Below, one piece after another: positions 1-51,154 of a stretch of 51,154 nucleotides of DNA (position 1 is its first letter; every line of letters begins with the position of its first letter). The stretch is from Candidatus Poribacteria bacterium. Its GTDB lineage: Bacteria > Poribacteria > WGA-4E > WGA-3G. The stretch covers positions 1 to 51,154 of the forward strand of contig JAJDWI010000159.1 of NCBI GenBank assembly GCA_022825665.1, given 5' to 3'. The translations under genes were made by a program, and so were the position numbers. The notes below the pieces were generated by a model. The model saw nothing but the letters and a program-made list of their open reading frames with translations, did no database searches and was not told where the DNA came from.

Positions 1-127
1 CGGAAGACGATTGAAAGTGTGTTGTTTTTCAGTTGTGTCAGCCATAAGAGAACCTCTAAGAAAAAAATAGCACCTACATTATTGTTTATATATCTATATA
101 TTACCACATTTATAGGTTTTACTCAAT

Positions 128-2176
128 ATGACTTCTATGAAAAAAGCATTGTTTTCGGTTACTTTACTTATCTGCTTGGCATTCATTGTTTGGCAACTGC
201 GGATCACCTCAAAGTTAGATTTGAGTTATTCGGAGTCCGTCATCCATGATTCTCCACAAGTGAATCTGCCTGATGGTGCAAAAATTCGGCTTGGTAAAGG
301 TAAAATGGAACAGATAGCACTTTCTCCTAACGGTGATTTTTTAGCAGTCGCGACTAAATTTGGCATTTGGATTTATGATATAACCAATACTGAGAAAAAT
401 TATCGATTAATACCACATACACCAAGTATTGAATGCATTGCATTCAGTCCAGATGGACAGACAATTGCAAGCGGAAGTCAAGACGGCATGATTCGCTTAT
501 GGCGTGTTGATACTGGCAAGCAAAAGCAAACCTTTATAGGTCATACCCATGAAATATATACTATGGTATTCAGTCCGGATGGGAAAACACTTGCAAGCGC
601 GAGTATCCATAAAATAAATCTGTGGGATTTGAAAACAGGCACACACAAAGAAACACTCCATCAGAATTCCCGATCTATTTCTCGTATGATGTTCAACAGA
701 GATGGATTGATACTTGCAAATGTAAACGGTGATATTATACAACTGTCCGATGTTCTTACAGGAAAGCAGAAGCATACACTCAAAGGGCATACAAAATCAA
801 TTAGAAGGATGTCATTTAGTCCAGATGGAAAAACCTTTGCGAGTGTGGCTTTGGACAATAGAATCCACTTGTGGGATGTCAACACAGGGGAACAAAAGAA
901 AATACTTAAAAGAAACAAAAACATAATTGAAGATATTACATTCAGTCCAGATGGAAAAACAGTCGCTGCCGGAAGTTGGGATGATAACATCTATTTATGG
1001 AATGTTGCAACTGGAAAACATAAGAAAACATTCATAGGACATAAATCATCTGTATATCATTTGTCTTTCAGTACGGATGGACAAACACTCGCAAGTGGGA
1101 GTACAGACGGGACCATTCGTTTGTGGGATGTCAACTCAGACGAGTATAAAACAGTATCTACAGGACATATTCAAAATGCTCAACAAATATGGTTTAGTCC
1201 AGACGCAAAAACACTCGTAAGTCGGAGTTTTGGAGAAATACACTTGTGGGATGTCAATTCAGGAAAACATAAGAAAACACTTGAAGGACATAAGAAACGT
1301 GTTGCTGGTTTTGCGTTTAGTCCTGATGGAAAAACCTTCGCTACTGGAAGTGACGACAAAACAATTCGTTTATGGGACGCAGATTCGAGACTATCCAAGA
1401 AGGTCCTTAAAGGACATGCGGAGGGAATTTATCTCCTATCCTATAGTCCAAACGGGAAAATACTTGTGAGTTTGAGTGGGGACAAAACGATCCGTCTATG
1501 GGATGCAGGCACGGGTGAACATAAACATACCCTTACAGGACATACTGAATCTATTAGAAGTGTTTCGTTTAGTCCTGATGGACAGACAATTGCCAGTGCA
1601 AGTTACGATAAAACTGTTCGGTTATGGGATGTTTCAACAGGCACCCATAAGCAAACCTTCACAGGACACACGTCTGATGTTAGAAGTATATCATTCAGTC
1701 CTGATGGAAACATCTTGGCAAGTGGAGGCGGGTCAAAGGACAGCGTCATCCGCGTGTGGAATGTCAACACAGGTCAATCCATACAAATACTGACGGGTAA
1801 TAAGGATAATTTTTTTAGTGTGAAGTTTAGTCCAGATGGAAAAATACTTGCGAGTTACAATAAGTCTGATGTTCAATTGTGGGATGCTGATACGGGGAAA
1901 CTTAAAAAGACGCTCAAAGGACATACATATAATGTTGATAGTATTGTATTTAGTCCAGATGGAAAAATACTTGTCAGTGCCAGTTGGGATAGTACCATAC
2001 GTCTATGGGACGTTAAAAGTGGAACACTCATGAAAGTTCTGAGAGGACACAGGTCTATCGTTGACGATATATCGTTTAGTCCAGATGGTCAGATCCTTGC
2101 AAGTGCAAGTGGAGACGGGACTGTGCTGTTGTGGAACCTACAGTCTATAACAAGTGATACAAACATTAGTGATTAA
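128..2176 (+). CDS. Membrane-anchored WD40 repeat protein 1
   Basis: The protein is 682 residues long. A hydrophobic segment near residues 7-25 should act as an uncleaved anchor or signal sequence. The rest is a series of WD40 blades, recognisable by repeated FSPDG ... LASGS ... IRLWD motifs about 42 residues apart. I count roughly fourteen, enough for two seven-bladed propellers. The first blade has the N-terminal signature shared by this cluster (RLGKG ... GIWIYD). WD40 propellers are protein-binding scaffolds and no catalytic residue is evident. The start is either ATG 128 or ATG 137 (MKKALF), and neither has a clear ribosome binding site. It is the first of five tandem relatives on the same strand. 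The ligand is unknown. Confidence 0.85.
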   Translation: MTSMKKALFSVTLLICLAFIVWQLRITSKLDLSYSESVIHDSPQVNLPDGAKIRLGKGKMEQIALSPNGDFLAVATKFGIWIYDITNTEKNYRLIPHTPSIECIAFSPDGQTIASGSQDGMIRLWRVDTGKQKQTFIGHTHEIYTMVFSPDGKTLASASIHKINLWDLKTGTHKETLHQNSRSISRMMFNRDGLILANVNGDIIQLSDVLTGKQKHTLKGHTKSIRRMSFSPDGKTFASVALDNRIHLWDVNTGEQKKILKRNKNIIEDITFSPDGKTVAAGSWDDNIYLWNVATGKHKKTFIGHKSSVYHLSFSTDGQTLASGSTDGTIRLWDVNSDEYKTVSTGHIQNAQQIWFSPDAKTLVSRSFGEIHLWDVNSGKHKKTLEGHKKRVAGFAFSPDGKTFATGSDDKTIRLWDADSRLSKKVLKGHAEGIYLLSYSPNGKILVSLSGDKTIRLWDAGTGEHKHTLTGHTESIRSVSFSPDGQTIASASYDKTVRLWDVSTGTHKQTFTGHTSDVRSISFSPDGNILASGGGSKDSVIRVWNVNTGQSIQILTGNKDNFFSVKFSPDGKILASYNKSDVQLWDADTGKLKKTLKGHTYNVDSIVFSPDGKILVSASWDSTIRLWDVKSGTLMKVLRGHRSIVDDISFSPDGQILASASGDGTVLLWNLQSITSDTNISD

Positions 2177-2673
2177 GATAGATAACGTGAGTTTGATAAA
2201 TCAGATTTTTAGACTCGGTGTGGTTCGGATTCCGCTCCATAAGCGTAAATTTAGTGTGTAACGTTAGTACATCTAATACACCTTTCGCCCCGTGGAATCA
2301 ACGCCAAATGCGCTTATGGCATTTGGCGGGGCTAAGGTTAGAAATGTATTACGTGTTCTATACACCTTTCGTCCCGCTGGGACTTAGTTTCCATGTCGGA
2401 GGTCGCTTTGCTCGCTCCGACCTACAGGAATGTATGTGAGAATGCGTGCGAGGAAACCTCGCCCCTACGGAATGTAAGAGACGCCAAATGCCATAATCGC
2501 ATTTGACGTTGATTTGGCAATGAATTGCGCGACTATTGGATTGTCTACTTAGTTTTTATATATCGCGATTCGGAGATCGCTCCTACAGAATATATGTTCC
2601 TTTACTTACAAAGCTCACCATATCAAACTCACGTTGCTACTACATTTTGAATATTTCAACAGGAGATCTTCAC
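2177..2673. repeat. Intergenic region with REP-like palindromes
   Basis: I see no convincing gene here. The region holds several short palindromic repeat types that recur elsewhere in the window. One is a 10-bp stem, CGCCAAATGC at 2302-2311 pairing with 2319-2328 around a 7-nt loop. A second is a related stem near 2480-2505. Another is a GCGAGGAAACCTCGCCCCTACG-type hairpin near 2447-2470. An open frame at 2218-2439 runs across these repeats and is probably chance. Confidence 0.6.
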
Positions 2674-4944
2674 ATGAAAAAAGTGCTGTTTATGATCTTT
2701 GTATTTTCAACGGTATTTCTACCGCACAGTTTCTCCCAAGATTACACTCAATGGGAGTTGCCTAAGGATACCATTGCGCGACTGGGTAAAGGACGTATCA
2801 ATGCTATGAAGTTTTCTCCAGATGGAACGGTGTTTGCAGTAGCGACAACAATCGGAATTTGGCTATATGATACCGAAACCTATCAGGAGACAGCATTACT
2901 CGCTCACAATAACAAGGGAGTAGAGAAATTAGTTTTCAGTCCTGATGGAACAATCCTCGCCAGTGCAGAAAGATTTAATGGTATAACACTATGGGATGTT
3001 GGTGCACGAAATTTGAAGATTACATTCCCAAGTAGTTCTTCACTTTTTCGCAGCCTTCATTTCAGTTCAGACGGCAAGATATTCGCGCAGGTGAACTATA
3101 AAGAGATTTATCTATATGATACAGTTACAGGTGAGACCAAACATATTCTCAAAAGGGATCAGGATTATATCACCAGCATGGCGTTCAGTCCAGATGGTAA
3201 AACCCTCGCGAGTGGTAGTAAGGACCAAACAATCTATCTATGGGATGTTGACACAGGAGCACACAAGCAAACCCTGAGAGGACATCCAGCGGAAGTTACC
3301 CGTTTATCATTCAATCCGGGCAGCAGCACCCTTACAAGTATCAGTAAAGACAATACCATCTATTTGTGGGATATATCTACAGGAGAACGTAAAAAGACAC
3401 TCGCAGACAAAGGTCTAATAACTGATCAACTTGATAAACCAGAAACAGTAGAAAAAGTGTCTTTTAGCCCGGATAAAAGCATACTTGCAACTATAAGATT
3501 CAACAATACGATTCGCTTGTGGGATACAACAACCGGAACACTCAAACAAACCTTTCCCAGTCAGGATACAGACAAACAAGAAAAAGACTATTCTAATAAT
3601 ATAGAATTTGTGCTTTTTAGTCCTGACAATCGGACAGTTGTAGGTTTACCTTTTCTTGGTGGGGAAATTCGCTTATGGGATGTTGACACAGGTGAGAGCA
3701 AGAGTTTGCTTGAGGATCCTGGTTTAATTAGGAACTTATCTTTTTCTCCGGATGGGAAAACGCTTGCGACAGGTATTTATGGGGGAATAATCCGTTTATG
3801 GGATGTTGACACAGGTGAACACAAGAAGACTATTTCTAATCTAAGTGTGAGGCGTTATAGAAGGTATGATCACGATTTCAAACCGTTTAGTCCGGATGGA
3901 AAAAAGTTCGTATTCGGACCTTCATCTGGAACCGTCTACTTATGGGATGTAGTCACGAAACAGGAACAGCAACTTTCAGTAATGAACTATAACTCTAAAG
4001 CATTACCGTATAATACCCGTGCTATAATCAGTCCTGATAGCCAAACATTAGCAAGTTGGCAAACACACGAAGATTTGAATATCCGTCTATGGGACATCGC
4101 CTCTGGCAAACACAAGAGAACCCTTACAGAACATAAAACACATGTCAAGAATGTTGTTTTCAGTCCTGATAGTAGTATGATGGCAAGCTGGAGTTCGGAA
4201 GGTGATACAACTATTCGGTTATGGGATGTTGCTACTGGTAGACACACACGAACTCTAAAAGGACATACAAATTCGGTTGAAGATGTTTCTTTCAGTCAGG
4301 ATGGAAAAACACTTGCAAGTGGTGGATTAGATGGAACAATACGTATATGGAATTCGGAGACAGGTGAACAGATACAAACTTTTATGGAGAATAGTTTTGC
4401 TAATAATCTTGCTGCACAATCTGCAGCGGTTACTGTTGTTACGTTTTACTCGGATGGGGTTGTACTTGCAAGTGGTCATAAAAACGGTTCTATCAGACTA
4501 TGGGATATTGACACAGGGAAAGCTATACAAACGTTCAGAGGACATGCAGATGCTGTATCTTCTATATCCTTCAGTCCTGACAGAAAAACCGTAGCAAGCA
4601 CGAGTAAAGATGCTACCGCACGATTGTGGGATGTTGACACAGGTGAACAAATATATGCCCTAACTGGATATGAGAGGACTACGTGGCGTGTGTTCTTTTA
4701 CCCTAACGGTTTGCCCTTAGCAACTGGGTTTCAACATTTGAACAGCCATAATTTTGACAAGAACATTCGACTATGGGATTTGCGTACAGGACGACTTAAA
4801 AAAACATTGATGGGACATACAGCGCGGGCGGTAAATATTGGATTTAGTGGTGATGGAAATACGCTTACAAGTCTAAGTTATGATGATACTGTACTTCTAT
4901 GGGACCTAACACCGACAATTAATGCATTAGATATTTCAGAATAA
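2674..4944 (+). CDS. Secreted WD40 repeat protein 2
   Basis: I place the start at ATG 2674, because AGGAGA lies about 8 nt upstream and the protein then begins with a normal signal peptide (MKKVLFMIFVFSTVFLPHS, cleavage near FSQ). The open frame extends upstream to 2536, but that part looks non-coding. From this start the protein is 756 residues. It carries the cluster signature IARLGKG ... IGIWLYD followed by many WD40 blades. Several blades have longer inter-strand insertions than in protein 1, for example near 3560-3600 and 3840-3900, so blade spacing is irregular. No enzymatic motif is visible. It is probably an exported scaffold or binding protein and clearly a paralogue of its neighbours. 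Confidence 0.85.
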   Translation: MKKVLFMIFVFSTVFLPHSFSQDYTQWELPKDTIARLGKGRINAMKFSPDGTVFAVATTIGIWLYDTETYQETALLAHNNKGVEKLVFSPDGTILASAERFNGITLWDVGARNLKITFPSSSSLFRSLHFSSDGKIFAQVNYKEIYLYDTVTGETKHILKRDQDYITSMAFSPDGKTLASGSKDQTIYLWDVDTGAHKQTLRGHPAEVTRLSFNPGSSTLTSISKDNTIYLWDISTGERKKTLADKGLITDQLDKPETVEKVSFSPDKSILATIRFNNTIRLWDTTTGTLKQTFPSQDTDKQEKDYSNNIEFVLFSPDNRTVVGLPFLGGEIRLWDVDTGESKSLLEDPGLIRNLSFSPDGKTLATGIYGGIIRLWDVDTGEHKKTISNLSVRRYRRYDHDFKPFSPDGKKFVFGPSSGTVYLWDVVTKQEQQLSVMNYNSKALPYNTRAIISPDSQTLASWQTHEDLNIRLWDIASGKHKRTLTEHKTHVKNVVFSPDSSMMASWSSEGDTTIRLWDVATGRHTRTLKGHTNSVEDVSFSQDGKTLASGGLDGTIRIWNSETGEQIQTFMENSFANNLAAQSAAVTVVTFYSDGVVLASGHKNGSIRLWDIDTGKAIQTFRGHADAVSSISFSPDRKTVASTSKDATARLWDVDTGEQIYALTGYERTTWRVFFYPNGLPLATGFQHLNSHNFDKNIRLWDLRTGRLKKTLMGHTARAVNIGFSGDGNTLTSLSYDDTVLLWDLTPTINALDISE

Positions 4945-5003
4945 TCTGTGTGGAAGACACAACGTCTCCTGTTTGTATATGTAGACATCAAGGAGAAAGT
5001 TAG

Positions 5004-6137
5004 GTGAAATTCAATAAACGTACATTTTTCTTAATTCTTGGAGCAATGTTTGTTATTCTCTTCATATTTGTTTGGTTAAGCGTTGTTAAAACTGTATATC
5101 AACGGGAAAGAAGCCTTCTCAGATCACAGCAGAAACATCCTCCAGAGGATAGTGTTAATGATTTAGAATTCTCTCCAGATGGGACAGTATTAGCAGTTGC
5201 TACTCCTATTGGAGTTTGGATCTATGATATGTCTACGCGTGAAACTCTCAGGTTGATAACAGCGGATAAACACGGTATCTCAAGTATTTCGTTCAGTCCG
5301 GATGGGAAAACGCTTGCGGGTGGTGGTGCAGATAAAATCGTCTACTTATGGGATTTTCGGACAGGTAAGCGCAAGCAGTCTTTTATAGGACATATTGGAA
5401 ACATAGTTAATGTGTCGTTTAGTTATAATGGAAAAACACTTGCAAGTGCAAGTATTCATGAAACCAATCTGTGGGATGTTAATTCTGGTATACACAAGAA
5501 AATGTATAATGGATATACTGATAAGAGATCTACATTATGGCTAAATAACGATGAAATGATCCATGCATCTTCGAACGGAACAAGGACACGCTTATCAGAT
5601 CTTATGACAAGAGAGGTAAAGATGGAACTTGGTGGACATAAGAAAGGAGTAAAAAGTATATCCTTCAGTCCTGATGGAAAGACCATGGCAAGTGGAAGTT
5701 GGGACAAAACTATACGTTTATGGGATGTACCCAAAGGGGTATATAAGAAGACGCTTAAGGGACATAAGAAAAGTATCAATAGCATGGAATTTAGTGCAGA
5801 TGGTAAGTTGCTTACGAGTGCAAGTCGTGATAATACTGCTCGCGTATGGGATGTTGAGACAGGTAAACTCAAGCGAACTTTTAAAAGACATGCTTCTGAT
5901 GTAATGCACGTAGCACTCAGCCCAGACGGTAAAACACTTGCGAGTTGGGGTTTAGATCATATTCTTAATATATGGGATGTTGAGACAGGTAAACTCAAGA
6001 AATCTATTACTGCACATATCGCACCTATTGGTTATACACCGTTCAGTTCGGATGGACTTATGCTTGCGAGTGCGGATGGGACAGTGTTATTTTGGGACAT
6101 TGCATCCATAACTCAATCAAAAAAAAATGCAGAATAA
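5004..6137 (+). CDS. Membrane-anchored WD40 repeat protein 3
   Basis: The 377-residue protein starts at GTG 5004, preceded by AAGGAGAAA at an acceptable distance. Residues about 8-28 form a single hydrophobic anchor (FFLILGAMFVILFIFVWLSV). The following residues are charged and lead into the shared signature (FSPDGTVLAVATPIGVWIYD). About seven to eight WD40 blades follow, consistent with a single propeller. One blade near 5520-5620 has lost the usual FSPDG motif. The gene lies 59 bp after WD40 protein 2 and 44 bp before protein 4, so the cluster could be cotranscribed. The function beyond protein binding is unknown. Confidence 0.85.
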   Translation: MKFNKRTFFLILGAMFVILFIFVWLSVVKTVYQRERSLLRSQQKHPPEDSVNDLEFSPDGTVLAVATPIGVWIYDMSTRETLRLITADKHGISSISFSPDGKTLAGGGADKIVYLWDFRTGKRKQSFIGHIGNIVNVSFSYNGKTLASASIHETNLWDVNSGIHKKMYNGYTDKRSTLWLNNDEMIHASSNGTRTRLSDLMTREVKMELGGHKKGVKSISFSPDGKTMASGSWDKTIRLWDVPKGVYKKTLKGHKKSINSMEFSADGKLLTSASRDNTARVWDVETGKLKRTFKRHASDVMHVALSPDGKTLASWGLDHILNIWDVETGKLKKSITAHIAPIGYTPFSSDGLMLASADGTVLFWDIASITQSKKNAE

Positions 6138-6181
6138 CACCGCCTTATACTGAAATTACAATATCAAAAGCGAGATTATAA

Positions 6182-7303
6182 ATGAAAAAGACATCGGCTT
6201 TTATTTTTATATCACTGTTTGTTGTTTCAACGTTTTATCTTCCGACCAACTATGCACAAGATTCTAATGGTCAGGAAGAGGGTCTATCTGAAGGCGTAAA
6301 AATACGGATTAAGATTGATCAGGCTTTGATGAAACATGAACCAGAAAACCGACCTTTTGAATATGTTAATGCTGTTGAAGGTGTGATATTTAGTCCAGAT
6401 GGAAAAACGCTCGCAAGCACGAGTGATCGTTCACCCATCTATATATGGGATGCAACCACAGGAGAATACATTCAAACCCTCAGAATGCATACAGCTGAAA
6501 TAGTTAATTTATACAGAGAAAAAATGATAACAAGGAGTACCCATACAGCTATAAAAGACAAACCGTACGGTTCTAATTTAGCGTTTAGTCCAAATGGAGA
6601 AAAATTTGCAAATGGGTCTAAAGACAAAAATGTCCGTGTGTGGGATACGACTACAGGAACACCTATCTATTTTAGAGGACACACAGATTATGTTTCTACA
6701 GTAGCGTTCAGTGCAGATGGAACAACGCTTGCAAGTGGAAGCGTTGACAGAACTATCCGTCTGTGGGACATATCCTCTGGAAAACAGAAGCAAATGATAA
6801 CAGGTCATACGGATCATGTCTCAAGTTTAACGTTTAGTCCAGACGGAAATACTCTCGTAAGTGGAAGTGGAGATGGTACTATCCGTATCTGGAATGTGTC
6901 AACGGGTAATCATGAAAAGACATTCATTGGACATAATGGAGTAATCTATCGTCTATTGTTCAATTCAAATGGAACTATGCTTGCGAGTATAGGTATTGAT
7001 GGAACAGTGCGTGTGTGGGATATTAACACGGGTGATCAAAAGCATATACTTGCTGGACGAATAGGAACAACATGGGACGTTTCGTTCATTAGCAGTGGAA
7101 GAATCCTCGCCTGTGATAGTGATCATTTTACGATCCGACTCTGGGATGTCGTCACTGGACAACAAGTACATACATTCATGCAAAAAGGTTTCAGTATCTA
7201 CAGCATGGCATTTAGTCCAGATGGTTTGACACTCGCAACTGGAAACAGTGTTCGTGAGGTAGTCCTTTGGGATCTCACACCGATAATAAACGCAAAACTG
7301 TAA
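6182..7303 (+). CDS. Secreted WD40 repeat protein 4
   Basis: The 373-residue protein has an N-terminal signal peptide (MKKTSAFIFISLFVVSTFYL, probable cleavage after NYAQ). The WD40 blades that follow suffice for one propeller. Unlike its neighbours it lacks a clear RLGKG ... GIWLYD signature at the N terminus and begins its first blade at VEGVIFSPDGKTLAST. The first two blades are separated by a longer loop (about residues 110-135). The blades near 6700-6900 are closest to consensus (SGSVDRTIRLWD). It is probably an exported binding protein within the WD40 cluster. Confidence 0.85.
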   Translation: MKKTSAFIFISLFVVSTFYLPTNYAQDSNGQEEGLSEGVKIRIKIDQALMKHEPENRPFEYVNAVEGVIFSPDGKTLASTSDRSPIYIWDATTGEYIQTLRMHTAEIVNLYREKMITRSTHTAIKDKPYGSNLAFSPNGEKFANGSKDKNVRVWDTTTGTPIYFRGHTDYVSTVAFSADGTTLASGSVDRTIRLWDISSGKQKQMITGHTDHVSSLTFSPDGNTLVSGSGDGTIRIWNVSTGNHEKTFIGHNGVIYRLLFNSNGTMLASIGIDGTVRVWDINTGDQKHILAGRIGTTWDVSFISSGRILACDSDHFTIRLWDVVTGQQVHTFMQKGFSIYSMAFSPDGLTLATGNSVREVVLWDLTPIINAKL

Positions 7304-7366
7304 AGAGATTAGACCCAATAAAATGTTTGTACACTTTTTAAGTGTTCTAAGATGGAGTCTCATTTT

Positions 7367-9307
7367 ATGAAATTCAGACTAATTTTCATTGTTTTAACTC
7401 TTAGTGCTGCTTCAGTCATATTGATTTTCAGTCTTGTTTCAACGCGAAACCAACCGGATACCTTTACCTATGACTCTCCACAGTGGCACTTGCCTGAAGG
7501 TGCAAAGGCACGCATCGGTAAAGGAGACATCTCTAAGATTAAGTATTCTCCAGATGGCACGTTATTGGCTGGCATCAGTCCGATAGGGATATGGCTATAT
7601 GATGGACAAACAGGTAAACCTCGTTCCCTGCTTGCAGGACATACAGATACTATTAACGACTTAACTTTCAGCGCGGATAGTAAAATGTTGGCAAGTGCCA
7701 GTGAAGATGGTAGTATACGCTTGTGGGATGTTATCGCCGGTGAGTGTACGCAAACATTTATTGGTGATATATTTGGGTTTGACAATGTGACGTTTAGTTC
7801 GGATGGAAAAACACTTATAGGCGCGGGATTTCGCGAGATTAATATTTGGGATGTAGCAACAAGTATGCCTATAAAAACACTCCAAGAACAGTTTTATACA
7901 GACGGAGGATATAGTAAATTTAGTTTAGATGGAAAACTCCTTGCGTGTCCGCGTGGAAGCGATAGTATTCTGCTATGGGATGTTACCACTGGAAAGGAAA
8001 AGCAGTCGATTACAGATTTAAATAGACGTGTAGAGAGTATAGAATTTAGTCCGGATGGTAATACACTCGCAAGCGGCGGATATGGAGATTCTATCATCCT
8101 ATGGGATACAAAAACTGGAAAACAAGAGCAAATCCTCAAACGACATAACAAAAATTTTGCATTTAAGTTCAGTCCGGATGGAAAAACGCTCGCAAGTGGA
8201 AATAGTGACAAAACCATATCACTTTGGGATACAAACACAGGCAAACGTAAGAAAACATTTAAAGGACCTAAGTTGTATACCTCAGGAGTAGCATTCAGTC
8301 CAGATGGAAAAACAATTACAGGCGCGGGTTGGAACGACTCGGTAGGTAACGTATTAATATTTTGGGATGTAATGACAGGAAAACAAAAGAAAATCATACG
8401 ACATAACATTGATCAGCATAGCGTATCTTTTAGTCCTGATGGAACGACCCTTGTCAGTGGTGGAGCAAACGGTACTATACTCATGTGGGATCCGGTTACG
8501 GGTAAACATAAGAAAACACTCAAAGGACACAAGCGAATTGTTTCCAGTCTTGCGTTTAGTCCTGATGGAAAAATACTTGCAAGCAAAGGTTGGGACGAGA
8601 CCGTCATTTTATGGGATATAGGTACAGGTAAACGATTGAAAAAAATACGTGGAGGGATGTCAAGTGCAAGTAATATCTCTTTCAGTCCAGATGGTGCAAC
8701 TTTTGTAAATTCGGGATACAACGGGAAAGTCAACCTATTTGATACTGCCACAGGAAAACTCAAGCAAACATTAATAAGCCATAAGAATTCCGTGAAGAAT
8801 GTTGAGTTTAGTCCAGATGGAAAAACACTTGCGAGTATGAGTATCAATCTTGATGGAAAGATCTATATATGGAATTTTACCACTGACACATACAGGCAAA
8901 AACAAACATACCAAAAGGCTAAAGGTATTTTCTATAACATTGCGTTCAGTCCAGATGGAAAAACGCTCGCAAGCGCAGAGGGATTAGGAAAACGACATTT
9001 CTCAGGTGCTGCAGGTATGATACGACTGTGGAATGTTGAATCTGACGGATATAAGAAAATTTTCAGACTACAAAATAAGGTTTTATGTGTATCGTTTAGT
9101 CCTGATGGGAAAACACTTGCTTGTGGTGATTTAGGTAGTAACGTTCACCTATGGGATGTCGCAACAGGAAAGCAAATAAAAATTTTTAAAGGACATACGG
9201 ATGGTGTTGACAATATATCGTTCAGTCCAGATGGAAAAACGCTCGCAAGTAAAAGTTATGATGGCACTATACTCCTATGGGATCTGACCTCTACTGTAAA
9301 TCCATAA
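7367..9307 (+). CDS. Membrane-anchored WD40 repeat protein 5
   Basis: I choose ATG 7367 (MKFRLIF) over the in-frame ATG at 7352, because the earlier codon lies inside the likely ribosome binding site GATGGAGT. The product is about 646 residues. It has one N-terminal hydrophobic anchor, then the shared signature (ARIGKGDISKI ... GIWLYD), then about fourteen WD40 blades with strongly conserved FSPDGKTLAS motifs. At the DNA level the phrase AGTCCAGATGGAAAAAC recurs many times within and between these genes. That would favour unequal recombination and gene conversion. It ends 37 bp before an unrelated isomerase gene, so it probably closes the WD40 cluster. Confidence 0.85.
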   Translation: MKFRLIFIVLTLSAASVILIFSLVSTRNQPDTFTYDSPQWHLPEGAKARIGKGDISKIKYSPDGTLLAGISPIGIWLYDGQTGKPRSLLAGHTDTINDLTFSADSKMLASASEDGSIRLWDVIAGECTQTFIGDIFGFDNVTFSSDGKTLIGAGFREINIWDVATSMPIKTLQEQFYTDGGYSKFSLDGKLLACPRGSDSILLWDVTTGKEKQSITDLNRRVESIEFSPDGNTLASGGYGDSIILWDTKTGKQEQILKRHNKNFAFKFSPDGKTLASGNSDKTISLWDTNTGKRKKTFKGPKLYTSGVAFSPDGKTITGAGWNDSVGNVLIFWDVMTGKQKKIIRHNIDQHSVSFSPDGTTLVSGGANGTILMWDPVTGKHKKTLKGHKRIVSSLAFSPDGKILASKGWDETVILWDIGTGKRLKKIRGGMSSASNISFSPDGATFVNSGYNGKVNLFDTATGKLKQTLISHKNSVKNVEFSPDGKTLASMSINLDGKIYIWNFTTDTYRQKQTYQKAKGIFYNIAFSPDGKTLASAEGLGKRHFSGAAGMIRLWNVESDGYKKIFRLQNKVLCVSFSPDGKTLACGDLGSNVHLWDVATGKQIKIFKGHTDGVDNISFSPDGKTLASKSYDGTILLWDLTSTVNP

Positions 9308-9344
9308 AAAACAATTCGTGCATTTAACTGATAAAGGAATAAAT

Positions 9345-10139
9345 ATGGACATTATTTGTGCTTCAATCTGCTACCGAGGCTATGCCGATGACGAGGTAGC
9401 CGCAACATTGCAATATGCACCGAAAATCGGCTACCGTGCTATGGAAATTCACGGACCGCTAATCTGGAGCGTTGATGCTGTTCACGTATTTGATGTTGAA
9501 GGCATGAAACAGAGCATTGATAAGTCAGGCATGAGGTGTGCTGGACTCTATCCTCCCGGTTGGGGAGGTAGCAATAGTTCTGACGTAGAAGCACGTGCCA
9601 AAGCAATAGCAAAATGCGTGGATATTGCTGAAAAACTCAACGCAACACACCTGACAACCAGCGGTGCACAACGTAGAACAGAATTCGGTGCTTTGGACAG
9701 AGTAGTTGCTTGTGTTCAGGAAGTATTGGCGCGAATACCAACAGATAGCGAAATCAAGTTAACTCTTGAACCACATCACGGTAATGTTCTGGAACAACCG
9801 ACAGATTTTCAACAGGTGTTAGATGCTATTCCCGATGAACGTGTAGGTGTATGCATAGATACAGGACACTTCCACACATCTGGTGTAGATACAATTGCCG
9901 CGATTTATCAGTTTGGATCTCGCATCTATGCGGTGCATCTCAAAGACCACATCGGCAGTGTATCTGTTGGAATTGGTCGTGGTGAACTCAATCTTCAGCA
10001 GATTATAGCAACACTACAAGAGGTGAATTATCAAGGTGATCTCACATTGGAATTAGAGGTTGAAGACCCTGAAAACCTACCCCGCTATACCGAGGAAGCC
10101 TATTTCTACCTGAGCGGCATGTTAGGTTTACGATTATAG
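9345..10139 (+). CDS. TIM-barrel sugar phosphate isomerase/epimerase-like protein
   Basis: The 264-residue protein belongs to the AP endonuclease 2 / xylose isomerase-like TIM-barrel family. Visible features are the N-terminal strand (MDIICASICYRGY), the metal-ligand region LTLEPHHGN, CIDTGHFHTSG, the strand AVHLKDH and a C-terminal ELEVEDPEN segment. Together these give the usual Glu/Asp/His divalent-metal site. I prefer ATG 9345, which follows AAAGGA, over an upstream in-frame start at 9318. Relatives isomerise or epimerise sugars or inositol derivatives; the substrate here cannot be read from sequence. It converges on the phytanoyl-CoA dioxygenase-like gene with a 19-bp gap. Confidence 0.85.
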   Translation: MDIICASICYRGYADDEVAATLQYAPKIGYRAMEIHGPLIWSVDAVHVFDVEGMKQSIDKSGMRCAGLYPPGWGGSNSSDVEARAKAIAKCVDIAEKLNATHLTTSGAQRRTEFGALDRVVACVQEVLARIPTDSEIKLTLEPHHGNVLEQPTDFQQVLDAIPDERVGVCIDTGHFHTSGVDTIAAIYQFGSRIYAVHLKDHIGSVSVGIGRGELNLQQIIATLQEVNYQGDLTLELEVEDPENLPRYTEEAYFYLSGMLGLRL

Positions 10140-10158
10140 CAAAATGCGATGACTATCA

Positions 10159-11379
10159 CTATTGCCAACTTGCGATGAAATCTGCAACGTCATAATTCGG
10201 TGGCATCTCATTGAAATAATATCGCATTGGTCCTGATTGAAAACCTGGTAAAAAATGTTCCTTATCTGTTTTAAGAAGTGCGTCAAGCGGTTTGAAACGT
10301 TTCCAAAGAGTGCTGGCTTTCTCTTGTGTAAAACGTTCCTCGGCAAAGGGAGGTCCCCAATTTAGCGTAATGGAATGAAACCCTTTTCCGCGATTTCGCA
10401 AATCATCTGGAATGTCTTCAAGTTTACATCCATGCGTAAGCGCGACAAAACAGGCAGCTTTACATAAAAAGACTGTTGATAACAACTTCCCTTTCTCACT
10501 CCTGCCCGGATGTAACTTTTCAAGAGCACTATGATATGCAGACGCATCTTTTTCAATCGCTGCTTGAAGGGCATTCTCTGTCCACTCCTGCATCTGATTG
10601 CTGCGCACATTCCATCGGTCAAACATCTTTTGTACTTTTGGGGACAGATATTCCATGTAGTCAAGCGTTGGATAGTGCGTAAAGTTTGAGAAACCGCCAT
10701 GAATTGTTCGACGCATCTTCTGACTGTAATTACTCCCCCAATGTAGGATAGGTAAAATATATACCACACCGTCACCAGCATTAAGATGTGTTTGTATACC
10801 TTCTTGCAGTGGTGTACGCGGATCTGCTAACAATTGTTCGTTTTCCTGATCTGTATTCACTCTCAAGTGGCTCCCAGGTATAACCCATAGGACATTGTCG
10901 TCGTAAAGTGAAAGATTCCATTGCACATACCGCGGACCTGTTTCAACTATATCGTCAATATAACCTTGTAGTGGTGCAGTATCAATTGGGTGGTGGTCAC
11001 GGTGCCATGCAGCAGGTCCGTGATCTCGGACTGGATTGCACATTAGCATCATTTCGGTAACACCAGCATCCTCTTCACCGAGCAGTTCACTACTCACATG
11101 TTGCATATTTTCGTGTGCCCAAATTTCAACTGCACTTGCTGTCTTATCGTCAACAAGCCCAGCGAGTGGTTCACGTCCGAGGTTCAAACGCGGTTGTGCA
11201 GATGTTTCCCACACGCCTTCGGGTGGATCGTTTGGATGCCGTTCTTTCACCCAGAGATCGCGTTGTCGCGTAACCATCTGTTCGTAGCTTTCCCTAAGCG
11301 CATTCAGTTCCTCAGGAGGAATTACCTGTCGTAGAACGAGGTATCCTTCTTCCATGAATTGGGTTCTATTGATTTTCAT
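10159..11379 (-). CDS. Phytanoyl-CoA dioxygenase (PhyH) family protein
   Basis: This 406-residue protein resembles non-haem Fe(II)/2-oxoglutarate dioxygenases of the PhyH family. The N terminus (FMEEGYLVLRQVIPPEELNAL) is typical. The facial-triad H-x-D is visible in AAWHRDHHP and a distal His probably lies in RRTIHGG. The start ATG has AGGAG upstream (AGGAGTAAGTCC-ATG). At 406 residues it is longer than many bacterial PhyH proteins (about 260-300); the extra length is C-terminal and helical. The substrate is unknown. An SDR gene begins its own unit just upstream on the same strand, 53 bp away, so these genes may be cotranscribed. Confidence 0.85.
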   Translation of the reverse strand: MKINRTQFMEEGYLVLRQVIPPEELNALRESYEQMVTRQRDLWVKERHPNDPPEGVWETSAQPRLNLGREPLAGLVDDKTASAVEIWAHENMQHVSSELLGEEDAGVTEMMLMCNPVRDHGPAAWHRDHHPIDTAPLQGYIDDIVETGPRYVQWNLSLYDDNVLWVIPGSHLRVNTDQENEQLLADPRTPLQEGIQTHLNAGDGVVYILPILHWGSNYSQKMRRTIHGGFSNFTHYPTLDYMEYLSPKVQKMFDRWNVRSNQMQEWTENALQAAIEKDASAYHSALEKLHPGRSEKGKLLSTVFLCKAACFVALTHGCKLEDIPDDLRNRGKGFHSITLNWGPPFAEERFTQEKASTLWKRFKPLDALLKTDKEHFLPGFQSGPMRYYFNEMPPNYDVADFIASWQ

Positions 11380-11432
11380 GGACTTACTCCTAATGTGTGT
11401 TTGTCCAACGAATCTAATCTGGTTGCTAATCG

Positions 11433-12164
11433 TTACCCGCGCCCAACATAGAGTTGCTCAACGGGTAGCACCGTTGCCTCCAACATATTAACATTAGGCG
11501 GCAGTGTTGCCATAAGAACTGCAGCTTGTGCAAGTGCGTCAACGTCCATCATCGGTTCAGAAGGAGGTTGTAGACGGTTCTTAACTCGTTCTACATAAGT
11601 GTTGCCGGGTTGTAAGCAGCTTGCGGTGATTCCGTGCGGTCTACCCTCCAACGCAGTCACTTGTGTTAAACCCCATATCCCGAATTTGCTTGAACTGTAA
11701 GGCGCACTGTTGAGACGGACCCGATGTGCAGAGATACTACCGACGTTTATAATCCGTCCACCTTCACCTTGTGCTTTCATAATCCGCATCGCTTCACGTG
11801 AGCAGAGAAACGGCGCACGCAAGTTCACAGCTATCACCTTGTCCCATGCTTCGGTAGATAGTTCGTCTATCGGTCCACCATCAAATGCTCCAGCATTATT
11901 CACAAGGATGTCCAAGCGATCATATTCAGCCATAGCTTTTTCAAAGAGAACCTTAATCTGTTCCTCATCGGTAACATCGGTTGGTACAGCAAGAACTTTT
12001 GTTCCTTTTTCGCGAAGTTCATCAGCGGTTTGCGTTAGTAGTTCTGCGTCCCTTGCGGCGATAGTCAAACTTGCGCCTTCAGCAGCAAGTCCTTTTGCAA
12101 TTCCCTTGCCTATTCCCCTATTGCCACCCGTTACAATTGCAACTTTTCCATCTAATTGTCCCAT
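11433..12164 (-). CDS. SDR family NAD(P)-dependent oxidoreductase
   Basis: The 243-residue protein is a classical short-chain dehydrogenase/reductase. It has the dinucleotide-binding motif TGGNRGIG at residues 12-19, NNAG at 89-92 and a probable catalytic tetrad of Asn114, Ser143, Tyr156 and Lys160 (YSSSK). The ribosome binding site GGAGG lies inside the last codons of the upstream glycosyltransferase-like gene, whose stop is 2 bp before this ATG. Translation of the two is probably coupled. The substrate is unpredictable; it could be a sugar, an alcohol or a 3-oxoacyl compound. Confidence 0.92.
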   Translation of the reverse strand: MGQLDGKVAIVTGGNRGIGKGIAKGLAAEGASLTIAARDAELLTQTADELREKGTKVLAVPTDVTDEEQIKVLFEKAMAEYDRLDILVNNAGAFDGGPIDELSTEAWDKVIAVNLRAPFLCSREAMRIMKAQGEGGRIINVGSISAHRVRLNSAPYSSSKFGIWGLTQVTALEGRPHGITASCLQPGNTYVERVKNRLQPPSEPMMDVDALAQAAVLMATLPPNVNMLEATVLPVEQLYVGRG

Positions 12165-12166
12165 AT

Positions 12167-12862
12167 CTAATCCTCCTTTAAAATCTCTATTAACAACTTT
12201 TCCGTTCTAATTGCTTGCACTGTTCCTTCTGCGAGTCGAATTGCAGAGAGGTGCGCGTGCAAAAATGATAAATCTTCAGGTGTATCTATGTCGTACCAAG
12301 GCGGTAGCAGCATGAACTTAGCACCTGTTGTCCGAATACGTTCTAATGTCTGTTGTAATACATGAGCAGTACTCCATACTATCTCTTCAAAAACACAAGG
12401 AATTATCATTGCAAGGTTATGCGTTGAAAAACCGATAAGATAATAACCCCCATCCATACTTGGACCGATAACAATATCACGAGAATCAAGCACATCTATC
12501 GCTTGAGAAATATACGATAAAGGTAATGTCGGACTATCGGAACCGACGAGTAATATCTTGTCATATCCGTTTTTTGCTGCCCACTGCGTTGCCGATGTAA
12601 GACGTTCACCAAGGTCATTGCCTTCTTGTGGAATGTAGATAACATTGTTTCCAATCAACTCCTGAAGATCGGGTAAACCCTCTGGGGGTGTGTATGCAAC
12701 TACCACATCTATATTTGTTAGTTTTGTAAGAGCCTCGCACCAATCCAGCAGGAACGCGCGGTATAACGATGCTGCTTGTTCAGGAGATAACTTAGGAAGC
12801 AGCCGTGTTTTTACTTGGTTCGGAACTGGATTCTTAGCAAAAACTATCAGGCACGTATTCAA
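12167..12862 (-). CDS. TIGR04282/DUF2064 family glycosyltransferase-like protein
   Basis: The 231-residue protein has the hallmarks of the DUF2064/TIGR04282 family of GT-A nucleotidyl/glycosyltransferase-like proteins. The N-terminal motif is VFAKNPVPNQVKTRL and the central motif is LLVGSDSPTLP. A GPSMDGGYYLIG segment and a C-terminal WYDIDTPEDL motif follow. Family members occur in arsenosugar-type and other sugar-transfer contexts; the specific donor and acceptor are unknown. The first usable codon appears to be TTG at 12862, because an in-frame stop lies two codons upstream. The gene is translationally coupled to the downstream SDR gene. Confidence 0.85.
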   Translation of the reverse strand: MNTCLIVFAKNPVPNQVKTRLLPKLSPEQAASLYRAFLLDWCEALTKLTNIDVVVAYTPPEGLPDLQELIGNNVIYIPQEGNDLGERLTSATQWAAKNGYDKILLVGSDSPTLPLSYISQAIDVLDSRDIVIGPSMDGGYYLIGFSTHNLAMIIPCVFEEIVWSTAHVLQQTLERIRTTGAKFMLLPPWYDIDTPEDLSFLHAHLSAIRLAEGTVQAIRTEKLLIEILKED

Positions 12863-13619
12863 TATTCACTCACTGTTTAGCATCTTTTAGTGAAACCTAA
12901 AAATATATGTACACTTCCGGTAGATGCGGTTTCCTAACTGTATCTATGAGATCGATCAAACACCTGTTCGGTTAGGAAACCGAACCATAGACATCAATTT
13001 AGTGCATAATGTTAGTGCATCCATTACACTTGTCGCCCCGCTGGGGCTTTAGGACTGTATGTGAGCATGCGGGCGAGGCGACCTCGCCCCTACGGCATGT
13101 CCGAGGTGCAATTCATTGCGCGACTACAAACGGGTTTTCTCCTTAAATTGACGCTAATGGTTCGGTATTCTAACCGAACCTACCGTAGTGTGTAAATAAT
13201 TATGGATTCTACTATTATTTGAAAACTTGATATGTGTTGATTGGATTTCACTTTATCAGATAACAGTGATACCGTCAATACAGAATTGTGCGTTGGACGG
13301 TCATTTGTAGGTCGGAACGAGCGTAGCGAAACCGATAGGTATCAATTTAGTGATTCTTGTCTGTCTGAATTGCTTGTTGTCTGAACCAGGATTTACAAAT
13401 CAACGCCGAATGCGCGTATGGTATTCCTCCGTTTGGCATTTGGTGGTCACTTCTACAAGATAGGTGGGAAACCCCACCCCTATGAGGTGGTTTGTTGTTT
13501 TGCATGATTATTTTCGTATAGTTGATGCGAGGTGGATATAGGGTGCGGTTTTTTGCGTAAGATTTGACAGCGAATTGTTTGTGCTTTTCTTGTAAGGACA
13601 TCGGTTTTTGCTCCTTCTA

Positions 13620-13663
13620 AAAACGAACCAAAAAAGGTTGTTTTTCGGTTTTTGGTTCGTTTT
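13620..13663. repeat. Perfect 15-bp inverted repeat with 14-nt loop
   Basis: AAAACGAACCAAAAA at 13620-13634 is exactly complementary to 13649-13663. The motif TTTTTGGTTCGTTTT recurs near 13732-13746. It could be a terminator-like hairpin or the end of a small mobile element. No gene ends close enough to assign it as a terminator. Confidence 0.6.
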
Positions 13664-14351
13664 GTAATTTGGGGTTATGCCAGTCTGGAACTGGGTTTAT
13701 AGGGGTTTTTGGAAATTCTGAGTTTTTCATTTTTGGTTCGTTTTTTATTTGCTCGGTTATGGTCAGTTTTTGGTGAATGTTTTTTGGGTGACGGGTGGCA
13801 GTTTTTGTTGTGAATGTGAAGTATAAGCGGTTTTCGTTTTTCATAGTGGTAAGTATTATAACAGGTGTTAAGAGAGGTGTGAAGGGGTTCTGGAGATTGG
13901 AACAATATATATCCCATAAGTTTCATGTATATTTCAGATTTTTGGTTTTTTGAACCAGGATTTTCAGGATTTGTAGATTTTCAGGATAAGAGAAGAGGGT
14001 TTTCCCGTCCGTATAAAGAAAAATAAAGATAAGACGGGCGGGGAGACCCCGCCCCTACGAAGAGGGTGGTATTTTTTGTCTGAACCGGGATTTTCAGGAT
14101 TATAGGATTTTCAGGATTATAGGATTTTCAGGATTATTGTCTGAACCGTGATTTTCAGGATTACAGGATTTTCAGGATAAGAGAAGAGGGGTTTTCCCTC
14201 GTAGGGGCGGGGTTGCCCCGCCCGTTTTGGATAATATGCGGGCGAGGAAACCTCGCCCCTACGAATGTAAGAGGCGCAATGAATTGCGCGACTACGAACA
14301 AGAATATAAGAGGCGCGTGAACGCGGGCGGGGAGACAACGCCCCTACGAGG

Positions 14352-14414
14352 GATGAACCGGGATTAGCAGGATAAGAGGTTGATATGCCAAAACTCATAA
14401 TCCTGGTTCAGACA
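14352..14414. repeat. Compact TGTCTGAACC-type palindromic element (63 bp)
   Basis: The element begins GATGAACCGGGATTAGCAGG and ends with CCTGGTTCAGAC. It includes the internal words GGATAAGAG and GATATGCCA found in longer copies. It lies 77 bp before the tyrosine recombinase start. Confidence 0.6.
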
Positions 14415-14491
14415 ACAAACACGTAACCCAAAACCCAAAATTAGCGTCATATAATTAACGTTATTCAACGCTATAGAAATTGGAGAATTGA

Positions 14492-15418
14492 ATGCAGAAC
14501 GAAATTGCTAAACTTGAAACGCCGACGACAGCACTTCAGGAACAGACCAAATCGCTTATCCATTCCAGCATATCCGCAAATACCAAAAAGGCATATCAAC
14601 GCGCTTTACATAGTTTGGATGACTGGAAACCGAGTGATACTCCCTTATCCGACTCGCTACTCGCAGCTTACATCACAAAGCTGCACGACGAAGGTAAATC
14701 GCCGTCAACGATATCGCAGGTCGTCGCTGCAGTGAAATGGCAGATGAAACATCAGATTGATAGCAATATCCCACTACCCGTCACAAACGCAACACTCGCA
14801 GGTATCCGCAGAGATGGCAAAGAGAGAGGACGCGGACAGGTAGATGGACTTATCTGGCAGACGGTGGAACGGGTCTGTATACAGGCGGAAACGGATGGCA
14901 CAATTGCTGGCTTACGAGACTCCGCAATGATACGACTGATGAGCGACTGCTTACTCCGTATCAGCGAGGTTGTGGCTGTCAATATCGGAGACATTAAAGA
15001 AAAGACGCTCACACTCAGAGAATCTAAATCTGACCAAGAGGGGCGCGGAGAGAGCCTTTATATCTGTGATGTAACACGGCACATCATCTCGCAATACAAG
15101 GCGCGGGCTGCTATTGAAAGCGGCGCGCTATTCCGACAGGTCCGCCGTGGCGACAATATACAGGAAAATAGACTGCACGAACATTCCGCGCGTCGTATCA
15201 TACAGAAACGCGCATCAAATGCGGGTGTGGACGGGTTTATCTCAGGACATTCCTTGCGTGTGGGGTCAGCGATGTCGTTGGCATCTGCGGGTGCGTCTGT
15301 TGTTGATATGCAGGTTGCGGGTCGGTGGAAGTCGTCTCAAATGCCCGCACACTACGCCAAAGCCGAACTCGCTGAACGCGGTGCTATCGCTCGGTTTAAA
15401 GATGGGAAATTGGTTTGA
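14492..15418 (+). CDS. Tyrosine recombinase (phage-integrase family)
   Basis: The 308-residue protein has a SAM-like N-terminal DNA-binding domain (TKKAYQRALHSLDDW ... YITKLHDEGKSPSTI) and a C-terminal catalytic domain. Visible catalytic residues are Arg in LLRISEV, Lys in LRESKSDQEG, His and Arg in GHSLRVGSA, Trp in AGRWKS in place of the second His, and the nucleophile Tyr in PAHYAKAE. The set appears complete, so the enzyme could be active. The start has TGGAGA about 8 nt upstream. Such proteins integrate, excise or resolve DNA by strand exchange. Copies of the TGTCTGAACC-type element lie on both sides (14352-14414 and 15436-15578). No adjacent att site or excisionase gene was recognised. 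Confidence 0.9.
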   Translation: MQNEIAKLETPTTALQEQTKSLIHSSISANTKKAYQRALHSLDDWKPSDTPLSDSLLAAYITKLHDEGKSPSTISQVVAAVKWQMKHQIDSNIPLPVTNATLAGIRRDGKERGRGQVDGLIWQTVERVCIQAETDGTIAGLRDSAMIRLMSDCLLRISEVVAVNIGDIKEKTLTLRESKSDQEGRGESLYICDVTRHIISQYKARAAIESGALFRQVRRGDNIQENRLHEHSARRIIQKRASNAGVDGFISGHSLRVGSAMSLASAGASVVDMQVAGRWKSSQMPAHYAKAELAERGAIARFKDGKLV

Positions 15419-15435
15419 ATTGGGGATTGTCTTTT

Positions 15436-15578
15436 TGTCTGAACCGTGATTTTCAGGATTATAGGATTTGCAGGATTTGAGTTTGATGTGTTGTAGTGCT
15501 TTTGATAGGATGTAAGGTTTCCTTTTGCAAGGGTTCTTGGCATATCAGACTCTTATCCTGGTAATCCTGGTTCAGACA
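15436..15578. repeat. TGTCTGAACC-type palindromic element, full-length copy
   Basis: This 143-bp copy starts TGTCTGAACCGTGATTTTCA and ends with TAATCCTGGTTCAGACA, giving imperfect terminal inverted repeats. The centre contains CTTTTGCAAGGG and GGCATATCAGACTCTTATCC. The centre is almost identical to that of the next copy at 15742-15902, which implies recent copying. Confidence 0.75.
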
Positions 15579-15741
15579 AAACACCCTCTTCGTAGGGGCG
15601 GGGTTTCCCGCCCGTTCTTTGTCAGCATCACTGAACGCACGGATTTCTTCAGTCCCAGAGGGGCGAAAGGTGTATACACGTATACAACCATGCACGTATA
15701 CATCACCAAAAACCTCTTTCTCTTATCCCGTCCATCCTAAC

Positions 15742-15902
15742 TGTCTGAACCGGGATTTACAGGATTACAGGATTTTCAGGATTGGAGTTTGGTGTATTGT
15801 AGTGCTTTTGATAGGATGTAAGGTTTCCTTTTGCCAAAGGAGCTTGGCATATCAGACTCTTATCCTGGTAATCCTATAATCCTGCTAATCCTGGTTCAGA
15901 CA
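15742..15902. repeat. TGTCTGAACC-type palindromic element, full-length copy
   Basis: This 161-bp copy is the same family as 15436-15578, with the same centre (AGTGCTTTTGATAGGATG ...) and an extra ATCCTATAATCCTGC unit before the right end. It precedes the lipoprotein gene by 135 bp. The DNA between the two copies holds a CGTAGGGGCGGGG hairpin and a GTATACAC-type palindrome. Confidence 0.75.
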
Positions 15903-16037
15903 CTTAGGGCAGCAACCTGTCCCCACAAGTGGAAAATATAAAACTCATCCTTAATTTGAAACATTTATCGTATTTTCCCGTTAACAACAACAGGCATTAT
16001 GCATTGAAGTAATCTTATAATTAACAGTGAGTTCACT

Positions 16038-17003
16038 ATGAGACATCATAAATTTATTTGTATAGCTATTAGTTTAACATTCCTATTATTTCTAAGTATC
16101 ATCGGTTGTTCCGACCAGCCATATACCGGTCCATTGCTCACACCTGACGAGGTAGACAATTATATTAGAGATACAGGCTCCGGTAGTGTCTGCTTGACAA
16201 ATGATGGTGTCTATACATGTATCAGGCAAGAAAACAGGGGACTGGATATACATATTTATCTTGGCAATGTTGTCCATACATTCTATTACAAAGACAAAGT
16301 TATTCTACGCACACAACGACAGCCGACATCGCCCGATACGTCTGGACCGACTGGTAACAATGGCAATAACGGCAATAATGGAAACAACGGCAATAATGGG
16401 AACAATGGCGGAAATAATAACGGAAATAACAATGGGAATAATGGAAACAACGGCAACAACGGGAACAATGGCAATAATGGGAACAATGGCGGAAATAATA
16501 ACGGAAATAACAATGGGAATAATGGAAACAACGGCAACAATGGCAATAATGCGAACAATGGCAATAATGAGGACAATGGCAATAATGGGGACAATGGCAA
16601 TAATGGGGACAATGGAGACTCCACAGACCCCACAGATACCTCAGACGACTCCGAAGTGCCTGAAGAACTAAAAACACATCATAATCCTGATGGATGGGTC
16701 ATAACGTTATATTATGAAGATGGTATACCTGGTGGTGCGAGAGCTACATTGGAAGGTAGCGGATTTGTAGTGACTATCTTAGATGAGAATGATAATGACA
16801 TCACTGACACTATAACTGATATGGTGATTATCAGTGGTGAAGATGGGGACGCATTTCGGTTCTTTGTGCCAACCACAGGCGAGCAGATAACTATCAGTGT
16901 TGAAGGACTTTTCGAAAATCACGTCGCTGTATTCATTGTGAATGCGGAAGGTGAGATTGTCAATACAGAAGGCACAAATACCTACCAGATAAGTCCGTTA
17001 TAG
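16038..17003 (+). CDS. Putative lipoprotein with Asn/Gly-repeat linker
   Basis: The 321-residue protein begins with a lipoprotein signal (residues 1-23) and a lipobox ending at Cys24 (LSIIGC). A short N-terminal domain (about 25-100) contains the strand-like segment VCLTNDGVYTCI. A long low-complexity linker follows (about 108-190), made almost only of Asn and Gly with Asp and Glu towards its end. A C-terminal domain of about 110 residues (HNPDGWVITLYYEDG ...) looks like a beta-sandwich. At DNA level the linker contains an 81-bp duplication: GGCGGAAATAATAACGG at 16407 and again at 16488. It is probably a surface protein of variable linker length. I do not recognise the globular domains. Confidence 0.75.
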   Translation: MRHHKFICIAISLTFLLFLSIIGCSDQPYTGPLLTPDEVDNYIRDTGSGSVCLTNDGVYTCIRQENRGLDIHIYLGNVVHTFYYKDKVILRTQRQPTSPDTSGPTGNNGNNGNNGNNGNNGNNGGNNNGNNNGNNGNNGNNGNNGNNGNNGGNNNGNNNGNNGNNGNNGNNANNGNNEDNGNNGDNGNNGDNGDSTDPTDTSDDSEVPEELKTHHNPDGWVITLYYEDGIPGGARATLEGSGFVVTILDENDNDITDTITDMVIISGEDGDAFRFFVPTTGEQITISVEGLFENHVAVFIVNAEGEIVNTEGTNTYQISPL

Positions 17004-17304
17004 GCACAACATCCCACACGAATATTATATACAATTTGATTGTCAGAATTGCAGAAGGGCGAGGGTTTCCGCGCCCGTTCTTCTGTCTGAACCGGGATTT
17101 GAAATCAAGAAATCAACGCTACAAATGTCATTAAGACATTTGGCGGGTATGAATGCCTTTTGGCATTCCCCGGGATTACAGGATTTGCAGGATAAGAGAA
17201 GAGGTTTTTTGTTGGAGACATGTATGGATGTATTTTTGTCTGAATCACTGAAGACGCAATGGAGTGGAGAGAATTCAGGCGAGAATACCTCACCTACAAT
17301 TTGT
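17004..17304. repeat. Intergenic region with half-copies of palindromic elements
   Basis: The region holds a left half of the TGTCTGAACC-type element from about 17082, a CGCTACAAATG/CATTTGGCG-type hairpin and a GGATTTGCAGGATAAGAG fragment near 17174-17200. No gene is supported. The minus-strand PIN/antitoxin unit ends here. Confidence 0.5.
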
Positions 17305-17484
17305 TTAGTGTATTTTGTTACTATCCTGCTTTTGTTTACTATTAAGACGCAGATATTTTACACCTTGTTTCTTGAGTTCCTCCTGTCTACGTCTTACATC
17401 AACACAGTATTTGTGGATATCGTTACCAAAGCGTGCATTGATGCGTCGCTTTGCTTCTCGGACTTCCTCAATTATATCGTTCAT
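17305..17484 (-). CDS. Small protein overlapping PIN gene, probable antitoxin
   Basis: This 59-residue gene starts MNDIIEEVREAKRRINARFG and continues with a charged helical segment (VDVRRRQEELKKQG). Its ATG overlaps the stop codon of the PIN gene in an ATGA arrangement (17481-17484), so it is translationally coupled to it. A GGAGA motif lies just upstream of the ATG. Small helical proteins of this size and composition often accompany PIN-domain proteins as partners. The order, toxin first and partner second, is the reverse of most VapBC pairs. I infer an antitoxin or partner role from context only. Confidence 0.65.
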   Translation of the reverse strand: MNDIIEEVREAKRRINARFGNDIHKYCVDVRRRQEELKKQGVKYLRLNSKQKQDSNKIH

Positions 17485-17951
17485 AATTCAATCTCCAGTA
17501 GTTGTGCTGGGGTTAGAATCTTGACTGGCAAATAACCTGCTGCTTTACAAATTCGGTCAAATTGTATTTTTTGGTTTGTATTCGCGAGATGTTTTAGATT
17601 CCATGTTGTTAGGAATGGAACTTCATTGACGGTAGCAACCGCTACATGTATTGCGTCGCTTTCCTGATCTAATGGAAGTGCTCGTGCCTGCAATAATAAA
17701 GTAGCAAGAGATTCTACTTCCTCTGTAATTTCAAGTATACCCAAATTTTGTATTAATTGCAAGCGAAGTGTTACTTGATTTTTTCGGTTACCAACTTGGA
17801 TTTCGTCTATAACTCGTTGAGAAATAACAAACTCAAATCGCTTATCGTTCCATAAGCGATGCGTTACCTCTTGCATTTCAATAATATCTGGGTCTGTTCT
17901 ATGGTCTCTGACTAAGAAACTTGGAATTGATGTATCTAAATAAACAAACAC
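17481..17951 (-). CDS. PIN-domain protein (VapC-like RNase)
   Basis: The 156-residue protein starts with the PIN motif VYLDTSIPSFL, whose Asp is the first acidic active-site residue. Further acidic residues lie in SQRVIDEIQ and in LDQESDAIHVAVATV, and the C-terminal FLTTWNLKHLAN strand is typical of the fold. PIN proteins are Mg2+-dependent RNases and are usually toxins. The start codon appears to be GTG 17951, and no strong ribosome binding site is visible. The stop overlaps the start of the small helical partner gene. The pair sits alone between repeat elements, as mobile toxin-antitoxin modules often do. Confidence 0.82.
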   Translation of the reverse strand: MFVYLDTSIPSFLVRDHRTDPDIIEMQEVTHRLWNDKRFEFVISQRVIDEIQVGNRKNQVTLRLQLIQNLGILEITEEVESLATLLLQARALPLDQESDAIHVAVATVNEVPFLTTWNLKHLANTNQKIQFDRICKAAGYLPVKILTPAQLLEIEL

Positions 17952-18078
17952 TATACCACTTATTTAATTCTAAAAGATGTTCACATGATTATATATAAAT
18001 TATAATATATAATCAACGATAAAAATAAAATCTTCTGACGGGATGTTGTTAGATGCCCATATTATCAGAAGCACTTGT

Positions 18079-18223
18079 TGTCTGAACCAGGATTTTCAGG
18101 ATTACAGGATTTGCAGGATTGGGAGTTGGTTATTATATATTCCGCTGTAAAGGATGAAAGGTTACCTTTTGCAAAGGGACCTTGGCATACCGTTCTCTTA
18201 TCCTGTTAATCCTGGTTCAGACA
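18079..18223. repeat. TGTCTGAACC-type palindromic element, full-length copy
   Basis: This 145-bp copy has ends TGTCTGAACCAGGATTTTCA and TTAATCCTGGTTCAGACA, which are near-perfect inverted repeats. The centre contains CCTTTTGCAAAGGGACC, itself a small palindrome. It separates the PIN unit from the prohead protease gene. Confidence 0.75.
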
Positions 18224-18355
18224 ATTTTCTGACAATTTCCCAATCCCACACCATATCTATTGGATATATATTGTTCCCCATATACGATAGACCCCCGCAC
18301 CCCTATCTCCTTGCGTTATACTATATGACAATCAGCAACAGCAAAGGAGATACCG

Positions 18356-19417
18356 ATGAACAATACACGCTACTTCCCAGCAACAATAGCGACCCGCGCT
18401 ATGCACGCAGATATGCCAGAACACGATGAGGATAAATACTGGATACGCGTCACCGCAAGCAACGATAAACCCGACCTACACCACTCTATCATGGATCCCA
18501 AAACGACACTCCGCAACTTCGAAGCAGACGCAAAAACTACACCCGGTGTCGCACTCAAAGACCATCACGCATACCGATCCTTCGGTTATGGACGTTCAAA
18601 CAACGCTGTCCTCACAGATAAAAATGAACTGATGATTGACTTCTATATTCTGAAAAATATGGAATATGAGGGACAGGGACGCGAATTCCGAACAAGTGAA
18701 AAACTGATACGAGCAATTGAGCACGGCTTGATCAATCAGGTGTCCGTAGGATTTTATGGGGAACGTGAGGTGTGTAATCTCTGTAATCGTGAGGTGCGCC
18801 GCTGGTATTGGTGGGACAATGCCGATAACGACGAATACTGCACGCACAAACCGGGGAAGAAATACGATGTAGGCGATGGCAGGATGCAGACCGCAACTTA
18901 CACCGTCTACGATGCCCACCTCAAAGAGGTCTCTCTCGTTGAGTTCGGGTCTAACCGCGACACCTCTATTGACAATATGCGAGACATGCGAGGTGTCATT
19001 GAGGAGATACTAATGACAGATAAACAGTGGATTGATAGGCTACGCGAGGCATTGGACATTCCATCTATTGCAAAAACTAACGACCCTGATGCGGTCGTGC
19101 AAACGCTTCAGAATGAGGTGCAGAACCTTCGCGAGCAGGTCAACACATTAACTAACGATGCAGAAGCAAGCAAATCGTTTCGTCAAACACGGATTGACGA
19201 GGCGATCAAACACGGTATCCGTGCCTACGGCGACAACTTTGATGAGGAATATCACCGTGCATATTATGCTGACCTGCCTATCGCACAGTTGGAAAAGCAT
19301 ATCGCACATAACAAGAAGATGGGGGATGCGGTTTTGCCTTCGGGTAGAACTACATCTGACACCCACGAACCGCCAGAGGATTTGAAGGCGCGCCTGAAAC
19401 GCCGCCGTAGACGGTAG
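18356..19417 (+). CDS. Phage prohead protease-like protein
   Basis: The 353-residue protein resembles HK97-type prohead proteases with a C-terminal scaffold-like extension. An N-terminal beta-rich domain contains ALKDHHAYRSFGYG, a candidate catalytic His region. GLINQVSVGFYGE provides a candidate catalytic Ser, and LKEVSLVEFGSNRDTSI is typical of the end of this domain. A Cys-rich insertion (CNLCNREV ... YCTHKPG) looks like a small zinc-binding knuckle. Residues about 230-270 form a coiled coil, as expected for a scaffold portion. The ribosome binding site GGAGA precedes the ATG. In phages this enzyme matures the capsid before DNA packaging. Here it stands alone, with no head genes adjacent. 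Confidence 0.7.
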   Translation: MNNTRYFPATIATRAMHADMPEHDEDKYWIRVTASNDKPDLHHSIMDPKTTLRNFEADAKTTPGVALKDHHAYRSFGYGRSNNAVLTDKNELMIDFYILKNMEYEGQGREFRTSEKLIRAIEHGLINQVSVGFYGEREVCNLCNREVRRWYWWDNADNDEYCTHKPGKKYDVGDGRMQTATYTVYDAHLKEVSLVEFGSNRDTSIDNMRDMRGVIEEILMTDKQWIDRLREALDIPSIAKTNDPDAVVQTLQNEVQNLREQVNTLTNDAEASKSFRQTRIDEAIKHGIRAYGDNFDEEYHRAYYADLPIAQLEKHIAHNKKMGDAVLPSGRTTSDTHEPPEDLKARLKRRRRR

Positions 19418-19421
19418 GAGA

Positions 19422-19643
19422 GTCTGAACCATGATTTTCAGGATAAGAGGATTGTCTGAACCAGGATTTGCAGGATTATAGGATTTTCTGGATAAGAGGA
19501 TTGTCTGAACCAGGATTTGCAGGATTATAGGATTACCAGGATTATGAGATTGAAACTATAGATACTGTTTCAAAGGATGAACGATTACCTTCGCAAAACA
19601 ATATTGGCAGATCAGTCTCCAATCCTGAAAATCCTGGTTCAGA
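19422..19643. repeat. TGTCTGAACC-type element, extended with triplicated left end
   Basis: Three successive left ends (GTCTGAACC...GGATAAGAGGATT) precede one normal centre (ACTATAGATACTGTTTCAAA ...) and one right end (AATCCTGGTTCAGAA). It lies directly after the prohead protease stop and before the end of the CRISPR-Cas operon. It could act as a bidirectional terminator. Confidence 0.7.
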
Positions 19644-19674
19644 AATAAAAGATAGGAACTGCTCTAACTCACCT

Positions 19675-20850
19675 CTATAAACCTGAATTACTTTCAAAAA
19701 ACTTTTCAAATTCAGTGAAAAGTTCTTTAATTTCACTGATTGCTTGTTCTGCCTTTTGGGGGTTATTGCGCATCCCACAATGCGCGAGGTCATTTCGGAT
19801 AGCAGCACACTGTTTCCAAAGTTCAGTCGCAGAATCATCTATAACTAACTGTTGCGCGAGTTGTTGTGCCATTTGAGAGCCTTCACTTTTTACGGTACTA
19901 TTAAACGCTTTTTCTGCTTCTTTCCTGTTAGTGTTACTCAACCAATATCCACGGTTCCTTTCTTGTATATGTTTCCAAGATATTAACCATTCACGCATCA
20001 AAGTTATTGCTTGGAGATAATGTTGGTTCTCCATATACCATTTAATTTGCTGAAATTGTGCTTTAAGACTGTTATTCGGATTATTAGAAGGATTATTTAC
20101 CGCCATGTGCTGATAGTTTTGTTTCAATTGGTCAATCAACATTTGGAAAGGCGGTTGTTGCGAATCATCATAAGATAAACCGTTGAATGTCATGGCTGCT
20201 TTCTGTGCTTCAAGTGTGCGGTTTGTAAGAAGGGCATCTGACAAATCATTTAGAGCGTCTGCAATATCTTTTTGAACACCTAAGTTCGCAATAGGGCGTG
20301 CATCACCGTAGTTCTGAAACACATTGACAGCATTCATCCAATCCAGCAATTCTACAAAAGGTGTTAAGTCAAAGATCGGTTTGTTTGGATTATCTTGTTC
20401 TACCGCCTCATAAGCCCCGTAGATGATTCGCTCAATTGTCACGCCACTTTTTACGTTGCTAACGTAGGCAAGTGCCAGAAAAGTCAAAAAAGGTAGAGAT
20501 CGAAAACCGTGCGTAATATCAAAAAGCACTGTGTCATTATCATTGATGTTGTCTACCACGGTTCCAAATATATCCCATAGTTCTGATTCATCTGAACCTT
20601 CTTCTATTGGAACATGTTTGATCTCAGTTTTCTCTCTCAATATGCTCATAATATATTGTAATCTTTCAGTCGTGTTTTCTTTTGAAACAGGTGCTTTTGC
20701 TGCAGTCTCTGTGGCAAAAATGTAGAGTGATTCTGGTAAGAAAAAGTCAACAATTGCCTCAGCCAAGAATTGTGTTTCGCATTCCTGATTGTTGAAGATA
20801 TAGTTGCTTAGATAGAGTTTTCCTTTCCCAAGAAATGTAAATGCTTTCAA
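19675..20850 (-). CDS. csx1: TM1812-family CARF-HEPN ancillary RNase (Csx1/Csx2-like)
   Basis: The 391-residue protein is last in the type III operon. The N terminus (KAFTFLGKGKLYLSNYIF) and the LFDITHGFRSLPFL segment near residues 105-120 are characteristic of the TM1812-type CARF domain, which senses cyclic oligoadenylate. The C terminus has a HEPN RNase motif, R352-N-D-L-A-H357 (R-X4-H). The architecture predicts a cOA-activated, non-specific RNase. The start appears to be TTG 20850 with AAGGGGG upstream. An 83-bp gap separates it from the preceding CARF gene. The assignment rests on motif recognition. Confidence 0.85.
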   Translation of the reverse strand: MKAFTFLGKGKLYLSNYIFNNQECETQFLAEAIVDFFLPESLYIFATETAAKAPVSKENTTERLQYIMSILREKTEIKHVPIEEGSDESELWDIFGTVVDNINDNDTVLFDITHGFRSLPFLTFLALAYVSNVKSGVTIERIIYGAYEAVEQDNPNKPIFDLTPFVELLDWMNAVNVFQNYGDARPIANLGVQKDIADALNDLSDALLTNRTLEAQKAAMTFNGLSYDDSQQPPFQMLIDQLKQNYQHMAVNNPSNNPNNSLKAQFQQIKWYMENQHYLQAITLMREWLISWKHIQERNRGYWLSNTNRKEAEKAFNSTVKSEGSQMAQQLAQQLVIDDSATELWKQCAAIRNDLAHCGMRNNPQKAEQAISEIKELFTEFEKFFESNSGL

Positions 20851-20933
20851 ATTCGTCCCCCTTTTATCTTAAAGGTTACCATTGTCATCAACTGAAGTGA
20901 GACGGTAGTGGGAGAAGCGGAAGTTTGGGAGCA

Positions 20934-22370
20934 TCATGGAAGTGGTGCTATAAATTTATGTTGTTTGTTGAATTCGTCAGCGTTAATTTCCGCAATTACT
21001 TGTGCTTTCTTGAATTGCTCTACTACAGTTGATTTAAATGCTTTAAAACTATTTCCATCAATCATTTTCATACCATGGGCGTAAATGCTCTGATTTCGAG
21101 CTTCAATTTGACTACGAAACTTGTCCCATTCAAGGTCTTTGACAATCTCATCATTTAATGCATGTAATACAAAGTATCCATCAATTAATCCGATTGGCGA
21201 AGGAAGTTTAGATCTATCCGAATCTTTATAGACTTCTTTTTGTTTGTTTATATACTTATGGAACAGTTCCTCTTCATCAAAATTAGAATAATCCGGTTTC
21301 CGGGTCTTAATTTCGTGCGTGTTAAGACGTTGTTGTCCTATCCATTCAAGAAGTCTATATAGTATAAGACATGCTATATCGCGTTTTCCTTGTGACTCAC
21401 GACGGAGTGCATTGTGATAGAGCGTGAATGCAAAATGAAATCCATTAGGTGATTCAAGGGCAAGATCTTGATCTTTTAGGAATGTCAATAAACATTCTAA
21501 TGCTATCTCTTGTTGTTTAAGATGATCCTGTGCCAAATGAAGTTGTGACAGGCCCGTTAATCTTGAATACTGTTCAAGTATTTCTAACAGTTGAGTGATG
21601 TAGTTTCTTGCTTTTCCAATGTCAAGGTTATCCCAGGCTTCATAAGCTGCACATAGGGATCCGTATGCGTTATATACAACAGTTTGATTAGGATCACCGA
21701 CTTCTTTTTCAAGTTGATTAAATATTCGTTGGGCACCTGTATAATCATGTCTGTTATAAATGTCTCGTGCCTTTTCAACTTCCAAATTACCGAATACGGT
21801 GTATGGATTATCTAATAGACTCAGAAATTCGGTGCATGGTTCCGGTTTCCCTTGCGTAAATTTCTTATTATCCACGTAAAAGATGTCAGCTCCGAGTGCA
21901 GCTCCAGCCATCGCCGCACCACCAACCATAGATTTTTTACCTCCTGTGATATCCACGGCTATATTCTCTGGACGCTTCCATTCATCGTAGAGTGTCATTA
22001 TTGCTTCATAAACATCTACAGTACTGCTACCGTCTATTTTACGTTTGTGAAGCTTGTCAAACCCATATTGAGTTTCATCTTGAATTCGGGATAGTAATTT
22101 CTCTGTCTCTGGTGTGTAAAGCAAACCGACCCGATCCGGTTTGATGGCAAGGATGGAAAGTATAAGCGGCTCAGGCGAGTAACCCAGTGGTAATATGAGT
22201 CCATCATATTTTTTTGGTTGGAGATTCTTTTCGTCATTTATGAATGCTTTTTTGACATACGGGAAAATGTGCTCATCATAGAATTTAGATGCATCTGCTT
22301 TCTCTGCGGCACTGTTATATTCCATATTCTTCCATTTTTCTACAAGTTCATAAAATTCGGATTCTTCCAT
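20934..22370 (-). CDS. TIGR02710-family CARF-HEPN ancillary protein
   Basis: The 478-residue protein matches the CRISPR-associated TIGR02710 family. An N-terminal CARF domain contains DGLILPLGYSPEPLILS and the signature AVDITGGKKSMVGGAAMAGA near residues 138-157, followed by IFYVDNKKF. The helical C-terminal half ends in a HEPN motif, R425-N-Q-S-I-Y-A-H432 (R-X6-H). A cOA-stimulated RNase role is predicted. GGAGA precedes the ATG. It lies 2 bp after the stop of the HEPN-like gene, so the two are tightly coupled. Confidence 0.85.
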   Translation of the reverse strand: MEESEFYELVEKWKNMEYNSAAEKADASKFYDEHIFPYVKKAFINDEKNLQPKKYDGLILPLGYSPEPLILSILAIKPDRVGLLYTPETEKLLSRIQDETQYGFDKLHKRKIDGSSTVDVYEAIMTLYDEWKRPENIAVDITGGKKSMVGGAAMAGAALGADIFYVDNKKFTQGKPEPCTEFLSLLDNPYTVFGNLEVEKARDIYNRHDYTGAQRIFNQLEKEVGDPNQTVVYNAYGSLCAAYEAWDNLDIGKARNYITQLLEILEQYSRLTGLSQLHLAQDHLKQQEIALECLLTFLKDQDLALESPNGFHFAFTLYHNALRRESQGKRDIACLILYRLLEWIGQQRLNTHEIKTRKPDYSNFDEEELFHKYINKQKEVYKDSDRSKLPSPIGLIDGYFVLHALNDEIVKDLEWDKFRSQIEARNQSIYAHGMKMIDGNSFKAFKSTVVEQFKKAQVIAEINADEFNKQHKFIAPLP

Positions 22371-22372
22371 GT

Positions 22373-23590
22373 TTATGTCTCCTTTTGGTTTTTATCCTCT
22401 TTTTTTGACTTAGTTCCCCAAGTTACTAATTCCTCTTTTGAAACAAGGTTCGGTTCTATGCCGGTCGGATTGGTACGAGAGTGATAATAGAATTCTGTGA
22501 AAGTGGAATCAACAAAATCAGCATATTCATAATCTGTAAGGAAGATAGTTTCACCTATATCAACATCTGCAATAATGCGTCGAACACCATACTGATCAAC
22601 AGTATAAGAATGCAGGACAATTACTTTTGGATAAATTTCATTTTCAGAAATTGAGTCAATGAACTTATTAAAAAATTCGATCATTCTTTGAACCATCCTT
22701 TTCTCAGGTGGGAAAGGTTGGTTATCATTCTTGTAAACTCTGCCAACAGAGACCCAATTACTTTTCCATTCTTTTCTAGTAGCGTCATCCATATCGTTAA
22801 AATTGAAATTTGCCTTCTTCACATTGCCTTCCCATTTAACTTCCTCTTCTCTTCCTGGGTGACTAACTATGTTTCGGTATAATGTGAACATACCAATTTC
22901 AGCAATCTGGCTTTTATTTAAAGGCACTTCACGGCGAAAATGATTATCACAATAACTCGTAAGTATGCTGTGTCTTCTTATAATTCTCATGAAATTTCTC
23001 ATAAGTAAGAAATGATCTCCTATTTGTCGTCTTAAATCTTGATAATCGTCAAGAAGCACCTTAAATGCATTGCCTAAATCAACTTTATTTTCGCATTCAT
23101 AATCATATACGTCGGAATCCTTTTTAATATACTTAGACAATGTATAATGATAAAAAAGGAATATTTCACGCAGCAAGTCTTGCATAGCTTGGTCTATATG
23201 ATTTAGTTTTTTAGATTCTAAACACTGTTTAATCTTAGATCTGATTTGAGAGAAACCAACAGGTTTGACTTTCTTTTTAAAGCCAAAATTATCTAACAAA
23301 TTCTCGGCAAGAACAGAATCTTCCGGCTTTTCATTGAATTTAGGTAAATTGTAGTCGCAATTCTGATATACCTCATACAAATCATAAAAGCAATTAATTA
23401 GGACTTCCTGTGGACTGCGTGTTTTGATGAATTCTTTTAGCAGGTCGTTCTCGTCTTCTGATCTATATTTAGGAAGAGCAAACTTGATTTCATCAAAGTT
23501 GATATGAACCTGATTATGAAGTACAAATTTCTCCAATTCGTCATGTGGATTTCTATTATTTTTTCTTGCCCATTCATTTCTGTAATTCAT
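22373..23590 (-). CDS. Unknown operon protein with HEPN-like R-X4-H motif
   Basis: The protein is about 405 residues, mostly charged and helical. I do not recognise the family. A segment near residue 240 reads LYRNIVSHPG, giving R-N-x3-H, the spacing of a HEPN RNase active site. The preceding residues (SQIAEIGMF) would form the expected helix. No CARF domain is apparent; the C-terminal 90 residues look alpha/beta (VIVLHSYTVDQYG). Two ATGs overlap at the start; I prefer 23590, because 23593 is only 3 nt from GGAGG. It is embedded in the type III operon, 2 bp before the TIGR02710-type gene. That fits an effector or effector partner. Confidence 0.6.
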   Translation of the reverse strand: MNYRNEWARKNNRNPHDELEKFVLHNQVHINFDEIKFALPKYRSEDENDLLKEFIKTRSPQEVLINCFYDLYEVYQNCDYNLPKFNEKPEDSVLAENLLDNFGFKKKVKPVGFSQIRSKIKQCLESKKLNHIDQAMQDLLREIFLFYHYTLSKYIKKDSDVYDYECENKVDLGNAFKVLLDDYQDLRRQIGDHFLLMRNFMRIIRRHSILTSYCDNHFRREVPLNKSQIAEIGMFTLYRNIVSHPGREEEVKWEGNVKKANFNFNDMDDATRKEWKSNWVSVGRVYKNDNQPFPPEKRMVQRMIEFFNKFIDSISENEIYPKVIVLHSYTVDQYGVRRIIADVDIGETIFLTDYEYADFVDSTFTEFYYHSRTNPTGIEPNLVSKEELVTWGTKSKKEDKNQKET

Positions 23591-23618
23591 CATGCACCTC
23601 CAAAATTGAAAATGCTGA

Positions 23619-24239
23619 CTAAGGTACGACCCTGTTTACCTGTCCATTCTCATTAACACCAAGCACCCTCAACTTCACCTGTGCACCAATAGCACCCGGA
23701 TAATAAGGTCTTTCAAAGACCAACTCCTCTTTCTCATCAGTAGTCAGTTGGACGGTAATCTTAAATCCATCCTTCTTCAAAATAGTTGCATTCACTCTAT
23801 CCCCAACCTTATACTTCGGCTTGGTTTTTTCTTTTGGCAAGAGTGACGATTTCGGTTCAGATTCTGGTGGCTTCTGCTGTGGTTGCTGCGGACGTTGTTC
23901 CTCTACGGCACGTTTGGGCTCTACTCGGTAATAACGCATCAACCGCAAACTCCAACTCAGTATCAGTAAAAGTTCTTTGGTGTCTTCTATGCCGTGCAGA
24001 TGTTTTTCAATTGCCTCTTGAATATTGTGATAAAATCGTTGTGTTTGTCGGCTTCGGATGAGAGCGTTACGGGTGTTTGACAAACGTTGAACTAAGGATG
24101 TCAATTTTGCTTTCATATCATTTTCCTGCTTGTTCCGCCGCAGAAAAGCGATAACTTTCCCTAACTCATTCGGATCGGTACCCCAGTCAACTAAATCAAA
24201 AGCAACGTTATGAGCAATTGTCCACTGTTTTTTTTCCAT
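23619..24239 (-). CDS. Unknown operon protein, helical domain plus S1-like domain
   Basis: The 206-residue protein has three parts. Residues about 1-110 are helical (AHNVAFDLVDWGTDPNELGK ... SWSLRLMRYYRV). Residues about 111-140 are a Pro/Gln/Glu linker. Residues about 141-206 look like a small beta-barrel (KYKVGDRVNATILKKDG ... VNRVVP), similar to S1/OB-type RNA-binding domains. I recall similar helical N termini near cyanobacterial type III loci but cannot verify this. It lies 12 bp after a Cas7-like gene and has GGAGG before the ATG. A role as an RNA-binding accessory subunit is inference. Confidence 0.6.
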   Translation of the reverse strand: MEKKQWTIAHNVAFDLVDWGTDPNELGKVIAFLRRNKQENDMKAKLTSLVQRLSNTRNALIRSRQTQRFYHNIQEAIEKHLHGIEDTKELLLILSWSLRLMRYYRVEPKRAVEEQRPQQPQQKPPESEPKSSLLPKEKTKPKYKVGDRVNATILKKDGFKITVQLTTDEKEELVFERPYYPGAIGAQVKLRVLGVNENGQVNRVVP

Positions 24240-24251
24240 TGCATACCTCCA

Positions 24252-25226
24252 TTAGTATAACCCAGTAGGGCAGTTGCGGTCATTTGGGTATTTGAGGATT
24301 TCCGCGAGTTGGGACAATAAATCTTGCTGGATGAGACTATCCGTTTCAGCAGCCGCTATACACATCTGGATCCACGTTGCCATGTCGTCACCTGCCTTTA
24401 CGGCATCTTGGGCAACATCCCAGTTCAAGTAGCGGGAACGAGTCTGTTCCTGAACCTGTATCTCATCAATTTGGATATCGATTGAACCGAAACAAACTGG
24501 TTTCGCACCACCTATTTTGAGTTTGAACGAATGTTGTGGGTGATGTCCTAATGCCGTAAAGAGTAGTCCCCATTCAGACTGTGTGAGATTATCCACTTGG
24601 AGAACTAAACTAAATGTTGAATCTTCTTGACAAGCTTCAACAGGCGTGCTACCTGTAGCCACTTCTCCGTGCTTGTAAAACTTGCGTCCCGGAACATCTC
24701 GCATTCTTCTTTGACCGCGTCCAGGGGCATAGAGTTCTGGAACATGTTCTGTCTTGATGTCTCCTGTTGTTTTCGGTGCGTCCTGAATGGAAATATTCCC
24801 CTGAAAACCCATCGCACCAAACATCCTGCACGCCACACACAAGTTGTCTTTCTGTCTGCACTCAGCAAATCCTTTCGGCACTGCACGACGCACTTGAGAG
24901 GAAACTTTACTGACGCAGCTTCCAGAGATGGCTTCAACGACACTCCGGACTGCCCCCTTAAGTGAACTTCCGGGAAGGACGATGTTACCACCAGTTTTCA
25001 CTGCTGTCTTAATGAGTTCTACATCATCACCTATATCTATAATGCCACTGCCGATATGTATTGGAGAGAGTGCCTGAATCGTACCACGAATCTGACCTGA
25101 GATGTGATTTGAGTGATATTTATCATGTCCGGTAGGTCTATTTCTGTTGACACGTTCTGGTAACGGCACAAAAGCAAAAGGTTTAGGTGCAGCTTGTTCT
25201 TCTCGCCCGCGTTGATATTGTCTCAT
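24252..25226 (-). CDS. Cas7-like RAMP protein (Csm3/Csm5 type)
   Basis: The 324-residue RAMP-superfamily protein contains VLPGSSLKGAVRSVVEA, the canonical Cas7 helix after a glycine-rich loop, and CVACRMFGAMG, a Cys motif shared with the other Cas7 proteins here. An Asp at about residue 68 (GDDVELIK) precedes PGSSLKG at about the distance of the cleavage Asp of Csm3. This subunit may therefore cut target RNA; that is an alignment-by-eye inference. The N-terminal 40 residues are an unusual charged extension. AGGAGA precedes the ATG. It lies 4 bp after csx19 and is probably a backbone subunit of the III-D-like effector. Confidence 0.8.
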   Translation of the reverse strand: MRQYQRGREEQAAPKPFAFVPLPERVNRNRPTGHDKYHSNHISGQIRGTIQALSPIHIGSGIIDIGDDVELIKTAVKTGGNIVLPGSSLKGAVRSVVEAISGSCVSKVSSQVRRAVPKGFAECRQKDNLCVACRMFGAMGFQGNISIQDAPKTTGDIKTEHVPELYAPGRGQRRMRDVPGRKFYKHGEVATGSTPVEACQEDSTFSLVLQVDNLTQSEWGLLFTALGHHPQHSFKLKIGGAKPVCFGSIDIQIDEIQVQEQTRSRYLNWDVAQDAVKAGDDMATWIQMCIAAAETDSLIQQDLLSQLAEILKYPNDRNCPTGLY

Positions 25227-25230
25227 AATT

Positions 25231-25740
25231 TTAGTCTCCTGTTGTCGGTATTGTTGTCGGTACGAATTTGGTGTATCGTGTAAAACGGATCATTTGTGAG
25301 TTACGTTCTTTGTATTGGATTACCTTGACACAGGGATGTTTGCACCAATCCATCGGATAGTCCAGTTCACGCGGGATACGTGTGTCTCGCCAAGGTTCCG
25401 TTTCACCACCACCGAGTAGATGTCCGTTCTGTGGTTTCGTTGTTGTCCAATCGCCAAGCTGCGTGAACCCGTTTGGTACTTCTTCTACTTCTGCGAGCCA
25501 TAGCAACGCATACCCACCTATGTTCTTCTGCCAACGGAGTTCCCCCTGACTGCCGAACAACCTGCCATGTGTGAACTGCTCAATAGTCGTTGTGTCTGGT
25601 GTGCCTTGCGTCCAATTGGTGATGTCATCGGGTTTCTGGAGTAAATAATATTTCGGATCGCCGAATGGGAGACCTGTCAGTTGTTCATTGAGTTCCGACA
25701 CGTCAGACACTTGTGATGTTGCTACTATTCCTTTTCCCAT
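25231..25740 (-). CDS. csx19: Csx19-like (TIGR03984-type) III-D subunit
   Basis: The protein is 169 residues from ATG 25740, which directly follows the TAG stop of the upstream Cas7 gene and has GAGAGGA upstream. The frame extends further upstream without a better start. A central segment (FTHGRLFGSQGELRWQKN) and later ALLWLAEVEE resemble the TIGR03984/Csx19 proteins typical of type III-D loci. In those systems Csx19 is a subunit of the effector complex near the Cas10/Cas5 end. Its size and position next to Csx10 and Cas7 proteins support the call. No catalytic motif is visible. Confidence 0.65.
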   Translation of the reverse strand: MGKGIVATSQVSDVSELNEQLTGLPFGDPKYYLLQKPDDITNWTQGTPDTTTIEQFTHGRLFGSQGELRWQKNIGGYALLWLAEVEEVPNGFTQLGDWTTTKPQNGHLLGGGETEPWRDTRIPRELDYPMDWCKHPCVKVIQYKERNSQMIRFTRYTKFVPTTIPTTGD

Positions 25741-25741
25741 A

Positions 25742-26674
25742 CTACTGTTCCTCTCCATCGACCATTTTGCTCCAATTGCTAACACATTCACGCCAGAGTT
25801 CTGTTATGTGAGTCTCATCTTTAAATGTCAATGTAGTACCGATTCCAAACGCATCCGTTTTTGCTTCAACTCCGTCTACATTGAAGGTATCAGAAGTAGG
25901 AAATCCGTAAGCGTCAGCATCCTTGATAAGTTTCCCCGCACCTGCGACGACGTTTGTTCCAAATGAGTCAACTGGATTTCCCAGCATTCGGACTTTATCA
26001 TCTTCCACAACTGCTGTTGGGTAGTGGATTTGGACTTTATTGACTTTCATATTTACCTGTCCTAATCCGCGAGACTTTGCAAAACCGATACCGATACGTT
26101 GTTCGTCAAAATCACGAATTGCGAGTGCGATGAGGGCAAGTTGTGCCGTTGTGAAGTTCTTTAGTTGCATCTTGGTAGTAAACGCTCCATCTGTCATCAC
26201 CTGAAAATTAAACAAAGCTCCACCTACTGCGGAACCGTAGATACGATCAATCGCAACACCGTTGCGTTCCTCTAACTTTATTTCTGATGGATCAACCGGA
26301 TATGCGTCAGCAATATTGGCACGCGCTGAGATGTTTGTGCTACCGAAGATTTGACATATTGTGCAGGTTTTCTTGTAAAGTGAGGCACTGTTTTTCTCTT
26401 CCAGTTTTTTACACTCTGAGTTTCGACTCAACGGATCGCAGGTTGTTACCTTACCACCAACTGTCCGCACAATCCGTTCACAATGCGCGCGGATAGCACC
26501 TTTCAAAGAGGAACCGGGAAGATAAACGCTTCTATCGCCTCCGTGATATGTCTCAACGAACTCCATATCAGGCTTGGTAGGGTCTGCCCCTTGGTCGCTT
26601 GCTTTGATGAGTAGCGGTCCCACAGGAGAAATTGTTATGTCTATTTTCGCTTGATTAACCATCCGTTTGTGCAT
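25742..26674 (-). CDS. Csm3-like Cas7 backbone protein
   Basis: The 310-residue protein has VYLPGSSLKGAIRAHCE, the four-Cys pattern C...C...CTICQIFGS, and the glycine-rich RAMP loop KSRGLGQVNM near residue 210. Asp36 (PDMEFVE) aligns by eye with the Csm3 target-RNA cleavage Asp. A C-terminal extension of about 90 residues contains GAGKLIKDADAYGFP. The start overlaps the preceding csm3-like gene by 20 bp and has GGAGG at an ideal distance. It is predicted to be a crRNA-binding, target-cutting backbone subunit of the III-D-like complex. Confidence 0.85.
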   Translation of the reverse strand: MHKRMVNQAKIDITISPVGPLLIKASDQGADPTKPDMEFVETYHGGDRSVYLPGSSLKGAIRAHCERIVRTVGGKVTTCDPLSRNSECKKLEEKNSASLYKKTCTICQIFGSTNISARANIADAYPVDPSEIKLEERNGVAIDRIYGSAVGGALFNFQVMTDGAFTTKMQLKNFTTAQLALIALAIRDFDEQRIGIGFAKSRGLGQVNMKVNKVQIHYPTAVVEDDKVRMLGNPVDSFGTNVVAGAGKLIKDADAYGFPTSDTFNVDGVEAKTDAFGIGTTLTFKDETHITELWRECVSNWSKMVDGEEQ

Positions 26675-27485
26675 CTATTTCCTCCAATTGCGTTTTGACT
26701 TTATCCTTAAATGCCTGGACCCAAGCGTCCCAGTTTGCCTTTTCGCCTGTATAGTCCTCTGTGAGATATTCCATTATCTTTTTTCTGTTGATGTAGTCTG
26801 CAGCATTGAGCGAAAGCTTGATTACACCGAGTCCACGACTACTTGCACCACCGATAGTCAAGTCGCCTTTCTCAAAAGCGGATATTCCCAAGTATAGCAT
26901 ACCGAGTTGCCAATCTTTTGCGTTGTCAACGATTGCCTGAAATTCAAACGGGGTGCCTGCGGGGACGACTTCAAAATCGTAGAGATGCCCTGTGACTGAT
27001 GTTTCCGTATCACGATCAATTGCCACGCCGTCTCTGTGTTGATATTGACCGAACCACTGATCTTCCTCAACGTATAGGTCTCTTATCTGAAGTTTTGAGG
27101 CATACCACAGTGAACCGAAGAGTTGACACACCCAACAGGTTTTGCTAAGAAGTTTTGCAGTATATTTATCATCATTCCATTTGTTATCATCACGTTTATC
27201 GCGGAGTTTTTTCAACTTCTCTCTTTTAATGCACTGTTCGTCATTGTTTGTTGGGTTGCAGACGACATTTATGTCCTTTGTAAAACTCCGTAGGATGCTT
27301 TCTATGTATGACCTTAGCACCCCTTTGAAACTGGAGCCGGGGATATACGGAGCCCCTGCTGCATCTCGCACAACAGGTAGGTCTGAACCGACAACAGCAG
27401 TGGAACGTCCTGCACCAACACGGATCGCTGTTTGTGTTTCCACCTTGCCCTTTAGATTGAGTCGGGATTGGAATTTGTCAAACAT
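26655..27485 (-). CDS. csm3: Csm3-like Cas7 backbone protein
   Basis: The 276-residue protein is the clearest Csm3 homologue. It shows SDLPVVRDAAG followed by APYIPGSSFKGVLRSY, with Asp35 at the Csm3 catalytic position. It also has CWVCQLFGSLW, the conserved GVAIDRDTETSV segment, and the RAMP glycine loop ASSRGLGVIKL. A charged insertion (KREKLKKLRDKRDD) extends the Cys-rich region. Its ATG overlaps the stop of the small-subunit gene (TAATG). It is predicted to bind crRNA and cleave target RNA at regular intervals. Confidence 0.9.
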   Translation of the reverse strand: MFDKFQSRLNLKGKVETQTAIRVGAGRSTAVVGSDLPVVRDAAGAPYIPGSSFKGVLRSYIESILRSFTKDINVVCNPTNNDEQCIKREKLKKLRDKRDDNKWNDDKYTAKLLSKTCWVCQLFGSLWYASKLQIRDLYVEEDQWFGQYQHRDGVAIDRDTETSVTGHLYDFEVVPAGTPFEFQAIVDNAKDWQLGMLYLGISAFEKGDLTIGGASSRGLGVIKLSLNAADYINRKKIMEYLTEDYTGEKANWDAWVQAFKDKVKTQLEEIDAQTDG

Positions 27486-27961
27486 TAGTTATTACCCCCA
27501 ACTTTTGCTAAATAGGTCTGATACCGAGATAGATTACCTAAGTAAAGCTGCATAAGTCGTAGGTGGACTTTCTGAATTTGGGCTTTACCTGACTCTGAAT
27601 CTGGGTCTTCACCGACTGTGATGACAATTCCCTTCGCATGTTTCGCTAAAGATTCAATTTCTTCAACTAATGCAACTGCGAAGGTTGTCTTGCCGTTACC
27701 CGTATCGCTCCACATTCGATTGGCACCGCTTCTACCAAGTTGATAACGGATATAGTTCTTGGTGACTTCAATACCACTTCCAGGGTCTGTTGCAACGTTC
27801 AGCACATTGCGGAAAGGAGATTTTTCCTTAACACTTTCAAGGTTATAACTTTTCGACAATTTCTGCATCTTTGGAATAATGTTTTCCATCTGCTTGCTAA
27901 TTTCCTGTTCTAACTTTAGATTTGTCTGTCTGTCAGTTGTGTCTTTATCTGTTTGGCTCAT
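27485..27961 (-). CDS. csm2: Csm2/Cas11-like small subunit
   Basis: From ATG 27961 the protein has 158 residues. That ATG overlaps the stop of the Cas7-Csx10 gene (ATGA at 27958-27961) and has AGGAGG upstream, which decides the start. It is helical, and the segment NYIRYQLGRSGANRMW near the middle is reminiscent of the conserved helix of Csm2. Position between cas7/csx10 and csm3, as well as size, fit Cas11. Cas11 lines the target-RNA channel in type III complexes. Sequence similarity to Csm2 is weak, so the name depends mainly on context. Confidence 0.7.
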   Translation of the reverse strand: MSQTDKDTTDRQTNLKLEQEISKQMENIIPKMQKLSKSYNLESVKEKSPFRNVLNVATDPGSGIEVTKNYIRYQLGRSGANRMWSDTGNGKTTFAVALVEEIESLAKHAKGIVITVGEDPDSESGKAQIQKVHLRLMQLYLGNLSRYQTYLAKVGGNN

Positions 27962-29868
27962 TCTATGTCCTCCTTGTTTTTGTTTAGTTTTTCTCGTGTG
28001 TGAAGGTGGAACGGGTCGCAAATTGTTATCTGTCCGTATCCCTCTTCACGACGGTTACCGATGCCGGTGTCTTCAAGTCCTTGTAGTGCCGGTATCCACG
28101 CGTCAATGTCCGATGTGTGAAACACAAAGACACTGCCCATATTGGTTACGAGTTCTGTATCTTTAGGCAGTCCCCACACAGCGTTCCATCCTCCCGCATA
28201 TCCATAACTTGCGAAACTTCTGACAAGGGTCAGTTCTGTATCACAGCGCGTCATATCCTGCAGCATCTGTGCGGTGAGAACCATCGTCCGTTGCCACCCA
28301 TCCGATGCTGTCAAAATCGCCTCTGATTGTAGGTTAACAGTGAAATAATCCCCTTTACACTCACCGATGTCGGTATTCGGTAGACTCGCATAAGCCTGCC
28401 ACAAGGTCTTAAATTTGCCATTGAAGTGTGTGATCCGTTTATTAACGGGTTTCGGAGGTTTCTTGTTCTCCACTGTGATGCTGACCTGTCCAAGCCCGCG
28501 CGAACTACCACCACCCAATCGGATAACCTTTTGCTGTAAAGTTTGGGCAACTTTGTCCACTAAAACCGATGGAACTCGGACTGAGCCGTGTAAAACCACT
28601 TTCTTTCCCTTTACACTCTCTTCTGATTCGCTATTCTTTGTTTTCAGAATAACAGGGTCAATCGCATTGAGATGATAGAGTAGACCTTCCTCAGCGACTT
28701 TTCGCTGTCGGTTAATAGCAACGCGCGTGAGCAGTCGGGTGTTGAGACGTTTCTCTTTATGAGAACCATTTTTCACCTCATAGAACCCGCTCTGTGCTTC
28801 TATTCGTCCACCACATTGCGGACAATTCGGTTGGTACATCCAGCCTGCTTTTTCAGAAACTATTCTCTCTAAGAGCGTATCAAAGATGCCATGTTTTCCA
28901 TCAGCAATAAACCCGGCGAAATCCTTGCAACTAACGGCAGTTGCGGGTAAAACCTCTGTTCCGGGAGTACAGTTTCGGAAGATACTCGCATCGTCTTCTG
29001 TGAAGATTTTACGGAATTCAGCATCTGGTTTTCTATTCTCTAATTCTGTCAAGAGTGCGTTTGCAACCGCCCCACGTATCAAACCACCCCGAATGTAATT
29101 CAGGGCTTCAGAGGCTTGTCCAGTCGGTTTGCGTCCACCTGTGAGAATTGGCGATTTCAAAGTAACCTTTAGCGATAATTCAGTGAAACCATCTGCATTG
29201 ATTTCTATCGGTTTAGCCGTATGCGTATCTGGTGTGTGATCTTGTTTCGTAATGCTAATCCATCCAAGTCCGCGTGTTTTGCCTGAGCCGATAGCGTGGA
29301 TATATTTCAATCCTGCATTTAGGAGTTCAATCTGTTCCTCTGTGATGTCCTTGCTGAGTGATACATCTCCAGAGAATTCAAATTTAGCGTTGGGGATGCT
29401 GGTTTCGGTAAAATAGAGACGTTGATCTTCTGCAACTCTGCGATTGCGATTGATCGTCACACCGCTTCGAATTGCAGTTGTTTGTAACTCAGGATCTGTT
29501 TTATGGATAAGGTCACTGATAAATATGTTTGATTCCGCTTTAGGAGACCCGAAAATCTGACAGATAATACAGTAGTCATCTACCATCGCATCAGTGTTTT
29601 GATTGTGAATGTCATCCTTTTTGTGAGGGCACATATTGTCGGCGCGCGGTGCATTGCAAACAAAGTGTCTCTCACTGCGTTTAATGGCTTCACATGCGTG
29701 TCGCCAGATACCTTTTAGTGTTGATGCTGGAATGTATAGTTTGCCATCTGTAGTTTTTATAGTCGCTTTATCAGCACCTGTGTCGCTGGAGCCGCTATCT
29801 CCTATACAGAGTGCGGTGTCAATTGTTGCTGTAATTTTCCAGTGTTTGTTCGTTGTTTGTGCGTTCAA
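27958..29868 (-). CDS. csx10: Cas7-Csx10 (Cas5-like) fusion protein
   Basis: The 636-residue protein carries two RAMP modules. Residues 1 to about 215 are Cas7-like: Asp33 at the cleavage-Asp position, LYIPASTLKGIWRHACE, a Cys cluster ending CIICQIFGSP, and the glycine loop SGKTRGLGWISI. Residues about 225-636 resemble Csx10: SPILTGGRKPTGQ, YIRGGLIRGAVANALL, a CPQCGG zinc knuckle, AINRQRKVAEEGLLY, and the loop GGGSSRGLGQVSI. The start is TTG 29868 with GAGGA upstream. Csx10 normally acts as the Cas5-type subunit at the crRNA 5' end. The fusion recalls the Cas7-Cas5-Cas11 protein of type III-D variants, but Cas11 is separate here. Confidence 0.8.
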   Translation of the reverse strand: MNAQTTNKHWKITATIDTALCIGDSGSSDTGADKATIKTTDGKLYIPASTLKGIWRHACEAIKRSERHFVCNAPRADNMCPHKKDDIHNQNTDAMVDDYCIICQIFGSPKAESNIFISDLIHKTDPELQTTAIRSGVTINRNRRVAEDQRLYFTETSIPNAKFEFSGDVSLSKDITEEQIELLNAGLKYIHAIGSGKTRGLGWISITKQDHTPDTHTAKPIEINADGFTELSLKVTLKSPILTGGRKPTGQASEALNYIRGGLIRGAVANALLTELENRKPDAEFRKIFTEDDASIFRNCTPGTEVLPATAVSCKDFAGFIADGKHGIFDTLLERIVSEKAGWMYQPNCPQCGGRIEAQSGFYEVKNGSHKEKRLNTRLLTRVAINRQRKVAEEGLLYHLNAIDPVILKTKNSESEESVKGKKVVLHGSVRVPSVLVDKVAQTLQQKVIRLGGGSSRGLGQVSITVENKKPPKPVNKRITHFNGKFKTLWQAYASLPNTDIGECKGDYFTVNLQSEAILTASDGWQRTMVLTAQMLQDMTRCDTELTLVRSFASYGYAGGWNAVWGLPKDTELVTNMGSVFVFHTSDIDAWIPALQGLEDTGIGNRREEGYGQITICDPFHLHTREKLNKNKEDIE

Positions 29869-30025
29869 TATCGTTGTCCTCTGTTGTATATAGTCAATCG
29901 AGGTTCGGAAACCTCGCCAACAATTTATCTGCTCCTCTTTGCTAAAAAGGTCACGGGTTCATGATTCGTTGCTGTTCAAGTGCCTCTACCTTCTGAGTCA
30001 GGATGTCTAATTTTCTTTCGTATTC

Positions 30026-30355
30026 CTAGTTTCTTCGATTTTGCACAATAACTATGATTTGAGGTATACCGACAGCAACGACTATCAGTGCAATTAACCC
30101 GTAAGTAACATTAGAAGAATGTGCAACACGTTTATCAACACTATCAATCTGTTTCTCAACGGTCTGTATCTGTTTCTCAACAAGCTGAAAACGCTGATCA
30201 ACATTTGCAAATTTGATGTCAATATATTCCTTCAGTCGTGTTTCAGACTCTACTACCATGCTTTTGATGGCATTAAGATCTTCGGTGGACAACTCACTAT
30301 ATACGGGTAAGACGCTGAAAGAAAAGAGGAATGTTAGGCATAGTTTTTTGAACAT
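30026..30355 (-). CDS. Small membrane coiled-coil protein, C-terminal tail cut by TAG
   Basis: The protein has about 109 residues from ATG 30355 (GGAGA upstream). It has a signal-like N terminus (FLFSFSVLPVYS), a coiled-coil region (LSTEDLNAIKSMVVESETR ... VEKQIDSVDKRV) and a transmembrane segment (YGLIALIVVAVGIPQIIVIV). After NRRN a TAG stop (30026-30028) interrupts the frame. The same frame then continues with EYERKLDILTQKVEALEQQ to a TGA at 29951. That tail matches the C-terminal coiled coil of the paralogue at 44942-45370. The gene is therefore either freshly truncated or read through. It lies between cas10 (18 bp upstream) and the Cas7-Csx10 gene. Its function is unknown. Confidence 0.75.
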   Translation of the reverse strand: MFKKLCLTFLFSFSVLPVYSELSTEDLNAIKSMVVESETRLKEYIDIKFANVDQRFQLVEKQIQTVEKQIDSVDKRVAHSSNVTYGLIALIVVAVGIPQIIVIVQNRRN

Positions 30356-30379
30356 TTTCAAGTCTCCGTTGTGTGTAGT

Positions 30380-32923
30380 TTATTCTTTTTTTTGTTTGTT
30401 AATGAACTCATAAGCCTCAATTATATCTAAAAGCAGTGTTTCAAATTCTTTATCATCATTTTTGTGCGTTTTTAACTTTTGATACCACGGACCTAAACTA
30501 CTATTGTCGGGGACACCGTGCCAGTTCCGTTCAATTTGGTCTTTGAGTAGTCTCTCATCATCGCTATTAAGTCGGCTTCGGAAGTAAAGATAATCAAGTG
30601 TTGATGTTGCGCGCCCAAGTTTCAGGGACTCCAGTCGTTGATAGAGTTGGGAACGTGGGAAACCATCCTGTTTAAAGGCTTGAATGGTCTTTATGAATCC
30701 TGATAGTTCGTGCAATGTATAAGGACGCATCGTGAGTGCGTTCTCCGTTTCAGTCTTGTAAGCATTCTTACGAAAATCTCCAAGATTGCTTGTAATCATA
30801 GAAACGGATTTGAGGATGAGAAAATCAACAGTACCACCCCGATAACCGCCAGCCTCTTTCATCAAGGTTTTGGCTCTACGCTTTGCAGATTTCAGGAGGC
30901 TCGCTGCGAGATGTTCTAAGAACGCAACGGGTGTGTGTTCTTCCGCAATGACAAAACCGAGGGATAAGCTGAAAACAGGTTGCATCTTTTGTGACTCTTT
31001 TACCCATTTTTCTGATAGGTAACGTTGTGATTTTTTCACTTCCTTCTTTTTCGAAGCATCCCATTCCGCTTGGCTATTAAATTCATCATCAAAACTTTTG
31101 CCGATTGCGTGAACGACTTCAAAAGCCTTACTTCCCGGCACAATCAGGAGCAGGTCATCCCCTCCGATACTGACAATTTCAAATGGAAGGACATTCTCTT
31201 TGGTAGGTTTAAGATGTTCGTAAAGTGCGTTGAATGCTGCCTTTTGTAGTGCAACAAATACGCGTTCCGAGAACTGCCGATACTGTGCTGGCGATGCGAT
31301 GTTCTCCAAATACGCACCCATATTGTTACCATCAGCATAGATAAAGGCGATGTAATTCTCAGGATCGCTTGCTTTTGCGATGACTTCAAGGTCTTGAGGA
31401 CCAGCAATATCCGCAAGTGTGGAGTCTGCGTTGAGGTATTTTTCGGTTTTACCAAAAGTCTCCAAGTATTTCTTGAATATTGAACTCCAATCTTCAAAAC
31501 GCCAACCACCTTCTGCTTCTGCTTTGGGACTTGCAGGTTTCCAACCAGAAAGAGCTTTCAGATAACGGTCAATACCGTATTGATCCTCAGACTTATCGGT
31601 TTCCTTCTTAGTAATCCGTCCTGTGATATATTTCCTGGCGCAAGCTTCACATAGTTGTCTCAGCGGTTCACGGAAAAGGGCTGTGCGTCTCTCGCAGCTT
31701 TCACATCGGAGTTGATACGGGTCAGTCTCAACGTGTGCCGGTAGGTCGCGTTGCGTCCCCCGATTTGGTGTTGCATTCCCTTCACGCCGTTTCATCTGTG
31801 CACCTGCCAACTTGCTTGTCAACTCACCGAAACACTTGCGAGTAATAAAATCTTTGTCCTCGCTACCGTAGTAGTTTTCCATAAGTTTTGCAGTGTCAGG
31901 TTTTTTACAAGCTTCTTGAAAATCCTCTATCCAGAACTGAGTTGGATTCAGCCCGTATTGCAATTCAAGCAAATCGAAAGTATCCGCAACAGCAGCACTG
32001 TTCGCAACAAGCGTTTCGTCCGTATAAATTCGTTCAATTTCATCTGCGATGTTGTGGACAACCGATGTCGGTGCAAACGCAAGCGTATTACCGCCAGCAG
32101 CATAGATAATACACTCTGGGGCAGTGATCATAAGTTCTGTACGCTGACGGAACCCATTCCGAATATCTTCGTACCGCTTACTGTCTTGTTTAATTTTTCG
32201 TCCGAAAAGTGCTGGCACATCTTCCAGATTGATACGATCAAGCAACGCACTTGCACCACGAATTTCCGGGAGTTTTGCGGACTCCATAAAGTAGCCTTTT
32301 ATCTTAGTCGCACCACCTAACACCAGTCCTATCTTGCCATCCTGATTGAGATCATGGCTGTCAAGCTGCACGTCTTTGATTTTTATCCGTTCAGAAGCCG
32401 CTGTTTTTGCTAAAAACACGATCTGTTCATGCTTTGTGCCATCTTTATTTGGTTCAATCGGAGAGTCATTACCCCACAATGCCGCGTAAACATCACCAAG
32501 TCCATCACCTTTCCAAGTTGCAGTGAGGGCAGATAGGCGAAGTTTATCTAACGTTTCTATATCGGGTCGGGGTTCAATGTCGTAAGCCAAGCAGTATGCG
32601 ATTGCAGAGGCGGTAAGGGCATGGTCAGCAACTGTCGCACCGGATAGCGATTTACTCGGCAACCATCGGAAGGGAAGTACGTATTTTTTGTTTTGCCACA
32701 ACGTTTGAAGAGGTGGGACAAGTAGATCAACCACTTGAGTAACACGTTCGGTAATCGTTTGATCTGTCCAGTTTTCAATGTGATTTACTGTTTGTTCTAT
32801 TACGCTGTTCCAATCCTTTTCTGAAATGCCAACTTTGTCTTTAAGTATTAGGTCTGACCAAGGTTTATCATGTATATCTTTAATATCTTCAATCAACTTA
32901 TCTGTTTTCCAATCTCTCACCAT
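30380..32923 (-). CDS. cas10: Cas10 large subunit with GGDD cyclase motif
   Basis: The 847-residue protein is the signature subunit. A zinc knuckle lies at Cys407, Cys410, Cys425 and Cys428. The second palm domain has YADGNNMG at about 530-537 and GGDD at 587-590, predicting cyclic oligoadenylate synthesis. The first palm has the degenerate AAGGNTLAF at about 275-283. In the N-terminal region where HD nucleases normally lie I see only VADHALTASAIA (Asp100-His101) and no H-D doublet, so DNase activity is doubtful. It may belong to the Csx11-type Cas10 proteins, but I cannot separate the subfamilies by eye. It is the first gene of the operon, behind a good sigma70-like promoter. Confidence 0.9.
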   Translation of the reverse strand: MVRDWKTDKLIEDIKDIHDKPWSDLILKDKVGISEKDWNSVIEQTVNHIENWTDQTITERVTQVVDLLVPPLQTLWQNKKYVLPFRWLPSKSLSGATVADHALTASAIAYCLAYDIEPRPDIETLDKLRLSALTATWKGDGLGDVYAALWGNDSPIEPNKDGTKHEQIVFLAKTAASERIKIKDVQLDSHDLNQDGKIGLVLGGATKIKGYFMESAKLPEIRGASALLDRINLEDVPALFGRKIKQDSKRYEDIRNGFRQRTELMITAPECIIYAAGGNTLAFAPTSVVHNIADEIERIYTDETLVANSAAVADTFDLLELQYGLNPTQFWIEDFQEACKKPDTAKLMENYYGSEDKDFITRKCFGELTSKLAGAQMKRREGNATPNRGTQRDLPAHVETDPYQLRCESCERRTALFREPLRQLCEACARKYITGRITKKETDKSEDQYGIDRYLKALSGWKPASPKAEAEGGWRFEDWSSIFKKYLETFGKTEKYLNADSTLADIAGPQDLEVIAKASDPENYIAFIYADGNNMGAYLENIASPAQYRQFSERVFVALQKAAFNALYEHLKPTKENVLPFEIVSIGGDDLLLIVPGSKAFEVVHAIGKSFDDEFNSQAEWDASKKKEVKKSQRYLSEKWVKESQKMQPVFSLSLGFVIAEEHTPVAFLEHLAASLLKSAKRRAKTLMKEAGGYRGGTVDFLILKSVSMITSNLGDFRKNAYKTETENALTMRPYTLHELSGFIKTIQAFKQDGFPRSQLYQRLESLKLGRATSTLDYLYFRSRLNSDDERLLKDQIERNWHGVPDNSSLGPWYQKLKTHKNDDKEFETLLLDIIEAYEFINKQKKE

Positions 32924-32960
32924 AAACTTTAACCTGCTCTATTCATAAATGATATAAGAC

Positions 32961-32990
32961 ATTATACTGAAAATATTAATAACACGTCAA
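32961..32990 (-). promoter_or_regulatory. Sigma70-like promoter of the type III operon
   Basis: On the minus strand TTGACG (32990-32985) and TATAAT (32966-32961) are separated by 18 nt. The predicted transcript would begin about 30 nt before the cas10 ATG at 32923. It is the strongest minus-strand promoter match near the operon and would drive all genes down to 19675. Confidence 0.7.
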
Positions 32991-33082
32991 CAAAATTATT
33001 AAAATAAAATAAATCGTATTTGGAAGCTCGTATGTGCGAGGTCTCCTCACCCACATATTCACGCAGCACCAGAGGTGCGAAA

Positions 33083-33118
33083 GGTGTATACGTGTATACA
33101 TGTATACACGTATACACC
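33083..33118. repeat. Perfect 36-bp palindrome upstream of the CRISPR operon
   Basis: The segment begins GGTGTATACGTGTATACA and is identical to its own reverse complement over 36 bp with no loop. Related but imperfect GTATACAC repeats occur near 15669-15705, 46362-46385, 50763-50790 and 51099-51125. It lies about 95-130 bp upstream of the predicted cas10 promoter. Confidence 0.8.
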
Positions 33119-33156
33119 CACCAAAACCCTCTTCTCTTATCCTGTCCATCCTAATT

Positions 33157-33364
33157 TTCTGAACCGTGATTTTCAGGATTATAGGATTTGCAGGATAAGA
33201 GAAGAGTCTGAACCAGGATTCGCAGGATTTGCCTGATTTTCAGGATTGGAGTTTGGGTATTGTAGTGTCTTTTATAGGGATAAACGGTCACTTTTTGTAA
33301 GGGAACGTTTGGGTATCCAACTCCTAATCCTGGTAATCCTGTAATCCTGAAAATCACGGTTCAG
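33157..33364. repeat. TGTCTGAACC-type palindromic element, long copy
   Basis: The element starts TTCTGAACCGTGATTTTCAG and ends TGAAAATCACGGTTCAGA, with a second internal left end (GTCTGAACCAGGATTCGCAG). It separates the type III operon from the capsid decoration-like gene. The DNA from 33365 to 33629 shows nothing recognisable. Confidence 0.7.
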
Positions 33365-33629
33365 ATTAACTATGTGTCTTCAATAGGTGGGTCTAAAAGT
33401 GTTGAGGAATGGACGTTCCTTGATATCGGATTAATTACAGGTGTTCAACGCGTTTAATATTGAATGATACAGAGAACCTTTAATTAGGTGAAATTATCAA
33501 ATCAATTTGAAACATATTGTCTTTCTATTCCACATCTATTGTCTACGATAACCATTCTCACAGATAACACAACCGATACGGAGTATACTATTATTATCGT
33601 ATATCGGGAGAGCGAAAGCAACACCCTGC

Positions 33630-33790
33630 TGTCTGAACCAGGATTCACAGGATTTCAGGATTAGCAGGATTGGGAGTTGGGTGGCTATAGGGACCTTTTC
33701 AAAGGGTAAACGATTACTTTTGCAAAAGAATATTGAAATACCACTCTCTTATCCTGAAAATCCTATAATCCTGAAAATCCTGGTTCAGAA
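33630..33790. repeat. TGTCTGAACC-type palindromic element, full-length copy
   Basis: The ends are TGTCTGAACCAGGATTCACA and ATCCTGGTTCAGAA. The centre contains CTTTTCAAAGGGTAAACG and CTTTTGCAAAAGAATATTG. It precedes the decoration-like gene by 48 bp. Confidence 0.72.
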
Positions 33791-33838
33791 AATACTAACA
33801 ACTAATAACTAACAACTACTCAAACAAGGAGAAATATA

Positions 33839-34381
33839 ATGACCATCAAAGAACACCCACTCGTCGTCACGAGCAGCTTTACCGCAGATGGCGACACCAT
33901 CACATACAACAAGAACATTGAGAACCGAAGCACTGCAGTCGGTAAAGCGTTCACCATCAACGCAGACGGCAAAGCAGCCCTCGTTGCTGATGGCGATGAA
34001 GTTATCGGCAAAGTGCTTGCGGTCGACGATGATAACATCATGACAGGTGCGTATATCTGTGGCGGATTAAGACTGCCGTTAGGGAAAAATGCCACCGTCG
34101 CACGTGGTGATAAAATAGTCGGTGCACTCGGCACAAGAAACGGAAAGGGATATGTCAAAGCTGTCCCCGCACCGCCAGAGGCAGTCGCAACGGACGCAAA
34201 AGAGGATTATGCCGACTCTGATGTTCAAAACAACAACGCACTTGACGATGCCATCAATGCAACTAACACCGCCTTGAACACAACTGCCACCGCAGTCAAC
34301 AGCATCGGTGAGATTGTGAACAAAGGGCGCGGTCTCGTTGTCGACTTTGACGACACAGACGCACTCGTCGCGTTGATTTAA
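33839..34381 (+). CDS. Phage capsid decoration-like protein (DUF2190-like)
   Basis: The 180-residue protein has an N-terminal beta-rich domain of about 110 residues. Segments such as GKAFTINADGKAALVADGDEVIGKVLAVDDDNIMTG are split by turns, and LPLGKNATVARGDKIVG follows. The pattern resembles head-decoration or DUF2190-type proteins that sit between protease and major capsid genes in phages. The C-terminal 70 residues are Asn/Ala/Thr-rich and helical (NNALDDAINATNTALN). AAGGAG precedes the ATG. It stands alone between two repeat elements, away from the protease at 18356 and the capsid-like gene at 39025. The family call is by pattern and moderately uncertain. Confidence 0.5.
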   Translation: MTIKEHPLVVTSSFTADGDTITYNKNIENRSTAVGKAFTINADGKAALVADGDEVIGKVLAVDDDNIMTGAYICGGLRLPLGKNATVARGDKIVGALGTRNGKGYVKAVPAPPEAVATDAKEDYADSDVQNNNALDDAINATNTALNTTATAVNSIGEIVNKGRGLVVDFDDTDALVALI

Positions 34382-34384
34382 CTT

Positions 34385-34670
34385 TGTCTGAACCGTGATT
34401 TTCAGGATTTGCATGATTTTCAGGATAAGATTTTGCTATGCCAATGTTCCTTCGCAAAAGTAATCGTTATCCTTTGAAACAGTATCTATAGCTCAATCTC
34501 CTAATCCTGGTAATCCTGTAATCCTGAAAATCACGGTTCAGATAAAAATAACCGTTTACCCTTTGAAACGGCATATAAACCCACCCAACCCCTCTTCTCT
34601 TATCCTGGAAATCCTGAAATCCTGAAAATCACGGTTCAGACAATAATCCTGAAAATCATGGTTCAGACAA
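34385..34670. repeat. TGTCTGAACC-type element followed by two extra right ends
   Basis: A full copy runs from TGTCTGAACCGTGATTTTCA at 34385 to CACGGTTCAGAT at about 34543. Two further right ends follow (ATCACGGTTCAGACA near 34635 and ATCATGGTTCAGACA near 34660). It separates the decoration-like gene from the first Rpn-family gene. Confidence 0.7.
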
Positions 34671-34698
34671 AACATCTCGGTGTCGATTTGTTCAATTG

Positions 34699-34728
34699 TT
34701 GACATATTCTCCTACATTATGTTATGAT
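34699..34728 (+). promoter_or_regulatory. Sigma70-like promoter of the first Rpn-family gene
   Basis: TTGACA (34699-34704) and TATGAT (34723-34728) are separated by 18 nt. The ATG at 34755 has AGGAGATAGG upstream, so the 5' leader would be about 20 nt. Confidence 0.6.
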
Positions 34729-34754
34729 ATATTCAATACTATTCAGGAGATAGG

Positions 34755-35882
34755 ATGCAAACAGATAGCAAAATACACGATATAGAAGAAATACGCACGT
34801 TACTGGATACACGGGTTGGACATTTTGCGGACAAAAGTGCAAGGTGGTTATTCAAAGAAATAGAGAATCTACGCGGTTTAGTTTTGATACTTGCGGCTGA
34901 TCTCGCTAAACATCTTGACTTTACTCAGACAACTATTGAAAATAGGAGTTTTGTTGACGACACGTTGCGCGGTTTAGTATCAGATATGGTGTTCACTGTC
35001 CCATATCGGGACCCGTCAAAAGGAGATGCTCTGACCATCTACATCCTCATTGAACATCAGTCTACAGAGGACCCAATGATGGGATATCGGATGTTGTCAT
35101 ATATGTGTCAAATATGGAATGGACAGCAACGTGAGTTTGAGGCATCTGATGTGCCAAAAAGTCAATGGCGTATGCGTCCTATCCTACCCATTATCTTTTA
35201 TACTGGTTCACAACGTTGGAAGACACCACCGACACTAACCGCAGTAATGGATGTTCCGGAGTTGATGTTACCTTTTGTGCCGAGTTTTAAAACCTTATTT
35301 TTCGGTGTGAAGGACATTGACCCCAACGAATTGACCAAAACCGATCATCCGATGGGATGGTTGATGACGGTGTTACAAAAAGAACATGCAGATGAAACAT
35401 CAATGCGAGAGACCTTGGAAGCTGCGCTTACACATTTGGATACCTTAGCACACGATAACATTGCCCAGCATCGCAACGCATTGATATACCTTTATCATTT
35501 GGTCCTATTTAGACGACCTGAAACTGAACAAGAACATTTGATACGGCTACTGCAAACCCACACTCAAGATATGGAGGTTGAAAATATCATCATGACTGGC
35601 GCAGAAGCACTTATTGAAAGAGGAAAAGCTGAAGGCATTGAACAAGGAAAAGCCGAAGGCATTGAACAAGGAAAAGCTGAAGGTGAAAGAAATTTCGCTG
35701 TTGAATCTATCCTGGATCTGCTTGGGATGCAATTCCCATCAGATGCTGTTCAATCTCTAAAACCTGAACTTGAACAGATAACGGATTTAAACCGGCTGAA
35801 AGTACTAATCCGTGCTACTCACGCGACAGATAGTTTAGACGCATTCAAGAAAACACTACAAGAACAGCAAAACGGATCGTAG
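34755..35882 (+). CDS. Rpn-family recombination-promoting nuclease / putative transposase
   Basis: The 375-residue protein has the Rpn-type PD-(D/E)XK core. The N terminus is DKSARWLFKEIENLRGLVLI. The nuclease core contains SDMVFTVPY and IYILIEHQSTED, with an acidic residue and the E-x-Q motif, and RMRPILPIIFYTG follows. The C-terminal part carries three tandem copies of an octapeptide close to GKAEGIEQ, a length-variable feature common in this family. Rpn proteins are DNA endonucleases that promote recombination. It is paralogous throughout with the protein at 37742-38872. It has its own promoter and lies between repeat elements. Confidence 0.85.
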   Translation: MQTDSKIHDIEEIRTLLDTRVGHFADKSARWLFKEIENLRGLVLILAADLAKHLDFTQTTIENRSFVDDTLRGLVSDMVFTVPYRDPSKGDALTIYILIEHQSTEDPMMGYRMLSYMCQIWNGQQREFEASDVPKSQWRMRPILPIIFYTGSQRWKTPPTLTAVMDVPELMLPFVPSFKTLFFGVKDIDPNELTKTDHPMGWLMTVLQKEHADETSMRETLEAALTHLDTLAHDNIAQHRNALIYLYHLVLFRRPETEQEHLIRLLQTHTQDMEVENIIMTGAEALIERGKAEGIEQGKAEGIEQGKAEGERNFAVESILDLLGMQFPSDAVQSLKPELEQITDLNRLKVLIRATHATDSLDAFKKTLQEQQNGS

Positions 35883-36045
35883 GTCGGACCTGGTTCAAAC
35901 ACCATCCGTAGGGGCGAGGTCTCCTCGCCCGAACAACGGGCGTATATCGTAAAGACGGACGGGGAAACCCCGCCCCTACGCAGAAAAACCTCTTCTCTTA
36001 TCCTGAAAATCCTGAAATCCTGAAAATCTTGGTTCAGACATTACC
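35883..36045. repeat. Convergent intergenic repeat block
   Basis: It contains a CGTAGGGGCGAGG/CCTCGCCC hairpin, a GGGGAAACCCCGCCCCTACG hairpin, and at 35990-36041 a right half of the TGTCTGAACC-type element (CTTATCCTGAAAATCC ... TTGGTTCAGACA). It sits between convergent genes, so the hairpins could serve as bidirectional terminators. Confidence 0.6.
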
Positions 36046-37374
36046 CTACGCCATAATTTTATATTGATTGACGGCTTTCTGGTAGGTGTCATCATCAATA
36101 CCATCCACATCTCGTAGGTCTTTGAGTTTCATTAGGTTATCAAGTTTCATACCTTCCGCTTCCGCCAAATCCTTGATGTCTACAGGGTCAAGCGATGTGT
36201 CAAAGTGGAAGGTTACTTGTCCCTGAACACCCTCCGCACGTAGTACATACCCAAACAAAGTTGAAAGCGTCCCTGCCACAGTGGATTGCACGCTGACGAT
36301 GTTGATACGATAATCCTTGCGTTGTTCGCGAGCGTGTGTTTCTGTGACATGCTCGTTGCTGTGCTGTTTGAGTGGCGTGCTACCTGTCGCGCGACTTATC
36401 CGCCTGTCGTATAGACGCATCAGCCCATCTATCAACCCGAAAAACGAGGTCTGCATCTGTCCACCTTTGGGCATGTTGACCGATACGATGTCCAGATGTG
36501 CAAATCCCTCGTTAGGTTTGAGATGTGAATACATGCCATTGATACCGTCTATGAAATCACGGATGAACTCGTCCTCTGCTTCGGTATTCTCTTTTATATC
36601 CGGCGGCATAAAATCTCTTATCTTATCGCTGTCCACGGAGAAATCGGCGCGTGCCCAACCTTGCGATTGTAGCACACTGCGGAAGTCGTTCATCACACCG
36701 AGTTGACGGATAACATCCAGCGGTGTGGTCGCCATAAACGATTTGCCGAAAGGCATATCCGGTGCGTTGTTGAACGGGACATACATGACGGTCGGATCGT
36801 GTTCTAATGCCACCCATTTGCCGTTCTGCCACTGCCCAAGTTCCCACTGCTCACCTTCAATCGGATGTGTAATGCGGTTAAATCGTGCGGTGATTGGGTC
36901 AAGCACAGCGAGGTCGGTTGCCATGTCGGCAGTTTGGTCCAAGACGAGTTCAATGAATACCGCACCACGCAAATAGACACCAGCATATATCTGGTCTAAC
37001 AGCACATCAAAGTCGTGATGTTTTGTCTCAAGACGTGCGATGAAGTTGTCTATGATGGGTGTTGCAGCTATGGGGTCTACCTCGTAATACCATCCTTCGT
37101 TGCAGTTGCGGAGGAAGTCGGTGTATGCTTTATTCACTTCGGGACTGATGTCAATTATAATTTTCATCAGTCTGTCAACAGGTAAGTTAAGAAGTTCTTC
37201 TTCTGTCCAATTTTTGAGTTGCCAGACGGATTGGGATCTGTCGGGTGGTGCGAGGTATGCGATGGAATGCTGTCGGTATGGGTGTTGCATGGATATTCTG
37301 CCACCACCGACCGCGCGGGTATTGGGTTGATTGCGTTGTCTTCTGAATAGGTTTCTAAGCGTTTTGTGTATCAT
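36046..37374 (-). CDS. Phage portal-like protein (Mu gp29/DUF935-like)
   Basis: I place the start at 37374 (MIHKTLRNLFRRQRNQ), giving about 442 residues; the frame extends upstream to 37458. The features fit a portal protein: RLMKIIIDISPEVNKAYTDF at the start of the core, LLDQIYAGVYLRGAVFIEL, VLDPITARF, DPTVMYVPFNN, and a helical C terminus with PFGKSFMATTPLDVIRQLGV. The family resembles the DUF935/Mu gp29 portals. Portals form the dodecameric ring through which DNA enters the capsid. No terminase is present in the window. It stands alone between repeat elements and is opposite in strand to the protease-like gene. Confidence 0.65.
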   Translation of the reverse strand: MIHKTLRNLFRRQRNQPNTRAVGGGRISMQHPYRQHSIAYLAPPDRSQSVWQLKNWTEEELLNLPVDRLMKIIIDISPEVNKAYTDFLRNCNEGWYYEVDPIAATPIIDNFIARLETKHHDFDVLLDQIYAGVYLRGAVFIELVLDQTADMATDLAVLDPITARFNRITHPIEGEQWELGQWQNGKWVALEHDPTVMYVPFNNAPDMPFGKSFMATTPLDVIRQLGVMNDFRSVLQSQGWARADFSVDSDKIRDFMPPDIKENTEAEDEFIRDFIDGINGMYSHLKPNEGFAHLDIVSVNMPKGGQMQTSFFGLIDGLMRLYDRRISRATGSTPLKQHSNEHVTETHAREQRKDYRINIVSVQSTVAGTLSTLFGYVLRAEGVQGQVTFHFDTSLDPVDIKDLAEAEGMKLDNLMKLKDLRDVDGIDDDTYQKAVNQYKIMA

Positions 37375-37494
37375 AGTTGTGTGCCTATCTTTTATTATTT
37401 TGCCAATATTATATCTAATGTCCGAGGGGTTTTGTGGTCTTTCCGTTGATCTGAACAATATATTTACAATAGATTTTATGTGGTTTTCAGTTTT

Positions 37495-37672
37495 TGTCTG
37501 AATCGCGAGTTGTCTGAACCAGGATTTTCAGGATTATAGGATGGACAGGATAAGAGAAGGGTATTTCAATGTTCTTTTGCCAAAGGTAACCTTTTATCCT
37601 TTGAAGAGGTATCTATAGTCTCAATCTCATAATCCTGAAAATCCTGTAATCCTGAAAATCTCGGTTCAGACA
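37495..37672. repeat. TGTCTGAACC-type palindromic element, full-length copy
   Basis: A partial left end (TGTCTGAATCGCGAG) is followed by a full copy from TTGTCTGAACCAGGATTTTC to ATCTCGGTTCAGACA. The centre reads CTTTTGCCAAAGGTAACC and CTATAGTCTCAATCTCATAA. It lies between the divergent portal and second Rpn genes. Confidence 0.72.
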
Positions 37673-37741
37673 AAACGATTCTGGTTGAATTTCTATTTAC
37701 GCCATGCTATCCTATATGCAGACCGTTAAGTAGGAGAAAGC

Positions 37742-38872
37742 ATGCTAGAGGAAACATCTAAGGAACAAGAACTCAGAGAGTTTTATCAGTCTCTGCTTAC
37801 CCATTTCCCTGACAGAAGTATACGATGGTTATTACAGGAAAAGGAGAACGTGCAAGGACTTATAGAAATCGTTGCAAGCGACCTTGCAGAACTTATTGAT
37901 TTCAGTCAACTTGAGCTACAAAACAGGAGTTTTATCTCAAATACCTTACGTGAACAGGAATCTGATTTACTTTTCAGTGTGCCATTCAATAGTGGTTCAG
38001 AAACAGATGAACTTCTCATATATATCCTAATAGAACATCAATCCACAGTAGATATTTCAATGGGATTTCGTCTCCTGTTTTATATGATGAATATATGGGA
38101 TACGCAAAGACAGCAGTGGGAAACGGAGAATGTGCCCAAAAGTGAATGGCGTTTACAACCGATCTTACCCATCGTCTTATATAGCGGGGAACGCAGATGG
38201 TTAGTGCCGTTATCACTCACAGCGATTATGGACATACCGGAGATACTGACACGGTTCGTGCCGAAGTTTGACACACTTTTTCTGAGTGTCAAGGAGACTA
38301 ACCCATACGAACTAACGAAATCGGATCACCCGTTTGGATGGTTGCTCGCTGTGCTACACAATGAAAAAGCTGATAAGCAAACTATTATTGACACGCTGAC
38401 AGAAGCGATCAACTATCTGAATACACTTGAACCTGAACAATCTGAACAACGACTACGGGCAATACACTATATCTTGCTACTTATTATTAACCGACGAAAT
38501 GCTGAAGAACATCGGGAATTGATAGAGTTAGTTCAACAACAGACTGACGAAATGGAGGTAGAGACAATGGCAAAAACTATGGCTGATGTATACATTGAAC
38601 AAGGAAAAGCACAAGGTATTGAACAAGGGAAAGCACAAGGCATACAACAAGGAAGAGCACAAGGCATACAACAAGGCAAAGCACAAGGCATACAACAAGG
38701 TGAAATACAAGCAAAACGAGAGATGATCTTGAAATTACTTGACATACATGTCGGAGATATACCTGAGACTGTTAGCAAAAGAGTTTCAAGGATACGGAGC
38801 CGTTCTCGGCTTGACTCGCTATTAGAACAGGTCGCAACCGCAAAAACGCTCGATGATATTAAGTGGAATTGA
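37742..38872 (+). CDS. Rpn-family recombination-promoting nuclease / putative transposase
   Basis: The 376-residue protein is a full-length paralogue of the protein at 34755-35882. It has SDLLFSVPF, IYILIEHQSTVD, WRLQPILPIVLYSG and LTKSDHPFGW. The C-terminal tail holds about five copies of an octapeptide close to GKAQGIQQ, more than its paralogue. The ribosome binding site is TAGGAGAAAG. A TTGAAT...TATCCT promoter-like pair lies near 37684-37712. It alternates with phage head genes, as the first Rpn gene does. The catalytic acidic residues appear intact. Confidence 0.85.
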   Translation: MLEETSKEQELREFYQSLLTHFPDRSIRWLLQEKENVQGLIEIVASDLAELIDFSQLELQNRSFISNTLREQESDLLFSVPFNSGSETDELLIYILIEHQSTVDISMGFRLLFYMMNIWDTQRQQWETENVPKSEWRLQPILPIVLYSGERRWLVPLSLTAIMDIPEILTRFVPKFDTLFLSVKETNPYELTKSDHPFGWLLAVLHNEKADKQTIIDTLTEAINYLNTLEPEQSEQRLRAIHYILLLIINRRNAEEHRELIELVQQQTDEMEVETMAKTMADVYIEQGKAQGIEQGKAQGIQQGRAQGIQQGKAQGIQQGEIQAKREMILKLLDIHVGDIPETVSKRVSRIRSRSRLDSLLEQVATAKTLDDIKWN

Positions 38873-39024
38873 ACTCGCCTGACGTGTTGTCTGAACCAGG
38901 ATTTGCAGGATTATAGAATAGGTTTCTTCGTAGGGGCGAGGTCACCTCGCCCGAATACACTCATATTCAAAGCAAATCGGGCGGGGAAACCCCGCCCCTA
39001 CGAGATGTTTGTAGTGTTTATTAT
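38873..39024. repeat. Repeat block between convergent genes
   Basis: A left half of the TGTCTGAACC-type element starts near 38888. CGTAGGGGCGAGGTCACC and GGGGAAACCCCGCCCCTACG hairpins follow. They separate the second Rpn gene from the capsid-like gene. Confidence 0.6.
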
Positions 39025-40380
39025 CTACGAAACGACGTTCAGGTTCGCATCGCTGGCAGTGGCGTTGAGGTCAACGATGTAGATCGCTTTCTTCGGTTGA
39101 TAGGAAATCCAACCCCATATCTCCGAACAAACGATATACTCAACCTGTTTCAGCATATCCCGTGTCGTCTCAATGATGTCGGTGTTCATCTGTGAGACAT
39201 ACTCAACCGCTTTGCGTTTGTCGTAGACGACCATCGCATTATGTTTCGCACCGTTCGCGCCGACCTGTATTCTATCCTTAAGGTAGTCGTGCCAACCGAT
39301 ACGGACACCTTGCGACAACTGATTCATCACCGCATATTGCCCACCGAACCCGCTGGAGACAGCGTTCTGCCGTTCCACAAGCGAAGTCAACATCACATTC
39401 GTCTGTGCGATCCGTGCCAACTGCAGATTGGTGATGTCCTGATCAACACCGATAACCGATGTCATCATATACCCGCGCTTGAACTTCTTTTGGAGGTTGA
39501 GCCACGCTTCAGCGGTGATTTTGCCGTCCGTTGCGGTTGCGTCAAGGTCAACAAGTTTGACGATGTTCCCACCGAGATTGTCACCACCAGCACCTATGAG
39601 CATCACCTCAAGCCCTTCGTCCACCTTTGCGACGATACGCTGCACTGCGATCTGTTCCACGTGTTCCACTGCCTTGTCGATAAATTCGACTTCACGCAGA
39701 TGTTCGTAGGTGAAAGGTATCGCAAGCATCCGTTTTTTGAGTTGAATCGGACGTTCAGAGGTGTCGAAGCTTGCCATCGGAGGATCGGCAGCTGCGGAAC
39801 GACGTTCTTCACGAAAAGCGTTCTCGTCGTATTTGAGGATGGTAGCGCGGTAGTCAGTCTTACTCGTATCGGACATCCGAGAGGTGAGTTCGTCAAGTGT
39901 GATGTCCACCTCCACGTCTCTGTCCCAATGCGCCATTGCATCGTAATATGGGGTGAGCGTGGAACCGGGCGGGGTGTCGTGGACACTTTGGAATGTGCCA
40001 GCGCGTTCCCATCGGGAGCGACGTTCTTCGCGTCGTGCTGCCGCCTCTATCTGCGGTCCGTATGAGATGCTACGATACGCGTTCAAGCATATCTCTTTGA
40101 GTGCGAATTCCTTCGCTGGATCACCGATGACATCTTCACATCGTGTTGGGAAAATGCCTGCGGCGGGGTTGCAGGTTGTGGTCATGTTCAAGTCTTCGAG
40201 CACCACTTCCATTGCGGACAACCGCACATCATCTGCACCGAGTTCGCCATCTTTCTCTGGGTCGTATTGCGAGTCGAGGTATGCGGAAAACGGCATCCCT
40301 GCTTCTGCGGCTTCCTCTGCGAGGACAGTGCGTTGGTTGTGGTATTTGTCAATGAGTTCTCGTGTTGTAAGTAAAGGCAT
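39025..40380 (-). CDS. Phage major capsid-like protein
   Basis: The 451-residue protein looks like a phage major capsid protein. The N-terminal 100 residues are helical and acidic, like a scaffold or delta domain. PIQLKKRMLAIPFTYEHLRE and VEQIAVQRIVAKVDEGLEVM follow, typical of the long spine helix region, then MLIGAGGDNLGGN. The C-terminal region KAVEYVSQMNTDIIETTRDM leads into a short C-terminal beta segment (AIYIVDLNATAS). AAGGAG precedes the ATG. It is a solitary gene between repeat blocks. The call fits the nearby portal-, protease- and decoration-like genes. Homology to a named capsid family still has to be shown. Confidence 0.55.
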   Translation of the reverse strand: MPLLTTRELIDKYHNQRTVLAEEAAEAGMPFSAYLDSQYDPEKDGELGADDVRLSAMEVVLEDLNMTTTCNPAAGIFPTRCEDVIGDPAKEFALKEICLNAYRSISYGPQIEAAARREERRSRWERAGTFQSVHDTPPGSTLTPYYDAMAHWDRDVEVDITLDELTSRMSDTSKTDYRATILKYDENAFREERRSAAADPPMASFDTSERPIQLKKRMLAIPFTYEHLREVEFIDKAVEHVEQIAVQRIVAKVDEGLEVMLIGAGGDNLGGNIVKLVDLDATATDGKITAEAWLNLQKKFKRGYMMTSVIGVDQDITNLQLARIAQTNVMLTSLVERQNAVSSGFGGQYAVMNQLSQGVRIGWHDYLKDRIQVGANGAKHNAMVVYDKRKAVEYVSQMNTDIIETTRDMLKQVEYIVCSEIWGWISYQPKKAIYIVDLNATASDANLNVVS

Positions 40381-41142
40381 TATTTTTCTCCTTTTGATTA
40401 GTTATCTGCTAAATAGTATATCTCAAGGAGAATGGATGAGTAGTGGGAATCAAGTGGCGGGAACAATAGATATCCAATAGATATTGCGTAGGTTTGGGAA
40501 TTTGTCTGAATTGCTTTTGTCTGAACCCACTGAAGAAATCGTAGGGGCGGGGTTTCCCCGCCCGTATTCACACATATTTTTATTCGGGCGAGGAGACCTC
40601 GCCCCTACGGAATGTAAGAGGCACGTGAAGATAGACGGGAAAACCCAATCCCTACAAAGAAACCCTCTCCCTTCCGCATTTCTTGCGTCTCATTCACAAA
40701 TATTGATAAATTGCCCTCATATTTTGCATATATTACAATTCGTAAAAGTAAAGATAACTACTATTTTCTATAAAATTCATTTTTTTTTTGAAGAATACAT
40801 ACCTATTCGTATTTAGTCTGATAAACCCTTGCTACATATACATTTATGATAGATACGATTTTATCAACTGACTTAGATTTAGAGCTATTATTCTCAAATA
40901 ATATGAGTATATTATACAGATTGGTATAAATATTGCTAATGGTGAACAACCTCTCTAATGCAATCTGCTACGCTGCCACGCAAATAGAAGCCACGACTTG
41001 CGAACCCAACCGCATCCATTCTGACTGTATTGAGTTTGAAAAAATACCGATGTGTCCAACGAGACCCAACCCAAACACAACTTGCCCTCGCTATGTCGCG
41101 AAGGAGCGGGACTGAAATTCAATATAAAGGAGATACCCTCTC
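40381..41142. other. Intergenic region before the envelope operon
   Basis: The left part holds partial TGTCTGAACC-type ends (about 40502-40527) and two CGTAGGGGCG hairpins (40541-40622). From about 40680 to 40930 the DNA is AT-rich and without repeats; it may contain the promoter for the following operon, but no single match stands out. A 60-codon frame at 40933-41115 (three CP-x-P-like motifs) has no ribosome binding site and I do not accept it as a gene. Confidence 0.5.
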
Positions 41143-42030
41143 ATGAATAAAAGAATGTACTGGGGGCTTGCAATCCTCATCATCCTACTCATCGGTGTAT
41201 TCATCGTGATGTTGACACGGACTGCAGACACCGAAAACGAAATCGTCTACAATCCCAACGTAGAACCTTCAAAGAACAATCCACCACCCGCTGAACCGGG
41301 ATATAAGTGGGAGTGGCATCATAACCACTGGGATAGAGTAAAGGAAGACACGCCATTAGAACAGGGGAACGACACGACACTGAATACGGAGGAATATGGT
41401 GTCACACGGCAAGGCACGCGGTATCTCAAGAATCCTGCTTGGGCAGACCGTGCTGATGCCCATGCGATCCCTACAGGTCCGCCACTTGAGATTGATTGGT
41501 CCACCTGGGCAAATTTGAACACATGGTTTCCTGTGGACTGGCGTGATCCACGTGTCTGGGAATCATACCGCAACTTCTGGGGGTTTGATAGACCCCATGT
41601 AAATCCTGATGGCACTGTGCCCTGGCGCGCAGTATTAGATAACTGGGGGACACCGCTGCAGAATTTTAGAAATGTTTCACTTGTCGTAAAGTATAACAAA
41701 CGTATCGGTTTTCGTCCGACCCCTGAGCAGTTTACTGAACACCAAGCACTGGTTGCTCGCTACAAAGATGCACAAGCATTGGGAAACGATTTGACAGCCG
41801 CGTCTTTACGGAGTCAGATTGTTGTACTTGAGAAATCCGCACAGGGTGAACTGCCCGACCCGACCTCTTATTTCTCTACAGGTTACGGAGGTGACCTGGA
41901 CCTTGAGAACCTCTCGGATGACGAACTCCGTAGGATAAATAGAGAAAGAGAAGCTATCGGGATAAGAAACCTTTACAAACGCTTGGGCATTGAACATCTG
42001 TATGAATTTTATGAAAAACCGAGATTTTAG
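41143..42030 (+). CDS. Membrane-anchored protein with GYKWEWHHNHW motif
   Basis: The 295-residue protein has a short cytoplasmic start (MNKRMYWG) and one transmembrane helix (LAILIILLIGVFIVML). The large exported part begins with an acidic, Pro-rich segment and a His/Trp-rich motif (GYKWEWHHNHWDRV) near residues 66-79. The middle is Trp-rich (STWANLNTWFPVDW) and the C terminus is helical and charged. I do not recognise the family. The leader and first 20 codons are almost identical to those of 43803-44438, so the two genes share an ancestor. AAGGAGAT precedes the ATG. It opens a three-gene plus-strand operon. Confidence 0.75.
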   Translation: MNKRMYWGLAILIILLIGVFIVMLTRTADTENEIVYNPNVEPSKNNPPPAEPGYKWEWHHNHWDRVKEDTPLEQGNDTTLNTEEYGVTRQGTRYLKNPAWADRADAHAIPTGPPLEIDWSTWANLNTWFPVDWRDPRVWESYRNFWGFDRPHVNPDGTVPWRAVLDNWGTPLQNFRNVSLVVKYNKRIGFRPTPEQFTEHQALVARYKDAQALGNDLTAASLRSQIVVLEKSAQGELPDPTSYFSTGYGGDLDLENLSDDELRRINREREAIGIRNLYKRLGIEHLYEFYEKPRF

Positions 42031-42082
42031 ATTGTGCGTGAATATCACCGCAGTCACATCCTATCTAAAAAGGAGCACGAAC

Positions 42083-43708
42083 ATGTATCCAAAAAATCGT
42101 ATTTCTCACATTTGCTTTATTTTCGGTATCTTTTTGTGTCTGTTTTTCAGTTCACACACGCTGTTTTCGCAGCAAATTTCCCCGAATGCTGTCATAATTG
42201 GAGGTATGCGGATTACCTCAAAGATAACCTCTGGTACCAGATACGATGGGAAACGTGAGATTCGTCCGGACCTCCGCATCGCGACGGAAGAATGGAAAGA
42301 AACACTCCCAGATGGAACGATAAATACGGGTGTCAAACCCCCAGAAAGCGAAGTCTATACCTTCATAGTTAAGGCACATGGCATCGGGAAACTTGACCTT
42401 GAAATCAACGATAGCAGTATACCTCGCGATGTCGGTGATTTCCGTGCAACCGATGTCGAACCAACGCCACTTACATTTAACGAAGATTTCTACTGTTACG
42501 ACAGAGCGAATTGCACAGTGGTTCGCGGGTATGAAGGTAACTATACTGCCCTCTATGAAGACACGTGTATTCCAATTGCCAATGAAGGATTCAAATCGGA
42601 GGTGAAAAAAGGCACAGAACCGCTGAGTGCAACAGCCAGTGTTGTCCCCTGGGAGATAGATATTCAGTATGGCAAAGAGAAAGCGATAAACAAAAGCCTG
42701 GGGTTTAGTGGAGGGTGGCCACCAAATGTCGGTGTTGATGCCGGTTGGGGAGAGACCTCTACAAAGAAGTGGGGATGGAAACTGCGAGAAATCCTTCACA
42801 AAGAAAAGACACCGGATCCTTTCAGTGGTTCTTTCACAGTGGATTTCAACGACACAGATATTTCTGAATCAAAGGATCCGATCCCCGTGACAAAATGTGC
42901 GGAGTGTCCCAATTGTAAAGGTTCCGTGAACACGGTAGATGACCATGTGAAGAAAGTCAAGGATTTCGCGACAAAAAAACTGGTGCCGGCTACGTGTCCC
43001 GTTGAAGCCATCACGGAGGCTCCGGGGACAACGATCGTGTCGGGTTGTGGGAAAAAGATATATAAATGCACCGAGTTAGAAGCAGCGACGCAGGCAGCCT
43101 GGCACCAGATACGCACTTGCGAGAACGATGGTTTTTTTTCGATAGGTGGGTGGTTTGGTGATGGAGACCCGTGTGAGCAAGAATTTAGACACTGTGCTCA
43201 ATCTCAATGTTTCTATAGATTTAATGGCGGGAAAGGACATTCTGATGGCAGCATATCAGAAGCTCCCACTGGCGTTACAAACGCTTATGCGAACAGTCAT
43301 ATTTTTGAAAACCCTCCTGACGATGGGGATGATGGTGTACTGGTGTCCAACTCACCTGACGATGGGGATGATGGTGTACTGGTGTCAAATCCATCTTCGC
43401 CAGGTTTATCTCCTACGAACGGTGCCTATTATGCGTCTCCGGGTGATACACACGAGGCGACGGTGATTACGAGTGAAGCTTATTACTATGTCCATTGGTA
43501 TGTTGCTTCGCCGAATGATTTTGGGTTAGGAACACTTGTAGAAACGGATGAAGGGTGGTCTACAGGCGGCACAAAAACAGAAGCAAATCTGAGTTATACG
43601 TTTGCTTCGGATGCGGTTTCTGGTGACTGGACGATCACTGCGGTATCTGAACGTTATTCTAATTTATCTGAAGGTTCTACAAGGAGCTACACGGTAACAG
43701 TGGAATAA
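42083..43708 (+). CDS. Large secreted Cys-containing protein
   Basis: I choose ATG 42083 over the upstream in-frame 41990, because AAAGGAG lies upstream and the product then starts with a signal peptide (SHICFIFGIFLCLFFSSHTL, cleavage near SQQ). The length is about 541 residues. The N-terminal region (IIGGMRITSKITSGTRYDGK) and the middle are beta-rich. Cys pairs (CAECPNC, a later CGKKIYKC) suggest disulphides. A linker contains two near-identical copies of PDDGDDGVLVSN. The C-terminal 110 residues (YYASPGDTHEATVITSEAYY ... SRSYTVTVE-like) resemble an Ig-like beta-sandwich. The function is unknown. Confidence 0.72.
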   Translation: MYPKNRISHICFIFGIFLCLFFSSHTLFSQQISPNAVIIGGMRITSKITSGTRYDGKREIRPDLRIATEEWKETLPDGTINTGVKPPESEVYTFIVKAHGIGKLDLEINDSSIPRDVGDFRATDVEPTPLTFNEDFYCYDRANCTVVRGYEGNYTALYEDTCIPIANEGFKSEVKKGTEPLSATASVVPWEIDIQYGKEKAINKSLGFSGGWPPNVGVDAGWGETSTKKWGWKLREILHKEKTPDPFSGSFTVDFNDTDISESKDPIPVTKCAECPNCKGSVNTVDDHVKKVKDFATKKLVPATCPVEAITEAPGTTIVSGCGKKIYKCTELEAATQAAWHQIRTCENDGFFSIGGWFGDGDPCEQEFRHCAQSQCFYRFNGGKGHSDGSISEAPTGVTNAYANSHIFENPPDDGDDGVLVSNSPDDGDDGVLVSNPSSPGLSPTNGAYYASPGDTHEATVITSEAYYYVHWYVASPNDFGLGTLVETDEGWSTGGTKTEANLSYTFASDAVSGDWTITAVSERYSNLSEGSTRSYTVTVE

Positions 43709-43802
43709 TCATCTCAACCTTTAACCAACAGGCAGGTATCCGTTTTGGATACCTGCCACTATCTCCACCCTCGCGACACATCTATGAAGAAGATACCCTC
43801 TC

Positions 43803-44438
43803 ATGAATAAAAAACTTTACTGGGGGCTTTTAGCTCTCATCATCCTACTCGGCACTGCTTTTGTGGTTATCATGCTGCACGACCGGGCTGAGATCCGTAA
43901 ACTGAAAGAAGAATTGGCAGATGTCAAAGAGCAGGAAAAACACGTGCCTCAACAGGCTGACGTGGGCAATAGACCTCCACGAGATGCAAGAGCAGGACAC
44001 AAATGGGAATGGCACGGTGACCACTGGCACGAAATGCCAATCGCTCAAAACGATGTGCCGAACCAAACACAAGCCTCAGATGAAATCGTATTTGAACCCT
44101 TTGAGTTGAAGTCGAATTTACCGGATGAACTCCCTATTGAATTCCCGACAGATGCAGAACTACAAAAGATGAATGCCATAGATATTCACCATCTGATGGA
44201 TCTATACACAAGGGAAGCAGATGCTATACACGAAACAAATAAAGATGCAGGAATACGTTTCTATAATGCCACTGTCCCAAAACTGTGGGCAAGACTGTTG
44301 GTAATGGACGAAGAGGACAATGCACGCAGGGAGGAACGGAATCGCAAAAGTAAGGCTTCAGCTGGATTCTATCCAGCAACGGAGGGATCTCCTGCGATGA
44401 CCCTTACGGTGTCACCGTTCGAGGATTCAGACAATTAA
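43803..44438 (+). CDS. Membrane-anchored protein, paralogue of 41143-42030
   Basis: The 211-residue protein starts MNKKLYWGLLALIILLG with one transmembrane helix, then a charged coiled-coil stretch (EIRKLKEELADVKEQEKH). The family motif GHKWEWHGDHWHEM follows near residues 65-78. The rest is acidic and helical and differs from the paralogue. The 16 nt before the ATG (ATACCCTCTC-ATG) are shared with 41143. It closes the three-gene operon with the secreted Cys-containing protein in the middle. Its His/Trp motif could bind metal, but nothing in the sequence proves it. Confidence 0.72.
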   Translation: MNKKLYWGLLALIILLGTAFVVIMLHDRAEIRKLKEELADVKEQEKHVPQQADVGNRPPRDARAGHKWEWHGDHWHEMPIAQNDVPNQTQASDEIVFEPFELKSNLPDELPIEFPTDAELQKMNAIDIHHLMDLYTREADAIHETNKDAGIRFYNATVPKLWARLLVMDEEDNARREERNRKSKASAGFYPATEGSPAMTLTVSPFEDSDN

Positions 44439-44522
44439 CACCACCCCTCGTAGGGGCGGGGTCTCCCCGCCCGATATTCACACATATTTTTATTCGGGCG
44501 AGGAGACCTCGCCCCTACGGTG

Positions 44523-44806
44523 TTGTCTGAACCAGGATTACAGGATTTGCAGGATAAAAAAATGATATGCCAACGTCCCTTTGCAAAAGGTAATCGTTTA
44601 TCCTTTGAAACGGAATATATACCCGCAAACTCAAATCCTGGAAATCCTAATTGTCTGAACCAGGATTCACAGGATTTCAGGATGGACAGGATAAGAAAAT
44701 GATATGCCAACGTCCTTTGGCAAAAGGTAATCGTTTATCCTTTGAAACAGTATCTATAGACTCCAACTCATAATCCTGGTAATCTACAAATCCTGAAAAT
44801 CCTGGT
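44523..44806. repeat. Two tandem TGTCTGAACC-type elements
   Basis: One copy starts TGTCTGAACCAGGATTACAG at 44524 and a second starts TTGTCTGAACCAGGATTCAC near 44652. Both share the centre GATATGCCAACGTCC and AAAAGGTAATCGTTTATCC. Only the second has a recognisable right end (ATCCTGGTTCAAAA near 44806). They separate the envelope operon from the membrane coiled-coil/cas6 unit. Confidence 0.72.
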
Positions 44807-44941
44807 TCAAAAAAAAGAAAATCCCACCAACGCAACGAAAACTAAATAACTCCACGAAACATACTTGTATTCATTCTCAAAATATGCTAATATATAAAGT
44901 AGGTTGGTTCAAGTTGATGACTACTTTGTCGGAGGTTTAAT

Positions 44942-45370
44942 GTGAAGTTAATTACGGTGTTGATTGTTAGTATTCTTTTGATGAGTTCACAGGTATTCGC
45001 GGAACTCTCTGTATCGGATCTTGAAAAAATTAGGGAAATTGTTAAAGAATCTGAAACACGTACGAAAGATATAATTACATCATCTGAAACACGTATGAAG
45101 GAATATGTATCGGGGGAAATTGATAAGATTAACACCAAGATAACAGAAATGGATAAACGACTGACCAACCAAATCAATTCTGTAGATACACAGGTTGGTC
45201 GCAATTATAATCTGATACTTGGGTTCATTGCTTTGATCATTTTTGCTGTCGGAATTCCACAGATTATTACCGCTTTGCAAGGACGCAAACTACGAGAACA
45301 GGAAGAAAAATACGAGGAACTAAAGCAAGAAATTGAAACACTAAAACAGCAACTAATTGTTAGACCTTAA
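44942..45370 (+). CDS. Small membrane coiled-coil protein upstream of cas6
   Basis: The 142-residue protein starts at GTG 44942 with GGAGG upstream. It has a signal-like N terminus (LIVSILLMSSQVFAEL), a coiled-coil region (LEKIREIVKESETRTKD ... MDKRLTNQINSVDTQV), a transmembrane segment (LGFIALIIFAVGIPQIITAL) and a C-terminal coiled coil (EEKYEELKQEIETLKQQL). Every part matches the gene between cas10 and csx10 at 30026-30355 (shared ELS-x2-DL ... ESETR ... ALI-x3-AVGIPQII). The cas6 start is 134 bp downstream on the same strand. A membrane-linked role in the CRISPR system is inference from this double association. Confidence 0.78.
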   Translation: MKLITVLIVSILLMSSQVFAELSVSDLEKIREIVKESETRTKDIITSSETRMKEYVSGEIDKINTKITEMDKRLTNQINSVDTQVGRNYNLILGFIALIIFAVGIPQIITALQGRKLREQEEKYEELKQEIETLKQQLIVRP

Positions 45371-45471
45371 CTTTATACCATTTCTAAATAATAACTTCTC
45401 ATTAACAAAAAAACGCGTTCGTAGTCGCGCAATTCATTGCGCCTCTTATATTTGGTATTCACTCAAATAAT

Positions 45472-45501
45472 CCTCTAATCGCACCAATTTGGAACGGAGC
45501 A
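45472..45501 (+). promoter_or_regulatory. Degenerate CRISPR repeat in front of cas6
   Basis: This 30-nt segment (CCTCTAATCGCACCAATTTG ...) matches the array repeat at 23 of 30 positions, with 18 of the first 20 conserved. It lies 3 nt before the cas6 ATG (45505) and is in the same orientation as the array repeats. It also covers the expected Shine-Dalgarno region (GGAACGGAGC). Binding of Cas6 or of crRNA here could control cas6 translation. Confidence 0.75.
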
Positions 45502-45504
45502 TTC

Positions 45505-46257
45505 ATGCGAATACAAATCCTTGCCGATGTCCGCAACAGCATCACCATACCCATAAACTACAACCACCTACTCGTCGGAGCAATCTACCGTTTCCTCGCA
45601 GAATCCAACCCAGAATACGCCACCTTCCTCCACGATCAAGGCTACCACGCAGACAAAAAACGATTCAAACTCTTCACCTTCTCACAACTCATGGCAGAAC
45701 GCAGACGCATCCTCGGCACAGAGATACAATTTGGATCAACCTTGACATGGTTCGTCTCCTCACCCGTAGAACAATTCCTATCACATTTTGCCGACACACT
45801 CCTCACCCAAGGCAGACTCGCCATCGGGCAGCACCACCTAAAAATAAGAGACGTGAAAGTCCCGCGTGTGCCACGTTTCCACACTGAAATGGAGTTCCGA
45901 TGTTTCTCTCCCATTGTGATGTCCGCAATACGAGAGAACAACGGACAACCCCGCACCCACTACTGCCTACCCGACGACCCCGAACTCTCCGAACTCATCC
46001 GTCAAAACCTACTCCGCAAACACCAAGCAATCCACGGGCGCGCCCCTCAAAACGACACCCTATCCTTCCGTTTCGACGACAGATATATCCATAGGAAGCA
46101 AGGACGTGTCACTCGACTCGTTGACTTCAAAGGCATCAAAGTGCGAGGGACACTCTGTCCATTTCATGTATCCGGTAGTGTAGCATTAATTCAGGTCGGG
46201 TATGAATGCGGATTTGGCGATAAAAACAGCGCAGGATTCGGAATGGCAGAAGTGTAA
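45505..46257 (+). CDS. cas6: Cas6 CRISPR RNA endoribonuclease
   Basis: The 250-residue protein fits Cas6. The N-terminal ferredoxin-like fold begins RIQILADVRNSITIPINYNH and continues LVGAIYRFLAES. A middle region reads FRCFSPIVMSAIRE. The C-terminal glycine-rich loop is GYECGFGDKNSAGFGMAEV, the strongest Cas6 hallmark. The catalytic residue cannot be assigned by eye. Cas6 cuts pre-crRNA within each repeat, leaving an 8-nt handle, here AUAGAAAC. It is separated from the type III operon by about 12.6 kb and lies 3.0 kb before the array. A repeat-like element sits directly at its translation start. Confidence 0.88.
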   Translation: MRIQILADVRNSITIPINYNHLLVGAIYRFLAESNPEYATFLHDQGYHADKKRFKLFTFSQLMAERRRILGTEIQFGSTLTWFVSSPVEQFLSHFADTLLTQGRLAIGQHHLKIRDVKVPRVPRFHTEMEFRCFSPIVMSAIRENNGQPRTHYCLPDDPELSELIRQNLLRKHQAIHGRAPQNDTLSFRFDDRYIHRKQGRVTRLVDFKGIKVRGTLCPFHVSGSVALIQVGYECGFGDKNSAGFGMAEV

Positions 46258-46544
46258 CACCTTCCCGCCCGCCTCACCCGCACCTCTTACATTCGTAGGG
46301 GCGAGGTCCCCTCGCCCGCCTCACTTCGGACATTCTCGTAGGGGCGAGGTCCCCTCGCCCGTATACATGTATACACGTACACACCTCACCAAAAACCTCT
46401 TCTCTTATCCTGAAAATCCTAAAATCCTGAAAATCCCGGTTCAGACAATAATCCTATCCCAATTCAGACAAACACACAAACAACTTGACACAACAAAAAC
46501 CCCATGCTATCCTATAACCACAACATCAAAAAAACCAACAAACC
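46258..46544. repeat. Intergenic repeat block with promoter for the methyltransferase gene
   Basis: Two CGTAGGGGCGAGGTCCCC hairpins and a GTATACATGTATACACGTAC repeat precede a right half of the TGTCTGAACC-type element (46396-46447). A promoter match follows. Confidence 0.55.
46485..46513 (+). promoter_or_regulatory. Sigma70-like promoter of the methyltransferase-HNH gene
   Basis: TTGACA (46485-46490) and TATCCT (46508-46513) are separated by 17 nt. The ATG at 46545 follows about 25 nt later without a clear ribosome binding site. The -10 region (CATGCTATCCTATA) is also present before the second Rpn gene near 37702. Confidence 0.6.
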
Positions 46545-47972
46545 ATGAACGTCCAAAACCGAACCATATTCTCCAGCGACAACCTACCCATCCTGCGTGG
46601 CATAGACACCCAAGCAGTCGACCTCATCTATCTCGACCCACCCTTCAATTCCAACCGCAACTACGCCGCACCCATCGGGAGCAACGCAGCAGGCGCAGCC
46701 TTCAAAGACACATGGACACTCTCCGACGTAGACAACGCATGGCACGGAGAAATCGCTGACCGAGAACCCGCGCTATATCAAGCAATACACGCAGCCGAAC
46801 TCACACACGGCAAAGGCATGAAATCATATCTCATAATGATGGCAGTCCGCTTATTAGAGATGAAACGTGTCCTCAAAAAGACAGGAAGCATATACCTCCA
46901 CTGCGACCCAACCGCAAGCCACTACCTCAAAATGCTCATGGATAGCGTATTCGGCAGGAAAAACTTTCGGAATGAGATTGTATGGCAACGCACCTCAGCC
47001 CATAATGATAGTAATCGCTTTGGCAGGGTTCATGACATAATTCTATCATATAGCAATGGACAAAAAGGGGTATGGAATCCCATTTACACAGAACATAATC
47101 CAGAATACATAGCAAAGTTTTATCGCCACAAAGATGAAAGGGGTAGTTACCGAGTGGGAGATCTAACTGCAGCTGGCGTGAGTCAAGGTGATTCAGGTAA
47201 AGCTTGGCGAGGTGTAGATCCGACTGACGTGGGTAGGCACTGGGCAACACCCGGAAAACAAGCATGGCACGAAGATGTCCACCTCCCTGAAAACTATGAA
47301 AACCTATCGGTACAGGAAAGATTAGAGGCTTTGGATGCTGCAGGTTTGATTTACTGGCCTCCGAGGGGTAGGGTTCCAGGTTTCAAGCGTTATTTATCCA
47401 CATCAAAAGGACGTAGGGTGCATGATGTTATTACCGATATAAACCCACTTTCAGGTAGGTCCAAAGAACGTGTTGGCTACCCCACACAAAAACCCATTGC
47501 ACTCTTAGAACGCATCATCAAAGCCAGTAGCAACAGAGGCGACATCGTATTAGACCCCTTCTGTGGATGTGCCACAACCTGTGTCGCAGCAGAACGCCAC
47601 CAACGCCACTGGATCGGCATCGACATATCACCCAAAGCCGTCGACCTTGTCCGTATCCGATTAGAAAACGAAGTCGGTATGTTCGGAAAAGTCATCCACC
47701 GCACAGACATACCCAAACGCAGCGAAAAACTACCAAACTACCGCACGCACAAACACACACTCTACGGCAAACAAGAAGGTCTATGTAACGGGTGCCAGAC
47801 ACAATTCCCATTTCGGAACATGACCATTGACCACATCGTCCCACAATCCCAAGGCGGCACCGACCACGAGGACAACCTACAACTACTGTGTGGAGCCTGT
47901 AACTCCACAAAAGGGCAAGGCACACAAGCCCAATTAATCTCCCGTCTAAAAACCCAAGGCGTACTCCGTTAA
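46545..47972 (+). CDS. Beta-class DNA methyltransferase with C-terminal HNH domain
   Basis: The 475-residue protein has motif IV DPPF at residues 31-34 and motif I near the C-terminal half (LDPFCGCATTCVAAE). That order, IV before I, marks the beta class of amino-methyltransferases acting on adenine N6 or cytosine N4. A variable target-recognition region lies between (about 150-310). The C terminus (about 414-475) is an HNH-type domain with zinc pairs CNGC (414-417) and CGAC (449-452), the DH pair at 429-430 and Asn444/Asn453. It could be a one-protein restriction-modification enzyme or a methyltransferase with an accessory nuclease. It lies between cas6 and the CRISPR array. Target specificity is unknown. 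Confidence 0.82.
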   Translation: MNVQNRTIFSSDNLPILRGIDTQAVDLIYLDPPFNSNRNYAAPIGSNAAGAAFKDTWTLSDVDNAWHGEIADREPALYQAIHAAELTHGKGMKSYLIMMAVRLLEMKRVLKKTGSIYLHCDPTASHYLKMLMDSVFGRKNFRNEIVWQRTSAHNDSNRFGRVHDIILSYSNGQKGVWNPIYTEHNPEYIAKFYRHKDERGSYRVGDLTAAGVSQGDSGKAWRGVDPTDVGRHWATPGKQAWHEDVHLPENYENLSVQERLEALDAAGLIYWPPRGRVPGFKRYLSTSKGRRVHDVITDINPLSGRSKERVGYPTQKPIALLERIIKASSNRGDIVLDPFCGCATTCVAAERHQRHWIGIDISPKAVDLVRIRLENEVGMFGKVIHRTDIPKRSEKLPNYRTHKHTLYGKQEGLCNGCQTQFPFRNMTIDHIVPQSQGGTDHEDNLQLLCGACNSTKGQGTQAQLISRLKTQGVLR

Positions 47973-48349
47973 CCCACCCGCCTACCCGCACCTCTTACAT
48001 TCGTAGGGGCGAGGTCCCCTCGCCCGCCTCACCCCACCACCAGAACGAAAGGTATCCACACCCCATAAACGTCAATATAAGGAAAAAACCCGTTCGTAGT
48101 CGCGCAATGCATGCCGCCTCGGACATTCACCGGTAGGCGCGCTTTCATAAACCAATGCAGAATGCCAAACGCGCATTCTACCATAAGCGTCAATTTAAGG
48201 AGGAAACGCGTTCGTAGTCGCGCAATTCATTGCGCCTCTTACATTCACCGGTAGGTGCGCTTTCATGAAGATTAATTTATTCTTTCGGTAATATTAAGGT
48301 CCCCAAAACCGGTAGGCGCGCTTTGTAAGCCCGCTCCCTGACAGAAATG

Positions 48350-48407
48350 AGAATGCTCGTAGAATATGACTTAGGGGATGGAGAGTTACATAATCAACGA
48401 GCATTCT
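48350..48407. repeat. Perfect 11-bp inverted repeat with 36-nt loop
   Basis: AGAATGCTCGT at 48350-48360 is exactly complementary to ACGAGCATTCT at 48397-48407. It lies in a repeat-poor stretch. It could be part of a small RNA or of an element end; no promoter or gene context decides. Confidence 0.5.
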
Positions 48408-48616
48408 ATTTGTGACATTCCAGACATTCAGTTTGTCTGAGCCACGGTCTCGAATCATCTATACCGTCTTTGTCAAGAGATATAGACAATAGTATTCCTA
48501 ACCTATATTATACAACATAAGTAATAATTAGTCAACAATTTTTTTATTTATATAAATTATTTTTACCTACCTCATATTCCTTTTTGATAGATAGATTGTC
48601 CGAATCAGGATTCATC

Positions 48617-48982
48617 CGTAGGGGCGGGGTCTCCCCGCCTATCTTTATACACCTCCTACATCCGCGTTCGTAGTCGCGCAATTCATTGCGCCTCTTACAT
48701 TACATTCGCGTAGGGGCGGGGTCTCCCCGCCTATTTTTATACACCTCCTACATCCGCGTTCGTAGTCGCGCAATTCATTGCGCCTCTTACATTACATTCG
48801 CGCAAGGGCAAACTCACCCACCCGCATGCCCACACCTTGAACACTCTTGTTCGTAGTCGCGCAATTCATTGCGCCTCTTACATTACATTCGCGCAAGGGC
48901 AAACTCACCCACCCGCATGCCCACACCTTGAACACTCTTGTTCGTAGTCGCGCAATTCATTGCGCCTCTTACATTACATTCG
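48617..48982. repeat. Tandem duplication: two 92-bp units then two 91-bp units
   Basis: Unit A (48617-48708 and 48709-48800) starts CGTAGGGGCGGGGTCTCCCC and differs by one base between copies. Unit B (48801-48891 and 48892-48982) starts CGCAAGGGCAAACTCACCCA and the copies are identical by eye. Both unit types contain the GTTCGTAGTCGCGCAATTCA hairpin repeat. Confidence 0.8.
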
Positions 48983-49071
48983 CGTAGGGGCGGGGTCTCC
49001 CCGCCCGCATCCACCAAGCCCGCATCGTCTATCAAACCGAAACATCACCGTCCCCTCTTGCCGTCAACCTC

Positions 49072-49271
49072 TGAATTCTCGCAATAATTTTGACATAAAA
49101 AGTATTACTATCTGCTAAATTATGGCGATCAACCCAATCCCCACCTATTGCCGTCAACCTCCCAGAGAATTTGCACGATTGGAGGTCGACTGCAAACAAC
49201 CTTAATACTCAAATTTAACTTGACAGCCACCGTAAGGATCCGTTATAATATAAACATCCATTTTGGATACC
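49072..49271 (+). promoter_or_regulatory. CRISPR leader region
   Basis: This AT-rich stretch precedes the first repeat. The word TTGCCGTCAACCTC ends just inside its left border (49058-49071) and recurs at 49148-49161. Just before the array is a small hairpin, ATCCA-TTT-TGGAT, at 49255-49267. The strong promoter at 49220-49249 lies within it. Confidence 0.65.
49220..49249 (+). promoter_or_regulatory. Sigma70-like promoter of the CRISPR array
   Basis: Consensus TTGACA (49220-49225) and TATAAT (49244-49249) are separated by 18 nt. The -10 box ends 22 nt before the first repeat. Transcription is therefore on the plus strand, in agreement with the repeat's 3' end resembling the type III 8-nt crRNA handle. 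Confidence 0.8.
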
Positions 49272-50725
49272 CTTCTAATCGCACCAGTTTGGAATAGAAA
49301 CAGTATAACAGATAATTCCCCTTCATACCACAACACCCCTTCTAATCGCACCAGTTTGGAATAGAAACGATAATTTCATGTCAATGATTGATGAAAGTCC
49401 AGACCTTCTAATCGCACCAGTTTGGAATAGAAACTTCATTGATTGAAATTTTGAAACTTGAAACTATGACTTCTAATCGCACCAGTTTGGAATAGAAACC
49501 AACAGTACCTGCTGTATCTCCATAAACCTGTGAAATCTTCTAATCGCACCAGTTTGGAATAGAAACACCACATTTTGACGCAACACTCGCAACGCTGCTT
49601 TGCCGCTTCTAATCGCACCAGTTTGGAATAGAAACCACGTTGATACTGTTCAAAAAAGGACGTATCGTTTCTCTTCTAATCGCACCAGTTTGGAATAGAA
49701 ACTAATTTTGTCTCCTTGTTAGCGATAATCATCGTCTTCCCTTCTAATCGCACCAGTTTGGAATAGAAACTTTTTTGAACAGTTCGCTTTTTCCACTGCG
49801 GATACCTTCTAATCGCACCAGTTTGGAATAGAAACTTGTCAATTTCATTTTTGATCCCCTTTGTGGGTTGTCTTCTAATCGCACCAGTTTGGAATAGAAA
49901 CTTACCACAACCCAAACGTGGCAATGCAAGCTTTTCACTTCTAATCGCACCAGTTTGGAATAGAAACCTGATTATTATTTATACGTCTTTTCATAAGACG
50001 TATGCCCTTCTAATCGCACCAGTTTGGAATAGAAACATTCTTCAGCATCCCGCAGTATTATGTATATCTTATACATCTTCTAATCGCACCAGTTTGGAAT
50101 AGAAACATAATACTGAAAACAAACAAAATATGACGCATCACTTCCTTCTAATCGCACCAGTTTGGAATAGAAACGCATCCTTTCAATGAAGTAGTCGTAG
50201 TTTGTTAAATTCACTTCTAATCGCACCAGTTTGGAATAGAAACTTGAAAACGACAAAGTGTCATGCAAACCGATTTCAGAAGCTTCTAATCGCACCAGTT
50301 TGGAATAGAAACTAATCATAAGACCACACGATTTCATTCAGAAAATTGTAGCCTTCTAATCGCACCAGTTTGGAATAGAAACTAAGTTCCAATACGTATA
50401 TCCAAATCCGGTATATTGAAATCTTCTAATCGCACCAGTTTGGAATAGAAACCTTTAGTAATGCTCTCAACAGCAATACGTCTTGACTCTGCTTCTAATC
50501 GCACCAGTTTGGAATAGAAACACCCAACTATGCAACCGCACATCATTTATTCCAGCGGAAGCTTCTAATCGCACCAGTTTGGAATAGAAACTGCACCTTT
50601 TCTTTTGTTTTTTTCCTGTTAAGGTTTACTTCTAATCGCACCAGTTTGGAATAGAAACTGCACCTTTTCTTTTGTTTTTTTCCTGTTAAGGTTTACTTCT
50701 AATCGCACCAGTTTGGAATAGAAAC
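49272..50725 (+). CRISPR. CRISPR array, 22 repeats of 30 bp and 21 spacers
   Basis: The repeat starts CTTCTAATCGCACCAGTTTG and ends GAATAGAAAC. By eye all 22 copies are identical, including the last one (50696-50725). Spacers are 35-40 bp. The last 8 nt of the repeat, ATAGAAAC, resemble the common type III/I-B crRNA 5' handle AUUGAAAC, and a consensus promoter lies directly upstream. The last two spacers (50592-50628 and 50659-50695) are identical. The array ends in genomic repeat DNA about 16 bp after the last repeat. cas6 and the methyltransferase-HNH gene lie upstream; cas1 and cas2 are absent from the window. Confidence 0.98.
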
Positions 50726-51154
50726 GCATTCTTCTCCGCTTCGTAGGGGCGAGGTCCCCTCGCCCGTATACATGTATACACGTATACACCTCACCAAAAA
50801 CCTCTCCTCTTATCCTGAAAATCCGAATCGTCTGAACCAAGATTTACAGGATTACAGGATTACCAGGATAAGAGATGGAGACTATAGATACTGTTTCAAA
50901 AAATAAACCATTACCTTCCCAAAAGAACATCCAAATATCAAACTCACATCTTCGTTCGTAGTCGCGCAATTCATTGCGCCTCTTACATTACATTCCGTAG
51001 GGGCGAGGTCCCCTCGCCCGCAGGACATGAATATCGGGCGGGGAAACCCCGCCCCTACGAACGGGACGTGCCCAAACCCTGATAACCCCCTCGCCCGCAT
51101 ACACGTATACATGTATACACGTACACACCTCACCAAAAAACTCTTCTCTTATCC
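50726..51154. repeat. Repeat block after the CRISPR array
   Basis: It contains CGTAGGGGCGAGGTCCCC hairpins, GTATACATGTATACACGTAT repeats (50763 and 51099 onwards), a TGTCTGAACC-type element (about 50830-50940, centre GACTATAGATACTGTTTCAA) and a GTTCGTAGTCGCGCAATTCA unit (about 50953). The window ends within another such block. No gene is supported. Confidence 0.6.

Follow-up and report, generated by a model that had tools for sequence, protein, structure and literature searches.

Regulation of cas genes by ectopic CRISPR repeats is known to run through guide RNAs together with effector complexes, for the most part type I Cascade and Cas12a. Autogenous control of endoribonucleases through the 5' UTR of their own mRNA is established for RNase III and RNase E. 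CreR, one of the closest described systems, reportedly goes back to Liu et al. (Cell Host Microbe, 2023). It is a crRNA-like repressor of cas promoters (PMC12737573) related to CreA (PMC8501985, PMC9458426), and ectopic repeats, though degenerated, are still cut by Cas6 (PMC8501985). Solitary repeat units are also found as Racr RNA anti-CRISPRs, which are encoded by phages as non-coding RNAs (PMC10651486). Here we compare these systems with a solitary repeat-like element that directly precedes cas6 in a 51,154-nucleotide stretch of DNA (contig JAJDWI010000159.1, hereafter the window) from a Candidatus Poribacteria genome, G000. The features of the window on which the comparison draws are:

45413..45452 (ends approximate), plus strand: copy of a dispersed genomic repeat, just upstream of the element, at the place of the sister's promoter
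45472..45501, plus strand: solitary repeat-like element, 30 nt, repeat positions 1-30, 23/30 match to the array repeat
45472..45493, plus strand: repeat positions 1-22, the segment retained 5' of the predicted Cas6 cut, two changes relative to the array repeat (2, 16)
45494..45501, plus strand: former 8-nt handle, now ACGGAGCA, holding the Shine-Dalgarno ACGGAG, five changes in positions 24-30
45505..46257, plus strand: cas6, 250 aa; TIGR01877 (8e-40), PF01881, PF21350; PDB 5yi6 (1e-29) and 3pkm (1e-19)
49220..49271, plus strand: promoter in the array leader, TTGACA-18-TATAAT-22-repeat
49272..50725, plus strand: CRISPR array, 22 repeats and 21 spacers
20934..32923, minus strand: type III-D effector operon encoding Cas10, Csx10, Csx7-type RAMPs and a CARF protein

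The element (CCTCTAATCGCACCAATTTGGAACGGAGCA) lies on the same strand as the array, whose repeat is CTTCTAATCGCACCAGTTTGGAATAGAAAC, and only TTC separates it from the cas6 ATG (45505). Mismatches to the array repeat are confined to positions 2, 16, 24, 25, 28, 29 and 30, confirming the sequence-only reading, which had reported 23/30 matches (18 of the first 20) in array orientation and a distance of 3 nt to the ATG. That reading had found no other solitary copy by eye, and this holds for the entire genome (4.53 Mb in 170 contigs, 95% complete): a search with a core pattern of 20 specified bases and up to three mismatches returned 23 matches, namely the 22 array copies and the element, which is thus the only non-array repeat copy in G000. 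Nothing was found that would favour a chance resemblance between element and repeat. The element agrees with the core pattern at 20/20 bases as the single non-array match in about 4.5 Mb, the reversed control pattern gave no match in the whole of G000, and the best repeat match in shuffled 150-nt upstream regions averaged 14.6/30 with a maximum of 19. Moreover, the same element precedes cas6 in the sister genome G010 (Candidatus Poribacteria SB0677_bin_25), the Cas6 of which is 92% identical, so that the repeat-like element overlapping the cas6 ribosome binding region is real and chance origin is excluded. A search of Rfam gave no matches.

The cas6 product is full-length and similar to PfCas6 (3pkm, 1e-19). 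Cas6 proteins of this kind bind to an unstructured repeat over its first 12 nt, and cleavage takes place 8 nt from the 3' end (PMC9458426). Applying the 8-nt handle rule places the predicted cut between 45493 and 45494, where the cut-site bases GGA^A are intact. The recognition region, positions 1-12, carries one change (T2C) in G000 and none in G010, and positions 1-23 contain 0-1 change once natural array variants are allowed for, while five of the seven changes fall into positions 24-30; this stretch, part of the crRNA 5' handle, now has the sequence CGGAGCA. Judged by its sequence, the element keeps the part recognised by Cas6 together with the predicted cut site, and only the crRNA handle is lost, replaced by a Shine-Dalgarno. 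GGAACGGAG also forms the Shine-Dalgarno region of cas6 in the element-free relatives G005, G006 and G012, suggesting that repeat and Shine-Dalgarno were fused where they share GGAA.

The reading that we prefer, and to which we give a little under an even chance, is that an ectopic repeat was fused onto the cas6 Shine-Dalgarno and that Cas6 acts on the 5' UTR of its mRNA by binding or cutting, lowering cas6 translation; the fusion, the binding, the cutting, the effect on translation and selection for that effect are what we infer. On this reading, the recognition and cut site of Cas6 would be present intact in the cas6 5' UTR, just before the ribosome-binding site and overlapping it in part. 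Cas6 would bind the element as it binds pre-crRNA, against or over the ribosome-binding site, and would cut between positions 22 and 23 (GGA^A), leaving an mRNA that starts with 5'-ACGGAGCAUUCAUG. Binding, cutting or both would reduce cas6 translation whenever free Cas6 is in excess, rendering Cas6 self-limiting, and the repeats of pre-crRNA would compete for Cas6 and thereby relieve cas6 translation. That the element is a Cas6 site is probable, and regulation of cas6 through it is plausible. The more far-reaching proposal, in which the handle was rebuilt as a Shine-Dalgarno and Cas6 is tuned to the pre-crRNA supply by autogenous control without guide, spacer or Cascade, is put forward tentatively and is possible rather than probable. 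Such an arrangement would resemble the autogenous control of RNase III and RNase E, where an endoribonuclease likewise has a target within the 5' UTR of the mRNA that encodes it; here, by contrast, the enzyme would be Cas6, whose action is proposed from sequence, and the target a CRISPR repeat that was captured. If it is correct, the repeat serves as a direct operator for its own processing enzyme, a simpler feedback that would be open to systems without DNA-binding effectors, for example type III. The literature searched, coverage of which was partial, contained no description of Cas6 acting on its own mRNA via a repeat. A single protein and a single RNA would suffice to put the idea of a Cas6 operator directly to the test.

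Two other roles of the sequence before cas6 were considered and rejected. A hairpin masking the Shine-Dalgarno is predicted with a similar stem in both species, but in this folding of the 5' UTR, which the sequence-only reading had proposed as a check, the energies do not surpass those of shuffled sequences (z -0.1 to 0.5), and the hairpin is not used as evidence. For Cas6 to be extended N-terminally across the element the frame is open, but no common start is located close upstream in G000, and Cas6 homologues start at MRIQ/MRIK.

Repeat-derived RNAs are abundant in such cells, which counts in favour of a crRNA-like RNA pairing with the element and thereby controlling cas6, as the sequence-only reading had suggested. 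The element and the repeat parts of crRNAs, however, are of the same sense and hence identical, not complementary, and comparison of the 21 array spacers with cas6 and its 5' UTR, on both strands, gave no match above background (23/39 at most). Because of the shared sense and the missing spacer match we regard this suggestion as highly improbable.

In G010 a strong promoter-like sequence, TTGACA-17-TAAAAT, ends 21 nt before the element; the corresponding pair in most array leaders of the phylum is TTGACA-18-TATAAT, at a distance of 22 nt from the first repeat. In sequence, the G010 upstream region resembles array leaders only weakly, the geometry being the stronger point. In G000 the leader promoter has been lost; the copy of the dispersed repeat just upstream of the element has its usual CTTACATT changed to CTTATATT, resulting in a weak -10-like TATATT 19 nt before the element, and no consensus sigma-70-like promoter was found before the element. 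As regards the possibility raised earlier that the element is a remnant of a decayed array, G010 shows a leader-like promoter, and no further repeats were found near cas6 in either genome. As to Racr, the position of one repeat just downstream of a promoter is shared by the element of G010, but in G000 only the weak TATATT precedes it, and the element resides in a host on the cas6 mRNA, unlike the phage-encoded non-coding Racr. With the G010 geometry, Cas6 would also release from the cas6 mRNA a small RNA composed of the 5' leader and repeat positions 1-22, about 37 nt long and bound by Cas6 at its 3' end, which might act as a Cas6 sponge. Solitary repeats that bind Cas6f are indeed known from phages (PMC10651486), yet it is in phage genomes that these known examples sit, and we regard a sponge as improbable.

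Relatives of G000 carry units of a CreR-like kind. A two-repeat mini-CRISPR, consisting of two degenerate repeats and one spacer, lies beside cas6 and a type I-B operon in six of them, and a seventh unit was found in G006 and G012:

L104:11443-11537, CreR-like mini-CRISPR, downstream of cas6
L110:9786-9882, CreR-like mini-CRISPR, upstream of cas6
L115:10864-10963, CreR-like mini-CRISPR, downstream of cas6
L120:9811-9902, CreR-like mini-CRISPR, upstream of cas6
L123:9372-9465, CreR-like mini-CRISPR, upstream of cas6
L128:11490-11584, CreR-like mini-CRISPR, downstream of cas6
L077:8326-8423 (G012) and L078 near 8466-8561, minus strand (G006), seventh mini-CRISPR, with a nearly palindromic spacer

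The genes downstream were identified with HMMs as Cas8b1, Cas7, Cas5b and Cas3 in L104 and as Cas7, Cas5b and Cas3 in L110, and the other mini-CRISPR loci have the same gene order as judged by N-terminal sequences. In 6/6 mini-CRISPRs the start of the spacer has a sense match just downstream of the TTGACA/TATAAT promoter that follows the mini-CRISPR, with CCT or CCA (PAM) in front and mismatches recurring about every sixth base; at most 1 in 200 dinucleotide shuffles scores as well. These features make the six units CreR-like, with a type I-B cas promoter as the predicted target. Their second repeats keep positions 1-23 and have lost the handle, like the element before cas6, and second-repeat degeneration follows the same pattern in all seven mini-CRISPRs of relatives (0-2 versus 2-5 changes); a second repeat is needed only for the 3' end of a crRNA. 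Over 23 nt, the second repeat of the mini-CRISPR in G017 and the G000 element are identical. The seventh unit, which is located elsewhere than before cas6, has the same ACGGA change as the element in its first repeat, and no target was found for its spacer; its flanks are about 95% identical between G006 and G012, and it lies upstream of a peptide-deformylase-like and downstream of a TnpB-like gene.

The cas6 element shares with CreR/CreA that it is a degenerate repeat outside an array, beside cas6, in which the nucleotides for Cas6 are kept and the rest is lost, and it belongs to the same lineage and repeat family as the CreR-like units of the relatives. It differs in being a single repeat without spacer or usable handle, placed on the cas6 ribosome-binding site and followed by the cas6 coding sequence, and a guide matching the regulated promoter beside a PAM is present in the six loci but not at the element. 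By the features tested it is not a member of CreR. The mini-CRISPRs with cas-promoter-matching spacers at the cas6/cas8 operons of relatives would agree with the element being half of a crRNA-like RNA that steers an effector to repress the cas6 promoter. However, apart from lacking a second repeat, a spacer and a handle, the element resides in a genome whose only system is the III-D system of the window: no Cas3 and no I-B Cas7 were detected above cut-off in G000 (95% complete), so that Cascade-based CreR repression is unavailable, and promoter repression is not known for III-D complexes. Such a guide function is largely refuted and we consider it very unlikely.

The best origin for the element is an ectopic repeat from a leader-plus-repeat unit, either an array or a CreR-type mini-CRISPR, that appears to have been fused onto the native cas6 GGAACGGAG. 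Given the likeness to the mini-CRISPRs of relatives and the lack of I-B Cas7 and Cas3 in G000, this unit was most likely of CreR-like kind and left on cas6 upon loss of the type I effector, an order of events that we reconstruct from the present-day loci. A type I-G operon is located on another contig of G010, in whose assembly (73% complete) no I-B Cas7 and no III-D Cas10 were found. The association with a III-D-like system that the sequence-only reading had pointed out is seen in G000 only.

Among 85 genomes of the phylum that were searched for the fused form, the element precedes cas6 in G000 and G010 only, while in G006 and G012 it occurs as the first repeat of their mini-CRISPR. The same was observed in 30 inspected cas6 loci (G000 included), where these two have it at the same place, and in 34 cas6 loci of GenBank relatives named Candidatus Poribacteria, inspected with flanks of up to 10 kb, where only the G010 record has it. 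Taking into account that the two sets come partly from the same genomes, about 60 other cas6 loci were checked in all and the element was absent from each of them. Since nearly all cas6-bearing relatives are devoid of it, the element is lineage-specific. It is no general feature of cas6 either, as a cognate repeat was found before cas6 in 0/5 of the unrelated outside controls with arrays (Deferribacter, two Thermus, Aureibacter and Salinibacter, out of six plasmid cas6 loci). Candidates for more decayed homologous elements before cas6 in G016, G007 and G013 gave alignments above shuffles, but were not counted because the three share an upstream coding sequence, the 3' end of which the segment appears to be.

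Between G000 and G010 the cas6 unit is homologous from about 5 bases before the element onwards, homology being lost further upstream. Within the element 28/30 positions are identical, the differences being at positions 2 and 16, whereas 31 of 108 fourfold-degenerate sites in cas6 differ. Compared with these sites, two or fewer differences in 30 positions are unexpected (P=0.003), marginally so if the Shine-Dalgarno part is left out (P=0.046). Measured against other stretches of intergenic DNA common to G000 and G010 (blocks 88-93% identical), the element is not better conserved (P=0.34 at 11% divergence), and constraint beyond background is thus not established. The sequence-only reading had held that missing conservation in orthologous loci with a conserved cas6 would speak against a regulatory role; the element is retained in the sister and missing from nearly all other relatives. 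Autoregulation by Cas6, as that reading had envisaged, remains plausible since the Cas6 part is predicted to be intact and a Shine-Dalgarno stands in place of the handle, but the element it would act through is confined to one lineage.

The main rival to Cas6 autoregulation is that the element is an inert relic: a CreR-type mini-CRISPR or an array would have shrunk to one repeat abutting the start codon after loss of the I-B effector, so that the element does no more than supply the Shine-Dalgarno and, in G010, the promoter as well, and any Cas6 action on it is of no consequence. Owing to the absence from nearly all relatives and the background-level divergence we consider this a serious possibility, almost as likely as autoregulation. 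It accords with the mini-CRISPRs upstream of cas6 in L110, L120 and L123, with a decayed array in G047 (L132), the last of whose four repeats ends 51 nt before the cas6 ATG, and with the missing Cas3 and I-B Cas7 of G000. Against it stands that both species have lost the handle but preserve intact what Cas6 needs of the repeat; furthermore, provided that there is any expression of Cas6, a site left intact in the cas6 5' UTR is expected to serve as its substrate. Even as a relic, the element would illustrate a possible reduction of a CreR-like unit upon loss of a type I effector.

Several observations were made beside these. In G047 the four heavily decayed repeats (L132:9706-9949) raise the possibility that cas6 is co-transcribed with a dying array, and in G016 eight degenerate repeats, most with changed handles (GGAATCAAYRC), lie downstream of cas6 (L105:10949-11450), with parts of the unit duplicated. 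Tandem or partial second copies of cas6 accompany the intact gene in G030 (C125:11094-13852), G018 (C97) and G028 (C30). Within the window, three proteins of the III-D operon (406, 206 and 186 aa; 22373-25791) have no NCBIfam model match, and the last two array spacers (50592-50628 and 50659-50695) are identical, representing a repeat-spacer duplication. Intergenic regions are filled by dispersed repeats of the CGTTCGTAGTCGCGCAATTCATTGCGCCTCTTACATT and CGTAGGGGCGAGGTCCCCTCGCCC types, at positions 45413-45452, 48063-48126, 48180-48244, 48660-48975 and 50950-50990. Between cas6 and the array (46545-47972) a DNA methyltransferase is encoded, the C-terminal HNH region of which weakly resembles the HNH of IscB/Cas9.
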